DNA from: Calycina herbarum
Lineage: Eukaryota > Ascomycota > Leotiomycetes > Helotiales > Pezizellaceae
Direction of reading: 5' to 3'
Assembly (NCBI GenBank): GCA_001414485.1
Contig: LLEY01000104.1
Coordinates: 124,001 to 188,000 of the forward strand
DNA length: 64,000 bases
The notes beneath the pieces were generated by a model. That model had not been told where the DNA came from, did no database searches, and saw nothing but the letters and a program-made list of their open reading frames with translations. Below, piece by piece: positions 1 through 64,000 of the stretch. Position 1 is the stretch's first letter; each line of letters begins with the position of its first letter. The translations under genes and the position numbers were made by a program.

Positions 1-1188
1 AGATTCTGAGCATGACTACAATATTGAGCTCCATAAGAGATTTTTTAAAAAACGTCAAGAATTTGCCACAGATACTTCTCCAAACTCTGCCACAGATATT
101 TTTCTGTGGGCAAGTAAAAAAGAAAAGATGAATGAACGTTGGAAGGAATACATGTCATATGTTAAAGGAAGCAATACCATTGGTGACAATTTACACAAGA
201 CCCTAGAGACGTTACTCACCAACAATGTTCATATACCCCAAAATTCTCCACTTCCAAAACTCATCAAAAAGATTTTCCGAATCCTTTACACCTTTCATCA
301 TATTCTGGATTTAGACATATGGAATGACGAGACTAAAGACCCCGGCGGCACCATAGGAGAAATTCGGAAACATAAAAAGTCATCAATCACTAAGACGAAA
401 TTCAACGACTTGAGTAAAGACCTTCGCAAGACCGCTTCAACGCTTGCTCATTCATATTTGCTGGAATAAGAAGCTACCTCACTTCTAAACTAATGGGAGA
501 CTAAGGAAGTAAAGACTGAAGTTCCAGCAGAAGGGGTTCTCGTCCTTGCAATGCAGTGTATTTGCAATACTCTGTTCTACATAGAGCAATCGCCCACTCT
601 TGAAGAAGTCGTTGGTTATTTAGGTCCATTGTGCAAACCTTCTAATGGGAACCCTATCAGTATCTTCCTTGGCCCCAACGAGATGGCTCCTGGTACTCAC
701 GACTCCACACAACGATCACCAATACAATACATCGTCGGCGGATGCACGTTGAAGTTCCCGAAATACTTGACTCATGTCTACGATGCTCACGCCAACAAGC
801 GGGAAAATGCAATGGTCGAGATTCCTAACACCAATACTACACAAAGCAACCATTCTATGATTTTTGAACAGGCAACGAAAGGACTCAAAGTTTATGAGAA
901 GGTGCCAGAATCAGAAGCAAGGAACATGCGTAGCACAGCAAATCGGAATCAGAATTTATTGACCTCACTCCACCGAGGTCAAGCATATAGAGTCAAAAAC
1001 GCGGGTCTCGAAAAGCTAGACCCATGTCAAAAGTGTTCAAGCCTCTACAAAGACTTTGGCGAGACGGGCTACCCACTCCGCCTAGTTCTTGTGATGCTTT
1101 GTTTGGTGTGAATGATTGTGCTGAGGATATGTGGAGAATGAAGGTTGTGGGTGGTGTGACGACTTTGCAGAGCGACTTGGATGGGTAA
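1..1188 (+). pseudogene. Decayed protein-coding gene, truncated by window edge, unknown family
   Basis: One reading frame runs from base 2 to about 1070. It is broken only by TAA at 467-469 and TAA at 491-493, and it then seems to shift by one base into a frame ending at TAA 1186-1188. The first part is open from the window edge, so the gene starts outside. The translated text looks like real protein: mixed composition, stretches such as YIVGGCTLKFPKYLTHVYDA, and a Cys-rich end (CQKC, then CDALFGVNDCAEDMW after the shift). I do not recognise the family. No good intron explains the two close stops, so I read this as a gene with nonsense and frameshift damage; an unusual intron between about 440 and 550 is the alternative. 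Confidence 0.45.
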
Positions 1189-2172
1189 TAAAGGCTGTGT
1201 GAGGGGACTGTTCAAGGAAAAGGCTACTGGGAGAAACATAAATTGCGGAACTGTTCAGCTGGCACTTGAGATTGGGATTCTCTCGAAGCATGGTTGGTGA
1301 AGCTTGGTTCAAGTGTACCCGAGACAGATAATCAAGGGAAATAATTAATCACTTTCTACCCACACCTGAGGCTCCATCCCTAACTCATCTTCCAGCTCGT
1401 GTGTTTTCCCCAACTTTGTCGTGAAATCGCGCTCCAGGTCGTATAGCTTGGACTGGTGTCTTTAGCTAAAGGCTGGTGAAGTTCATCGATATCATCTTCC
1501 TGAATCTGGCTCTCATTGGACAGAGTTGGAATAGAGGACATGATCTAGCATGGTGGTCAAACTACCGAACAACAGATCAATCTAGTGAGTGATGGGGGTG
1601 AGTGGTGAGGATGAGTAAAGAGGAAATCCGAAAGCCAACGAACAAGCGACAAGTACCCGACGACCAAATCCCACGCACTCCTGCTATCATCCCACCCAAA
1701 GCTCATATCACGCGCAGCCTAGAAACGAAGAATAGATCAATCTGATCAGTGATGAGGATGAGGATGATGATGAGGAGGTCCAAAAGTCAGGGACGAGCAT
1801 ACTTCGGCGGAGCAGCCCTGATTAAAGCTTGATTAGACTACTCACCCGCGAGGACTTCGCATTTCCATTCCATGCGCCAGCATTGTATCTGCCAATTGCA
1901 AATATGCAATGACTTAGTCGCAATTTTGGCCAGCTCCCACTGCCAGGAATCTGCCGAGGAATCTGTTTCCTGGATTATCTTCTTGATCCCAAGACCAAGA
2001 ACGACCTTGGGCATTCAGGATTGCGGTCTCTGATGGATGATGCAGGGACGAGAATATTGCTAGGCTCGAGGGATGTATACTTGTTGAAATCTTTCTCCCT
2101 CACAATGCAAGCAGAAGTTGGAGGAGTATTCTAGGGCCCTTGATGATCTTCGTGCAAAACAGCCTCTACAAA
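1189..2172. other. Intergenic, no gene seen
   Basis: No convincing coding frame. Two GATGAGGATGAG-type purine-rich stretches (about 1590-1620 and 1745-1780), each preceded by AGATCAATCT, look like a local imperfect duplication. Nothing else is supported. Confidence 0.4.
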
Positions 2173-2404
2173 TGAGAAAAAATACGCCGATTTGAGGCAC
2201 ACCAGCTTCTACCTCAATACAACCACAACCACCAGTTAAAAAGTTGTAAGACTTGAGACACTTCTTCAAGACGGTTCTAGGGATCGATTAGAATTTTTGT
2301 TGTATTTTTGTGACTTTATTTGACTACGCAATATGCCGTGGTATCGTGGAAAGGGTGAGGTTTTGTAGGGTGGCCTGTGCCTCAAATCGGCGTCTTTTTT
2401 CTCA
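2173..2404. mobile_element. Small inverted-repeat (MITE-like) element, 232 bp
   Basis: Positions 2173-2201 and 2376-2404 form a 29-bp inverted repeat with 28 matches, starting TGAGAAAAAATACGCCGATT on the left. The inside has no coding capacity. I see no clear target-site duplication, so it may be a MITE or a fossil hairpin. It ends 4 bp before the TA at which the next element inserted. Confidence 0.45.
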
Positions 2405-2410
2405 TACGTA

Positions 2411-4568
2411 ACCGATATCCCTGGACTGTGCACGCCCCTGGACTGTGCACGCCTCAGCCATTTTACCACCCTACTAAAAAGGCATATATCTTAACAACCA
2501 CTTAGTAGATTTGTATATAATTAAGTAAGGAGATCAATGAAAGGTAGTTAAATAGATATTCAGTACAAAAAACTATGCGCGAGCACGAAGTGGCACTTTA
2601 ATCTGCCGTCCTGACCTACTTTTCCGAACTGCCGAGGCTACCCCTTGAGTAAGAAATACACCTATAAGAACTACTATTCTACTTGGCTTTTCAGGCTCTT
2701 TAGAAGCCTTTTTTGACCCTTTCTTAACTTGAGGCATCCTTGGAGCAGTCTTCTTTGGTGTAACTTGTATAGCCCTCTTCTGCTTTGGAGCCCTTAGAGT
2801 TATAGCAGCCAGCTCCCTCTGAAGCTGAGTTTCCGCCCTCTTATTAGCTAATTCTTTAGCCTTTTGTTCTTTGAGAAGTGCCCTAGCCTTCCTCTTAACT
2901 CTTCTCTCTTCCTTTGCTTCTTCTTCTTGTCTTAAAACCTCTTCTTTCTCTTGCTGATATGCCCTAGCCTTTATAACCTGCCCTGGGGAGTAAACCTCTA
3001 CTCCCTTACTCTCCTTACTACAAAGATTAAGTCTCTTTCCCTTCTTTCTTTTCTGGTTCTTAAGAATAATAGCTATCTTAAGTCTATCGTTTTTATGAGA
3101 AAGAATACTAACTTAACTTGAAAGAGTAAGGATAGAAGAGAAGACCTTATTAGCTTTAAGTTTTGAGGGTGATTTCTCAAAGTCTAAGAAGGCTCGCCGA
3201 ATTGCTTTTGAAGTAAGGGGTGTTTTAAGTCCTTCGGTAGAAGGGCGAAGAGGCGAAGTAGGCTTCGTTACTTAGTCTATTATCTTTTACCTAGTAATAG
3301 GCTAGATTCCAGACTTATAGAAAGCATATGTAATGTTGCGCTCTATAAAGGCCTGGTGCCATGTTAACTTAAACATTGTATAGAAAAACCGCTTTAACAT
3401 CGAGACTAGTCCTCGAGAAATAGATATTAATCGGTTTAGTTCGTTAAAGTAAAAGGCGGCTAGCAGTCTAAATAGGCCAACGTCGAGAGGCTGTAATCGG
3501 TATGTTATATAAGGCGGCAGGATCATAATAATTATATGGTAGCGATCTGTAAAGTTAATAAACTTCATATTAACATATAAGGAGTAACCGTCTACAAGGA
3601 GGAGTCAATAGGTCCTTAGTAACTTAGGTTTTGAATACTTTTCAAAGATCTTTTCAAGCCACTCTAGACTAAAGTCGTTTAAGGACTAGCCATTCTCTAA
3701 AGAGCCAAAGTATACACTAGAATTCTCTTTAACATCCTTAAGCTAGGAATCCTAGAGATCCCCTAAGCTCCCTTTATATATAAGAAGTAGCGGAATTGCT
3801 CGTCCAATAGCCGAAATATATATAAGGAGCGAAATAAACTCTCGAGACCCGTCTTACTTATTCTTAGTAACTTAACCTAAGGTATACGCGCTCAAGCTTA
3901 TTATACGCTTCATAGACCGACTAAATCTAATAAGGAAGCCCTTTTCGTCAAAGTTATAGAGGTTATCAGCAGTAATATAGAATTTCTCGATAACGGAGGT
4001 TAACTATAAGTAGAGCGTAATATTAGCTTCTACGAGAAAAGAGGCGATAAGTAGAGAAAAGAGAGTAAATACCAAGGTAAAGAAGAGCATAAACATAAGC
4101 GCAAACTCAGCTATAACCCTCAAATTCTCAATATTCTTAAGATAACCGCTACACAACCTATCCTTATACCGCTAGATAAAATCCCCTGTCCAGTTCTTAC
4201 CAACCTTCCTCCCACGTAGCTCTTCGGCGAGGTTTCAGACAATCGACGAAGTAGGAGGTATTCCACGATCTGTAAGCCTATTTATCTGCTAAATCAGGAC
4301 CTCCTCTTACTCCTTAGTCAATGCTTAAAGGTAAAAAGCGGTGGCCTCTCAGCGTGTCTTAGTTAAGCCTCTAACTCTCCGTAAGACAGTAGAACGGTCA
4401 CATCCATACTTCTTCGCAGCTTCAGCATAATTACTAAACTCCCCTCTTTCGATAGCTGCCACCGCCTAGTTGATCTAATGCGTATTATCTACTCTAGCCA
4501 TAATTAAAGTGAGTAAGTGGGGGAAAAGTGAAGCTATTTTGAGTGGTGCACAGTCCAGGGATATCGGT
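2411..4568 (-). mobile_element. Fot1/pogo-type (Tc1-mariner) DNA transposon, RIP-damaged
   Basis: A 23-bp perfect terminal inverted repeat (left 2411-2433 starting ACCGATATCC, right 4546-4568) is flanked by TA on both sides (2409-2410 and 4569-4570), the target duplication typical of the Tc1/mariner/pogo superfamily. The left end carries a tandem duplication of its CCTGGACTGTGCAC part. A decayed transposase lies inside on the minus strand. At 2158 bp the size is normal for a Fot1-like element. Confidence 0.85.
2570..4501 (-). pseudogene. Fot1/pogo transposase remnant (HTH + DDE)
   Basis: Translation from the ATG at 4501 gives MARVDNTH, then stops where family members have Trp: TGG has become TAG, the RIP pattern. 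The stretch at 3302-3568 reads PPYITYRLQPLDVGLF followed by KRFFYTMFKLTWHQAFIERN, the characteristic end of the DDE_1 domain of pogo/Fot1 transposases. The C-terminal part (2.6-3.0 kb) is Lys/Arg-rich as usual for the family. Dozens of TAG/TAA codons make it non-functional. The 3' limit is approximate. Confidence 0.8.
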
Positions 4569-4570
4569 TA

Positions 4571-5335
4571 GAGACAGCCACATCGCGGATGATGCAACCA
4601 TGGAAGAAGATCACTACGCATCGGATAACATGAATTCTCCAATTAAGTTTAAACACCAAACACCAAACAAAATCACCGTTTTGATACCTGAGTAACTCTC
4701 CTATTGGAACTTGGTTGGTCATGTGGGCCCCACCCACACTCTCAAAAAGATTCTTCATACTTTGAATTAACACAAAGTACGGCATCGTGGGTTGTTGCGC
4801 TTCAGAGACTAAGTTTCGTTAGACGGTATAATTCCCCCTTGAGCTATTCGTTTCACGTCTGGTAATATAGCTGGTTGCCTTATAATAGATCGCAAGTCTC
4901 TACTTCTACTTAAATTTTCTTTTTTGCTTTTTTTATAGCTTGATATAGTGTCTGTTGTGGCTGTTTGAAGTTTTTTGGCTTAATTTAGGCGGTGGTGTTT
5001 TGCACACCTGAGGCATATTTTGCGACGTCATCGAGGCTCGCGATATTTAGGCGGTGGGAGCAGTTGCCATTACTGCGTAGTAGAGTAGAGTAGAGTAGGG
5101 GTGGGTACCTACTCTACTCTACTCATTTCCCACACTGTTTGCACTTGGTGAATGAAGCATACCAAGTCACATACTCGTTTGTTGCCTCATGCATTTTGAA
5201 CTCCCTTGATTTCAGCTTATACTAGGACCATTTAAATCAATCCCTGATCCCAACGGCTAAGAAAAGCATAGTGTCCTGCTAGTTTCACAAACCCAGCCCA
5301 GACAGTTCCAGAAGATGTAAACCATGACTCGTAAC
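4571..5335. other. Intergenic spacer with a GAGTA hairpin
   Basis: No supported gene. At about 5078-5125 a (TAGAG)n microsatellite is followed at once by its reverse complement, giving a possible hairpin with an 8-nt loop. The motif TTTAGGCGGTGG occurs twice (about 4987 and 5047). Confidence 0.4.
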
Positions 5336-8300
5336 TCAAATCTCATCTCCTTGATTACTTTGTTGCTAGGATTATCAGGAGTAGCATATTCGTCATCTGA
5401 TATCTTGCAAGTCATACTTACATCGAAAGGAATTTCCTCACTAGCCATCCCAAAGTTGCTGCCTCCAGGACTTCGTTGCTTCTTAAACTAAATTAGCATA
5501 GAAAGCTTTTAGCATTGGAAAGTTAAGCCACACTACAACCAAGGGTTTAGGGAACTCTTCACCATCGTTGCTTTTGGAGTTTCGTTTCTGAAGTCATTAG
5601 TATAAAGCGTTTTAGTTTCTGGATCTCTGGTCTTACTTCCGAGGGCGAGGAAATCTCATCACTTTCTGTTTCGAATTTCCAGTCCGGGATGTCCTCGACT
5701 AGTGGACCACGCTGGTTCTCGAGCAAAATCAGTATAAGTGTCCCTCCAGCTTCTAGAACCCAAGACTTACCACAACAAAAGGTTGGGGAATTGCATCGCC
5801 CTCGGTGTTCTAAACAGGTCAACCAAATTATCCAAATCTAGAAACAGAACTTACTTTAGCGGAACCCTCCATTTCAACAAGGCTCGCACTTCGTTCCTTC
5901 TGAAAGTTCCAATCAGTATGGTGTTTCTAATTGTCAGGAATTGAGCTATACTACAATAGAGAGTTGGGGAATTTCCTCGTTCCGTATGTTCTAGATTGTT
6001 TAGCGAGATCTTCAGATTTAGGAACAGACTTTACTTGAACATTATCCCCCATTGCAACAGGGCTTGCACTTCGTTTCTTCTGAAAGTATCAGTATAAATC
6101 ATACCAACTTTCATGGTTTTACTCTTACTTCAGAGCGTCGGGTGGGAATTTCGTCATCTAGTTGCTGCTAAACAAACGTTAGCACAACTTCTATACATAT
6201 AGTTGTTGGTTTTACAAATTGTAGCAAGCGCATTAATTCTTCTTCTGGATCCCATCTCTGAAATAATTATCACCATTATTACTACATTGGGTTTTCGGAT
6301 CTCACTTCGGGGTCTGGGACAGGGCCTTCTTCGCGCGGTAGATCAGAGAACATAGATGGGGACTGAAATGTCAGCATGAGTTCTTTACGTATACTTGTGA
6401 GCCACACCTTGGGGAGCCTCGCCTCTATTTGAGAACTTCGTTTTTCCTAGTTTGTTTTTAGCAGGTTTCATTCAAATTTTGCAAGTCAGATATCACTTCA
6501 CAAGGTATCTCATCGTCGAGAGTGCCAGCATGCTAAGACAGTCAGCACAACGTTCGAAATCAATCCAAGGTAAGACCCATACATAATTGGGCATCACATC
6601 GGCGCTAGGATCTCGCTGTTTCTGAATTCGTTAGTCTGGATTCCTTCAGATTTGTTACCTAAATCTTACGAGAGAGAGTATTTCATCGGCACCGAGAACT
6701 TGGTTCTGGAAAGAAGTTAGCACAGCTTTTATATATCAGTTTATGAAATCTACCACCAAAGGCATATCGCCAGTTTCATCAACTCGCGGCTCCTGGAGGG
6801 CTTAGTGGGCGAAGCTTCACTCATTTTGGCAGTTAAAACTTACCGCTGAAGGTATCTCATCGCCTTGAAACCCAACAACCTATTTGTGTAAGCAAGACTT
6901 TTGTTTATAGTGATGAAAGCTATACCAAGTTAGGCATCGTATCAGCTCTGGAACTTTGTTGTTCCTAGATTCATTAGTATTGAGGTTTTCCGTGGACCTG
7001 GCAGTGAAATCTCACCACTGAAGAAGGTATTTCATCACTAAAACTGCCAGCATCCTAAGAATCTCAGCACAACTTCCGAAAATTAAAGTAAAGACCATAT
7101 CAAGTTAGGCATCTCAATAACTCTAGCCTTTATTTGTTCCTGAAACTATCAGCATGGAGACCTGTCACGGAAATACTCCCAAGTTTGAGTGGGTATGTTC
7201 AACCTGATTGAATACATCCCCGATATTCTCATTTTATACGTCAAAAGCCTGCTTCTAGTTAGTGAGGTTCCTTGGTTCTTCCGCATTCAAGCCATACCCC
7301 ATCTCTTTCTGTCTTGGGCAATTCTCGCTTTTGCATCTGGAGAAATTAGTCTAGAACAGAGGCTGTGTGGGCAATCCTTACGACAGCTGGTATCTCATCC
7401 TCATTGAAACTGTCCGAGGCCAACGCGGGGTTAGCTTAATTTCCCGGTTGTTTCATAGTCAGCTTACCAAGGACATTATTTCATCCTCGAGTCTGTTAAA
7501 TCTTCCTTTTTCTCGTCGCTGGTATTGTCAGCAAAGCAAATTCTCAAGGTATTTCTTCAAGGATATTCTGACGTCAAGCGGCAATGCATTACTTTGACCC
7601 AATTGCTGCTGAATTTCAGCTTTTAGCGTGAGAGCTTCCAGCTTTAAAACTTGGAACTTACAAGGTTCGCCATGGGAATCTCGTCGCCGGATTGAGCTTG
7701 TTGCTGGTATCGGTCAGTATAATTAAGCGAAAAGGTATGACAATAGAGTCTCACTTGGAGGGGCATTGGATCACTTTGTCGGGTTTTCCGAGAGATACAG
7801 ATGTCGGAGATTTCCCTACGTTTATTTGTACATCTTGAAATAATAGGAATTTTGTCGGCAGCTTCAGATTGCGCCTAGTGTCATGAGCAAATGTTCAAGC
7901 TTTTCCCTGCGGAGATAACCTTACCAGTCCATCAGGCATCAAATCGGTTCCACTAGCTTTTTGCTAAAGTGTAAATGTTAGAGCAAACCCCATTTATTTG
8001 TTCTTGATTCTTACACTTTGAGGGATTTCATCGCCAGATGCACCTGCTGCTGCGCCCTGTCTCATTTTTTAGCATATTTTATAGCTCTGTATACCGAGAG
8101 CATCTCATCTTACATCCATATTGATATCGTCGGCTATTTGCTAAAGTAAAGATGTCAGAGTGTCAAACTCTACGATTTTGAAATAGCGCTTACTGTCAGA
8201 AATCAGGTGATTTGGGGGCCAAATCTTGGTGCTTAATAAGCCCTTGGAACATATTTAGACTGTTTGTCCGTATGGATAACTTAGACTCGTAATCATCGAA

Positions 8301-9176
8301 TCCATCAATACACAGATTAAAACCATCACTTTTATCCCCCATTCTTGACACTTACACCTTGAGGGATTTCATCACTTGTCGAGGCAGGCTGTTGGTCTCG
8401 TTAACAAATATTGTGGCAAGATATGTTTCAAAAGCTCTTCTTACTATGTCAAGCATTTCCTCTGTTGACTTGCAACAGACGAGTATTGATGGGATGCTCG
8501 TCACCTGCCTGCACCGGCCATTAGCAAATTTATAAGCTTCGTCCGTCAATGCCATCTTACAAGGGGTGGGTCGCCTTGCTCCTAAGAAAATTGTTAGACT
8601 GAAACCGTTTCGATACAATGCTCGAAACTTACAATCTCCGAGATTTCGTCACCGAAAGCAGCTTGATTCTAGGTTTCTTAGAAAGTTTATCTGTATCTAT
8701 GTTGAATTCTTACTGCGAAGGGCATTACATTGCTTCGGACAAGTTGGGGCTAAAATACGAATATCAGACAGACGAAATTCCAAGATCGTTTTTGGGACTA
8801 ACAAGACTAGGGATTTCATCGTCTCCCATATTGAATTGCTAATTTCATCAGCAAAGAGATCTTCAACCTTCATTGATTGAAGAAGTCAACTCACACCAAG
8901 TGGCATTGCCTCGGTGTTGCCGTTTTGGTTCCAAAATTCAAGGTTAAATTAACCAATTATTCAGATCCTAAGAAGGGTATCATATAGTATCAGATATTTC
9001 ATCGCCTGCGGCAGCTCTAGTCTATTTTCGTTAGCAACAAGCTTGAGTTTGAGCATCTATGTCGGCATTACATTCCCCGGGGTACCAACTGACGAGACTA
9101 GATCATCGTTTGGTTTTGCGATAGGAGCAGCTACTGCAACAGTAGCTAAAAGTGAGGCGAAAATTATAACGCGCAT
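5336..9176 (-). CDS. Micro-exon gene 1: secreted repeat protein of about 41 tiny exons (probably decaying)
   Basis: The ATG at 9176 opens a 35-codon exon (9072-9176) with signal peptide MRVIIFASLLATVAVAAPI. Then follow about 40 exons, nearly all 21-60 nt and phase 0, separated by introns mostly of 45-60 nt with GTAAGN-like donors, CTAAC/CTGAC branch sites and TAG/CAG acceptors. Examples are 8803-8838 (QFNMGDDEIPSL), 8633-8668, 8356-8388, 7925-7963 (QKASGTDLMPDGL), 7662-7703, 7573-7608, 7016-7054, 6926-6964, 6844-6879, 6754-6792, 6670-6705, 6583-6621, 6497-6532, 6408-6446, 6129-6167, 6035-6079, 5955-5990, 5855-5899, 5771-5809, 5637-5717 and 5422-5481. The last exon is 5336-5365 (QQSNQGDEI, then TGA). 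The full reading is about 550 residues, acidic and Pro-containing, without recognisable domains. Several 5'-half exons are damaged: donor GT to AT at 8985 and 7100, acceptor lost before 8930 and before about 7790, donor lost at 7838, possible TAA at 7234-7236. The 19 exons from 7054 to the end are intact. Family unknown; no transcript support. Confidence 0.75.
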
Positions 9177-9281
9177 TTTAGAAGTTTCGTTAAAGTGGTG
9201 ATGGAGTAGTTTGGATTTTTGAGTCGTTACTGAAGACAGTACTCCGATTTGGATTTTATTCAAGGAGCAGTAAGTTGAAGA

Positions 9282-9286
9282 CTTAT
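9282..9286 (-). promoter_or_regulatory. TATA box of micro-exon gene 1, split by Copia insertion
   Basis: CTTAT here and at 20422-20426 is the Copia target-site duplication. Read on the minus strand with Copia removed, it gives TGCTGTATAAGTCTT, about 110 bp before the ATG at 9176. The identical 15 bases occur 112 bp before the ATG of the paralogue at 24458. The insertion therefore cut the gene's TATA region and moved the upstream promoter 11 kb away. Confidence 0.65.
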
Positions 9287-9436
9287 TGTCGGCATAATAA
9301 TGAGCGAGTAGCGCTTCACGTGACCTTCTCGCTTAAGGTCTATTTAAGTAGACAGAGCAGCTAACTTTGCTCTGTATGCACGAACGATAATATACTCTTT
9401 TTGCATCATGCTATTGGCTACCAAGTCATACTAACA
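9287..9436 (+). repeat. Copia 5' LTR
   Basis: 150 bp from TGTCGGCATAATAATGAGCG to …CTAACA. It differs from the 3' LTR by G/T in AGTAGCGC, T/C in GGCTACC and T/C in CTAACA. It is preceded by CTTAT. Confidence 0.9.
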
Positions 9437-11908
9437 CTGATCAGTGTCGCGCGCGTAGATCAGAAACACTGACTATACGTATCGCGGTTCTCGGAATCGT
9501 AAGCTTACGTACAGTTACGTAGTTGTGCAAAGTAGACTCCTCTTCTTGGAAGAGACTCCTTCTACTGGTTATACCCCCGACAATACCACTGCAAACTCTT
9601 AGACTTGCAGTACAGTTATAACAACCTTGCAACCTCTCCGAATTGCAACACCCTTACAACAACCTTGCAACCTCTTCGAATTGCAATACAACCTTATAAC
9701 CTTGTAACCTCTTCGACTTGTAATATAACCAATACAACCTTGCAACCTCTTCGACTTGTAGTACCACCCTACTTACAACCGCTCTTACAACTGCTCTTGA
9801 ACCCTTTAGAACGACTATTGTATAAAGACAATTCACCCGATTTTGATGACTCATAAGCATTAAAAGAGTAACTCACATAAAAACAAATTATAAAATAAGA
9901 TTATAACGTACTATTCACCTAGTATAAGATAAGATATCATCTACTACTTTAAGCACCAATAACTTCGTCGACATTACCAACACTATGGCACCACTACTAT
10001 AGTGGGTTGAAGATAAGGAAGCCACGGCCTATATAAATATAAAGTTAGAGGAATACGATGTTAATAGAATAGACGACGATTATCTATAGGAGATATATCT
10101 TATAGACTTTGACAAATAGCCTGAATCGAAGTTCATAAACATAGGAAGAAACACCCTTATCAAGATGTGTAAGCTACTATGTAATAGAGGCGTGTAGGTA
10201 GAGACAGATAGACATAAGGCGATTATGTTAAAGGCACTTTATAATACGTCTCGAGAACTTACAAAGCCTAAATTGCCGATCCAGGAATTGAGAGATCAAG
10301 TATATAAATCGCAAACTCAATTACGAGAGATGGCTACGAGATACAAGTATATTAAAGAATACCCTAACCGATTCCCTAAGCTTCTTCTAGGGTACTAGAA
10401 CCCTACTACTTTAAACGCCTTTATAAATCCTTCTACTTCGAATACTACTTCAACCGCTTTTGTAAGCAATATTCCTATCCCTGTAACTCTACCAGCAGTA
10501 GCTCTTACAACTCCACCGGCAGCTTTTGTAACCCAGAATGCTCTTACAAGCCAACTAGCTATAGGCAACTATCCTGGCAATAGCTAGATAAGCAACCCTG
10601 CCTTCGCACTCGGCAACCTTATGAAGTTATATTCAGATAAACAAAAGTACGGCAGCAAGGGAGACAACTTCAAGCTTAAGTCAAGGATATTCAAGGATAT
10701 ATATAACCGTTGTAGTATACTACCTTCAGTATATAATCTTGCCTTCCCGATTATGCTTAAGGGTTAGGTATTAAACCACTTTTATACTAGTATCTTTAAG
10801 GAAGGAACTAATCAATTATACAACGTTCTTTCTACAGCTATCTAATTATACTTTAAGGATAAGCTATACTTAAGAGGTCAATCCTCTAAGTAGAATCGTA
10901 TCACATTCTTATAAACCAAAGCTAAGCTGGAATATTTAGAAAAGACACCTAGCTAGTGCTTTAAGAAGATGCTATCTAAATTAGAAGAACTTCGTTATAG
11001 ACTTCCTAAGGACATGTAAAGCGATAGATAATTAGCTAATAAGCTACTTATAGCATATAAGGAAGCACTAGAATACCAAAGTGTATACTTAACCTTACTA
11101 TAAAACTCGTTACTTTAAAGCTCTATTCGTAATTACGAAGTAAGCTATAATACCTCAAATGCCGAAACTCTGATAACCTTACAGCTAGTCTAATAAACTT
11201 AGCACAAAATCACGCTTTTAGTAGATTTATTCCACCGCTAATTCTAGATGCTACGTCCTACGAATTTATAGAAGAAGTGTTTATATCTATAGCTAAGAAG
11301 TACGTATAGGATCACTTCTTTAGAGTTATAATCGATACCGGCATAGGAGGGAAGTCAAGTGTAGGATACGAGCAATACCTAGTATATGCTAAACACGTCT
11401 AGAATATCCCTATTAATAAAAGCACTAAAGGCTAGATTAGTATATAATTTAGTAAAGGTTATACTGCCTTCTTAGGATCGATTATAATTAGTATACTAAT
11501 CAGCTATATAGAATTCTATATTATATATTTAGATATACTATTTATTATATATATTAATAATATAGACCGTTTATACGTCTCGCTTAATAACCTCTAGAAC
11601 GTCCTTATTTAGGAAGACAGAAAAGGTTAGGAAGTAGAACGTTTTAGAATTATACGACGATTTAGACACTCTTTTCTACTCTAGAATAAGGCTGTATATA
11701 ACCTCGTATAAGAATCCCTATATTACCTTATAGATGTCGATATTAGGCGCCTTTATAAGCGCTTTAGTCACCTATCTATACTATGCTTATAGTGTGTACT
11801 CGAGCGTGCCGGTTACGACGTCGAGTAAGGTATTCTACAACACCTTACTAAATATTATAAGTATTGCTAAAAGCACGGAAAGTCACCTAGTCGATTTAAA
11901 TTTACACT
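9437..11908 (+). pseudogene. Copia gag region and 5' internal part
   Basis: From about 9984 a frame reads through many stops as a gag-like protein, including segments such as LYSDKQKYGSKGDNFKLKSR (near 10.63 kb) and YNLAFPIMLKG. The region before it (9.57-9.80 kb) is a run of related AACCTTGCAACCTCTTCGA-like units, an imperfect leader repeat of about 45-55 bp. Stops are mostly TAG. The part before the nested Gypsy element ends at its target duplication. Confidence 0.6.
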
Positions 11909-11913
11909 TTATA

Positions 11914-12154
11914 TATCAGGACTTGTAGCAAATGCTGATGAATTAAACTACAGAGGTGTCTATATATAAGAAGATTCGATTGTCCTTTCTAAGCTAGAGT
12001 CCTTGCTAACTTATATACTCAGTTAGCTTTTTCTAGAGGGTTCTGCCAAGGGTACTCTCGAAGGTTCTGTTACGTCTATGCGTTGCTAAGCGAGGTTACG
12101 TGAATGCGTCGCTGGAGTACTCCGAGACTTATTCCACGGGTGTAACCCTTGACA
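11914..12154 (-). repeat. Gypsy 3' LTR
   Basis: Copy of 17174-17414. On the minus strand it starts TGTCAAGGGTTACACCC. The differences between the copies are mostly transitions of RIP type. Confidence 0.85.
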
Positions 12155-12159
12155 TTACC

Positions 12160-15100
12160 CCCCTTCCTGCTCTTGAAGGTAGGTGTCTAGGGCTACTGTG
12201 TCCTCTAACTTAGTAGTAGGTTCCCATGTTGGGTTTGCGTATCCTGTCTATTTAACCTTATACTCGAGTCGAGTACGAGAGCCTTTCCCTAAGAGCTTCT
12301 TTTGCTGTTAACCTAGTATTCTTTCAACTTACTATTCTATAGTATCGTCTACTAATATTATAGGTGGTTGATCATCGTCTGTAATTTAACTAGGCAGCGG
12401 GTCTATAGCTGCTGGCCTTAATAAGTCTATATTAAAGACATTATAGATACTAGGCAGGGTGTCTAGCCTATATATAGACGGGCTAATAACCTCGATAACT
12501 ATAAACTTGGCGGATCGAGCGTCTAGTTTCTTACTAGCCCTGTCTGTCTATATATTCCGTAAGCTTAAGTAAACCTTGTCTCTAACCTTATACGTAGGAG
12601 CGGTATTCTGTGAACGATTTACTTAAGTCTCCTAGTCTTGTTATACCCTTACTATTAATGATTATGCCTATTCTATAATAGCCTTAATCTTTGCTACTAT
12701 TACTTCGCCCTTTTGAATTAGTGTTTTTGTATTTATAGGTACTACTACGTCTGTTAAGGGGTCGATAGTCTATAACGGATAGCCGTAGCTGAGTTAGAAG
12801 GGGCTTACACCCGTTGATGTTAAATCCCGTCTGTTAAAAGCTAGCTATACTACTGGCAGCCAGTCGGCCTAGTCGTCCTAAGCTATATTAATCTACTGTC
12901 GTAGAAGCGTCTCGACTTTAGCATTTGCCTGTTCCGTTAACCTGTTAGTTTATAGATAGAAGGCTATAGAGATCCGTTGTTTAATCCGTAAGAAGTTACA
13001 AAGCGTCTTCTATGCTTGTCTAATGAATTACAGGCCCCTATCAGACACTATTGCTCTTGGTAGTCTATGTAAGCTATAGTGTGTAGTAATAAATAAGCGA
13101 GCAAATTCCTCTGATGATATAGTCGAGTTATAGGCCGTAAGGAGCACCCCTTTGCCTAAACGGTCCGTGAACACTGCTATTATATTAGAGCCTTTACTTA
13201 TAGGTAGTGGTCTAATAAAGTCGATAGAGATCTCCTGCTATTACTACTTAGGAATTGGTAATAGACGAAGTAGGCCTTGTTTACGATCCCTCTAGACCTT
13301 AGTACGTCTGTAAACTCCATAGTTACAGATAAACTGCTTAACTATAGTCTATAGGTTTAGCTAGAAGAACTCCCTTAAGACTATTATAATTGTCCTATTC
13401 TTACTAGGATAGCCTGTAAGTGTAGAATCATAGAGTTCCTATATAATTGTAGTCTGTAGCAGCTTATAGTCGGGGACCCATAGTCTACCCCTAAACTATA
13501 AATCACCGTTCTTATTAACTAAGTAGTTAGAGATAGAGACTTTGACTGGAGAAGCGAGGTCTACTAGAAACACCCTATCTCCTTAGTAGACAGTATCTAT
13601 AAGACGCCTGAAGTCCTTATCCTATACCTTTCCCTCTTCCTAGAGGTTCTGTAGTTAGTCTATAAACGCTTACTACGTCGCTACGTCGCTTACTTAATTC
13701 CTCCCGTTTACTAACACTAGTGCTAGCTGTATAGTATTTCCTTAAATCATTCTGTCTAGAATCAGTTATACTATCCTATAATTAAGGCGTTTATCTCCCT
13801 TCTCTAGGAGGTCCTAGTCCCTCCTTGTCAGTACATCTAGCAGTCCTCTCTCTTTACCTAGGCGGTATTAGATAATTAGGTTAAACTTACTAAGTATTAA
13901 CTGCTACTACATTTGTCTTTTAGACAGTTTACGAACCGTTGTAAAGTACTTAAGATTCTTATAATCCGTAAGTACTATAAACTGCCTAACACTTTTTAAC
14001 TCCGCTTCCTATTCCTTAAGGCAACGAATAATAGCTAACAACTCCTTATCATATATTAGGTAATTATATTCAGTAGGTACGTGTTTCTTTAAGAAGAAGG
14101 CTACGAGCCGTAAGACGCTATTCTTTACTTAAGAGAGCACGCCTCCTAAGCAATATCCGGAGAAGTCTATCTCTAGGACCGTCTTATGATCTAGGTTAAA
14201 CTAAGCTAGTACTAGGGCCTCTGTAAAGGCCTGCTTTAACTGTTCGAAGGCTCCATTCGCTTCGTCTGTCTATTAGAAGGATATATCCTTTTTAACGAGT
14301 CTATAAAGAGGAGCTATAATCTGTAAAAAGTCTTTAATAAACCGTCGATAGAAATTCGCAAATCCTAGGAAGCTAAGGACGCCTTTTGCCTTTATTAGTG
14401 CTTTCTAATCTATAATAGCCTATATTTTAGCTAGGTCTATCTATAAACCTTTCCCTACTTCTATAATAAACCTAAGGTACTTTATAGACTATACTTCAAA
14501 TTCGTACTTATTAATATCAAGCTATAGCCTAGTATCTTAAAGCTTTTGTATTACTTTATAGACATGCTCGTAGTACTAGTTATAGGTGCTGTCTATAAAG
14601 ACTAAGACATCGTCGACATATACTAAGACAAAGTCGTCTAAGAACTCTTAAAACATATGATTAATATACCACTAGAAAGTGCTAGGAGCATTTACAAGCT
14701 CAAAAGGGGTAATAAGCTATTTAAAAAGCCTAAAGCGTGTCTAGAAAGCCGTTTTCCACTTATCTCCCTCCTTAATTCGTATCTTATAAAACGTAGTAAT
14801 AACATCTATTTTTATAAACTACTTTGCTTTTCCGATCTAGTTAAGTGTTTCTTAGATTAAGAGTAATAGATAGCAGTCCTTATAGGTTAACTTATTCAGT
14901 ACCCAGTAGTTACAACAGAACCGTAGGCTCTCTCCTAGCTTCTGTACAAAGAGTACTAGCGCAGCTGCTAGAGAGTTGCTTACTCGAATGAATTCCTTAT
15001 CTAGTAGCTCTGTTAGGGTTTTACAGAGCACTAACAGCTCGTCCCGTGACATATTATAGAGTGGCCCCTATGGGACTGTCTCCTTAGATTCGCTGTCCGT

Positions 15101-16900
15101 CTGTAAAAGCTTAATACCATAATTAATTCCTTATTAGTATACTAGTAACTTGTTTGTTTCTTTTCTATTAAAAGCTAGGTAGAATTCTAGACCGATCTAG
15201 CTAGGCAGCTTTGTCCGCGGGTCTATATACTTCTTCTCTACTAACGCTTTACTAATGTCCGCGAGGCTGGCTAAGAAAACTTATAGCTTACGTTTACGAT
15301 CTATAAGAAAGTAGAAGACAGCCGCGCTTACTTGCTTATAGGAGTAAGACTTTTCTAGCTTATTATAAACTTCTAACCTAGAGTCTTAGAAGAGCAAGCA
15401 TCCCTTAGCAGCGTTAAGTAAAGCTCGCTCTCTCCTTAACTAAGATTTTCCTAGAATCATTTTATAGCCCTCGATCTTAGAGACTACGTAAGTATAAACC
15501 CGTTTCTGCTAGTAGCCTCTAATATCTATGCTAAAAGATACTACTTAGGATATAGCATCCTCTAATACTCCTTCTACTAACTGTAAATGCCTTAGTATAA
15601 TTTGTACGTAAGAGAGCTAATAACGACGGATAAAACAGTCTAAAACAATTCTATAGACTAAACACTCTAAATCTACTAAGGCTTATAAAGTAGCTACTCT
15701 ATTTACTAAAGCCGATATAAGAAGAGGTTTTTCGTCTATATATTCCTACTTAAAATGTCTCTAAGTGTCTATTACTAACAACTCCCTTCGTCGCCCCTGC
15801 CTACGCTTTCTAATAGGAGCCACTAGTTTTCCGAATCCGAGGAGACATCACTGTCTTCTTCTTCTAATTCTAGTACTACTTCCTTAACCTCTGCCTTCTG
15901 TTTACAGACCGAATCCGCTGTTATAGGTCGCCTTAGTAGTCTATATAGACATTCTTAAACAAAATAACTAGTAGCTCTACAGCGAAGACAGCGACTAGTA
16001 TAAGCACGGTTGCTTCGTTCTTCCTAGGACACCTATTTAGCACGCTTAGTACTAGTTGTTAAGACTTTAGCAGGTGCCGGTTCCTAATCTATACCCTCTA
16101 CGGATGCCTTACAAGTGACTTTCGGTCTGTTAGCGATATTACCGCTTGTTACCTACTATGTAGTATCCGTCGAGCGTTTCTAAGAGGTCTATGGTATTTC
16201 TAGGAGAGTCTAGGCCCTAGATCTTAATATTCGAGCTTTATAAGCCCTTAAGCAGTCGTCCGTTTCTTTAATAATAGAGCAGTAAGACTCGAAGTTAGGT
16301 TAAGAAGGAACTATAATCATCGCCTTAACTAACTCGTTACTAAGGATTCGGTTAAGAGACACCTTCTTTGCGTCGTCTAGCTAAGATCCTCCTCTAGACT
16401 CTATAAGCAGGGCTTGCCATTTCGTAAAGACCTCTAGGAATGGTCTTAAGCTCTAGCGGAAGGATTCTAGCTTTCGTTACACTCTTTCCTTAGCTTACGA
16501 GTCTCTAAACATAAACTCTACTCGATCTAAGAAATCACTGCTATTGGCTAGCTCTGGCTTACTCTATTCCCGTACCTATACTTCCATTCTACAGAGCGCC
16601 TTGCCCTGTAGGGATCTGTTAAGTGCCTAAAACTTAACGTATTTAGTACATCTATAGTAGTCGACTTCGATTTTGGCTCGTGCTTATTATAACTAAGCTT
16701 CTAGCTTATCCGAGTCTCCGTAGAATTCCAATAGTAGAGGAAGAGATTTCCTAGGTTTATTATCGTTGTAGACCATCTGTAAGTAAGCTTCCTTATCCTT
16801 CTTTTACTCGTTCATAATCCGTAGACAATCGTCCTCTTAAGCAGATATTAACTGATTCTACTACTCTTAAACATACTATAGGAACCAGGCAGGTAGCTGA
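12160..16900 (-). pseudogene. Gypsy gag-pol remnant (RT, RNase H, integrase)
   Basis: On the minus strand, 14852-15052 translates to MSRDELLVLCKTLTELLDKE followed by FIRVSNSLAAALVLFVQKLG, the start of a Gypsy reverse transcriptase palm domain. Around 13.0-13.2 kb the same strand gives an integrase core (SIDFIRPLPISKG … FTDRLGKG … IVSDRG) with the first two Asp of the DDE triad. RNase H lies between the two. The 15.8-16.9 kb part should be gag. Stop codons, nearly all TAG and TAA, are frequent throughout. Confidence 0.8.
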
Positions 16901-16934
16901 TTTAGTATACCGCCTTCTTATAGTTCTCCTATTA

Positions 16935-17160
16935 TCCGTGAGTTCTATAAATGCCGTGAAATAGCCTGTAAGTTCTAGTGTTGCCGTAAAGGCCCGCTAT
17001 GTTCCAGTATTACTAAAATAGCCTAATATATTCTAGTGTTACCGTAAAGGCCCTTAAGTTCCAGTGTTGCCGTAAAAGCCCGATGTGTTCCAGTATTACT
17101 AAAATAGCCTAATATATTCCAGTACTGCCAAAATAGCCTAATATGTTCTAGTGTTAAGGA
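16935..17160 (-). repeat. Tandem repeat in the Gypsy leader
   Basis: About eight imperfect units of roughly 29 bp, each around GTTCCAGTGTTGCCGTAAAG and often ending GGCCC or AGCC, lie between the 5' LTR and the presumed gag start. C/T and G/A differences between units fit RIP. Confidence 0.7.
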
Positions 17161-17173
17161 GAATCGAATCTAA

Positions 17174-17414
17174 TATTAGGACTTATAGCAAATGCTAATG
17201 AATTAAACTATAGAGGTGTCTATATATAAGAAGATTCGATTATCCTTTCTAAGCCAGAGTCCTTGCTAACTTATATACTCAGTTAGCTTTTTCTAGAGGG
17301 TTCTACCAAGGGTACTCTCGAAGGTTCTGTTACGTCTATGCGTTGCCAAGCGAGGTCACGTGAATGCGTCGCTGGAGTACTCCGAGACTTATTCCACGGG
17401 TATAACCCTTAACA
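17174..17414 (-). repeat. Gypsy 5' LTR
   Basis: 241 bp, pair of 11914-12154, followed by TTATA. Confidence 0.85.
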
Positions 17415-17419
17415 TTATA

Positions 17420-20145
17420 ACGATATTAAGTTTAATTATAATATAATCATAGACGTCTTCTTTTTAGAAGGAAAGCTAGTATTATATATTATAGATTAAA
17501 GAACTCGATATTAATCTAGAGACTTCCTACTAGACATAAGTATAAAGAGTGCCTAGAAGACCTTTTAAAAGTGTTAGATTAATACCTACTTAGGACCTCC
17601 TAACTATGTTACTATAGACGCTAGAAAGAACTTTGTTATAAAGGAGTTTAAGAGGTATATAAATTCAATAGAAATTAAGGTTAAAACTATACTAGTAAAA
17701 GTATACAACTCTATTAGTATAGTAGAACGATACTATAGACTAATCTGCTATATTTACTTAATTATCCAGGAATAACAACCTAGTCTTATAAAGGCCTCCG
17801 CTCTCTAAATAGCTTTTAAAGCTATTAACGACATAGTAGAACCTAATAGTTTAGTACCTACTTTACTTATATATAGCGCTTATCCTAGAATAGCTAAAAG
17901 TAATACTCTCTTATAATCGATATCTTAGAGATCTAAGACCTATATAAAGGCTACTAAAGAAGCACGTAAATTACTTACAAAGTGTTAAATTATAGATACT
18001 CTTAATACCTGGAACGGTTCGTTACCTAGTAGAATTAAGGACTTACTACTAAATGCTAATATACTCGTCTAGCGTAAGTATTAAAAATCCTAGACCGGTC
18101 CCTTCTTATTATAAGGAATCGAAAATGAAGACTATATCGTATTACTACTAAGTAGTCTTATAAGATTTAGATCTATAGTAGTAAAGCTATACTTCGAAGA
18201 AATCTTTAAAGACTCTAGAATAGCACCGGCAGTTAAAGAGATTTCTAGAACGGCACCGTCGTTTAAGACAATACTATAATCTTATAGAGATAGAATAGAC
18301 AATAGAACTGAGCCTTAAGAGAAGCCTTAATCGCGCCTATAAACTCGATACTAACTTTACTAGACATAGGTATAATAAGATAACCTTACCGATCTTCTAG
18401 AATCGACAATAGAACTAGTCTAGAAGCGTAGATAAGGAAGACTACGAAAGCACCTAAGACTACTAAATAAGCCTTTCGAGATCTTATTCTAAGAGATAGA
18501 TACTTTTATTAATAATACTAAGGACTACGTTACTATCGAAGATATTAAGACTTTCCTTTTATCTATTAAAGAAGAACATAATATTAAAGTATTTATAGCT
18601 ACTAATAGTATAATATACGTAGAATTATACTAGAAGGAAATTAGTAGATTAACTAATCGAGGCGTCTTTAAGATTATTACCTAAGATAACCTACCTTCTA
18701 ATACTAGAATTTTTAGATTACGGTTTATAGATAACATTAAATTTAAAGGTATAGTACTTGCTTTTATAAAGTCAAGACTAGTTATCTAAGTATATAATAA
18801 TAATAGAAAGTCCTTAGTCCTTACCTAGGCCCCTATAATCTAAAGAGTAAGCTAAAGAATCATCCTTATACTTATAGTAGTATACCCGGATTTACGAGTT
18901 TATATTCAAGATATTATATAAGTATATACCTAGTTACTTATAGAACTAAATCGAAAGTTCTTTATACGCCTACTAAAAGGATACCCTTAATAGGAGGATA
19001 TATTCTTTGAAGTAATTAAGCTATTATATAGTATTCTAGAGGCTAGAAACTACTAGTTTATAACGTACTATAAACACTATACTACAAAGCTTATAATAGA
19101 ACAATCCACTTTCGACCCCTATCTTTTATATACTAAACGATTAAATAGACCTTTTAGAGTAGTAGGACTTTAAACTAATAATACTCTTATACTTATAAAC
19201 GATGCTTTTATAGCTAAGGAAGAAAGTGCTATTAAGAAGCTAGATTTATATTAAAGGATAGATAAGAACTTACTATTACCTATCTAATCTAGTTTAATAG
19301 AGGGCTAATTAGTAAGTATATAGATAGCTCATTTACGCTTACCTAGGATTACGCAAAGCACTTAAAATTAGTATAAAAGGTGCTAGCGGAGATATCTAAT
19401 ACTAAAGGCACTTCCTGTATAGTATCCACCAAGGATTAATATGTTACTCAGCGTGCTCGTAGAGCATATTTAGCAACAGTGTCCTAGCTAGAAGCAGCAT
19501 TTGATTTGTCATATACTGCTTAGACAACCGATCTATAAGAAGTCGATATTAGCCTTCTTAATAAGCGAATTTAATAGCAAATCGACAATGCTATAAGAGG
19601 GCTTAAATACCTCAAATTAGACTAAAACTCGCTTAAATTATACGCCTTTACAGATGGCTCTTTTACGAACAACAAGGACTTATCGTCGCAAATCAGCTAC
19701 GTTATAGTACTAGTAGATAAGGACGGTAATGCTAATATTTTACATTAGTCTTCCACCAAGTATAAAAGAGTTACTCATAGCGTTTTAGCCTCAGAACTGT
19801 ATATAATAAGCTCTGGATTTGACACTGCCGCTTCTATTAAATTAACCCTAGAAAGCATCTTAGGCTTTAAGGTCCTGCTTATTATATATACCGATTCGAA
19901 GTCCATTTACGAATATATAGCTAAATTAGGCACCACCAAGGAGAAGCGCTTAATAATTGACGTCATATACTTACGAGAAGCATATAAGTTAAGAGAGATC
20001 GACGAAATTAAGTAGATCGATGGCAAGAGTAATCCAGCAGATGCTATGACTAAGAAGGATTGTTACAACGCTCTACAAAAGCTAATCGATACTAGTAAGC
20101 TAGATATTAAGCTTATAGAATAGGTAGAACAGAATAAGGGATAAT
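17420..20145 (+). pseudogene. Copia integrase/RT/RNase H remnant
   Basis: Plus-strand translation with many stops gives RT-like text near 18.75-19.2 kb (VIYPDLRVYIQDI, YPLIGGYI) and a clear Copia RNase H at 19.64-20.1 kb: FTDGSFTNNKDLSSQISYVI, then ASELYIISSGFD, IYTDSKSIYEYI and NPADAMTKK. This is the 3' end of Copia pol. It stops about 130 bp before the right LTR. Confidence 0.75.
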
Positions 20146-20271
20146 AAGACCTCTGAATGGGACGCTCTCATTAGTCGAGGACATGGAATAGAGGGTTATG
20201 ATTAGCTAGACAAGATAAGAGATTTTAATGATTTTTGGGCAGTAACTTCCACCGTTTTGAAGAAGTGCCAG

Positions 20272-20421
20272 TGTCGGCATAATAATGAGCGAGTATCGCT
20301 TCACGTGACCTTCTCGCTTAAGGTCTATTTAAGTAGACAGAGCAGCTAACTTTGCTCTGTATGCACGAACGATAATATACTCTTTTTGCATCATGCTATT
20401 GGCCACCAAGTCATACCAACA
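20272..20421 (+). repeat. Copia 3' LTR
   Basis: 150 bp, pair of 9287-9436, followed by the target duplication CTTAT at 20422-20426. Confidence 0.9.
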
Positions 20422-20859
20422 CTTATACAGCAGATGAGCTAACTGCCTTATGCGTTACTTAAGTTGTTGGAGCTTATTTTAAATCGTCGTCTTCCTCCCG
20501 TTAAACAGTCAGATTATACGACTACATCTTGGCATTGTAAATCAACATTAATGCCTTGGGGATATAACGTTGTACGAAATATTTTGTGAATCCTTACGTT
20601 TAGTGTTCTTTCATTGGCTTTCCTATTTCCTGACAAAGCGTGCCTCCTTGTCACACGCATATTTCTATTGGGGTAGCTTTCCCTGTGGTTCCACTGTGTA
20701 CGTAAATGTAAGATATGAATATTGAAACAGGAGAATGATTTTTTAGAGAAGAACTGCATTGAATAATTGAACGAGATTCCAGACTAAGGTTACAGGAATT
20801 GTCAGATTCAAGACTTTTCACAGAGCACGCGGCCTCAATTCTGACAATGCCAAGAAGAA

Positions 20860-21210
20860 GGCGGAGGTCATTCCGTTGAGAACTTACTTATTATCACCCT
20901 TGATAATATATCTAATTTTTTTGGTGGTTATTTGTAGGTCTGGGGGCATTTCTCGTATTTTCTCGAGCACTCAGAGCCAATAGATAAGAGCTTCTCATCA
21001 CTGGTGACCGAACTTCTGAATTCCACGGAAATTAAGCGAGAGGCGCTCCTCACAAGTAGACCTTGCGGTTTACAAAATTGCAAACGCGTCCTCTGACCCT
21101 CCGATCTTCCGTCTACCCAATAGGAGCTGGGAAAAAAGAATAATTGGTTTCTAATACGAGCTTACACTTAAATCTTCACTAAAAAACCATGAGCTCGTAA
21201 AGCCTCCATG
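20860..21210 (+). repeat. Inverted-repeat arm L (upstream region of micro-exon gene 1)
   Basis: It matches the reverse complement of 22968-23273 in collinear blocks: CGGAGGTCATTCCGTTGA, GTAGGTCT, GTGACCGAA, CAAACGCGTCCTC, AATACGAGCT and AGCTCGTAAAGCCTCCATG (19 of 19 bases). With the Copia insert ignored, the arm lies about 0.4 kb upstream of the TATA box of gene 1. Gene 2 has the other arm at about the same place once its MITE is removed. Confidence 0.75.
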
Positions 21211-22086
21211 ATATAATTAGAGGGGGAAGTTCTACTTATTCGAGAAGAAGAAAGATAGGACTATCTAGGAATAAGTAATCTGTTTGTAATTAATCTTTCT
21301 TAAATTAACACATGCAACCTAGGTAGCTTTCGAGAATTTCTTTCGTTTTTAAAGTCTACCGTTGTGTTGGATTCCTAGCATATTCTGCTCATCTCTCTGC
21401 TGCCTTGTGACTTGCAAAACGCCTATATATCGCTGTACCGGTTGCGCCGAAAAGAGGTTACGAGGGAAACTGAGTCATGCAGGTAGTTGAAAGAGTATCA
21501 TTGGTCATCTGAGCGAGTAATACACTCTATTGATTGAAGTACAATTGTACAACGCAACCGTAATTAATAAGCCAACCAAAAAAAGGTTCTAGATCTAGTA
21601 TACTTTATTTCCCAACCATAGAGCTAACCAAACACGTTACTACTAAAGTAGTAAATCCAATAAATTAAGCTATTAAATCCTATTATCCGGGAGTGTTTAG
21701 ATTAATTGAATTAATTAAACAGTCTTTTAATAATAGGTGGGGTAATAGAGTATTAGATACTCATCCGAATAATATTTGTTTAATATCATTATCCTAGTCA
21801 ATTTAGAGACTTGAATTAGTTAAATAAACTATGGAGGTTAATTATGGCAGACAGAATTAGTTAATTCTATAATTGGTGAAATGCATACCAGATAGCAAGT
21901 AATTGTGGAAGTTTTTACCTCCGAGGAAGACGAAAAATTTAAGTTTGCACAGTACAGTTGTGTTTTGATACATTTAGTGAACAAGAAGGAATGTTGCAAA
22001 CCAGTGAACCAGTATTCAGGTTTGAAAATTTCAAGTCTCGAGACCATCCCCCTCCCTCCAACTTCGCTAACTCCTTCACGTTCCAC
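21211..22086. other. Spacer containing a dispersed repeat
   Basis: No supported gene. Positions 21655-21880 are related to 42811-43055 (see that entry). The remainder is AT-rich unique sequence. Confidence 0.5.
21655..21880 (+). repeat. Dispersed repeat, copy 1
   Basis: Similar along its whole length to 42811-43055. Shared blocks include TTAAGCTATTAAATC, TAATTAATTAAA, TAGAGTATTA, AACTA(T/C)GGAGGTT and AATTGGTGAA, in the same order and orientation. There is no coding capacity. It may be a solo LTR or MITE; no target duplication was recognised. Confidence 0.6.
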
Positions 22087-22820
22087 CTACTCAACACCTA
22101 AAACATCTTTCAAATACTTCATATTTCCCTCCCAAAGATGCGCCAAAGCGCACTCCATAACCGCATCACTATCCCTACGCACATGTCCATAATTCCCTTT
22201 GTAAGCCACGAAGTCCTCCGCTGCTTGTAGGAGGACATTGCCATTACACATTAGTTCCTCACGGATGTAGTCGAGACAGTGGAGTGTGCGGTCGTCACTC
22301 CCTTCTTCAGGATGGGATATTGATGGGTGGATGTTATTTTGAGATGCCCATTCTTTGTCTAGGGCTACGATGCCATCCGCTTTTTGGTTTTAGTGCTGGC
22401 TCTCACTTGAGTAATTGGAGAGCGGCTTACTTCTTTGTATGTCTTTCCAGAGTTGTTTTGACTCGGGGGTGTATTTCATGAGTTGGGCGCTACCGTTAAA
22501 GTGCTTTATGGTGTTGTATTTCGAGAGTTCGAAATCTTTGGGAGAAAGTGAGTCTTTTGGAAGAGTGAAGTTGGGGGAGAGAGAAAGGTACATTTATCCA
22601 AGTCGGTGCTTGTGGGGGTTGGTGAGTGATTGGGTCAGAGGTAGATGGAGTATGCTAGAAATGCGAGACATAGATGGAGTAATTCTAGCACGATAATTGC
22701 TTCCCAGAAGGTCCTTGTTCTGTGTCTGGCGTTCTTTTGAGAAGATATTTGGTAGGAATAGTCCTCCGTGTCTGATTCCGTTACTGGTGTATAACCAGTC
22801 TTCAAATTGTTGAACTTCAT
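22087..22820 (-). pseudogene. UstYa-like (DUF3328) oxidase remnant
   Basis: The ATG at 22820 starts a protein with a Tyr/Pro N-terminus (TGYTPVTESDTEDY), a basic stretch, and a membrane segment (IIVLELLHLCLAFLAYSIYL). A TGA then follows, and about 55 bases on, the frame shifts. The next part reads FNGSAQLMKYTPESKQLWKD. An intron (GTAAGC … AAAAAG, about 22371-22432) joins it to DGIVALDKEWASQNN and then LHCLDYIREELMCNGN. Membrane anchor, FNGS…PESKQLW, DGIVAL and HCLDYIR…MC are the order seen in UstYa/DUF3328 proteins, oxidases of fungal RiPP pathways. The first HxxHC motif is absent, and the second reads RTLHC, lacking its first His. With the stop and frameshift this is probably a pseudogene. 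It lies between the inverted arms. The family call is from memory of the motif pattern. Confidence 0.55.
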
Positions 22821-22967
22821 TTTGAAACTTTCAAGATTTCCCAGAAACGTCCCTTGAGGGTTTCTTGGGGTAGCTTAAGTGTGGATAAAACACTTGCTCA
22901 CGAGATCCGTTCGTCATTTTGAAATTTATGCCATTGAGGGTCTAGAACACTACCCCGCGAAGTGTAG

Positions 22968-23273
22968 CATGGAGGCTTTACGAGCTTGTTATCTTTCGGT
23001 GAAGATCGTGAGAATAGCTCGTATTAAAAACCAATCGAACTTTTAAGGCGACGAAAGCTCGGAGGACGCGTTTGATAGTCTGGGGAGTTGGGGAAACGCG
23101 CTACTCGCCTATTTGCTGTGGCGTCTCGGGGAATTCGGTCACTAGCTAGGAAAGGTCTTATCTAGGCTCTCATTGCGGAAAGGAGCGCTCAGACCTACGA
23201 GGCCCCCAATGACAGGTTGTCAAGAGTTCTAAGTAAGTACAATATAAGAATTTCTTCAACGGAATGACCTCCG
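22968..23273 (-). repeat. Inverted-repeat arm R (upstream region of micro-exon gene 2)
   Basis: Reverse-complement partner of 20860-21210; the same matching blocks occur in reverse order. The divergence (indels and substitutions outside the blocks) shows an old duplication. The arm lies upstream of the gene at 24458. Confidence 0.75.
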
Positions 23274-23708
23274 TGCCTCCGCCATCCTCAACCAGGGGCT
23301 ACAGGAATTCGTAACTTTTGGCCTATGATGTGACTTTCCATCCTATCCTTGTTCTATTGCTTCTGGGAGAACGAGCTTGACATCAATGTAATTGTAGGAT
23401 AAACGGACAAATTTTCCGAATCTTGCTCCAACATTCAGAGGGGAAGAAAGTCTAGATTCTATTCTTGGCTGGTTAAGGTTAGATTTTCGAACATAGCCTC
23501 CGCGAAAGTCACAAATTTAGCGATGTCTCTTGACAGGGCTCCTAGAAAAGGTAGACGATCGTCAAACCATCCAATACTCCTCCTTCCAAGGGCTGTATCC
23601 CAGATATTAGTGATGGACGTGTGACGATAATGCACATTTGTGAAGAACTAATGTAGCGAATCGGAGAACAATATCCGGAAAGGATTTTCCTTAGGGTAGC
23701 GTCGTATA
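23274..23708. other. Distal promoter region of micro-exon gene 2
   Basis: No gene. It continues the upstream region to the TA where the next element inserted. Confidence 0.4.
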
Positions 23709-24214
23709 CAGTGAGTTGCGAATTAAGCTTCCTTTTTGACACTTTTTTTTTGTAAACCGTGCTTTTGGTTTTTTCCTTATTTATTTTAGAAAACAGAAAA
23801 CTAAAGTATTCTTTAAGATATAAGACCTAGCTAGAAAGAACCGCTATATCTTCTTATACCTCCTCTCTATTTATTACTATATCTAAGCAAGTATAACAAG
23901 AATAAACTTAGTAATAGTTAATTCTTAAAAAACCCTCTTTTCGTAAGAAAATTTTTCACACCCCTGTAAAGTTGAGTAGTCTCTGCCAAGACCCTATAAA
24001 AATTTAGACATATATAAAAGTGTCTGTTTTCTTCCTAAAAAGTTTATAGAGTAAGAAAGGGGGTATAGAGCTCTTATTAGCTGTTATTAGGGATATAATA
24101 ACATACGTTGTTATTAAGTAAAGAGGGAAAGAGTGTCTAGGAAATAAGAAAAATTCTAAAAACGCACGGTTTATAAAATATCGTCAAAAGGGAAGCTTAA
24201 TTCGCAACTCACTG
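23709..24214. mobile_element. TA-flanked inverted-repeat element (MITE) in the promoter of micro-exon gene 2
   Basis: Terminal inverted repeats of 32 bp with 31 matches start CAGTGAGTTGCGAATTAAGC on the left and are mirrored at 24183-24214. TA lies on both sides (23707-23708 and 24215-24216). A second block (AAACCGTGC) extends the similarity inward. The interior is AT-rich, with no transposase frame. At 506 bp it is a non-autonomous Tc1/mariner- or pogo-like element. It sits 126 bp before the TATA box of the gene. Confidence 0.8.
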
Positions 24215-24340
24215 TAACCGGGGCATTGATGTTGATTTCTAGCGCCAAGACATTGTCGTATAATCTGACTCTCTGACGGGACGAGATGAGAAACAAGCTT
24301 CGAATCCTTCCGTCACACAAATCTGTTCGTCAATTTGCTG

Positions 24341-24346
24341 TATAAG
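24341..24346 (+). promoter_or_regulatory. TATA box of micro-exon gene 2
   Basis: TATAAG within TGCTGTATAAGTCTT, a 15-base string also found at the TATA position of micro-exon gene 1 when its Copia insert is removed. The ATG follows 112 bp after TATAAG, against about 110 bp in the paralogue. Confidence 0.7.
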
Positions 24347-24457
24347 TCTTTAAGTCTACCTCTGCTTCACAATCGAAGCGAAAATCAAAATAATGTCTTC
24401 ACTCTCGAATCAACACGATACAAACTGCTCCATGATCACCTAAGCGAGATTTAAACA

Positions 24458-26032
24458 ATGGGCTTCACAATTCTCGCCTCGTTCTTGGTTACTCTCGTAG
24501 TCGCAGCGCCCATCTCAGGTCCAGATACGTCCATCTCAGATCCAGAGACTGGTTGGGTCTCGCCAATCAAGGTCCGACAAAATGATGAAATACCCGCGAT
24601 GGTAAGAATTGACCCCCGCCTTCTCAAGCTCTTTTCAAACTAATGCAACAGTGCGTGCAGGAATTCCGTGCGCACAGGCCAGAACCGGCCAAGCCACACC
24701 AAAATCACCACATTTTTACTAACTTCTCCTCTTAATTATAGAAGAACGCTCTATTAGATTTATATAAAACTAAGTATTAAGAGTAATATAACCTAATACT
24801 TAAACCTCCATAGTTTTTAATTAGGCTAGAGTAACTTAAAGTATATGCTATAATAATCTCTTGGAGACTTTGTTAGTAAAATATTAGCTTTTAAGATTAT
24901 ATACGTAGCTTAGGAGTTATAACTAAGTGGTTGGTTAGGAATGTGTTCTTCTTATGAAATTCTACGTCTATAATCGTTGTTAGGATATATCACCCTATTT
25001 ATTTACTAAGTTATAAAGCTATAAAGAGGGTGACTTTTGGTGTGTTTTCGGCTAAATTTAGAGGGTGCGCACGGAATTCCTGCAACCCCTGTTAATGCGT
25101 CCAGAAACAACGCGATGAAGAGGAAAGGAACTTTGTTGTAAGATTCGAGATTTGTACATGATCGGAAACGTTTCTTCTAACAGGTTCAGAATGCAAGCAT
25201 GGACGACGATGACTTGCCAGTTGTAAGAATTGAATTACTCTCAAATCTTCGAAAGCATTTATACTGATGACTCCAGAAGAATCGAAATGCCAAATCTGAC
25301 GAAATGCAGATTTTGGTAGGGCCATCTCGTGATTCTTAAAAGTTGTGCTGACGTTCCTAGCAAGCTGGCTCTTTAGACTATGAAATACCCTCTGTAAGGT
25401 GGCTCCTAGAACTGATAAGTTTTTTGTTTGACTAACGCCTCCAGAAACAACCCCGAGAAACATCCAAGAAAGAAAGAGACGGGGTACAATACAAATACCT
25501 AGAACGTGGAAGTTATACTAACTCACCTCAGGCATTTGACGTGTCAACAGTGCATATTGAAGCAATCCCCCAGCATTTTGTAACAAATCCCGATTCCCCC
25601 GAATTCTCGATTCGAAGCACTGACGTCTTCAGAAACGACAAGATTGGAGTAAAGTCGACTGTGACTCCGTCGCAGTAAATCTTCATCCCCATGTTTCTCG
25701 ACACTATACTAATTCTCTCAGCCGAGTACCGCTCCCCAAGTAAGTTTTACCCATACATCAACTCGGAAAATCCATTAACATCTTCAGGATCTGGCGGGCG
25801 CAGATTGGAGCAAAAGTTCCATGGTAGGAAGACTCAAACCCCAATTTTACAGAGTTTTCATACTAACTTATCTCAAGGAAAGAAGGGACGGACTAGAGCC
25901 CTACAGTTTGAATTTCAGCGATGATGCGATTGATTTCGATGTACGTTTCACTTGAAACTTCTTTAAAATCGAAGGATGATGCTAATACTGGTCACTATCT
26001 AGGAGGAAGGAGTAAGAAACCCGGGCAAATAA
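24458..26032 (+). CDS. Micro-exon gene 2: secreted repeat protein, 12 exons, 187 aa
   Basis: Exons: 24458-24601, 25105-25137, 25184-25222, 25277-25315, 25361-25393, 25445-25483, 25532-25579, 25633-25674, 25722-25739, 25788-25823, 25878-25940, 26003-26032. All 11 introns are phase 0 and GT-AG, and ten of them are 45-62 nt with CTAAC/CTGAT-type branch sites. The sum is 564 nt, ending in TAA. The first exon gives signal peptide MGFTILASFLVTLVVAAPI and ends QNDEIPAM. Later exons encode KQRDEEERNFV, VQNASMDDDDLPV, KNRNAKSDEMQIL, QAGSLDYEIPS, KQPRETSKKERDG and so on. It is a paralogue of the gene at 5336-9176: same signal peptide pattern, same A/B exon alternation, KQPRETSKKERDG against MQKRELPKTERDG, a 30-nt last exon in both, and a shared TATA region. 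Intron 1 is 503 nt only because a 446-bp MITE sits in it; without it the intron is 51 nt. All splice sites are intact, so it could be functional. Function is unknown: secreted peptide precursor or effector are guesses. Confidence 0.8.
24647..25092. mobile_element. MITE inside intron 1 of micro-exon gene 2
   Basis: Perfect 20-bp inverted repeats TGCAGGAATTCCGTGCGCAC (24656-24675) and its complement (25065-25084) lie inside imperfect outer ends ACAG…CTGT. The element is flanked by the direct repeat TAATGC (24641-24646 and 25093-25098). The interior is AT-rich, without a gene. It inserted between the branch site CTAAT and the acceptor of the 51-nt ancestral intron, and it duplicated TAATGC. Confidence 0.8.
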
Positions 26033-27910
26033 TCTCTGGGCCATGTTTTTCGAAACCCTCGTCATCGAACATCGTGATCATAACGTGGGATCAAGAAAAG
26101 AGGGAGGTGTACTGTTTTTTACAGGTGGATGAGATTTAAGTTCACACTCCTGGTTTGGGATTTTGTTGAATTCTCTGTACTGGATTCATGAAATAAATAA
26201 GATAGTGTATTTCCTGATGAGCTAGGAGAGGGGATACGTCTGGTACATTTTACAACACGCGTCTTTAGTGTAAGCCTCTCAGGCCTCGTCCTTCGTACAC
26301 CCTATTAGCCTAATAGTTTAGAACAATGAAATCAATTGACAAGACTTACAAGAAGATTTCCTCAAGTCAATATTCCTTTTTTCAAATTACTATCTGCTAG
26401 TTTACTAAATTCGCTTAGTTGTCCCAGACCTTTTGGAATGGTGGCAAGGACTCTTATAATAACTCGACAACAAAACACTTAAAGTTTCTACTTCAATTGA
26501 TGTTTTTTTATATTTTTATAACCGTTTTATGTTATACCTGTTTTTCAGTAAAGTCTTATAGTCCACCACCAGCTCGGAGATATTTTACTCGGTCGAAAAT
26601 ACTCTTCTTACTCTCGGAGATATTCTTTCTGGTTTAAGTGAGATATTTCGGAGTTAAGTTATCACGAAGATATTTCTACTTAGTTTTCTTCTACTCAGAC
26701 TTATTACTCGGACTTATTACTCGCATATTTTACTCTAGAAACCTGTTATTCTTAGACTTATTATTTAGATGAATTATTCTCGGAGATATTGCTCGGAGAT
26801 AGTGCTCGGAGATATTTGACACGGAGTAGTTAAGTTGATTTCTCGGAAATACTTCTCTGAGATATATTTCCTTCGGAGATATTACCTGCTCAGTCATTTT
26901 CTGGGAGACATTATTCTCAGATTTACACTTGAATCTCTTCACAGTCGTAGAATCAGATTTCCAAAAGTTTATACGAGTACTCGTACCCTAACAACAATGC
27001 TCTCAAACAACAATCCATCGAGAGCGCGGTATTTTAGTGGACCTCCCTGAAGCTAGGCTCGCGGTGGGCAACGAATACAAACTCAACGCAAACCAAGTAA
27101 AAACTTTACACAGCTGGTCTTCATCCTGCGCATATACTCCCGTTTTTCTTGCCTTTTTGCGATTTTTCTTTCAGGCAGCGGGTTTTCATGGGGTCGCTAA
27201 CCACTGCTACTAATCTTATCCACCGCGAGCGCAAGAGTCCCGACATCTGAATAATATATAATCAAGAGACAATATTCCAAAAGAGCTAGGACAATCAAGT
27301 TAATCCCGCAGAGTAGTGTAGGATCATTAGAATTAATAAACATCTAGTCTTTCTTGCACTTTCAGTGCAATATATTTTCTCAGGGGTGCGAGAAGCGATG
27401 GCAGGGTCTCTTACCCCTATGGCTTTAGGCTCTTACAGGGAGGTGGAAAATCAGAAGCCTTACAGCGCACTTCATATGTGATGAAAACTCCTTGTCACAG
27501 TCATAGCATCAATGGCCGTGATCTGGTCAATTTTACGATGAAAACAATTCATTTCAATTCACTAATCATTGCATGGGACTTGAAGGTTTGAGAATTTTTT
27601 GGTGATTCCATTTTACATGATGTACATGAGTGTTTGTTTGGTTAGAAGATGCCAACGAGTCTGCCTTGACAAGACTCCATACATAGCAAGGTTGATAGCT
27701 AGAGCTAGTGTGTAGTATACCATGAAAGCAATGAGGTATCTTGGTTCGTTTGTGGTTGGTTTGATTGTGGTTAAAAAGCAAGGGTAGTTTTTCGAGCAAA
27801 TGAAGTGAAGACGTATCGTCGCATCGTAGTTACTGGGACTCTTAATCCATCTGAGTGGCAGTAACCTCGCATACCAAATCCGATTTCAGATTAACAGTAG
27901 GAGGTTGCAA
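26033..27910. other. Intergenic region with GGAGATATT repeats
   Basis: No gene supported. From about 26572 to 26890 the motif CTCGGAGATATT recurs about eight times with variations and irregular spacing of 20-60 bp, including three copies in 40 bp at 26776-26815. A short inverted pair GCTCGCGGTGG/CCACCGCGAGC lies at about 27058 and 27224. The last part is the 3' flank of the Rec114-like gene. Confidence 0.45.
26572..26890 (+). repeat. Degenerate short repeat, GGAGATATT-type
   Basis: Repeated TCGGAGATATT words, some with GAAATACT or GAGATAGT variants, in a T-rich stretch without coding frame. Too irregular for a clean satellite. Confidence 0.5.
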
Positions 27911-30191
27911 TCAGAGTCCAATTCGACGCCAAGCTCTCTCGGTATCTTCACAAAGTTTGATGAAGTCGGGATTCTCGAGGTTCTCGCAGATGTAGTCGTT
28001 GAGTATTGCATCACGCTGCTCATCGCTGGCCTCGGCATATCCAGGGGTCTCCCAGAGTTCTTTGGGGGTAGAATGAGCACTGAACTGTTGACATGAAGTC
28101 AGTATTTGATTTTTCTGAGGACAGTCAATCGGGGAATACAAACCTTGGAGATAAAGTTGTCAATACCATCGAGATAATTCTCCGGCGGCGACTCTGGTGA
28201 CGGTGGCGTAGATGCGTTCTTGACCAGTTCTGGTGCCTTCGTTGGGGGTGGGATCGTTTGAACAGACTGATCGCAACCTGGAGGTGTTTGAGTTTGTGTA
28301 CCTTGATCAACCATTTTGGGGCGCTTACTAGCTGATGAAGGACGATCCACAGGAGTTGCACGCTTCTTGGTGGCAGTGATCTTTGGTACAGCTGCGGTGC
28401 TCTTCTTGAGGGCAAGAGGAGATGGCACATCCTCTAATGTTTCAGCAACAAAAGTGCTAGTAGAATTATCGTTGTCCTGTGCCTTGGCAACTGAAGGTTT
28501 GCGTTGAGCTGCACGCTTCTTTGCAGGCTTCCGAGTGGGTGTCGCACAGCCGGGTACCGTTGGCTCAATTTCTTTGGCAGGTGCAGGCTTTGGTAAAATG
28601 GCAACGGCCTTCTCCTTTGGCTTAGGTTTGGCAAATGGCAATACACGTCTGGGTGGTATCGCGTATTTCCCAGCATCGAAAGGCTCAGGTGCGGGAAGGG
28701 ATCGAACTCTAGCGGGGATATTGAAACCTTGCGAGGTGTTTTGAGTGAAAGGGTCATCAGTGGAAGAAGTCTGACCCATCATGGAACCTCTGTGGGAAAA
28801 GTAGGGAGAGGCAGATTGAGTTCGTGCCATTTGTTCAGAGCCTGGGTGTGGCTGTCGGAACTAGAAAAATCAGTATCAATTACACAACGCAAGATCAATA
28901 TTACATACTTGTGAAAGACCATTGACAAGTGACTCTTGTAAATTTGGAGAGGAGACCCGGCGCATCTGAGGCAAGAGTCAGTACAAAGTCTTTCGCATTC
29001 TCAAGTGCCTATGGAAAGGAACGTCGATGGATGGCTAATAACGTACCTCTTTTTCCATCTGCGAGATGTAAAGGGAATTTTTTGGAAGTGCTGAAGTGGA
29101 AAGTGGTCGTGGCATGGAAGGAGTGATGAATGACAGACCGCCAACTGGACCTGGGGCCGAGAAGGTAGAATTGCTCATCGGGGAAGGTTCCTTGAAGTCA
29201 GACTTGACTGGAGAGCTCGAACTCTCTTTGATGGAGCGCTCGGAACCGGACGAGAAGTAACTGCTTGTTGAACCTGGTCTCGAAAATGTCCTTTGCATAC
29301 TACCTGCACTGGAGGGGACTGGCGTTGGTGGGCCCATCAAGGGAGCAGGCGAGACAAGTGAGCGACCATTGGATTGCGCCGAAGGAGCATTTTGGGTGAC
29401 GGGCAGACCGAGATCAGTCAAAGTAGCGAGAGCTCGGTGGAAATCAGTCTGGCTACGGAACTTGAATTGAACGCGACGAATCTGCACATTGAAATGTCAG
29501 AATGGAAAGGAATTGGAAGAGCATTCAGAATGGTGGGGAAAAGGGCAGAAGCTCAAGGAAGAGGCAGACTTACGCTGGTGTTGGTTTTCGGGTATCTCAT
29601 GGCCAAGAAAGGGCACTTGACGACAACTTGGATTGGAGAATCAGCTCCGTTTGAAGGGTCAAACTGCTTCCAAATTCTGACGAGATCACCGAGATCCTGA
29701 GATTCCTGAAGCCTTGTCAGCGGAAGAGGCCTGGAGTGGTCAAGAGGAGGAGACAGGAGGAGACACCTACCAACAGCTCGGCCCCAGCAGCGACCTTCAT
29801 CAACAAGCGGTCAGCGATGTTTCCATGATCATCGAGTTGTCGAGCAGAGCAGAAGATCAAGTCCAAATCATCTCTCTCGCCGACATGAGTCCAGGTGAAG
29901 GTCTTGACGCCGATGGCAGAGGTCACTGTTGCGCATCCTTGGTTAGCACGTTGCGCGCGTCACGGGAATCCTCGTACCGTCTTCGCCAGGATCTTCGCCA
30001 GGATCTTCGCCAGGATCTTCGCCAGGATCTTCGCGCGCTGGAGAAGGAAGTCGGGTGGTGCTGAAATACGTACCATGAGAGAACTTGGCGAAAGAGATGG
30101 TGGTCCGGTTGGGGTCCTGAGAATGGGAAAATTGGGAGAATTGGGAGAATTGGGACTGAGACTGAGATTGGGACGGAGTGTGAGAAGACAT
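27911..30191 (-). CDS. Rec114-like meiotic recombination protein, 595 aa
   Basis: Seven exons on the minus strand: 30074-30191, 29771-29925, 29574-29705, 29047-29481, 28909-28965, 28144-28860, 27911-28084. All junctions are GT-AG and keep frame (1788 nt). The start MSSHTPSQ is followed by a Ser/Gln/Phe repeat. The conserved N-terminal part (about residues 35-165: FTWTHVGERDDLDLIFCSAR … LVRIWKQFDPSNG … PFLAMRY … RRVQFKFRSQTDFHRALATL) resembles the PH-like domain of Rec114. A long low-complexity, Pro/Lys-rich middle follows, then a short conserved C-terminal domain (STPKELWETPGY … CEDTERAWRR), as expected for the Mei4-binding end. Rec114 acts with Mei4 and Mer2 to activate Spo11 double-strand breaks in meiosis. 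The gene is divergent from the Rsc9-like gene 0.9 kb away. The family call rests on motif memory. Confidence 0.65.
29981..30034 (+). repeat. 12-bp minisatellite inside Rec114-like intron 1
   Basis: Four full copies of CTTCGCCAGGAT plus a partial fifth, perfect. They lie in the 148-nt first intron (29926-30073) between donor GTACGT and branch GCTAAC. The antisense reading would be a PGED repeat, but it runs into a stop and is not needed for the gene frame. Confidence 0.8.
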
Positions 30192-31112
30192 GGCGGAAGA
30201 GGGGATAGTAACGATAGAGAGGGAAAAGGAGGAACAAGGAGGGAAGCTGGGCGTCAATAATCTCAGTTGTAATCCGAACAATGGTTAGTTGGGGGATCAA
30301 AAAGGTAGAATAGGGTGGGTGGCGTTTAAGAGGAGTAAGGCTCTGATCCGCGCTCCAGGCGACGCCGCAAAATCGGTGGATGGATTGCGATGTAAGATGG
30401 TGGGAATATGAAGAAGGACGAAGAGGGATGAATGGAGAGAGAGATGGAAATATTGGTCGAATCCACGTGACGAACCATGGGCCACCGATCCAGAGGGCTG
30501 CGGACACTAACAGCGCGAATCGTGGATGATGGGGGTGATCTGGCGCATCGCGAGTTAATAGGGAAGGAGCAGTCAAGAGTTCCTTCCCTCCATGGTGTTG
30601 AGTTGGACTAATCGGGACAATCGGCATCCCGAACGAATGCCGAGGGATAAGGTTAGCCGAATTGCTTCGGGCCAGAGAACCGACACGGCTTCCACCCTTC
30701 GAAGCCGATCCCTGGTGCTGAAGCAGTCTCTACTGTAGACATGAGGCAGTCACTACTGGTTTACTATTCCAGATCCTCAGAGCGCAGCGAGACAGCCCCC
30801 ACGGCAGTGGCCCCCGCAGTGATGAATGCGTAGTGTTGTGGGCGTGGTGTGGCCTCAAGTTTGCCAGTAGCAAATCTTGAGGCTGAAATCGGAGCGGATC
30901 AATGAAAGGCCGCGAAATAAAGCCGAAGGCACTAACGCCGATTACACTAGTCCCCTTTAGCTGCACCACTTTGTCTGAATATTGAAGCCGCGCGAAGAGT
31001 GAATGCGCGTCTCCCTGTACTTAAGAAGAGCCTCAATTCCCCTTCCACAGCATCTGTCAGCAACAGACACCACTCCTCCAGCTGCCCATACACACCGAAG
31101 CCCTGCGCAAAG
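30192..31112. promoter_or_regulatory. Shared divergent promoter region, Rec114-like and Rsc9-like genes
   Basis: 921 bp between the two start codons. Open frames here are not coding in style (His/Pro-rich, no splice logic). I recognised no specific binding site. Confidence 0.4.
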
Positions 31113-33975
31113 ATGGCGCCCTCTTCTGCGGACGATTCGGCCATAGAATACACGCCCGAATACCATGGCTTCATCTCCAAGCTCGCCGAATACCACGAAA
31201 AGCGAGGCACTGAATTCGTGCGCGAGCCCCGTGTAGGCAGTCGGCAGATTGATCTCCTGAAGCTATATAAAACCGTCATGGTACATGGCGGGTACGACAA
31301 GGTCAGCGATGAGAAATTGGCCTGGCGCAAGTTGGGCGAGAAGTTCCAGCTGGGCTCCATGCAGCTGCCCGCGCTGGCTTTTGCCCTCAAGACTGTATAT
31401 TATAAGAACCTGGCGGCGTACGAGATCTCGACGGTCCACGGGAAGGAGCCGCCGCCCAAGGAAATCCTAGAACATCAAACGGCGAGTGGTGGCAGTCTCT
31501 TGACGCGCACCGTCGACAACTGGAAACCTCGTAAGGAAGCAAGCACTGGAAATGAGCAGTCAGAAGCTTCGGGTGACGACGGCACACCAGCCAGAGATAG
31601 AAATGGGAGTGAAGAAACCCCAGGTTCCGGGTCGAGAGCAACCAGAGGATTGCGCCAGGCTCCCCCACAAAGAATATTGTTCCAACCCGATACGCAATCA
31701 TCGCGACAAACCCGACACCTTTCCAACACCTCGCATGCCTCCTCGCCTCAACACTCCTCACACCAACAACAACATCCTCGCGGCGCTTCTACCTCATTCA
31801 ATCCTTCCACCACCTCTGACAGCATGTCACTCGCGGTAGCAAACTACGAGCCAAGGCCTCAGATGCCTTTGACTCTCCGTCCGGTCACTACGCCAGCCAA
31901 CAATCCCCAAGGATTCGCGCATCTTCAGAGGGTAAAGGAGGCCGCCCTAGCCGCAGCAACCAGACCGGCTCCCAATCTTGCAAATAGAGGTGTTATGCTC
32001 CCTGGCTGTAAGTGAATCTCTTTCTCATTCAATCCACCAGCACTAACCATCCTGATAGCTGGCTTCGATGGCCCAAATATCTACGTTCGATGCTTGTGCG
32101 CGTTAAAATCCGGCATATCTTCCGAGCAAGACTACGCTTTACACCACCTGGTCAAAATATCGATGGAGAGAGGGGACAAATACCGTTTTGAATCGTTTCC
32201 TGGATTGGCAGAGGCATTGACCGAGAAACTGTTGGAAGTCGGCTCACTATTTTATCAGGTCAATTGGCAGGCTTCATACACAGGAGAAGATAGTCCGAAT
32301 AGTCCGAATATTCTCAACGGAATTGATGGCACACCAGATATCTTGCAACGAATTTCACAACTCCCCAAATTAGATATCGACGACAATATACAGACGGAAA
32401 AGTTTAGCGATGCTCTTCTCCAGGTCAACGAGGCGGCTTTGACGATGAGAAATATGATCATGCTTGAGGAAAACGCATTATATGTTTCAGAAATGTCCCC
32501 GTTACGAGACTGGCTAAGCATCGCTCTCAGTCTCCCAGAAGTCGACAGTGTGGTAGAGCTGAAACACTATGCACTTGATATCTCGGAGCAAATTACGAAA
32601 TACCTACACTTCGACCAGACTGACCCTCTTTACGTGTCACTCTTGGCTCAGATCAATTCCACCGACCGAGGAGCCATTCTAACGTCACTGCGGGCCATTA
32701 GCAGAATCTCTATGAACCTGGAAGAAAACAATCTTCTCAGAGGAGTTCCCGTTGGTGTTATACAGAATATCATGGATTGGATTCTTCTCAACGATGAAGA
32801 CCTTGTTCACGCATGCTTGGATTTCTTGTACCAGTACACGGCCGTGGTTGACAATGTTGATTTCCTCCTCACCGAAGTGCAGGTTGAACCACTTGTTAAC
32901 CAACTCACACGTCTCCTGTCACACGGCGCCAAAGATATTATCAAGGAGATGGTTCGCATACCAGAAACGAGAAAACCTGCCCCGAAAAGTATCGCCCCAG
33001 TTCCTAGTGACCTTCTCGCCAAGCTTCTCACGTTGGAAGAACCAGAACGCAGTTCACAATGGCTACGTTGTCTCTTTGAAGAAGACCGCGAGGAGTCGAT
33101 AACTCAAATTGCATTATGGACCGCCTACCAAAACCAGTTCCTCCCAACAATTCAGCAAACCGGAAGACAAATTCTCCCAGCTGCCGATTTCATCAAAAAC
33201 GTCAGCACTACATTCGCGGAGAAAGCAGCAGCACAAGTTCAAACTGGAGATACCCCGAGGTTCGTCATCAAAGGCATCAGAATGAGAAGTGTTCCAGTCA
33301 ACATGGACGGCGAAGAATACATCCAATGCCTATGGAACGTCCACAACAAGGATTCCTCCGTTGGATCCTGTGGTGCATATTTCAACAACCCATCAGATGT
33401 CTTCTACCACATCCTCCAGACCCATCTCCACGCTGAAAAATCACCCGATGGAAATTACCAACCAACAAGAGCCGTTCCCCTCGCCTGCTACTGGGGAGAA
33501 TGCTCCGGCTACCAACATTCCCCTGCCCAAAAACTATCTCAACTAGGTGCTCACATTAAACTCCATCTACGTCCACAATCCTCCAATAATACCACCGATG
33601 GCCAACCACCTGCTAAGAGAATAAAGCCCTCGTACGTCATTCCCGCTGTCAAGCAACCATTCCACTGGGCTGTCACACCAATGGATGAGCGACATGATGC
33701 TGCGGGCATCCCTCTCAGCGCTGTTCTTGTGCTGAGAAATCTCGCGAGAAATATTGGCAAGACGGAGGCGGAGGATATATATACGAGGGAATCTGGGATT
33801 TCGTGGGTGGATCGGCTTTTTAAGCCGCTTGTTCCTACTTTTTATGAGGTTATGGCTCATAATCGGTCTTTGGTAAGTTCTTTCATTTCTGCTTCTTGTG
33901 ATGTGAAATTTTTACTGATGTGTTTTGCAGGCTCAATATATGACTGATTTACTGAGTTCGATCAATGATTCTTAA
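31113..33975 (+). CDS. RSC9: Rsc9-like subunit of the RSC chromatin-remodelling complex, ARID protein, 917 aa
   Basis: Exons 31113-32007, 32059-33872, 33931-33975 (2754 nt; introns 51 and 58 nt, GT-AG). The start at 31113 follows AAAG; an in-frame upstream ATG at 30999 would add 38 poor-quality residues. Residues about 14-115 form an ARID/BRIGHT DNA-binding domain (FISKLAEYHEKRGTEFVREP … DLLKLYKTVMVHGGYDKVSD … WRKLGEKF). A Ser/Gln-rich disordered stretch follows, then a helical-repeat region. The C-terminal third carries two zinc-finger-like pairs (CLWN … C … H … H and CYWGEC … H … H) as in Rsc9/ARID2 proteins. Length and order match fungal Rsc9. In yeast, Rsc9 is part of the RSC nucleosome remodeller in the nucleus. 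Confidence 0.85.
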
Positions 33976-34962
33976 TCTTGACAGGCGGGACTGGTGGTGG
34001 ATCTTGGTACGAATAGTAGAATTGGTGTATTTTGATTTGATTGATGCCCCCTGGCGTTTTTGGAGCTGGCTGGCTGGTTGGTTGAGAATGGATTTTTACC
34101 CTTTTTTTGTTGTTGAATTTGGCGGGGCGTAGAGAATGAATGGCATACCCATGGCCTCTGATATTTTATGTATGATATCAACCTTTTTGAGAAAATGAAA
34201 GTCTGAGATTGGCTTTTCCCTTTTGAGCAATGATCAGGTCTCACGTGTATACATCTCGTGATATCCCCTCCGCTGTTTATCCTAGAAAGACCTAGTAAAA
34301 TACATTCTACTAAGAAATTCGATTACTTGATTAAAATAAAAGAAGTTATGAAAAGACTTGGGATGGTGGTTATCTTTCGTTACTTTGTTGAGTTTGATTT
34401 AAAGTTTGAGATGGTTTATTCAATTTTATGGAAAATAGTTAGGTGGAAGGGGTTTAGGTTCGTTGAGTTAAGACGACCTAGGTCCTAGCTTCTGATTCTT
34501 ATGTGTGGCAGTGATTTCGAAAAATGAAGTTTGAGATAGAGATGTTCATGGAAGTATGCCAATGCTCAAGCGAGCTACAAGCGGTGACCTTGGGCAGATG
34601 TCAGATAAACATTAGCTTTGAGGCATTGAAGGACCAACCTATGGCTGGCATGCGATTTTTTGGCATTACTTGGCTTTGTGCTCAAAATACTTCCAAATTC
34701 GAAACTATACTTCATTTGAAAATCATGCTGTACCCGTAAACAGCTCGGTCATGTCTTTGAACTCGAATTTCCAAACAAACGTGTACTTGAATTTTAACTG
34801 AAATCTCGGGTATCTGATAGCCAATAGAGCCACGCCCGTCGTTTAGGTTCAGCCATTATTGGCCAGCCAATAATCCTCCCAAGAACCGGAACCCGGGTTC
34901 AAAGATCCATCAACACCAACCCTTCCCTGATATATAAACCCCCAAAGCCCCACCAAAAATCT
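33976..34962. other. Intergenic, convergent 3' flanks
   Basis: Between the ends of two convergent genes. Short open frames here show no codon structure or similarity I recognise. Confidence 0.4.
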
Positions 34963-36627
34963 CTATCCCATCGATCGTCCAGAACCATAGTAATTATCAT
35001 AGAAATAAGGTTCTCGCTCCGCGGCATTAACTATTTCCTCATTCATTAGTCTTCTCCCCCATCACCACCATCACACCATTACCAACAAAGAGAGGAAAAA
35101 AGGAAAGAGGAACTTACCAATAGTCATAAACATAACTCCAAACTCATCCGCCTCCTCCAACCACCGTTCCGTCCGCTCATTAACCGCAATTCCCTCGCCG
35201 ATCCCCATAAACTCACCCTGCAAGTACCCATACCCCTCCCAGCCCTTCAACCACCTCCCGTATTTCTCCTCCCATTCCTCTTGGTTTTTTGCTTGCCACA
35301 GGTATTTTGCTGCCGAGGCTGGCATGAAACCTAGTTCTTCGCAGGCGAAGGAGGGGAGACAGTGGTAGATTGAGTAGCACCAGTGGATTAGGTAGAGGGT
35401 TAGGACTGAGCGACGGGTTGCTTCTGTTTGGATCCATTTGTGGTAGGGAGGGAGGGTTTGTGTTCGTTCGGAGGGGAGCACGAGGGAGAGATCTACGAAG
35501 TGGTAAACGAGGGTTTGGATTGCGTTGAAGATTTGGGTGTCGAGATAGGGGAGGGTGTCTGAGGGGGAGCGTTTGGATGGGAAGAGAAGCATGAGCATGT
35601 AGATTGTTAGGGCTTGGAGGCTTGCCAGGAGGGTGTCTTCGTTGTAGGACCAGTACTATTTTATTCGTCAGTATCTTACTGCATGTGAATTTGTTGCATG
35701 TGAGGCTTGGATGGGCGAGGGAGGGAACTCACTTCTTTGAAAATCTTTTGCATCTCTTTCATAATCGTTCTCTGTACTATGTCTCCCGACACTGCGCTCT
35801 CACAATACCACATTTTACACAGCGTAAAGCACTTCGCCAAAGGCATAACAAGTGGGGCTTCTGCATGTCGGGGATGGATGATAGGTGGCAACTGCAACTC
35901 TCTAGCCATCATGCTCGGCCAAGTTCTAAGAACCCTAAATAAGAATTCCATACTATGTTTTGTGAGAGGAGGGGTGGTGGTAGGATTAGGATAGAAAGCC
36001 AGACTCCAAGGATCATTAATCAAATCCAACCCCGGACTACGACCCTCAGAACTGGGATTCGTGAATTCCCCATCGCACTCTGGTGTTTGATTTTGGTTTG
36101 CGGAGGGGGAGTTGATGATTTCCGGTATCTCGGATTGTGTCGTTATGGAAATTATTTCTTCGAGAGTGATAAATTCATCGAGTGCGTTGGTGGTTTTTGA
36201 AGACGAAGAACCCATTCCCATTTCGATGTCGGGTACTATCCTATCGGTATTTGGCCGCCTCGTGGTGACCATTTCCAAAAACGCCTCTTTCCCACTATTC
36301 GCTTGCGCATCCCCCTCTCGCTCTACAGAAGGGGGGAATTCACAGTTTACATCCCGTGAAGTACAACTGCCGCATTTGGGGCGTCGTAAATCACATTTAA
36401 CCTTCATCCCCGCACATTGCAGACAGGACCTCTTTCTTAAACTTGGTCGGGGTCCGTTTATACATCTTTTGCCATGTCTTACTAGGGATGATTCTATTTC
36501 GAAAAGTGTTTGTCAGCATTCATTGAGTTCTTATTCTATTATCTTGGGATTTATAGAAAAGGGGGCTTGTACTTTTACTGAAAGTCCTTTGGCAGATTGA
36601 GCATTTGAGATCATGAACCGTCATCAT
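34963..36627 (-). CDS. Fungal transcription factor with C2HC zinc finger and Zn2Cys6 cluster, 473 aa
   Basis: Exons 36573-36627, 35733-36493, 35118-35655, 34963-35030 (1422 nt; introns 77-87 nt, all GT-AG; the last has branch ACTAAT). The first exon begins MMTVHDLKCSICQRTFSK and joins KSSLVRHGKRC, giving a C-x2-C-x12-H-x3-C finger. It is followed directly by RKRSCLQCAGMKVKC … CGSC … C, a classical C-x2-C-x6-C-x6-C-x2-C-x6-C binuclear cluster (about residues 35-65). The remainder resembles the middle homology region of fungal regulators: WPSMMARELQLPPIIHP, then helical segments with IHWCYSIYHCLPSFACEELG. Such C2H2/Zn2Cys6 proteins regulate transcription in the nucleus; the target is unknown. 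The splice into the short last exon is the least certain point. Confidence 0.8.
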
Positions 36628-37289
36628 TTTGGATGAGGATGAGATGGAATGATTTGTCTTGGATTGAAAGGCGAGATTGGTTCTTCAATCAAATACTTGA
36701 GACTATACAACAGTACTTCCCTTGTCGTTAAATCCAATTCATTCACAGCGCTCAAGGGTTTTTGTGTAGGTAACCAACAGAGCAGGGGATGGGAATTATT
36801 CAGCAAATCTTACAAGATCATCGCGATGCCAAGATTCGTAGTCCCCACTCTTCTCAGCAGTGCTATTTGGTACTCGGAATTCCGAGTCTTTTCTTTCTCG
36901 GACTTGCCCTTTCGATATAATTACTGCTTTGAGGCTTAATAGTGTGGGCTGAAACTTCGTGTTTTTGTTTGATATTTGGAATAGACGTTGGGATCGTTAC
37001 AAATACGAAGTAAGAGAAGCGGTAAGTGCCTATTTATCTGCGATCGTTTCGTTATTTTGCTTCGTCATCATGGAGTCATTGTTTGTTTTGATTTCTTCGA
37101 TATATGAGGTGTTAGAACTTGCTTTTTGTTGATGGGGTCGAGATACAGGTTCATTAAATGAAATTCAACTTCTCTTCTTGAATACCAACTCCAAAACCAT
37201 CCATTCCACCCCGAAACCCCATCACCTCTCATCGCCACAATCACTATTCACTCTTTTCCCTACACCAGTTATCAAATCATACTGCAAAC
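36628..37289. promoter_or_regulatory. Divergent upstream region, regulator and VOC gene
   Basis: Between two divergently oriented genes. No gene or known motif seen. Confidence 0.35.
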
Positions 37290-37774
37290 ATGACAATAAA
37301 CCACCTTTTCCTCCTAATTCCCTCCTCACAAACCCCCACCCTCCGCAAATTCTACGCCGCAGCCCTGAAACCCCTCCTTTACACCGAATTGATCGTTGCC
37401 CACAACGAAACTTACATTGGCTACGGAAGCGACTACCCCTATCTCTGGCTCAAGTCTCTCCCCGAAGGAGCGATAACAGTACCAACACATGTAGCTTTTG
37501 ATGCTCCAAGCCAAGAAGCTGTGGATGAATTTCATAGAGCTGCCTTGTGAGTTCTCTCTCGTTTCTATTTTTAAGAATGTGATAGAGCATGTGGGAGGGG
37601 GGAGAAGTACGTGAAATTGGAATACGAGCTGATGAAGTATGGTATAGGGAAGCAGGTGGTACGGACAATGGGAAGCCGGGTATTAGGAAGGAGATGAGTA
37701 GGCAGCCATATTATGTTGCTTTCGTGAAGGATTGTTTGGGGAACAATATTGAGGCTGTTCATGTTGTGAAATAA
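37290..37774 (+). CDS. VOC/glyoxalase-fold protein, 127 aa
   Basis: Exons 37290-37546 and 37648-37774; the intron has GTGAGT donor and ATAG acceptor and joins …AAL to EAGGTDNGKP in frame. The N-terminus (NHLFLLIPSSQTPTLRKFYA then AALKPLLYTEL) and the end (PYYVAFVKDCLGNNIEAVH) are the first and last beta-strand modules of the glyoxalase/bleomycin-resistance/dioxygenase (VOC) fold. Family members bind a metal with His/Glu residues; here the His near the N-terminus and the Glu in NNIEAVH fit. The length is typical of single-domain fungal VOC proteins. Substrate unknown; probably cytosolic, as there is no signal peptide. Confidence 0.8.
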
Positions 37775-37963
37775 GATTGGTTGAAAAGCTCAGGGTCATG
37801 GTTAAGGAGGTGGCCTGCTCTTAGAGATTGACCGTACCATGAAGGGGAAATGATATCTTCTACAAACAAGAACTTCTAGATAATTTAGCAATACCGAAAC
37901 CATGTTCCCACCTCTCTATCTCGCCCCGGAATTACTTGCTAGCTTGCTTACTTAACACATTCA

Positions 37964-38826
37964 TTACTTACTTTCAACCTCCCCCCATATCCTCAAAATC
38001 TCATCCGCCATCTTTTTGGTCTCCGCCTCCGCTGTTGGAAGCCTATGTCCAACCCCAAACTCCAACTTCCTACTCCTCTCCTCATCAAAGAACCCCCCAA
38101 AAAGGGTCCTACTACTCTCCCTCCACTCGTCCTCCTCACCAATAACATGCAGCGTCGGAGTTTGCACCTTCTTCCCCTCATCCTCGACCCGAATCTCCGT
38201 CATAGGCGGACTTATAGCATTACAAATAACTCCAAACTTAAAATTCCATCCCGATTCCTCGCCTTTAAGCATCTGTTCCCATAGTAAACCAGCACCTAGT
38301 TTTCCTCCTTGACTGAAACCTAGAAAGCCAACAACGGTTCCTAATTCCGCTTCGGAGTTTACCCAGTTGACAGCCCTAGAAACCTGGGAACGGGTTTCTG
38401 GTGGCATGGTGTTGATGTCTTTATCGCCTTTGAACCAGCGGAAGTAGGGATCGCAGCCCTCAAACGTGGGCATTACTCCTGCTCCGGCTCCGGTTACACT
38501 TGGGCCGTCGAGGAAGACGAATGTGAAGTGAGTTGAAAGAAGTCGTTGAATTCGGAGGGATTGGATGTTGAATACTATGTTTCTGGTTAGTACTTTCTCA
38601 TGATTCTTTTTTATTTTTAGGAAAATGAGAGTTTCGGTAACGGGGAGGAAGAGAAACACGTGATTAAGCAAGGCAATTGATATTTCGGGAATTGGGATTT
38701 TGAGAGATAAAATTTACCAGTCGCGTTACTTCCACCTCCATGAAGACAGAGAATTACAGGGAGAGGTGCTCCCAAAGTCTCTTGGGTACTAAGACCCAAT
38801 TTGAGGTATGAAGGGAGGAATATCAT
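37964..38826 (-). CDS. FSH-family serine hydrolase, 239 aa
   Basis: Exons 38718-38826 and 37964-38574; a 143-nt intron (GTAAAT … ACATAG) joins LCLHGGGSNAT to VFNIQSLRIQRLL. The alpha/beta-hydrolase elements are complete: oxyanion region LCLHGGGSN, nucleophile Ser in LGFSQGGKLG, acidic residue in VIGEEDEW, and His in GVGHRLP. FLDGP and DPYFRWF are typical of the FSH1/FSH2 serine hydrolase family (PF03959), some of whose members serve secondary-metabolite clusters. I chose the ATG at 38826 because it gives the usual family length. An in-frame ATG at 39072 would add 82 residues with no family similarity. The 3' end is 190 bp from the convergent VOC gene. Confidence 0.85.
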
Positions 38827-39713
38827 CTTGAGTGGGATGATTTGCACAACCGAGAAGCGTTTCTTGCGCTTAAGCTTTGACCAATATCGGGGTTCAAGAT
38901 CGGAAACCCAAAGGTTGCCTATTGCCCTTGATCCCCGAGATGGGACGGGGCTGAAATTGCTTGGGAAAGAATGGCAAAGCGCTTGCAAATGAGCTGAGAA
39001 AGAAGCTGAAGCATTTGAAGATATGAGGGAGGAATGAAATGAAATATAAATCGCGAACAGGTAAAGTTTCAACGATATTGTACGGAGTACCGGTATCCTC
39101 CAAAAAGTTGAAATCGGGGGCTCAGCTTGTTGGTAAGCTGACCTCCGAACATGCAGCTTCCACGAGCTATATTTAGATTCATTTTTCGGTTGTGCAGCAG
39201 AATCTTCTTCCGTATATGGAAAAATTGGTTGAGAAGGGTTTATATCTTTCGGGAAACTGATGACGCGGAGGCTCTTTGAATGGTATTACCTAGTAAGGTT
39301 CGAAGATTGAGTGGTCGAAAACGATATCACGTGAGAACTAAAGACATGATCACGGATTCCGGATAAATATTTCCACTCTTCGTTCTCTCTTTCTCTCTTG
39401 CACACAGAAACTTAAACTATGGGTGCCATGGAATCGTTTCTTGTCGGGCAATCTACCCCACACGTACAGTGTGAAGCAACCGCCACACGAAGCCAATTTT
39501 TCACTGCCGGCCAAGTCCAGCCAAAGGTTACCCCGCCTTACGGTTGTTGGCGGCTTCGGATGGCTCATATCAAATTAGTAGGTACTTAAGGTGGTACGGA
39601 GCTGTTTCTTCAGCTCTCCCTCACTTCTTTTTCATTTCCTTGCAAGTATTTTCGTTAAAGTCCAGGGTATAATTCAGAAAAAACACGAAATTTCAACACA
39701 AGAATCAATCAAA
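38827..39713. promoter_or_regulatory. Divergent upstream region, FSH hydrolase and alcohol dehydrogenase
   Basis: 887 bp between start codons with no gene. The AACACGAAATTTCAACACAAG stretch just before 39714 looks like a fungal leader; no specific site recognised. Confidence 0.35.
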
Positions 39714-40827
39714 ATGACCACCAACGGACCTCTCCCGGAAAAGCAGAAAGCTGCCCAATACTCATCAAAGACAAACACAATTTCCGTCAACGAAGTTCCC
39801 CTCCCAACACCAAATAAAGATCAGCTCCTCATAAAAGTTGTTTCCGCATCATTATGTCACAGCGATGTAATGCTTCTTGAACCCAATGATACAGGCCTCA
39901 TTCTCGGTGACGGAAGACCCATTACCATCGGTCACGAGGCAACTGGTACAATTCTCAGCGTCCCTGATTCTTGCACAGATCCAACACTTAAAGTTGGTGC
40001 CAAAGTTGGCTTTCTCTGTCCTGAAAATGTCTGTTATGAATGTGCAGGTTGTCAAATTCATAACGCCTGGTGTGCTGATGGAAAGGTTTCTATGGGTGGT
40101 TTCGGACATGATGGATTCTTCCAGGAATATGTTACCTCGCATTGGAGAAATGCGATTGTTCTTCCGGAGGGATTGGATGTTTATGAGGCGGCTCCTCTGT
40201 TCTGTGCTGGTGTGACGAGTTGGCAAGGTGTTACGGAAGCTGGAATCAAGCCCGGAGAATGGATGGCAATCGTCGGGTGTGGTGGTTTGGGACATCTTGG
40301 TAAGTCTTTTCCTCCGCTGAGATGAAATCTTGCTAACAAAGTCAGGTGTAAAATATGCAAAAGCTTTGGGTTATAAAGTCATAGCCATTGATCTCTCCGA
40401 TGTACAACTCGAAGAAGCCAAGAGCTCAGGCGCAGAATACGCATTCAACCCAATGTCCGACAAAGAGTACCTCACCAAAGTGAAGGAAGTAACAGATGGA
40501 GGTTGCCATGCCGCAGTCAACTTCACAGCTTCAAAAGCAGCTTACGATTCAACACCAGCTTTACTACGGGTCGATGGAATCATGATGGTTGTGGGTATCC
40601 CCGCCAAAGGGATCACGATCAACGCCCTAGAATTTGCTCTTGGGAAATATCGCATTAAGGGTGCCAACAACTCAGTCCCTCAAAAGATGGGTCCTTGCAT
40701 TGAATTCTCGGCGAAACATAACATCAAGCCTCACGTTAAATTTCACAAGATCGAGCAGATTAACGAGATGATTGACATTATGCATTCTGGGAAATCGGCG
40801 GGACGATTGGCAGTCAAATTTGATTGA
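39714..40827 (+). CDS. Zinc-dependent alcohol dehydrogenase (MDR family), 355 aa
   Basis: Exons 39714-40299 and 40346-40827; a 46-nt intron (GTAAGT … GTCAG) interrupts GHLG-VKYA in frame. Catalytic zinc ligands are C48 (LCHSD), H74 (GHE) and C164 (LFCAG). A structural-zinc lobe has C107, C110, C113 and C120. The Rossmann motif GCGGLGHLG lies at 188-196. An Asp after the second strand (VIAIDLSD) suggests NAD rather than NADP. The whole length matches fungal ADH1-type enzymes that interconvert alcohols and aldehydes in the cytosol. No signal peptide. The natural substrate cannot be read from the sequence. Confidence 0.9.
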
Positions 40828-41806
40828 AGTATTATTCATGATAACGAGATCTTCACTACTTTCAACAATTTTGTATATAATTCATCTTAGAAATCCTCAA
40901 GCACATGTAAATTCTTCATGTGATGTTACTTCCCCGCAACCCCATACCCCGCTTTGCTGGCTATCCCCAGCCCCCTTATTAGTTCCCGAGCACCCATCGC
41001 TTCCGCGGCTATCAAATTCCGGGTTGGAGAGAAGAACGCCAGTATGGATTCTTAGATAAACACGTAGTAGGAAGTTCTGTGTCATAAGTTCTCAGCTCTT
41101 TTGAAGTTCGCAGCTTACCGGTTATTCCGAATAAGCTAGGGGTAGTAAGCCATAACTCTTCGAGTAAGCTGCAAGAACGGATAAGCTGCAATGACCAAGT
41201 AAGCTGCCACTTTTGACGAGCAAGCTCAACCAGCCGAGTAAGCTGTAGAAATTCTTGGTACGCTACAGATTTTGAATATACTTGTTTCACGAGAACAAGG
41301 ACGTGGATGTCGGTGACGGTAGATATTGCGCCAAAGTATAATCCTTATCTTTGCGGCCACCGAAGATGTTCGTCGTATGATTTCTAATTGATAAAATTAT
41401 ACGAAAAATTTAGGATGATTGAATCTAAACGTAAGGCACCCGAAAAGATAAGGTTTTGATTGTTCTAGGAGTCTGAAACATTTTCATCACACCCATTGTG
41501 AACGAAGTCGCGAACTATTGCTATTTCCCGCTCAGGCCTATGTATTTTTAAACTAATAACAATGTATGGTTTACCTACAAATAGACCAGTGTTATTGAGG
41601 GTCCTTTACGGCTATACCATAAGCCACCAACAATCACCAACACTACTACGTAAATCTAAGCGCGCCAACACTTCAAAAGAAAGACTGTCACAATTCTCTA
41701 CATTTCGCTGAAAATACAAAATCCAATCTATCTGAAAACTTAGTTAGCTCAAGTTCATCATTCGCGCACTCATTCAATAAGTTCCCAATGAACAAACCTG
41801 CCCCAA
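40828..41806. other. Intergenic with irregular TAAGCTG words
   Basis: No gene. Between 41115 and 41275 the word (G/A)TAAGCTG occurs about five times at irregular spacing. Confidence 0.4.
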
Positions 41807-42478
41807 ATGTCGACTCTTCATCCCAATAATTGGTTCAATCGGACAACACGAAAACCCGCAAAGCTACGTTAGATCGACCAGACTCCTGAACAGCTTGCGG
41901 AGCCTACCTCCCCGCCCTTCTCCATATTGCTAGAATACCTCCACTCATCATCAGATCCCAACAAAGTAGCCATGGACCTTGTCAAGCCCTTACTGGACGA
42001 ATGTATGCTTGATTTAGATTAGCGCCAACCTACGTCGGCACAAGTCTATCTTTGGAGGATCTTTGGAGAAATGTACAACATGGTGGAACAACTGCAATAT
42101 GACCACCCATGGATTGAACGCCTGGTAGAGCTCATGCAAGCTCTTAGAAATCAGCCCACTCCCACTCCGCTAAATGCCGTATTTGTAGCGCACTATGATA
42201 TCCACGCCGACGTGGTACTCACATGGCACCAATTTCCGACATTTCTAGCCAAGGAACGACAGGATTTTGAATATAAAACCAGATACGGGCAGATGACCTC
42301 GAATTATACTTGGTTGGGCATCAATCAATTTCTTTCACTGGTTGTCGCCAAAGAAGTCGCCGAGCCGTGGACAACCGAAATGCTGGCTAGAGCGGGTTTT
42401 AAAGTTTTGGAATGGACTCTAGAGATTGGGAGGGGGCCGGAGGACAACTTGGGAAATTTGCGGAAAGGGGTGATCTAA
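41807..42478 (+). pseudogene. DUF3632-like gene with two in-frame TAG codons
   Basis: A single frame runs from ATG 41807 to TAA 42476-42478, broken only by TAG at 41870-41872 and TAG at 42020-42022. The text between reads as protein: SSSDPNKVAMDLVKPLLDE, VYLWRIFGEMYNMVEQLQYD, then HPWIERLVELMQALRNQPTP, the HPW…LV.L..AL..…P pattern of fungal DUF3632 proteins. The second stop could be CAG (Gln) changed to TAG, a CA-to-TA change of RIP type. An intact ORF starts only at 42071 (135 aa) and lacks the N-terminal half. Small introns around the stops cannot be excluded, but no good donor/acceptor pairs are present. Confidence 0.55.
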
Positions 42479-42810
42479 GTAAGGAAGCGAGGACGTGGGC
42501 TTTGAAGACGGCAAATTCTATGGCTAGCTCAGACTAAATCTTTGACTTTGAGATATAAATATGTAGCCTTCACTAGCATTCTATTGCCGGTGTTTTAATA
42601 ATAGAAGAGTTTGGTATGATCTGGAATAACTTTAGTTATAGAACGACAATTTGCCAAGTAACCCGAAAAGAGAAATCTATGCTATTCACAGGTTACCTAC
42701 AAATAGCCCACAATTGAATTCAGTCCTATTTCCAGGTAACCTGTGAATAGCTAGAATATTCCAAAGTAAAATATGTACACACAATGGAAAAAGACTTATA
42801 TCAGCAGTGA

Positions 42811-43055
42811 GTTTAATAACTTAAGCTATTAAATCATATTATTCGAGAGTATTAGTGTAATTTAATTAATTAATTAAAGTTTGAGATCATTTAAAACTAT
42901 AGAGTATTATGTGCTAATCTAAGTAATACTTATTTAATATAAATATCCTAGACAATTTAGAATATTCAAATTATCCAACAAACTACGGAGGTTTATTATA
43001 GCGGATTTAGAGTATGTCTCGACAGAATTCGCTAATGATATAATTAATTGGTGAA
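42811..43055 (+). repeat. Dispersed repeat, copy 2
   Basis: Partner of 21655-21880, same orientation. AT-rich, non-coding, ending AATTGGTGAA as in the other copy. Confidence 0.6.
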
Positions 43056-43134
43056 TAAATCATACTGTCTCTCACTTGCCCTGTAATTTATATCACTATT
43101 ATTGCTGAATTGAGATCACCAGAGTCTCAAAATT

Positions 43135-44104
43135 TCAAGTACCAACACTTCGGATCATCGGAATACTACTCGCCTTCTCATCCATCGATTCCTCCATTTT
43201 CTTCCACTATTCATAAACAACAATTAGAGAACCGAGCTGAAATTACTAAAAGTCGACAAATCTTACCCCACTATTCAACTACAAAACACGAGAGAGATGA
43301 AAAGGAACTTACCCCAAACTTCTCATACAACCTACTAACCTTCCTCCCAGCATCAAGGTAACAATCGACGCCCAGTTTATCCGCGTACTCCTTCCCCCAA
43401 ATAAGCATCTTCCCAGCCAGACCTCTTTTCTGATATGCAGGGTCTGTTGCTATAATTTCCAGGACTGTTTGGAGTCTCAGCTTGGCTCCTTTTCCGTTAA
43501 CCCGCCATGATAAGATAGAGAGACGAAGAGAGAAAGGGAGAAAGAGAAACAAAGAAAAAGCTACGCTCTCACATAAATGCTCCCGTCCCGTCATAACAAC
43601 ACCATGCTGCTTCTCCATCGGACCAAAAAACCTCTCCGTAATAAGCTCCTCATCCATTCCCTCTGCAACCGGGACGTTACCCCATGCCTCTTGCCATTTC
43701 TTGATTCCACCCGCGGGTTCAACAATCCACTACTCGAAGATTAGAATTAACAAAAAATCTCCAGGAGAGTGAGGTGCGAGACTTGCGACCCAGTCCACCC
43801 TCCCCGGCTCCCTCACCACGTACCACAATAAAATAAAATAATAAACTCGACCTACCTTCGTAAACCCAACAACTTTCCCCTCCACCCCCTCCTCATCAAG
43901 TTCAACAGCAACAACAAACCTAACCCCATTCCCCTCTTTGGAAATCAACTTCTCAAACCCCTTCCCATACCACCCCCTCACAACCTCGGTATCAGGGAAT
44001 AACTTCTGAACGAGCGGGATGGGGTCAAAGAAGCATTTGTACCATAGAGCTACGAGGGAGGGAACGTCGCTTTTGGTTGCGGGGCGGAGGATGAACTCGG
44101 ACAT
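43135..44104 (-). CDS. GNAT-family N-acetyltransferase, 216 aa
   Basis: Exons 43856-44104, 43573-43729, 43313-43485, 43135-43206 (651 nt, frame kept across three introns). The start MSEFILRPATKSDVPSLVAL is the typical first strand and helix of a GNAT domain. REHL precedes the third exon, which holds the acetyl-CoA loop ATDPAYQKRGLAGKMLIWG (Q-x-x-G-x-A/G), then YADKLGVDCYLDAGRKVSRL and YEKFG. The last exon adds WKKMEESMDEK and SSIPMIR. The protein probably transfers acetyl from acetyl-CoA to an unknown amine. The boundary at 43485 (acceptor GGAG) is the weakest; an alternative acceptor lies 5 nt further. Confidence 0.8.
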
Positions 44105-44562
44105 GGTTGGAAGGTGGGGTCGTGGACTTTTGAGAACTGAACTGAGAACTGAACGAAGGACTGAGTATCTGTATAGATACTTATACGGAAAGTAAATTCA
44201 GGAAAGGAAGGGAAAAACCTGGCATGCTATATACGTAAAAGATAGTGGACCAACCTACCAGCCAACAGATGCAGGTGAGATTCATATGACTGCCGAGGTC
44301 ACGATACTTCCTTCAAGTTTTCGGCCCCCAATATTTTGGCACGCCATCGACGGTCCTCATTTGAGAATGAAGGAGATTTTCAAGACGACGTACAGGTAGT
44401 ATACTTCTGTTCGACTAGCCCAATTGTATACAAAGAATGACAGTGAAAAGTGACCAGTAGCAGAGCACTTCCGACCAAGACTCAATCCGAAGGCGCCAAC
44501 GAACGAACGTGATACTCCCAACCCCATCTCTAATCCCAAACCTCCAAGCAAACCCAACAGAA
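44105..44562. other. Intergenic
   Basis: Upstream of the acetyltransferase and downstream of the secreted repeat gene. No feature seen. Confidence 0.4.
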
Positions 44563-45525
44563 CTAACCAGTCCAGTTGACACTCGGGTAGCCAGTCCGGT
44601 TACCAGTCAAGTTATGACGCTCATCCCAAATCTTCATCCAATCCTCCACAGTCCAATTACCAGTCGACTTATCGGTCCAGTTCCCAGTCCAGTTACCAGT
44701 CAAGTTATGACGCTCATCCCAATTCTTCATCCAATCCTCCACAGTCCAATTACTAGTCGACTTATCGGTCCAGTTCCCAGTCCAGTTCCCAGTCCAGTTC
44801 CCATCCCATTTCTCAGTCATATTGTGCTCCTCATCCCACTTCCTCAACCACTCAGTCTCATTCCACTGTCCCCCCTCCTTAGCATCCCTCCACATCTCCC
44901 TAATCTCAGCATCCACCTTCTTCCCCAACTCCACCCGTGCCTTCTCCCTCATCCTCTCATAAAGATTCTGGTAAAGAGTATCGAACTTTTCGGCATACCC
45001 CTCCCATCCCAAACTCCTCAACTCCCTGACACCACCAAGGCAATATTTTTGCTCTCCAAAGGCACTAAAACAATCATTCATGATCCTAAACTCCGTCATC
45101 TTCTTCTCCCTCTCCTCTTTCTCTGCTTCTTTTTCCTCCGCGAGCTTATCCCTTTCCTGTTCAAAAGCTCGAAGAGATATCCGATAAAGCTCGTAAAGTT
45201 CGCTCGTTGGGTCGACTCCCAAGAGAGGATTGGGAATGGTGATATTCGTAGGCAAGGTCGGGGTTGTTACGTGGTACAAACGGGCTGAGGATGCGGAGTT
45301 TACTTCCTCGTCGGTGAAGGTGAAGGCTTCGTGTCGTCTTATGTAGCGCTCGAGAGGGGTTAATTGGAGTCTTGGACTTGTATTCAATGGTGTGGAGTCC
45401 CGGGCGGAGATTTTGGCTCTGGGGCCGATTTCGAAGAGGTCGAGTGTTGCGTCTATGAGGCTGGTTGCTGCGAGGGCTGGGCTTGTGATGGCAAGTGCCA
45501 GGGGGAGGAGATGTGTGGTTTTCAT
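44563..45525 (-). CDS. Secreted protein with N-glycosylation-sequon tandem repeats, 320 aa
   Basis: Single exon. The signal peptide is MKTTHLLPLALAITSPALA. An acidic, Glu/Lys-rich helical middle follows (EQERDKLAEEKEAEKEEREK at about 122-141). Two Cys (MNDCFSAFGEQKYC) may form a disulfide. From about residue 216 the sequence is a string of N-x-T sequons: 13 in about 105 residues, most of them NWT. It includes two 31-residue repeats (247-277 and 278-308) reading NWTGNWTDKST then NWTVEDWMK and WDERHNLTG. I do not know this family. It is predicted extracellular and heavily N-glycosylated; a cell-wall protein or effector is possible. Confidence 0.75.
   Translation of the reverse strand: MKTTHLLPLALAITSPALAATSLIDATLDLFEIGPRAKISARDSTPLNTSPRLQLTPLERYIRRHEAFTFTDEEVNSASSARLYHVTTPTLPTNITIPNPLLGVDPTSELYELYRISLRAFEQERDKLAEEKEAEKEEREKKMTEFRIMNDCFSAFGEQKYCLGGVRELRSLGWEGYAEKFDTLYQNLYERMREKARVELGKKVDAEIREMWRDAKEGGQWNETEWLRKWDEEHNMTEKWDGNWTGNWTGNWTDKSTSNWTVEDWMKNWDERHNLTGNWTGNWTDKSTGNWTVEDWMKIWDERHNLTGNRTGYPSVNWTG
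44602..44787 (-). repeat. Two 93-bp tandem repeats encoding NWT units
   Basis: Two adjacent units of 93 bp, nearly identical (S/G and N/I differences in the protein), inside the secreted-protein gene. A partial copy of the NWTGNWTDKST part precedes them. Confidence 0.85.
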
Positions 45526-46776
45526 GGTTGTGCTTGTTGGGAATTGGGGATTTGGGTTGGTGTTGAGAGGTTTGCGGGGAGGAAGTAAAAATGTAGCGAG
45601 GATGGGATATTTAAGAATTGGTGGAAAAGAGTGAGGGTTCCCATGGAGAAAAAGAAGTCAGAGGCTTAAGCATGGATACTGGTAAAAAGGTAATTGAGGA
45701 TTTCTCATCAGGATAAGGTCGTCGCTCCCCCAAAGATTTGAATCTTTGGGTTTAAGTGGGGCCATATTTTGGACTGTGAGAAGCGGAAGCGGAAGCACTT
45801 GCCATTCTGATTCCAATATTTCCTGCCCTGTTCATTTGAGGAGAAAAGACAATTGCATCACTGTAGCACTCGTTGTGAAAAGTGGCCTTTTCTCTAATGA
45901 AATGGCGATATCTTATGAAAGAATCGAGCCTTCCTCTCCCCCGTTCGTCTTCTCACACCTTCTCACACAGAGCAAGCCACAACTTTTAACCTACGGATAG
46001 CCATGGAAACCTTTGAAGAGACCGAACTTGGTGACCTTTCAATAAAACCCAGAATACAGCATATAATCATCAGTTGGGTGGTGGAAAAATGGAAGAAACG
46101 CGACGGAAAAGAATTGATACTGCAATATGGGAAACCGCGCAGTGTTTCTAGAACTCTATCGCTTGCCACTGGGTAGCTCTCGCGATTGAGACTAGAACCA
46201 CAGTTCATCAAAAGCAAAGAACAGAATCTGAGGGAATCCCCATACAAAAGACCGAAGCCTCGGATGATTTAGGCATGGAAATGACGATGGGTGAGTAAAG
46301 GTACGGAATTGTTTCTTGAACATGGCATTTTCTGCATGCGCCGATTTCTGTTTCAGCTTTCAAATGCGAGAGCAGGGAAGCTGGAATTAGAGTGGGGCTA
46401 TGCAAGGTCCGAGGTAGAGATTGCGCGATGTGAGTGGTGGAAAAGTAAAGTGGAGGATCAGTGACATCACCACCGCAGCTAAAATGGACCAGGGCGCTTT
46501 TGCCTTGGAAACCACAAGCAGGGCAGGCGCGAACGGAAGGAAAACAACATGCTGGAATATATACAAGTAGCTGGGTCTGGCCCCGAGGTCCCCTTTTTCT
46601 CTGTGGGTGTGTTGTGACTGTTTTGCTCCTTTTGCCTTTGACTTCACCTGCACCCTTTGAAAGTGATCTCCTTTCCTCTCCCCAGCTGGCTACACACTAC
46701 ACTCCTAGCTTGCGCTCTCCCCATAATCTATCTCCCCAACCACCACCACAATCCTCGAGCGTCCATCCTCAACACG
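45526..46776. promoter_or_regulatory. Divergent upstream region between two secreted-protein genes
   Basis: 1.25 kb without a gene. C/T-rich tracts just before 46777 (CTTTCCTCTCCCCAG) are typical of fungal promoters. Confidence 0.35.
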
Positions 46777-48420
46777 ATGCTTTCTCACGTCCTACTGGCA
46801 GTTCTGCCAATTGCTCTTGCAGCACCTGCCCCAGCACCTGCCGCAGTCGCAGCCCCTCATCCTATGATCACCCCATCACCAACCCTCCAAGACCGAACTC
46901 CCTCTCGAGTCGACCAACGCGACCTCCTCAGCTCCATAAAGGGCCTAGATACTTACCTCGGTAGTCTTTTGGGCACATTTCCTTCCTACGTCGCGAGCGG
47001 AGTTCCTCAATTCTTTCAGGATTTGCCTACTGGATCGGCTGTTGCGAGTAGTCTGGGAATCAAGGATGGAGATTTGGATGCGGCTCCCACACAAGTTTTG
47101 AATATCCCGTAAGTGGGCCTAAAGCCTGATCTCGGGGAGGAACAATTGGCTAATAAAGAGTAGATCATATGCGAATTGGACAGAACAGGGTTGGAACTTG
47201 CGATTCCGTGGCAACGTCTTCAAACAGCCCAATATTTCCGAATCCAAACTCAATGACCTCGCAAATGTCTTCCTCGTAGGAACGTCGATCGATAAATTAC
47301 AACCTGCAGAACAAGCGCAAGCACGGAATTTGACAGCAGAAATCTTCGTCGTCCAACAAGATGATGAGCCAGTCAGTTTCAACATCGAACCCGCTTCAAG
47401 TCAAGGAACAGATGGTACAAGCAGTGGAAGTAACGCCGTCACCCCAGGAGGAGGATCACAAAACATCACATTGGTCGGTTTAACCACCGCCCAAGGAGAT
47501 TTCGATCAATTCCTTCCCCTAGCAAATGTCTCCGGACCAGGCGGTTATCTTATGCCCGGAAACGGCACACTACTACCTCAAAGAATCAATGTCTACGCAA
47601 CAGGTACCAACACAGGAAATGCAACTTCCTACTTGGTTCCAAGTCAAGGCCTCACCATTATCTCTGATATCGACGATATCCTTCGAGTAACAAGAATTTA
47701 TCAACCCGCAGATGGACTTTTAAATTCTTTCGCAAAAGCATTCACACCATGGATGAACATGCCAGAGATCTACGCAAATTGGTCGCAATCAATTCCGGAT
47801 TTCCATTTCCACTATCTTACAACTACTCCCGAGCAAGTAACGAGAAATTACATGGATTTCATCTACAAGACCTACCCAGGAGGTTCATTCGGTACTTTCC
47901 CCCCTCCCCTCCCCCCCCCAATTCCCAAGCTAACGTCCCCACAGACACACGCCCCCTCAACTTCTCCGACATATCCGCCACCCTCTCCATCCGCAAATTC
48001 CTCCTTCAAAAGATTTTCATGACTTACCCACAACGAAAATTCATCCTCGTAGCCGACACCTCCAACTCGGACGTCATGAAAGCCTACCCCGAGATGGCCA
48101 CCGAGTTTCCAGGCCAAGTCCAATGCATTTTCCTCCGAAATACCTCTGCTACGGATGACGGCGATAAATTCCCGTATGATACTAGTGGGTTCGAGAAGTT
48201 GGATAATAAGACGTATATGTTTTTTAAGGTTCCGGATGATTTGAGGGGGTTGGATATTGTGGGGGGTCAGTGTGTTAATTCGACGCTGAAGCAGAATGTT
48301 ACTTTTAGTACGCAGGGGTTGCCTTTTGGGTTGAGTAAGAAGAGTGCTGCGTCGAGGATGGAGTTGGTTAGTGGATTGGTTTGGGTGGGTGTTGCGGCGG
48401 CGGTGTTTGGATTGTTATGA
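46777..48420 (+). CDS. Secreted GPI-type APP1/DUF2183-domain protein, 511 aa
   Basis: Exons 46777-47108, 47164-47891, 47945-48420 (1536 nt; introns 55 and 53 nt). The start at 46777 gives signal peptide MLSHVLLAVLPIALAAPAPA; upstream in-frame ATGs lack it. The catalytic-type region has TIISDIDDILRVTRIYQPAD, PWMNMPEIYANW, FHYLTTTPEQV and KFILVADTSNSD, as in the APP1 phosphatidate phosphatase catalytic domain (PF09949). In the DxDx(T/V) motif the last residue is Ile (DIDDI), and this could alter activity. A hydrophobic C-terminus (ELVSGLVWVGVAAAVFGLL) after a Ser/Ala site suggests a GPI anchor. About eight N-glycosylation sites fit an extracellular, wall- or membrane-bound form, unlike the intracellular yeast App1. 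Confidence 0.85.
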
Positions 48421-49725
48421 TAGGATGGGATGGTTTGATTGAAGGCGTTTTTGGCTGGGTTTGTATAATGATTGGCATTTGAAATGGGTACCGGCATCTA
48501 GCATTTACTTGGAGATTTTACGAAGAGATGAAATATACGAAAATATCTCCAAAAACTATTTTGGGTTCTTCCCCTCTCCTATATAAACCACCCTCAGAAT
48601 CACGAATAGAAATCCAACTTTGACAACATTTCTACCACCGGTGATTGGGTTGGAACACTCCTCGCGCCCACTCTAGTCCCTTGATACCCCAGCTGTGATC
48701 TTGTATTCTGTTGAGAAAGTGGGATTCCTGCTGAGTTTTGGGTATTTCTTTTTACCTTGTTATGGGGAGGGGATTTGGTGTCGGAAGGGTTTGTGTTGTC
48801 GAAACTAGCATCTTCGTTCGCTTTGTTTCCCATATGGTGGAAAAGAAGGGAGAGGAGGAGGGAGAGGTTTTGGTTGGTTTGTTTGTTTCTTGGGAGGTGT
48901 TGGGGGGGGGGGGTTATAGTCGGTTGTACACACAGCCGAGAGTCAAGAACCTTAATCCATGCGAGTTCTCGTTGAATTTGTTGTTGTGTATTCTTGGGGA
49001 TGTGGTGTCTTTAATAGGTCATGGGTGGTGGATGTTGATTACTTGTTCTTGTTTTTGAACTTTTTAGACTTCGTCTTGAGGAGGGAGTACATATGTAAAC
49101 CAAAGAATGAAGAATCAAAAGCCAGCTAACTTCCCACGCAAATCGGTATTCTCTCGGTCCGGTGGTAGATAAACATATTATACTAAGCTAGACTGAAAAT
49201 TCGAGGTGATGAAGGATATCGTGTGGGTCTTGGCCCAAAATTACTACACGCTGCGGAGCCTTAACCATCTCTTCTCCGTCTCTATCTCTCCTTTCTATAA
49301 TGTCCTTGCGGGGCCGTTGAGTGTTTCGTTATGGGTTGAATCTAAATTCGCCTCTTTGTCCCAATAGAGGGAGGGATTTGCTGTCAATTGATTTCCTGCG
49401 GCCGAAATCGTTTTCTTCATTCGCTTGATTATTTGAAGAGGAGGGAGGGTGGGAAATGTAGATAGAAAGAGGAGACTTGAGGTGGTGTTTTTGGGTGTTG
49501 GATATTCCGACTTGAACTTTGGAAACAATTCGAGTGCTCTCAACTGGTGGTATCTATTATTCAACTGATGGCTGCAAAAGATTTAGAGAGGTAGTTCTCT
49601 ATAGGTGGCTCCAGCCGCCTTGCACTTTTTGAGTTGTTTGTAGAGATGTGGGGATGTGAAGTGTGTAGAGCCAAGGTAGACTCATTTCTTTCAGCAACCT
49701 ATATAAGGAGTTTTTAGAGAGTTAT
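48421..49725. other. Intergenic
   Basis: No gene supported. A G12-13 run lies at about 48902. Short frames lack codon structure. Confidence 0.4.
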
Positions 49726-49741
49726 ATATAGGCTAGAAAGG

Positions 49742-50877
49742 GATGCGACGACTCAACACCTGTACGCGGTGCATCCTACGAACCTCCAGTACTCTATGAG
49801 TATCTGCAGAGCTAAGTTTGAGTCAGATGGAACTGGTGGTAGTCGTCGTCGCGATCGGCCGTCTTTTACGCCCTGCGCGCGGTCGTAATTAACAACGGCG
49901 GAACAACCTTTGGCAGCACAACTACGCAACGACACTACACAGAGCCCTCGCCATCGAATATAATACCGAACCCATCGAAAGACATCCTCAAGCGTCCGCG
50001 GCGCGCTTTTTCGAGCCCTTGAGCATCCTTTCGACACCTCTAGAGCTACGGTGCAGAGTTTTCACTACTCTTGGCACCCCCTCATCGCTACGACACTATA
50101 ACTTCCTCCAACAACGATATTGATTAGCAGAGCTACACAGAAGGACTAGGGCACCATCTGTGTAGGACCGAAGCGATGTCTACCCTGGCCGTTGGCTAAT
50201 AGACGGGAACCTCTGCGTATTAGAATTGGCGGTGCTTATATATAGAAGGGAGCTGTAGGAGGGCGACATAGCAGCAGAGAGAACAGAGGCATAGCTTTAG
50301 GTTCTATTTCCTTTGTTTACTACGAGGCCTTGCGGATTCCCTACTAGGTAGCGCCCTTTCTACTAAAACCTCGACACGAAGCCAACAATGCGACTATTCC
50401 TTATACTACGAGCCTACAAACAGAAAGACCTTTTTAGTCTTTCGGTTAGCAATAACCACAGATGCTTTAGCTGCGGGAGTCTCTATATAGCCTAGGACAG
50501 AGGCACCTAGTAGATGGATAGGCATATTATAGGAGGATGAACTATAACCTCTACTAGCTAGTTAGAACAGTTATTACTTTGGTTTTCCCCTTTATAGTTT
50601 CCTAGAGTATACTACTAGCCTAGCTAGTAGTAGCAAATACATAGCTACTAGATTTCTTTTGTCTTTCCCTAATTCTATAAACTAATTAAGAATAAGAGCT
50701 GTTCCGAAAGTAGAGCTTCTCTTTAAACTGTCTCTTATAAATTAGCTTACTCGTTTACACCCTCTATAGCCTAGGGCACCCCTCTAGCGTCATTTGCCCT
50801 TATTTAGGACTTTTTAGGACTTAGACCACGCGATCTAGACTCTGCCTAACGTTAAATAGAAATAAATAAATAAATAA
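49742..50877 (+). mobile_element. Probable non-LTR retroelement remnant (LINE/SINE-like)
   Basis: The 16-bp direct repeat ATATAGGCTAGAAAGG flanks the segment (49726-49741 and 50878-50893). The right end is an (AAAT)n tail immediately before the second copy. A variable-length target duplication plus an A-rich simple tail is the mark of target-primed reverse transcription. The interior has no intact frame and no domain I can name. It is less AT-rich than its right flank, so it may have escaped most RIP. Confidence 0.6.
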
Positions 50878-50893
50878 ATATAGGCTAGAAAGG

Positions 50894-52866
50894 ACTTTAG
50901 ATCCTCTAATAGTAATACCGACTATTCTAGGCGCTTAGAGAACTTAGAGAAGTTCTCTAAGAACGAATAGAAGAATTCTCTATTTCTTAACATTTCTACA
51001 AAGATATAAGTGAAGAACTAAACTAAACTACCTATTTAAAGCTTAAATCGCAACTGACTATATCTTCTTATTAACTATAGAGAGCGGTGATTATATATAA
51101 AGTATAGATAATTATAATAATATTAAAAATAACACTTTTAGATAATTATCTCTTACTTTACGCTTATATAATATAATATATAACTTTGAGCTAATTAGAG
51201 AGCTCTATTTCGTAGACTTTTATTAACTTTATAAGTAACGTGTTTTATAAGCGAGTCGTCTACTTTTTCAACCTAGTATTATTATAATATAAAATACTTA
51301 ATACTATACAAAGTTATTATTACTATAGAAGCTATCTAGTATTCTTTAGAACTTTCGCTATCTTTTATATCTAATATTTCTATCTAATAAGTACGAGAAT
51401 TATACCTAGTTTTACTATAACAGCTATAGTACCTATCTATACGAACTCTCTTCCTAGACTCTTTACCTTGTTTCTAGCTACTATTTTCCTTAGATATAAT
51501 TAAATCAGCTACGTTACCTACTATTAATATCTCTTAACTCTTAATATACTTTCTCTTATAACTTTTACACTTAGTTATAGTCTTAGTTATTATACGAAGA
51601 CTAGTGATTCTCTTACGTATTAATACTATATTATATATTACCCTAGTTAAGCCTTTTTCGAGTTAATTAAGAGACTGAATAATAGAACTAGGTAACGAGT
51701 CTTAATATCTTTGAATCCGATCTTAAATAAGCGTTAATTAAGCTATTATTTCGTATACGTTACTTAGTGTTTTAGGTGTTTATAGAGTGTCTTCTAGTAT
51801 TATTAGTATTAGCGTATAAAGTCTTAAATCAAGCTTTAATAATATAGCTTCTAGGCTATATAGGACTAGCCTAGCCTCTTTAAAACTCGCGTAGATATTA
51901 TCCTTTATAAACGCTTTATAAAAAGCTGCTTTAAATACTAGAAGAAAGGTTTCTTTAGTAATATAATTAATATAATTCTATGCTAAGCCTAATATCTTAG
52001 CTCTATATACTCGCTTTAATAGCGAGAAGTAGACTATATTAAGCAGCTATAGTAGGTATAATAAGTATAGAGATATATAGAGAGTAATAATATTTAAGTC
52101 TTTATAGAGTTACTAGAATTTAAGCGAGTTATAGCTTTTATAACTATTAACAATTTATAAACGATATCCTTCTATACTTTATACCTTTATATACTTGTTA
52201 AAATACTTTAACTATATAACTCTAAGCTTATTATTTATCTAGCTGTTATTATTAACCTTAATTACTTAATTATATAGTATATATATATCTTAGTATTAGG
52301 TAGAAATAAGTACTTTGCCTACGAATATAATAAATAGCAGGATTGTCTATCCTATTACGTTAACTCTCTAAATAACTATAATCTACTCGCGATTACCTAG
52401 CTAAACTTGCTTTCGCTTCCTACGTGTTTCTAAGCTTATAATAATAAGTTAGAATAAAATAACTTCTATTATAAAGCTACTTTTGTTAAAGTTATAAATA
52501 TTCTTATCTTAAATACTATATTTCTCTTTAATAGACTATATAAGCGTAAACTATAAGCTAATAACTCGCGGATCCTTAGTTAAAGCTCGCTAACGATTAT
52601 ATAAATAACTCTATCGAGTTTTAAGCTTAGGTATACGTTTTATAAAGTTATCCGGCTAGTTCCTACCTATAGGCTTTCCGTCGCGCTCTCTTAGTAGATT
52701 ATTAGCTATATCTTATACTATATCTCTTATAGGCGAAAACTCTTACGAATCTAACTTTAATATATATCTAACTATTACCTTCTTCTCTAGCTTTATAAGC
52801 TTTTTCGAATTAGGCTAGTAATCGCGTCGTAAGAGCTTTCTAGCGCGTCGATTAGAGAGAGTCTTT
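50894..52866. other. AT-rich, RIP-degraded repeat DNA, unclassified
   Basis: Very high TA, few CA or TG dinucleotides, no open frames. It is probably an old transposon, but no domain could be read on either strand. Confidence 0.5.
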
Positions 52867-53313
52867 TATAACGAAACTTAAACGAACTAAACAAAGATAA
52901 CTAAGTCTCGAAGGTTGGTATATAGATAAGAAGTATAGATACGCCGGGTTTTTTACTTAGAAGTGAACTCGTTACTTATATTAAAGATGTTAAATAAGAT
53001 AATAAGATTAATAACTAAAGTTAAGTACGAAGCTCTTATTTAATAGTAGACGTGCTAGTATATATAGAATCTTCTATACTACCTAGATCCTTATATAAGC
53101 CTAGATCCCTAGATCCTTTTAGATCCTTTAAGAGATCTAAGGGGATCTATTACGTAACTTACTAACGGTTATCTAATAGTAAGATCTTAGAATACCTAAA
53201 TGTCTTTATATTACTAATTCTCTTTTATATTACCTTCTATTTTCTAAATATTATACCTTATCTTATTAGAGCGCTGTCTAGACTACTTATTATATATAAC
53301 GTGATTTATAACA
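52867..53313 (-). repeat. Gypsy LTR 1
   Basis: 447 bp from TATAACGAAACTTAAACGAA to …TATAACA. The outer parts match LTRs 2 and 3, but the middle (about 53065-53150, GATCC-rich) differs from theirs. Confidence 0.75.
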
Positions 53314-56300
53314 CTATCCCCTTCTTAGCTTAGCGTATTCTTATACTTAAGTATAAGCTAAGAAACTTAGTTAGAGTACTAGTAGTATCCTTTCCTTTCT
53401 ATTATATCCTACTTTATATAAAAGAAGAAAGAAGAACGAATACTTCTTATAAAAAGTATTAAAATAGTTTATAATAAAATATTACTATGTTTTTACTATG
53501 CTTTCTAAAAACGTAGATGTTTTATTAATACCTTTTAATCTTCTAAATATTCTAAATATATTTATTTAAAGCTAAAATATAATAGAACCGACGATGCTTA
53601 AGAGAAGAACGTTCTCTATACTAGCGACTAGTCCTCTATTAAAAGATAAGAGAAGAAGCTAGATAAGGAGAAGGAGGAGGCGATAGCGAAGATTCTATAG
53701 TTATGAAAGTAGAAGGCCTTTCTTAAAGAAAGGCGACGTAAAATATTCTATTAAAGGTTTCGCTTTCTTAATAAACTTAATACTACTAAGGAGGTAGAAA
53801 AGAAAGAGAAGGAGGAGAAAGAAAGAGAGGAATAAGAGTAGTAGGAGGCAGAGGTTACCTATCTAGTAGCCTTACCTATTCCTATTAATTCCTAATCTAA
53901 GATAGTTCTTAACCTAGCCTTTCTTACTACTTTCTCTTTAGATTATAAAATATAAGTAAACTTAGGTTTTTCTAATAAAACTTCTAAAGTTCTATTAAGT
54001 AATAGTTAAGATTACTTTTTAGCTTCTAAGTGTTTTCTAAATATATATAATCTAACTATTTAATTAAATACTTAATCTTATTTTTAATAATCTTATAGTT
54101 AAGAATTCTTTTAACCTTATATTTAGTATTTAAATTAACTAGTTAAATTTCTATAAATAGAGCTAGTAGTGCTCCTAGTAGTACTAGTTTAAATAAGGAT
54201 ATATAGAATATTAGGTAGATGTTTATTATCTTTAGTAATACTAATTTATAATTTAAAGGTGTCTTAACTTATTTAATTTTAAATAGTCTAAGTTTTTTAT
54301 AATCTAGTTTATTACTTAGTCTTTTTATATTAATATTTTTCTATACTAAGTAGACTTTATCCCCTTCTTTTAACGTTAGCTTCTAACTATGTTATTTATT
54401 ATAATAGTATATATTTCTTTTAATAATAAACTATAAATCCTTTATAAGTTCCTTATATAACCTCTTAATTTTTAAGACCTAAATACAAGTAAGCTAGTTA
54501 TTAATAGTTATAGATAGTAGTTCTTAATATACTAATAATTTATATCTAAAGTTAGTATAGAATAGTATAATAAGTATTATTTCTATTACTAAACTATTAT
54601 AAGTAAACTATATTAAGAGTAGTAGTTCTACTTAGTTGTTTTACTAGTAGTTTATATAATAATAAAGGTATGTTTCTACTACTTAGTTTATATATTCGTT
54701 TCCTCTATTTATTTAAAAGTAAAAGGCTATTAAAAGCTTTCTTTTTATACTTAATCGTTTTATAAGAGTAATCTAAAATTTTAAGGTAAAGAGTTTATCT
54801 CTATTTAAGAGTATTTCTTTAAATAGTTTATATCTTAAGACTACTTTCTTAAGAAATATAAATACTAATTCCTTAGCTATACTTAACTCTATATATACTA
54901 TTAAAATTATATATTTTATAAGTTATTCTATAATAACTAGGATTAAGTTATACTTAACTCCTATTATTAGATCTTTAGATTTTAGTAATTTAATAATAAA
55001 ATCTATAGATATTAATTTCTAAGGTATTTATAGTATTAGAGTAGTGTTTATCTGTCTATAAGAAGTATAGTAGAAAGCCTTATTCCTAGTATAGGTATTA
55101 TATTCTACTATTACTTCCTTAACTATTATAGATAACTGATTAATATAGTAATATTATCTTATCTTCTAGAGGGTTTTATAGATTCCTTAGTAGCTATAAG
55201 TAGACGTAGTATAGTATTCTTATATAAATTCTTTTATATACGAGCTAGGGACCTATAATTTCCCTTTTATATACTAGTTATAACCTTTATATATATTTTA
55301 AATTTTATCTATCTAAATATTATTTATTATTATAATTTTATATATAGTAGGTACTAAGTCTCTATTCTTAAGAGTTTTTAAGATCGTAATCTTCTTATAC
55401 TTTTTATTTCTCTTATATCTAGGTTTTTAGCTAAGAGTATTAGCTTAAGTGTTTAACGTTTTCTTTATATATTAAATAATAATATTAAATCCTTCTAATA
55501 TCTCTAACTATCTAGCTAATTATTTAGTCGTAAGTTTCTTAGTAGTTGTAAATATCTTAAGGTTCTTATAGTTAGATAAAACTATAACTAGGTATTTTAC
55601 TAACTATAAGTAAATCCTCTAATATTCTAAAGCTAATACTATAGTAAGCAGTTTCTTATTAAAGATACTATAATTTTATTATACTAGATTAAATATTTTA
55701 GAATAATATATAATAGGTATAAGTTTTCTCTTATTATTTAGCTATAGATAAACTATACCTACTACTATATCTAAGGCGTCTGTTTTAATCGTACTTAGTT
55801 TATCTATATTAAAATCATATAGAATAGGCTTTTTTATAAACTTTACTTTAATTTTCTAAAAAGTATTCTCTATTTATTTATTCTATATAAACTTAATAGC
55901 TTTCTTAACTAGTACTAATATTAGTTTAGTAATCTTTATATAGTCTTATATAAATAGATAGTAAAAGTTTATAAATCTAAGGAAGGACTATATATCTTTT
56001 ATATTTTCTAGTAATTTCTAGTTTAAGACGTCTTAGATCTTTACTAGATCTATTTCTATTTTTCCTAAGCTAAATACCTATTCTAGGAAAAGTGTCTAAG
56101 TTACTCTAAACTTGTATTTCGAGAGTTTTAACTAAGAGTTTACTTTTATAAGTTATTATAAAACTTTCTTAATATATCTCTTATATTCTTCTTCTTTTTC
56201 TAAGAAGATTAGGATATTATCTAAGTAATAAATTACTATTACTCTTAGAAGATCTCTTAAAATGTTATTATTTTATCTTTAATATATAGCTAGTATATTA

Positions 56301-59300
56301 TATAGTTTAAATAGTATAACTATATATTTATAAAGGCTTAATAGTAAGGTAAATACTATCTTCTATTCGTCTCTGACTTTTATTTATATAAGTCTATAAG
56401 TATTTTATTAATCTAGTTTTATAAATCATACTACCTTACCTAACTTGTCTTATAAGTATTAGCTAAGTAGTAGTAGATAAGCGTCCTTAACTATAGCGTA
56501 ATTTACTTTCTAATAATTAATATATACTCTTTTATCTAGATCGTCTTTCTTTTTAATAATAAGTATATTTAAAGTAATTAATAACTTAGATCTTCTAATA
56601 TATCTCTTCTTAATACCTTCCTTTATATAACTTTCTATTCTCTATAGGCTTTTCTAGTTATATAACCGAAGCTTCTACTTTAAGAGGTAATAACCCTTTT
56701 TTAATTTAATCTTATAATCTTATAAGCAATGTTCTAGTAAGGCTTATAAGTCTTCTAGGTTTTCGAACAAAGCTTTAAATTCTCTATACTATATAGGTAT
56801 TTCGTTATTAACTTTCTTACTAACCTATAGAGGACCCTAGATAAGGTGTTCTAGCGCTTTAGAAGAGGTAGTACTAACCTCGTTCTAGCTTTAAAGTTAT
56901 AAATACGAACCTATGTATTTATATTAACTAAAGGTTACTGTTCTAGCCTTCTAATCGATTTCTAGATTATGTTTCTAAATCTATAGTATACTAAGTATTA
57001 CTTCCTTACTTCTTATTTTAATAATATCGAATTATATATCTAAATAGTATCCTTCGATATTGATTTTTATTAGAATAGTTTACTAATTAATAATTCTGTT
57101 TTAATATATAATATCTATTCTATTAACTACTCTTAGTTAATATAGTCTTATTTCTTTAATTAGAACGTTTAGCTTTTCCTAAGCTATTAAAGAGATAAAG
57201 TTGCCTATTACTTCTAAGTCTATTATAACTTATAACTTTTTTCCTCTTATTTCTATAGTTATTACTAACTATCTTTCTCTTAAAGTAGTGTCTAACTTTA
57301 CTTTAATATATTAGACTTTAAAAGATCGATTTTCTTAATTATAATTCTTTCTCTTCTTATCCTTATACTATAGAAAGAATCTTACTCTTTCTTTATTAGT
57401 ATATACTACCTTATATACTAATCTATATTCTATAATTCTTATAGTTTTAGGAATTTCTCTTATAAATTACTTTAGTATTTATCTATAGTTATATTAGATC
57501 TATTTATAACTAGTTTCTAAAATAGCTTTTATAGACTATAGTTCTCCTATATATAGATAATCTAAAGTAGCTTTTAGTATACTTATCTCTAGTTTTATAT
57601 AGTAAACTTTAAATATATAATCCTTTAAATTCTTTTCTTTAACAGCTCTAATTTAAGACTAAGGAAAGAATACTACTCCTTCCTTATCTAATAATACTAC
57701 TTTATATATCTAATAATATTCTACTATTCTAGTAGGTTCTAGTAACATTCCTTTAAATCGTTTCTATAATAACTAATCTAAAGTCGGACTTAGTTTATAT
57801 CGTATCTATTATACTATTATTTCTTAAACTATTTCTATAAACTATAGTTCTCTTATTAATAGATAGTATAATTCTTCTAATTCTATCTTAGCCTACCTAG
57901 TTATATTAAGCTCCCTTTACTCCTAGAATAGTATATTAAACAGTTATTATAAGTTATATTTTCTAAATACTAATCTATCGTTTCTAATTAATATAATAAT
58001 AATATATTACTCGAATTCCTTTAGTATAATATCTTTAGGTAATGTCCTAAGAAAAGGGGTTTTAATTCGTCTCTTAAATCCTATTAGAACTTACTATATC
58101 TATATACTAATTTTATCTAACATATTATATATTTTCTATATATCCTCTACTTTAGAGTAGCTAGGTTTTTTAACTAGTTATTATTCCTATTCTAGTTCTT
58201 TTCCTTTAATAGTTTTTCGTCTAGTAATTAAGCTAACTAGAGTTATTATTTTAGAGTTATTACTTATAACTATATACGTTATTAAGATAGTTAAGTTAAC
58301 TTCTTATATTATATAAGAACTCTAGAAATCTAGTTTCTAATTATTAATATATATCTATCGATTTCCTTATTTAAAGGTTCTAAGGAAAGCCTAAGTTTCT
58401 CTAACTTCGGGGTCTTTATTCTTTATCTCTCCTTCTAAACTAGAAGATAAGTTAGATATCTCTAAAGAACTAGTTAATAGTAGTAATTTATATTCCTCTT
58501 AAATAGGTTACTTAGATTCTATTACTAATTATATATTATAATATTCCTTAAGGAGTAGATCCCTATTATTATTAGTGTCTTATATACTACTGATTCCTTT
58601 ATTATTTTTAATCTAGGTTCTATATTCTTATACTTTAAGCTCCTTATCTATAAGTTTAATATAATTAGTTAAAGCTACTTATTATTAAATAGTAGTATTA
58701 ATTTATTTCTTTCTCTTAGAGTCTTTCTTCTTACTATACTTATTTACTCTATAGCCTAGTTAGCTATAATTATAATATAAGTTCTACTTATATTAATAAT
58801 TTCGCTCTTCCTAGGAAAGTCCTTCTTTCTTTAGAAAGGTTTTCTTTTATATAGCGTTTACCTCCTTACTATGCTTGCTAGTATAAGAGTACTTCTACTT
58901 TCCTAACTCTTTACTCTTTTCCCTATGTCTAGGATTACTCTTTCTAAATTCATATAAGCAGTTGTCTAGCTAGACGACCTTCTTAATTATACCTATAATA
59001 GTTAAGAACTATATATTCTACTTAGCTATTTCCTTATAGATATATATCTTTAATCCTTTATAGAAGAGTTTTATAAGAGTAATAGTATCCTATTCTAACT
59101 TTGTTCTATAACGTTGAAATTTATTAGTATAATCTATTATTAATCTAGTCTAGTATAATTCTAAAAGCTTATATATAACTGTTTAAATTATATTAAAGTC
59201 TTTAAAGACTTTTCTAATAGTTACTTTAAATCCTCTTTAAGATTTAAACATAATCTTAGTTAATTCTATCTTTCTATCTTTATCCTTATTTTTAAAGAAG

Positions 59301-59693
59301 TCCTCTAAGTATAGCTAAGCCTATTCTAATACTAATCCTCTAAGGTAGGAGATAGTAAAGATAGTTTATAAGTTATAATTACCTTTAAACTTATTAGAAT
59401 TAAAGTTAAAGTAGATGTTTATTTAGAGAAGAAATAATTTAAGTTCCTTTCGCTTCTTATAATATATATCTAGTATCTTAACTTTAATTGGTTTAAGTGC
59501 TTCGACCTTATAGAGCTTAGAGGCGTCTAGTATACTAATATTATCGTCGTTCCTAGTTAACTATATACTAGTAGGTGTTCTTCTAGTTATACTTCTAGAT
59601 ATTCCTATAACGTTAACTCGACTAGTATTTAAGCTAGTTATTATAGGAGTTACTAGAGCTATAGCGACTAAACTTCTAAGTAGGTACTTAAAG
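53314..59693 (-). pseudogene. Gypsy A gag-pol remnant
   Basis: RT core near 56.2 kb on the minus strand. Gag should lie near 58.4-59.6 kb and integrase near 54.3-55.3 kb by position. Stops are dense. At 53.58-53.9 kb a Lys/Glu-rich text (KLDKEKEEAIAKIL … KEVEKKEKEEKEREE) reads on the opposite (plus) strand; it recurs in copies B and C. Confidence 0.65.
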
Positions 59694-60156
59694 TATAATA
59701 AAACTTAAATAAACTAAATAAAGATAACTAAGTCTTAAAGGTTAGTATATAGATAAGAAGTATAGATGTACTAGGTTGTTTACTTAGAAGTAAACTCGTT
59801 ACTTATATTAAAGATATTAAATAAGATAATAAGATTAATAACTAAAGTTAAGTACGAAGCTCCTATCTAATAGCAGACGTGCTAGTCTTATATAGAACCT
59901 TCGTTTCTAAGTACGTCGCTTACATCGCTCGTGTCGCTCGCGTCGCTTACGATTAAGGCGATCAGAGCGATATAGGCGATCACGTTACGTAACCCTACGT
60001 AACTTCTAATATTACTATAATAGTAAGATCCTGAAATCCCTAATGTCCTCTATATTACTGATTTCCTCCTATGTTACTTTCCTTTCCTAGATATTATACC
60101 TTATTCTATTAGAACGCCGTCTAAACTACTTACTACGTATACCGTGATTCGTAACA
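59694..60156 (-). repeat. Gypsy LTR 2
   Basis: 463 bp, from TATAATAAAACTT to GTAACA. Same length as LTR 3 and collinear with it, including the CGTCGCTTAC-rich middle that LTR 1 lacks. Confidence 0.8.
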
Positions 60157-61657
60157 CCTAGCGTATTCTTATGTTTAAGTATAAGCTAAGAAACTTAGTT
60201 AAGGTACTAGTAGTATCCTTTCTTTTCTATTATATCTTACTTTATATAAAAGAAGAAAGAAAAACGAATACTTCTTATAAAAAGTATTAAAATAGTTTAT
60301 AATAAAATATTACTATATTTTTACTATACTTTCTAAAAGTATAGATGTTTTATTAACACCTTTTAATCTTCTTAATACTCTAAGTATATTTAGTTAAAAT
60401 TAAAATATAATAGAACTAACGATATTTAAGAGAAGAACGTCTTTTATATTAGTAACTAGTCCTCTATTAAAAGATAAGAGGAAAAGCTAGATAAAGAGAA
60501 GGAGGAGGCGATAGCAAAGATTCTATAGCTATGAAAGTAGAAGGCCTTTCTTAAAGAAAGGTAATATAAAATATCTTATTAAGAACTTTGTTTTCTTAAT
60601 AAACTCGACATTATTAAAGAGGTAGAAAAAAAAGAGAAGAAGGAGAAAGAAAGAGAGGAACAAGAGTAGTAGGAGATAGAGGTTATCTATTTAGTAGCCT
60701 TACCTATTCCTACTAATTCTTAATCTAAGATAGCTCTTAACCTAGCCTTCTTTACTACCTTTCCTTTAAACTATAAAATATAAGTAAACTTAGGTTTTCC
60801 TAATAAAACTTCTAAAGTTCTACTAGGTAATAGTTAAGATTACTTTCTAGCTTCTAAGTGTTTTCTAAGTATAAGTAATCTAACTATTTAATTAAATACT
60901 TAATTTTACTTCTAATAATCTTATAGTTAAGAATTCTTTTAACTTTATATTTAGTATTTAAGTTAACTAGTTAAATTTCTATAAATAGGGCTAGTAGTAC
61001 TCCTAGTAGTACTAGTTTAAGTAAGGATATATAGAATACTAGGTAGATATTTATTATTTTTAGTAAAGCTAATTTATAATTTAAAGATCTTTTAACTTAT
61101 TTAATTTTAAATAGTCTAAGTTTTTTATAATCTAGTTTATTACTTAGTCTTTTTATATTAATATTTTTCTATACTAAGTAAACTTTATCTCTCTCTTTTA
61201 ACGTTAGCTTCTAACTACGTCGTTTATTATAATAGTATATATTTCTTTCTACTATAAATTATAGGTCTTCTATAAGTTCCTTATATAGACTCTTAATTTT
61301 TAAGATATAAATACAAGTAAGTTAGTTATTAATAGTTATAGATAATAGTTCTTAATATACTATTAATTTATACTTAAAGTTAGTATAAAATAGTATAATA
61401 AGTATTATTTCTATTACTAAACTATTATAAGTAAACTATACTAAGGGTATTAGTTCTACTTAATTATTTTACTAGTAGTTTATATAATAATAAAGGTATA
61501 TTTTAACTACTTAATTTATTTATTTATTTCCTCTATTTATTTAAGAGTAAAAAGCTATAAAGAGCTTTCTTTTTATATCTAATTATTCTATAAAAGCGAT
61601 TTAAAATTTTAAAGTAAAGAGCTTATCTCTATCTAAGAGTATTTCTTTAGATAGTTT
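60157..61657 (-). mobile_element. Truncated Gypsy copy B
   Basis: Collinear with 53.33-54.82 kb of copy A, then joins LTR 3 abruptly at 61658. The junction lies in TTTATA, shared by the internal sequence (AGTTTATATC) and the LTR start (TATAACG), suggesting a microhomology deletion. About 15 bp of the polypurine tract next to LTR 2 is missing. Confidence 0.7.
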
Positions 61658-62120
61658 TATAACGAAACTTAAACGAACTAAACAAAGATAACTAAGTCTT
61701 AAAAGTTAGTATATAGATAAGAAGTATAGATACGCTAAGTTGTTTACTTAGAAGTAAACTTATTACTTATATTAAAGATGTTAAATAAGATAATAAGATT
61801 AATAACTAAAGTTAAGTACGAAGCTTCTATCTAATAGTAGACGTGCTAGTCTTATATAGAACCTTCGTTCCTAAGTACGTTGCTTATATCGCTTATATTA
61901 CTCGCGTCGCTTACGATTAAGGCAATTAGAGCGATATAGGCGATTACGTTATATAACCTTATATAACTTCTAATATTACTATAATAGTAAGATCCTAAAA
62001 TCTCTAATATCTTCTATATTACTAATTTCCTCCTATATTACTTTCCTTTCCTAGATATTATACCTTATCTTATTAGAACGCTATCTAGACTACTTACTAT
62101 ATATACTATAATTCGTAATA
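61658..62120 (-). repeat. Gypsy LTR 3
   Basis: 463 bp, close to LTR 2, with RIP-type transitions. Confidence 0.8.
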
Positions 62121-64000
62121 CTATCCCCTTCTTAGACTAGCGTGTCTCTACGCTTAAGTATAGCCTAAGAAATATCGTTAAGAGGCTAGCAGCCTCTCTA
62201 GTTCCTATTATATTATTAATACCTCTTCTAAAAGATAAGCTTAAATAATATAAAACCCTTAACGCTCTTCGTATCAAACGTTTAGAACGTGAAATAATTC
62301 CTTATACTTATTATATAAATATAAAAACTAGTTGTCGATATATCAGCGTTCCTAGTAGTTCTAAATACTCCGAGTATACTAGGAAGAGCAAATCCTATAA
62401 TATTAAGTTATAAAATCGAATACTCTTAATTTTCAAGTAAGAATCTATTAATATCTAAAAGCGGAGGTTATAGTAAGAGAAAGAGACAGCCTGTAAGATT
62501 TAGGAAGAAGTTATATAGAAGATCCTTCGCCTACGAAAACAATAACGCTTCCTTATAGAGCAGGAGTAAGAGATACTCTATTATAGTCTTACTAACCTAT
62601 AAGAACTTAATAAAGCTGATAAGAAAGAAAGAGTAGAGAAGGAGAAAGAAGAGAGGGAATTAGAGGTTGTCTAGCTAGCGGCCCCTTCCTCTCCTAACAA
62701 CCCTGCTTTTATTACTAAGCTAACCCTTGATTCGGCTTTCCTCGAGGCTTTCTCTTCTAACTACGAAATATAGGTAACTCTAGGTTTTAGTAGTAGAACT
62801 TCCAAAGTTCCTCTAGGTAATAGTTAAGATTGCTTTTTAGCTCTTAAGTGTTTTCTAAGTATAAGTAATCTAACTATTTAATTAAATACTTAATCTTACC
62901 TCTAATAATCTTATAGTTAAGAATCCTTTTAACTTTATATTTAGTATTTAGATTTACTAGTTAAATTTCTATAACTAGAGCTAGTAGTACTCCTAGTAGT
63001 ACTGGTTCGAGTAAGGATATATAGAATACTAGATAAATGTTTATTATCCTTAATAGTACTAATTTATAATTTAAAGGTCCTTTAACGTATTTGATTTTAA
63101 ATAGTCTAAGTTTTTTATAATCTAGTTTATTACTTAGTCTTTTTATGTCGATGTTTTTCTATACTAAGTAGACTTTATCCCTCTCTTTTAGTATTAGCTC
63201 TTAACTACGTCGTTTATTATAGTAGTATACGTTTCTTTCTACTATAAATTATAGGTCTTCTATAAGTTCCTTATATAGACTCTTAATTTTCAAGACCTAA
63301 ATATAAGTAAGCTAGTTATCAATAGTCGTAGATAGTAGTTCTTAATATACTATTAATTTATATCTAAAATTAGTATAGAATAGTATAATAAGTGTTATTT
63401 CTATTACTAAACTATTATAAGCGAACTATACTAAGGGTAGTAGTTCTACTTAGTTGTCTTACTAGTAGTTTATATAATAACAAAGGTATGTTTTAATTAC
63501 TTAATTTATTTATTCGTTTCCTCTATTTATTTAAGAGTAGAAAGCTATAAAGAGCTTTCTTTTTATACCTAATCGTTCTATAAGAGCGATCTAAAATTTT
63601 AAGGTAAAGAGTTTATCTCTATCTAAGAGTATTTCTTCTAGTAGTCTATATCTTAAGACTACTTCTCTAAGAAATACGAATACTAATTCCTTAGCTATAC
63701 TTAACTCTATATATACTATAAGAATTATATATTTCGTAAGTCGTTCTATAATAACTAGGATTGTATTATATTTAACTCCTATTATTAGATCTTTAGATTT
63801 TAGTAGTTTAATAATAAAATCTATAGATATTAATTTCTAAGGTATCTATAATATTAGAGTAGTGTTTATCTATCTATAAGGAGTATAGTAAGAAGCCTTA
63901 TTCCTAGTATAAGTATTATATTCTACTATCACTTCCTTAACTATTATAGATAACCGATTAACATAGTAGTATTATCTTATCCTCTAAAGAGTTCTATAAA
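62121..64000 (-). mobile_element. Gypsy copy C, runs off the window
   Basis: Collinear with 53.31 kb onward of copy A, including the plus-strand Lys/Glu-rich text (about 62.46-62.70 kb). Its first 0.6 kb has a somewhat higher GC content, suggesting weaker RIP or a separate subfamily. It continues past the right edge. Confidence 0.7.

Follow-up and report, generated by a model that had tools for sequence, protein, structure and literature searches.

A predicted micro-exon gene family with frame-neutral repeat exons in the ascomycete Calycina herbarum

Introduction

Gene families composed of micro-exons have been described from parasitic flatworms and aphids, in the accounts consulted at the host interface in both cases. 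The micro-exon genes (MEGs) of schistosomes are characterized, in the excerpts consulted, by a signal peptide, by exons of 6–81 bp whose length is in most cases a multiple of three ('symmetrical' exons) and by few conserved motifs, and transposon insertions are reported to be enriched in them (PMC10526429, PMC4350168); one of these sources gives introns of 0.1–5 kb, a length of 15 bp for most exons and 10–20 exons per gene (PMC10526429). The corresponding excerpts present the bicycle genes of aphids as putative effectors that evolve rapidly and have numerous small internal exons in phase 2, and one Megacycle gene is credited with more than 100 micro-exons (PMC9168663).

In fungi, a comparable protein design is that of the SP7-like effectors of arbuscular mycorrhizal fungi, for which the consulted part of the description gives a signal peptide followed by hydrophilic, imperfect repeats with a conserved island at the end of each, together with one conserved intron before the first repeat and an occurrence reported only in Glomeromycotina (PMC11333574). 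As regards gene structure, single micro-exons have been recorded in filamentous fungi, as in Xlr2 of Trichoderma (PMC11121469) and CYP621A of Fusarium (PMC12940212). According to excerpts of the former, published in 2024, functional microexons had previously been undescribed in filamentous fungi, while knowledge of microexons in fungi as a whole was limited and included tests in Schizosaccharomyces pombe (PMC11121469). A fungal gene made of many micro-exons, or a described family of such design, was not found in the literature searched, namely the consulted text of open-licence PMC papers, in line with what a sequence-only reading of the present locus had supposed.

Here we analyse a window of 64,000 nt from a contig of Calycina herbarum that carries two such candidate genes, referred to as copies A and B. 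With the schistosome MEGs they share small exons, mostly multiples of three, and probably an N-terminal signal peptide, exon 1 of A and B being signal-peptide-like by eye, whereas their introns measure about 50 nt rather than 0.1–5 kb, their exons are typically about 36 nt, and up to 39 exons occur in one gene, many of these being copies of a repeat unit. The long introns of MEGs are thus not a feature of either copy, and the likeness noted in the sequence-only reading stands as analogy only, drawn from architecture. Bicycle genes likewise have numerous small internal exons sharing one phase, but that phase is 2 in bicycle genes and 0 here. The SP7-like proteins resemble, as described, the predicted products of A and B in combining a fungal signal peptide with imperfect repeats that have a conserved end, yet the consulted description names a single conserved intron and no exon per repeat (PMC11333574). 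As to such an intron, copies A and B do have one after exon 1, yet nearly all later units have one too. Xlr2 and CYP621A, as far as the excerpts describe them, share with our locus very short exons in filamentous ascomycetes, but each of these genes has a single micro-exon and is ordinary in its remaining structure.

Bicycle units carry a cysteine motif; the units of A and B, by comparison, contain few cysteines. We liken A and B to micro-exon genes by design and not by descent, and it is in this sense of analogy that they would operate like one.

Results

Exon structure of copy A

The sequence-only reading had placed a micro-exon gene at 5336–9176, and these limits proved right: the ATG lies at 9176, and a last exon of 30 nt, encoding QGDEI and a stop, ends with its TGA at 5336. 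The curated model comprises the following features.

5336..9176, minus strand: copy A, micro-exon gene of 39 curated exons, from the ATG at 9176 to the TGA ending at 5336
9072..9176, minus strand: exon 1, 105 nt, with a signal-peptide-like N-terminus as judged by eye
8895..9021, minus strand: exons 2 and 3 with a damaged intron between them (curated model)
8356..8838, minus strand: exons 4–9, all multiples of three in length (curated model)
7755..8140, minus strand: exons 10–13 (curated model)
7298..7703, minus strand: exons 14–18 (curated model)
7101..7248, minus strand: exons 19–20 (curated model)
5336..7054, minus strand: exons 21–39, an unbroken phase-0 chain up to the stop codon (curated model)

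The curated count of 39 is close to the 41 or so exons first proposed; the difference may be due to an insertion at 8350–8194, described below, and to exons that look by eye like fused units, namely exon 8 (60 nt, resembling two fused units), exon 13 (120 nt, resembling two units and a former intron now read in frame) and exon 36. Nearly all exons are indeed shorter than 61 nt (35 of 39 measure 60 nt or less), and the absence of any frame above about 90 codons was nearly right, the longest stop-to-stop frames being 98 aa on the minus strand and 114 aa on the plus strand. The introns have a median length of 51 nt, with all residues modulo 3 represented (15/10/13), and only one of the 38 exceeds 100 nt (215 nt, carrying the insertion). 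Donors are GT in 36 of the 38 introns; acceptors are AG in 36, or in 37 if exon 38 starts at 5487.

Phase 0 had been claimed for every readable junction. This holds for 36 of the 37 internal exons, which are multiples of three even where their lengths are unusual (21, 27, 60 and 120 nt), but not throughout. A frame-constrained model of copy A yielded no stop-free path from ATG to stop, and lesions were therefore identified: exons 2 and 3 are separated by an intron with AT at its donor and GG at its acceptor, exon 17 (7409–7382) is 28 nt long and out of frame, an in-frame stop interrupts exon 19, and the donor of exon 20 is AT. The neighbours of the damaged exons are of phase 0, so splicing around the lesions would preserve the frame.

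Copy B, a diverged paralogue

The region 24400–26100, also named in the sequence-only reading, holds a diverged paralogue built in the same way; no lesions are visible in it, and none of the fault types of copy A was seen.

24458..26139, plus strand: copy B, paralogue of copy A, 13 exons (curated model and alignments to A)
24458..24601, plus strand: exon 1, signal-peptide-like by eye, with NDEIPAM at its end
25105..26011, plus strand: exons 2–12 (curated model)
26125..26139, plus strand: terminal exon, VDEI and a stop, counterpart by alignment of the terminal exon of copy A (QGDEI and a stop)

All 11 internal exons of copy B are multiples of three, all 12 introns are GT–AG, and 11 of the 13 exons measure 60 nt or less. 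Its introns have a median of 53 nt, with two of the 12 above 100 nt (503 nt, carrying an insertion, and 113 nt). The two copies are arranged head to head with some 15 kb between them. They align across exon 1 together with its 5′ flank (136 columns, 70% identity, E 1.7e-11) and in inner exons (A27/B5, A18/B6, A21/B5 and A32/B4, E 3e-8 to 2e-4), with a weak match at the 3′ end across the stop codon (E 0.008). On the strength of these alignments, A and B form a gene family with two or more members.

Comparison with chance expectation

The exon chain was evaluated with a finder whose score is built from donors, branch sites and acceptors, which is blind to reading frame and allows exons of up to 160 nt; an exon was called good if it was stop-free and a multiple of three. 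In copy A (5300–9200) the frame-blind chain contained 26 introns with 25 exons between them, of which 20 were multiples of three and 19 of these also stop-free; its score was 202.8, against a maximum of 87.8 in 1000 dinucleotide shuffles, which gave at most four good exons. Copy B (25061–26160, without exon 1) scored 81.7 against a maximum of 33.6 in 1000 shuffles, with nine of nine exons good against at most three. With an exon limit of 90 nt the chains became shorter (good exons, four of six in A and four of four in B; at most two in 200 shuffles each). The two frame-blind chains pooled have 29 of 34 exons in multiples of three (binomial p 6e-10), and the curated models 47 of 48 internal exons, versus 21 of 50 introns. 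Of the 50 introns of A and B, 40 have a branch site matching YTRAY no more than 40 nt from the acceptor, at a median distance of 9 nt.

The same finder was run over 102 strand-segments, each 4.1 kb long and placed every 2 kb on both strands, from the window as well as from 50 kb of the contig. Runs of at least four consecutive good exons occurred in six of them, all six overlapping A or B, and reached at most two elsewhere.

Repeat units

Many exons encode 12–13 residues, so that a typical exon of about 36 nt corresponds to one unit of about 12 aa. There are two types of unit, with a core that is either D-E-I-P-like or x-(M/L)-P and is usually followed by about two more residues of the exon; labelled by pattern, 17 of the 39 exons are of the DEIP type, 11 of the x-MP type and 11 of neither. 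The types tend to alternate: 16 of 19 adjacent labelled pairs differ, and adjacent DEIP–DEIP pairs number two against 7.0 expected, a count as low as this being obtained in 0.1% of 20000 permutations. Within copy A, exons 32–33 and 34–35, 20–21 and 22–23, and 20–21 and 26–27 align along with their introns, and duplication of a two-exon, two-intron unit would be the simplest history. With unit types assigned by hand, no significant weakness of the donors of x-MP exons relative to DEIP exons was seen (p 0.055). Past residue 19 the composition is 69% polar or charged, with five cysteines in A (exons 17 and 19 omitted) and one in B.

Divergence and constraint

In the ten local hits between A and B (E at most 1) identity was 76% in exons (150/198) and 78% in non-coding columns (219/282), and in 12 local hits within A it was 239/301 and 191/247, respectively, all four values coming from local hits that are biased toward similar pieces. 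Of the non-coding columns between A and B, 127 belong to the 5′ and 3′ flanks, leaving 130/155 for introns alone by subtraction. Whole-exon comparisons of the same type gave mean identities of 0.50 and 0.48 (shuffled 0.43), and the introns of same-type exons 0.53 and 0.54 (shuffled 0.45). Differences by codon position were flat (34/39/36 in plain nucleotide alignments, A–B and within A). Codon-aware comparison of ten exon pairs (147 codon pairs) gave a pS of 0.44, a pN of 0.32 and a pooled dN/dS of 0.63, the bootstrap interval of pN − pS (−0.24 to −0.009) only just excluding neutrality, with exon pairs that are non-independent. Coding constraint on the exons is weak. Given the exon-versus-intron identities and dN/dS, the frame and the core appear to be retained and the remaining sequence to change about as fast as the introns.

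Insertions in introns

Both copies carry a transposon-like insertion.

8194..8350, minus strand: 157-bp element with inverted ends TGTCA...TGACA in the intron after exon 9 of copy A (genome matches and inspection of the ends)
24647..25093, plus strand: 447-bp repeated element with inverted ends in intron 1 of copy B (ends and duplication by eye)

The former stretch lies within the span first read as a chain of exons, and a reading of it as decayed exons was rejected in favour of an insertion. The element has at least 40 further matches in the genome at 92–99% identity and, at 19 other loci, shows a 5-bp target duplication in 11 and none in eight, as counted by eye. In copy A the 5-bp target duplication, GTAAG, is the splice donor itself, so a donor is present on either side of the insertion. 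In copy B the 5-bp duplication AATGC covers the branch site, and a branch-like TTAAT remains before the acceptor, as judged by eye. With the duplications lying over splice signals, usable signals remain after both insertions.

Genome, database and neighbourhood searches

Two patterns combining D-E-I-P with a donor gave 10 and 35 hits in the genome, of which five and seven fall in copies A and B. Among 61 loci tested (four pattern hits left out), none outside A and B had more than three good exons. As a DNA probe, copy A matched itself and 40 copies of the insertion, with 40 of 59 candidates scored, so that insertion copies may have displaced other matches; copy B matched only itself in the genome, as did exon-1 DNA of A and exon-1 protein of B. 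Since the A and B probes never retrieved each other, diverged members would escape such searches. A 15-base pattern from the terminal exon occurs exactly only at A and B in 68.8 Mb (two of 32 hits with at most one mismatch).

In the protein database, no relative of copy B or of copy A exons 21–39 was found at E up to 10. The neighbouring APP1 gene, as a positive contrast, obtains 735 matches, but the negative result is weak because gene callers would hardly predict exons of 12 aa. Pfam gave no match for copy B and, for copy A exons 21–39, a single match to SRP72 at 14.7 bits versus a cut-off of 25.

Ten ORFs were scanned between 0.5 and 48 kb, five having ordinary domains (ARID, Zn2Cys6, FSH1, alcohol dehydrogenase and APP1) and five none. 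Among the 120 matches listed out of the 735 for APP1, the best relative with a named organism came from the Leotiomycete Drepanopeziza brunnea (71% identity), which agrees with, but does not prove, the Leotiomycete placement implied in the sequence-only reading. The regions at 9.2–20 kb and 52–64 kb are AT-rich with RIP-like dinucleotide ratios, which the gene bodies of A and B lack; that of copy A has a TpA/ApT of 0.83. None of the 71 genome matches listed for the UstYa domain lies on this contig, which speaks against a dikaritin cluster.

Discussion

As read from the DNA, the locus carries a spliceable chain of phase-0 exons whose unit types tend to alternate, and a paralogue from which it has diverged fast. 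We predict with considerable assurance that A and B constitute a real, spliced gene family, and it is likely that the product is secreted, considering the signal-peptide-like exon 1. That the product is a variable repeat protein facing a host or neighbour, a proposal made by analogy, seems to us slightly favoured. Taken as a whole, we regard it as rather probable that A and B are genes for secreted, fast-evolving, hydrophilic repeat proteins made of frame-neutral modules, with a role toward a host or neighbour as the most likely one.

That AT-rich or repeat DNA has produced the chain by chance must be considered, since splice motifs are short and AT-rich stretches of the window do yield long chains of low quality (22 exons with one good exon at 60001 on the plus strand). 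Yet, as the sequence-only reading had held, such a chain is not expected by chance: none of 1000 shuffles reached the observed score for either copy, runs of at least four good exons among the 102 strand-segments of the window and flanks are confined to A and B, and a paralogue with matching exons exists. On the shuffles and strand-segments we reject a chance origin, which we hold to be exceedingly improbable. A start resembling a signal peptide, imperfect repeats and exons that begin with basic residues (KKRSASP, EKRSS, KRNSKS) could also suggest a precursor of ribosomally made, kexin-released peptides of the dikaritin/ustiloxin or KEP type, with one peptide per exon. In dikaritin-type clusters, UstYa-domain genes stand beside the precursor and kexin sites lie between regular repeats. 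Here, however, there are few dibasic sites, 11 in A (two exons omitted) and three in B, at irregular spacing, and the contig carries not one of the 71 UstYa matches listed, so that a peptide precursor is improbable.

A more substantial alternative, which is compatible with the family explanation, is that copy A is a decaying pseudogene, copy B with its 13 exons the sole working gene and the 39-exon design a relic. The AT...GG intron, the AT donor, the in-frame stop and the out-of-frame exon of copy A all point this way, as do the insertion within an intron and the apparently RIP-mutated DNA that adjoins the gene at 9.2–20 kb. Against decay, exons 21–39 form 19 consecutive clean phase-0 exons, every damaged exon has phase-0 neighbours such that bypass splicing would hold the frame, exons of unusual length keep the frame as well, and the gene body itself is without a RIP signature. 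We give this alternative a real chance, somewhat short of even.

For the reading of A and B as working genes for secreted repeat proteins, the following mechanism may be proposed. The gene would have grown and shrunk through duplication and loss of modules of one exon plus intron, because the addition, skipping or loss of a phase-0 module that is a multiple of three leaves the downstream frame intact. The secreted protein would be hydrophilic and probably disordered, and would act outside the cell through multivalent display of its acidic core, the DEIP and x-MP copies. Through exon inclusion, copies and alleles could differ in how many units they have, of which kind and in what order, as perhaps could transcripts by alternative splicing. 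By analogy with other fast-evolving secreted families of micro-exon genes, the protein would most likely serve where the fungus meets a host or a neighbouring organism. More tentatively, the locus may represent a convergent fungal micro-exon system with one phase-0 cassette, a multiple of three, per repeat. Exon skipping would then generate a combinatorial pool of secreted proteins, and cassettes could be gained, lost or bypassed, and transposons with target duplications that re-create splice signals be absorbed, without cost to the frame.

If true, a fungal gene that encodes each repeat in its own phase-0 exon would mean that the solution found in flatworms and aphids has also arisen independently in an organism group in which gene removal and RNA-seq are easy. 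It would further offer a natural test of how the spliceosome deals with dozens of exons of about 36 nt separated by introns of about 50 nt. Standard fungal annotation would miss such genes, and hence related families may sit unseen in other fungi; if our reading is correct, it suggests that fungal gene sets are missing a class of secreted proteins.

Insertions and surrounding sequence of the micro-exon genes

8194-8350: 157-bp TGTCA/TGACA element in an intron of copy A, the micro-exon gene (genome matches)
24647-25093: 447-bp element with inverted ends in copy B, its diverged paralog (genome matches; ends by eye)
7755-7874, minus strand: exon 13 of copy A (curated exon model)
9200-20000 and 52000-64000: two AT-rich stretches whose dinucleotide ratios are RIP-like (dinucleotide counts)

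The 157-bp element has at least 40 further matches in the genome at 92-99% identity, and 5-bp target duplications were present at 11 of the 19 inspected copies. Five other inspected copies have a common sequence on their right side, ctcccccatgcgtaat or a single-base variant of it, so the element may in addition be present within a longer repeat. The 447-bp element has 31 other matches or match pieces in the genome, one of them nearly full-length at 93%; it lies in an intron, where its target duplication, judged by eye, covers the branch site.

The AT-rich stretches have TpA/ApT of 1.5-2.0 and CpA+TpG over ApC+GpT of 0.12-0.66. Upstream of copy A, 9590-9772 is a tandem repeat (38-bp period, 4.9 copies).

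By eye, exon 13 looks like two repeat units separated by an in-frame, stop-free stretch, and intron exonisation is a possible reading of this sequence.
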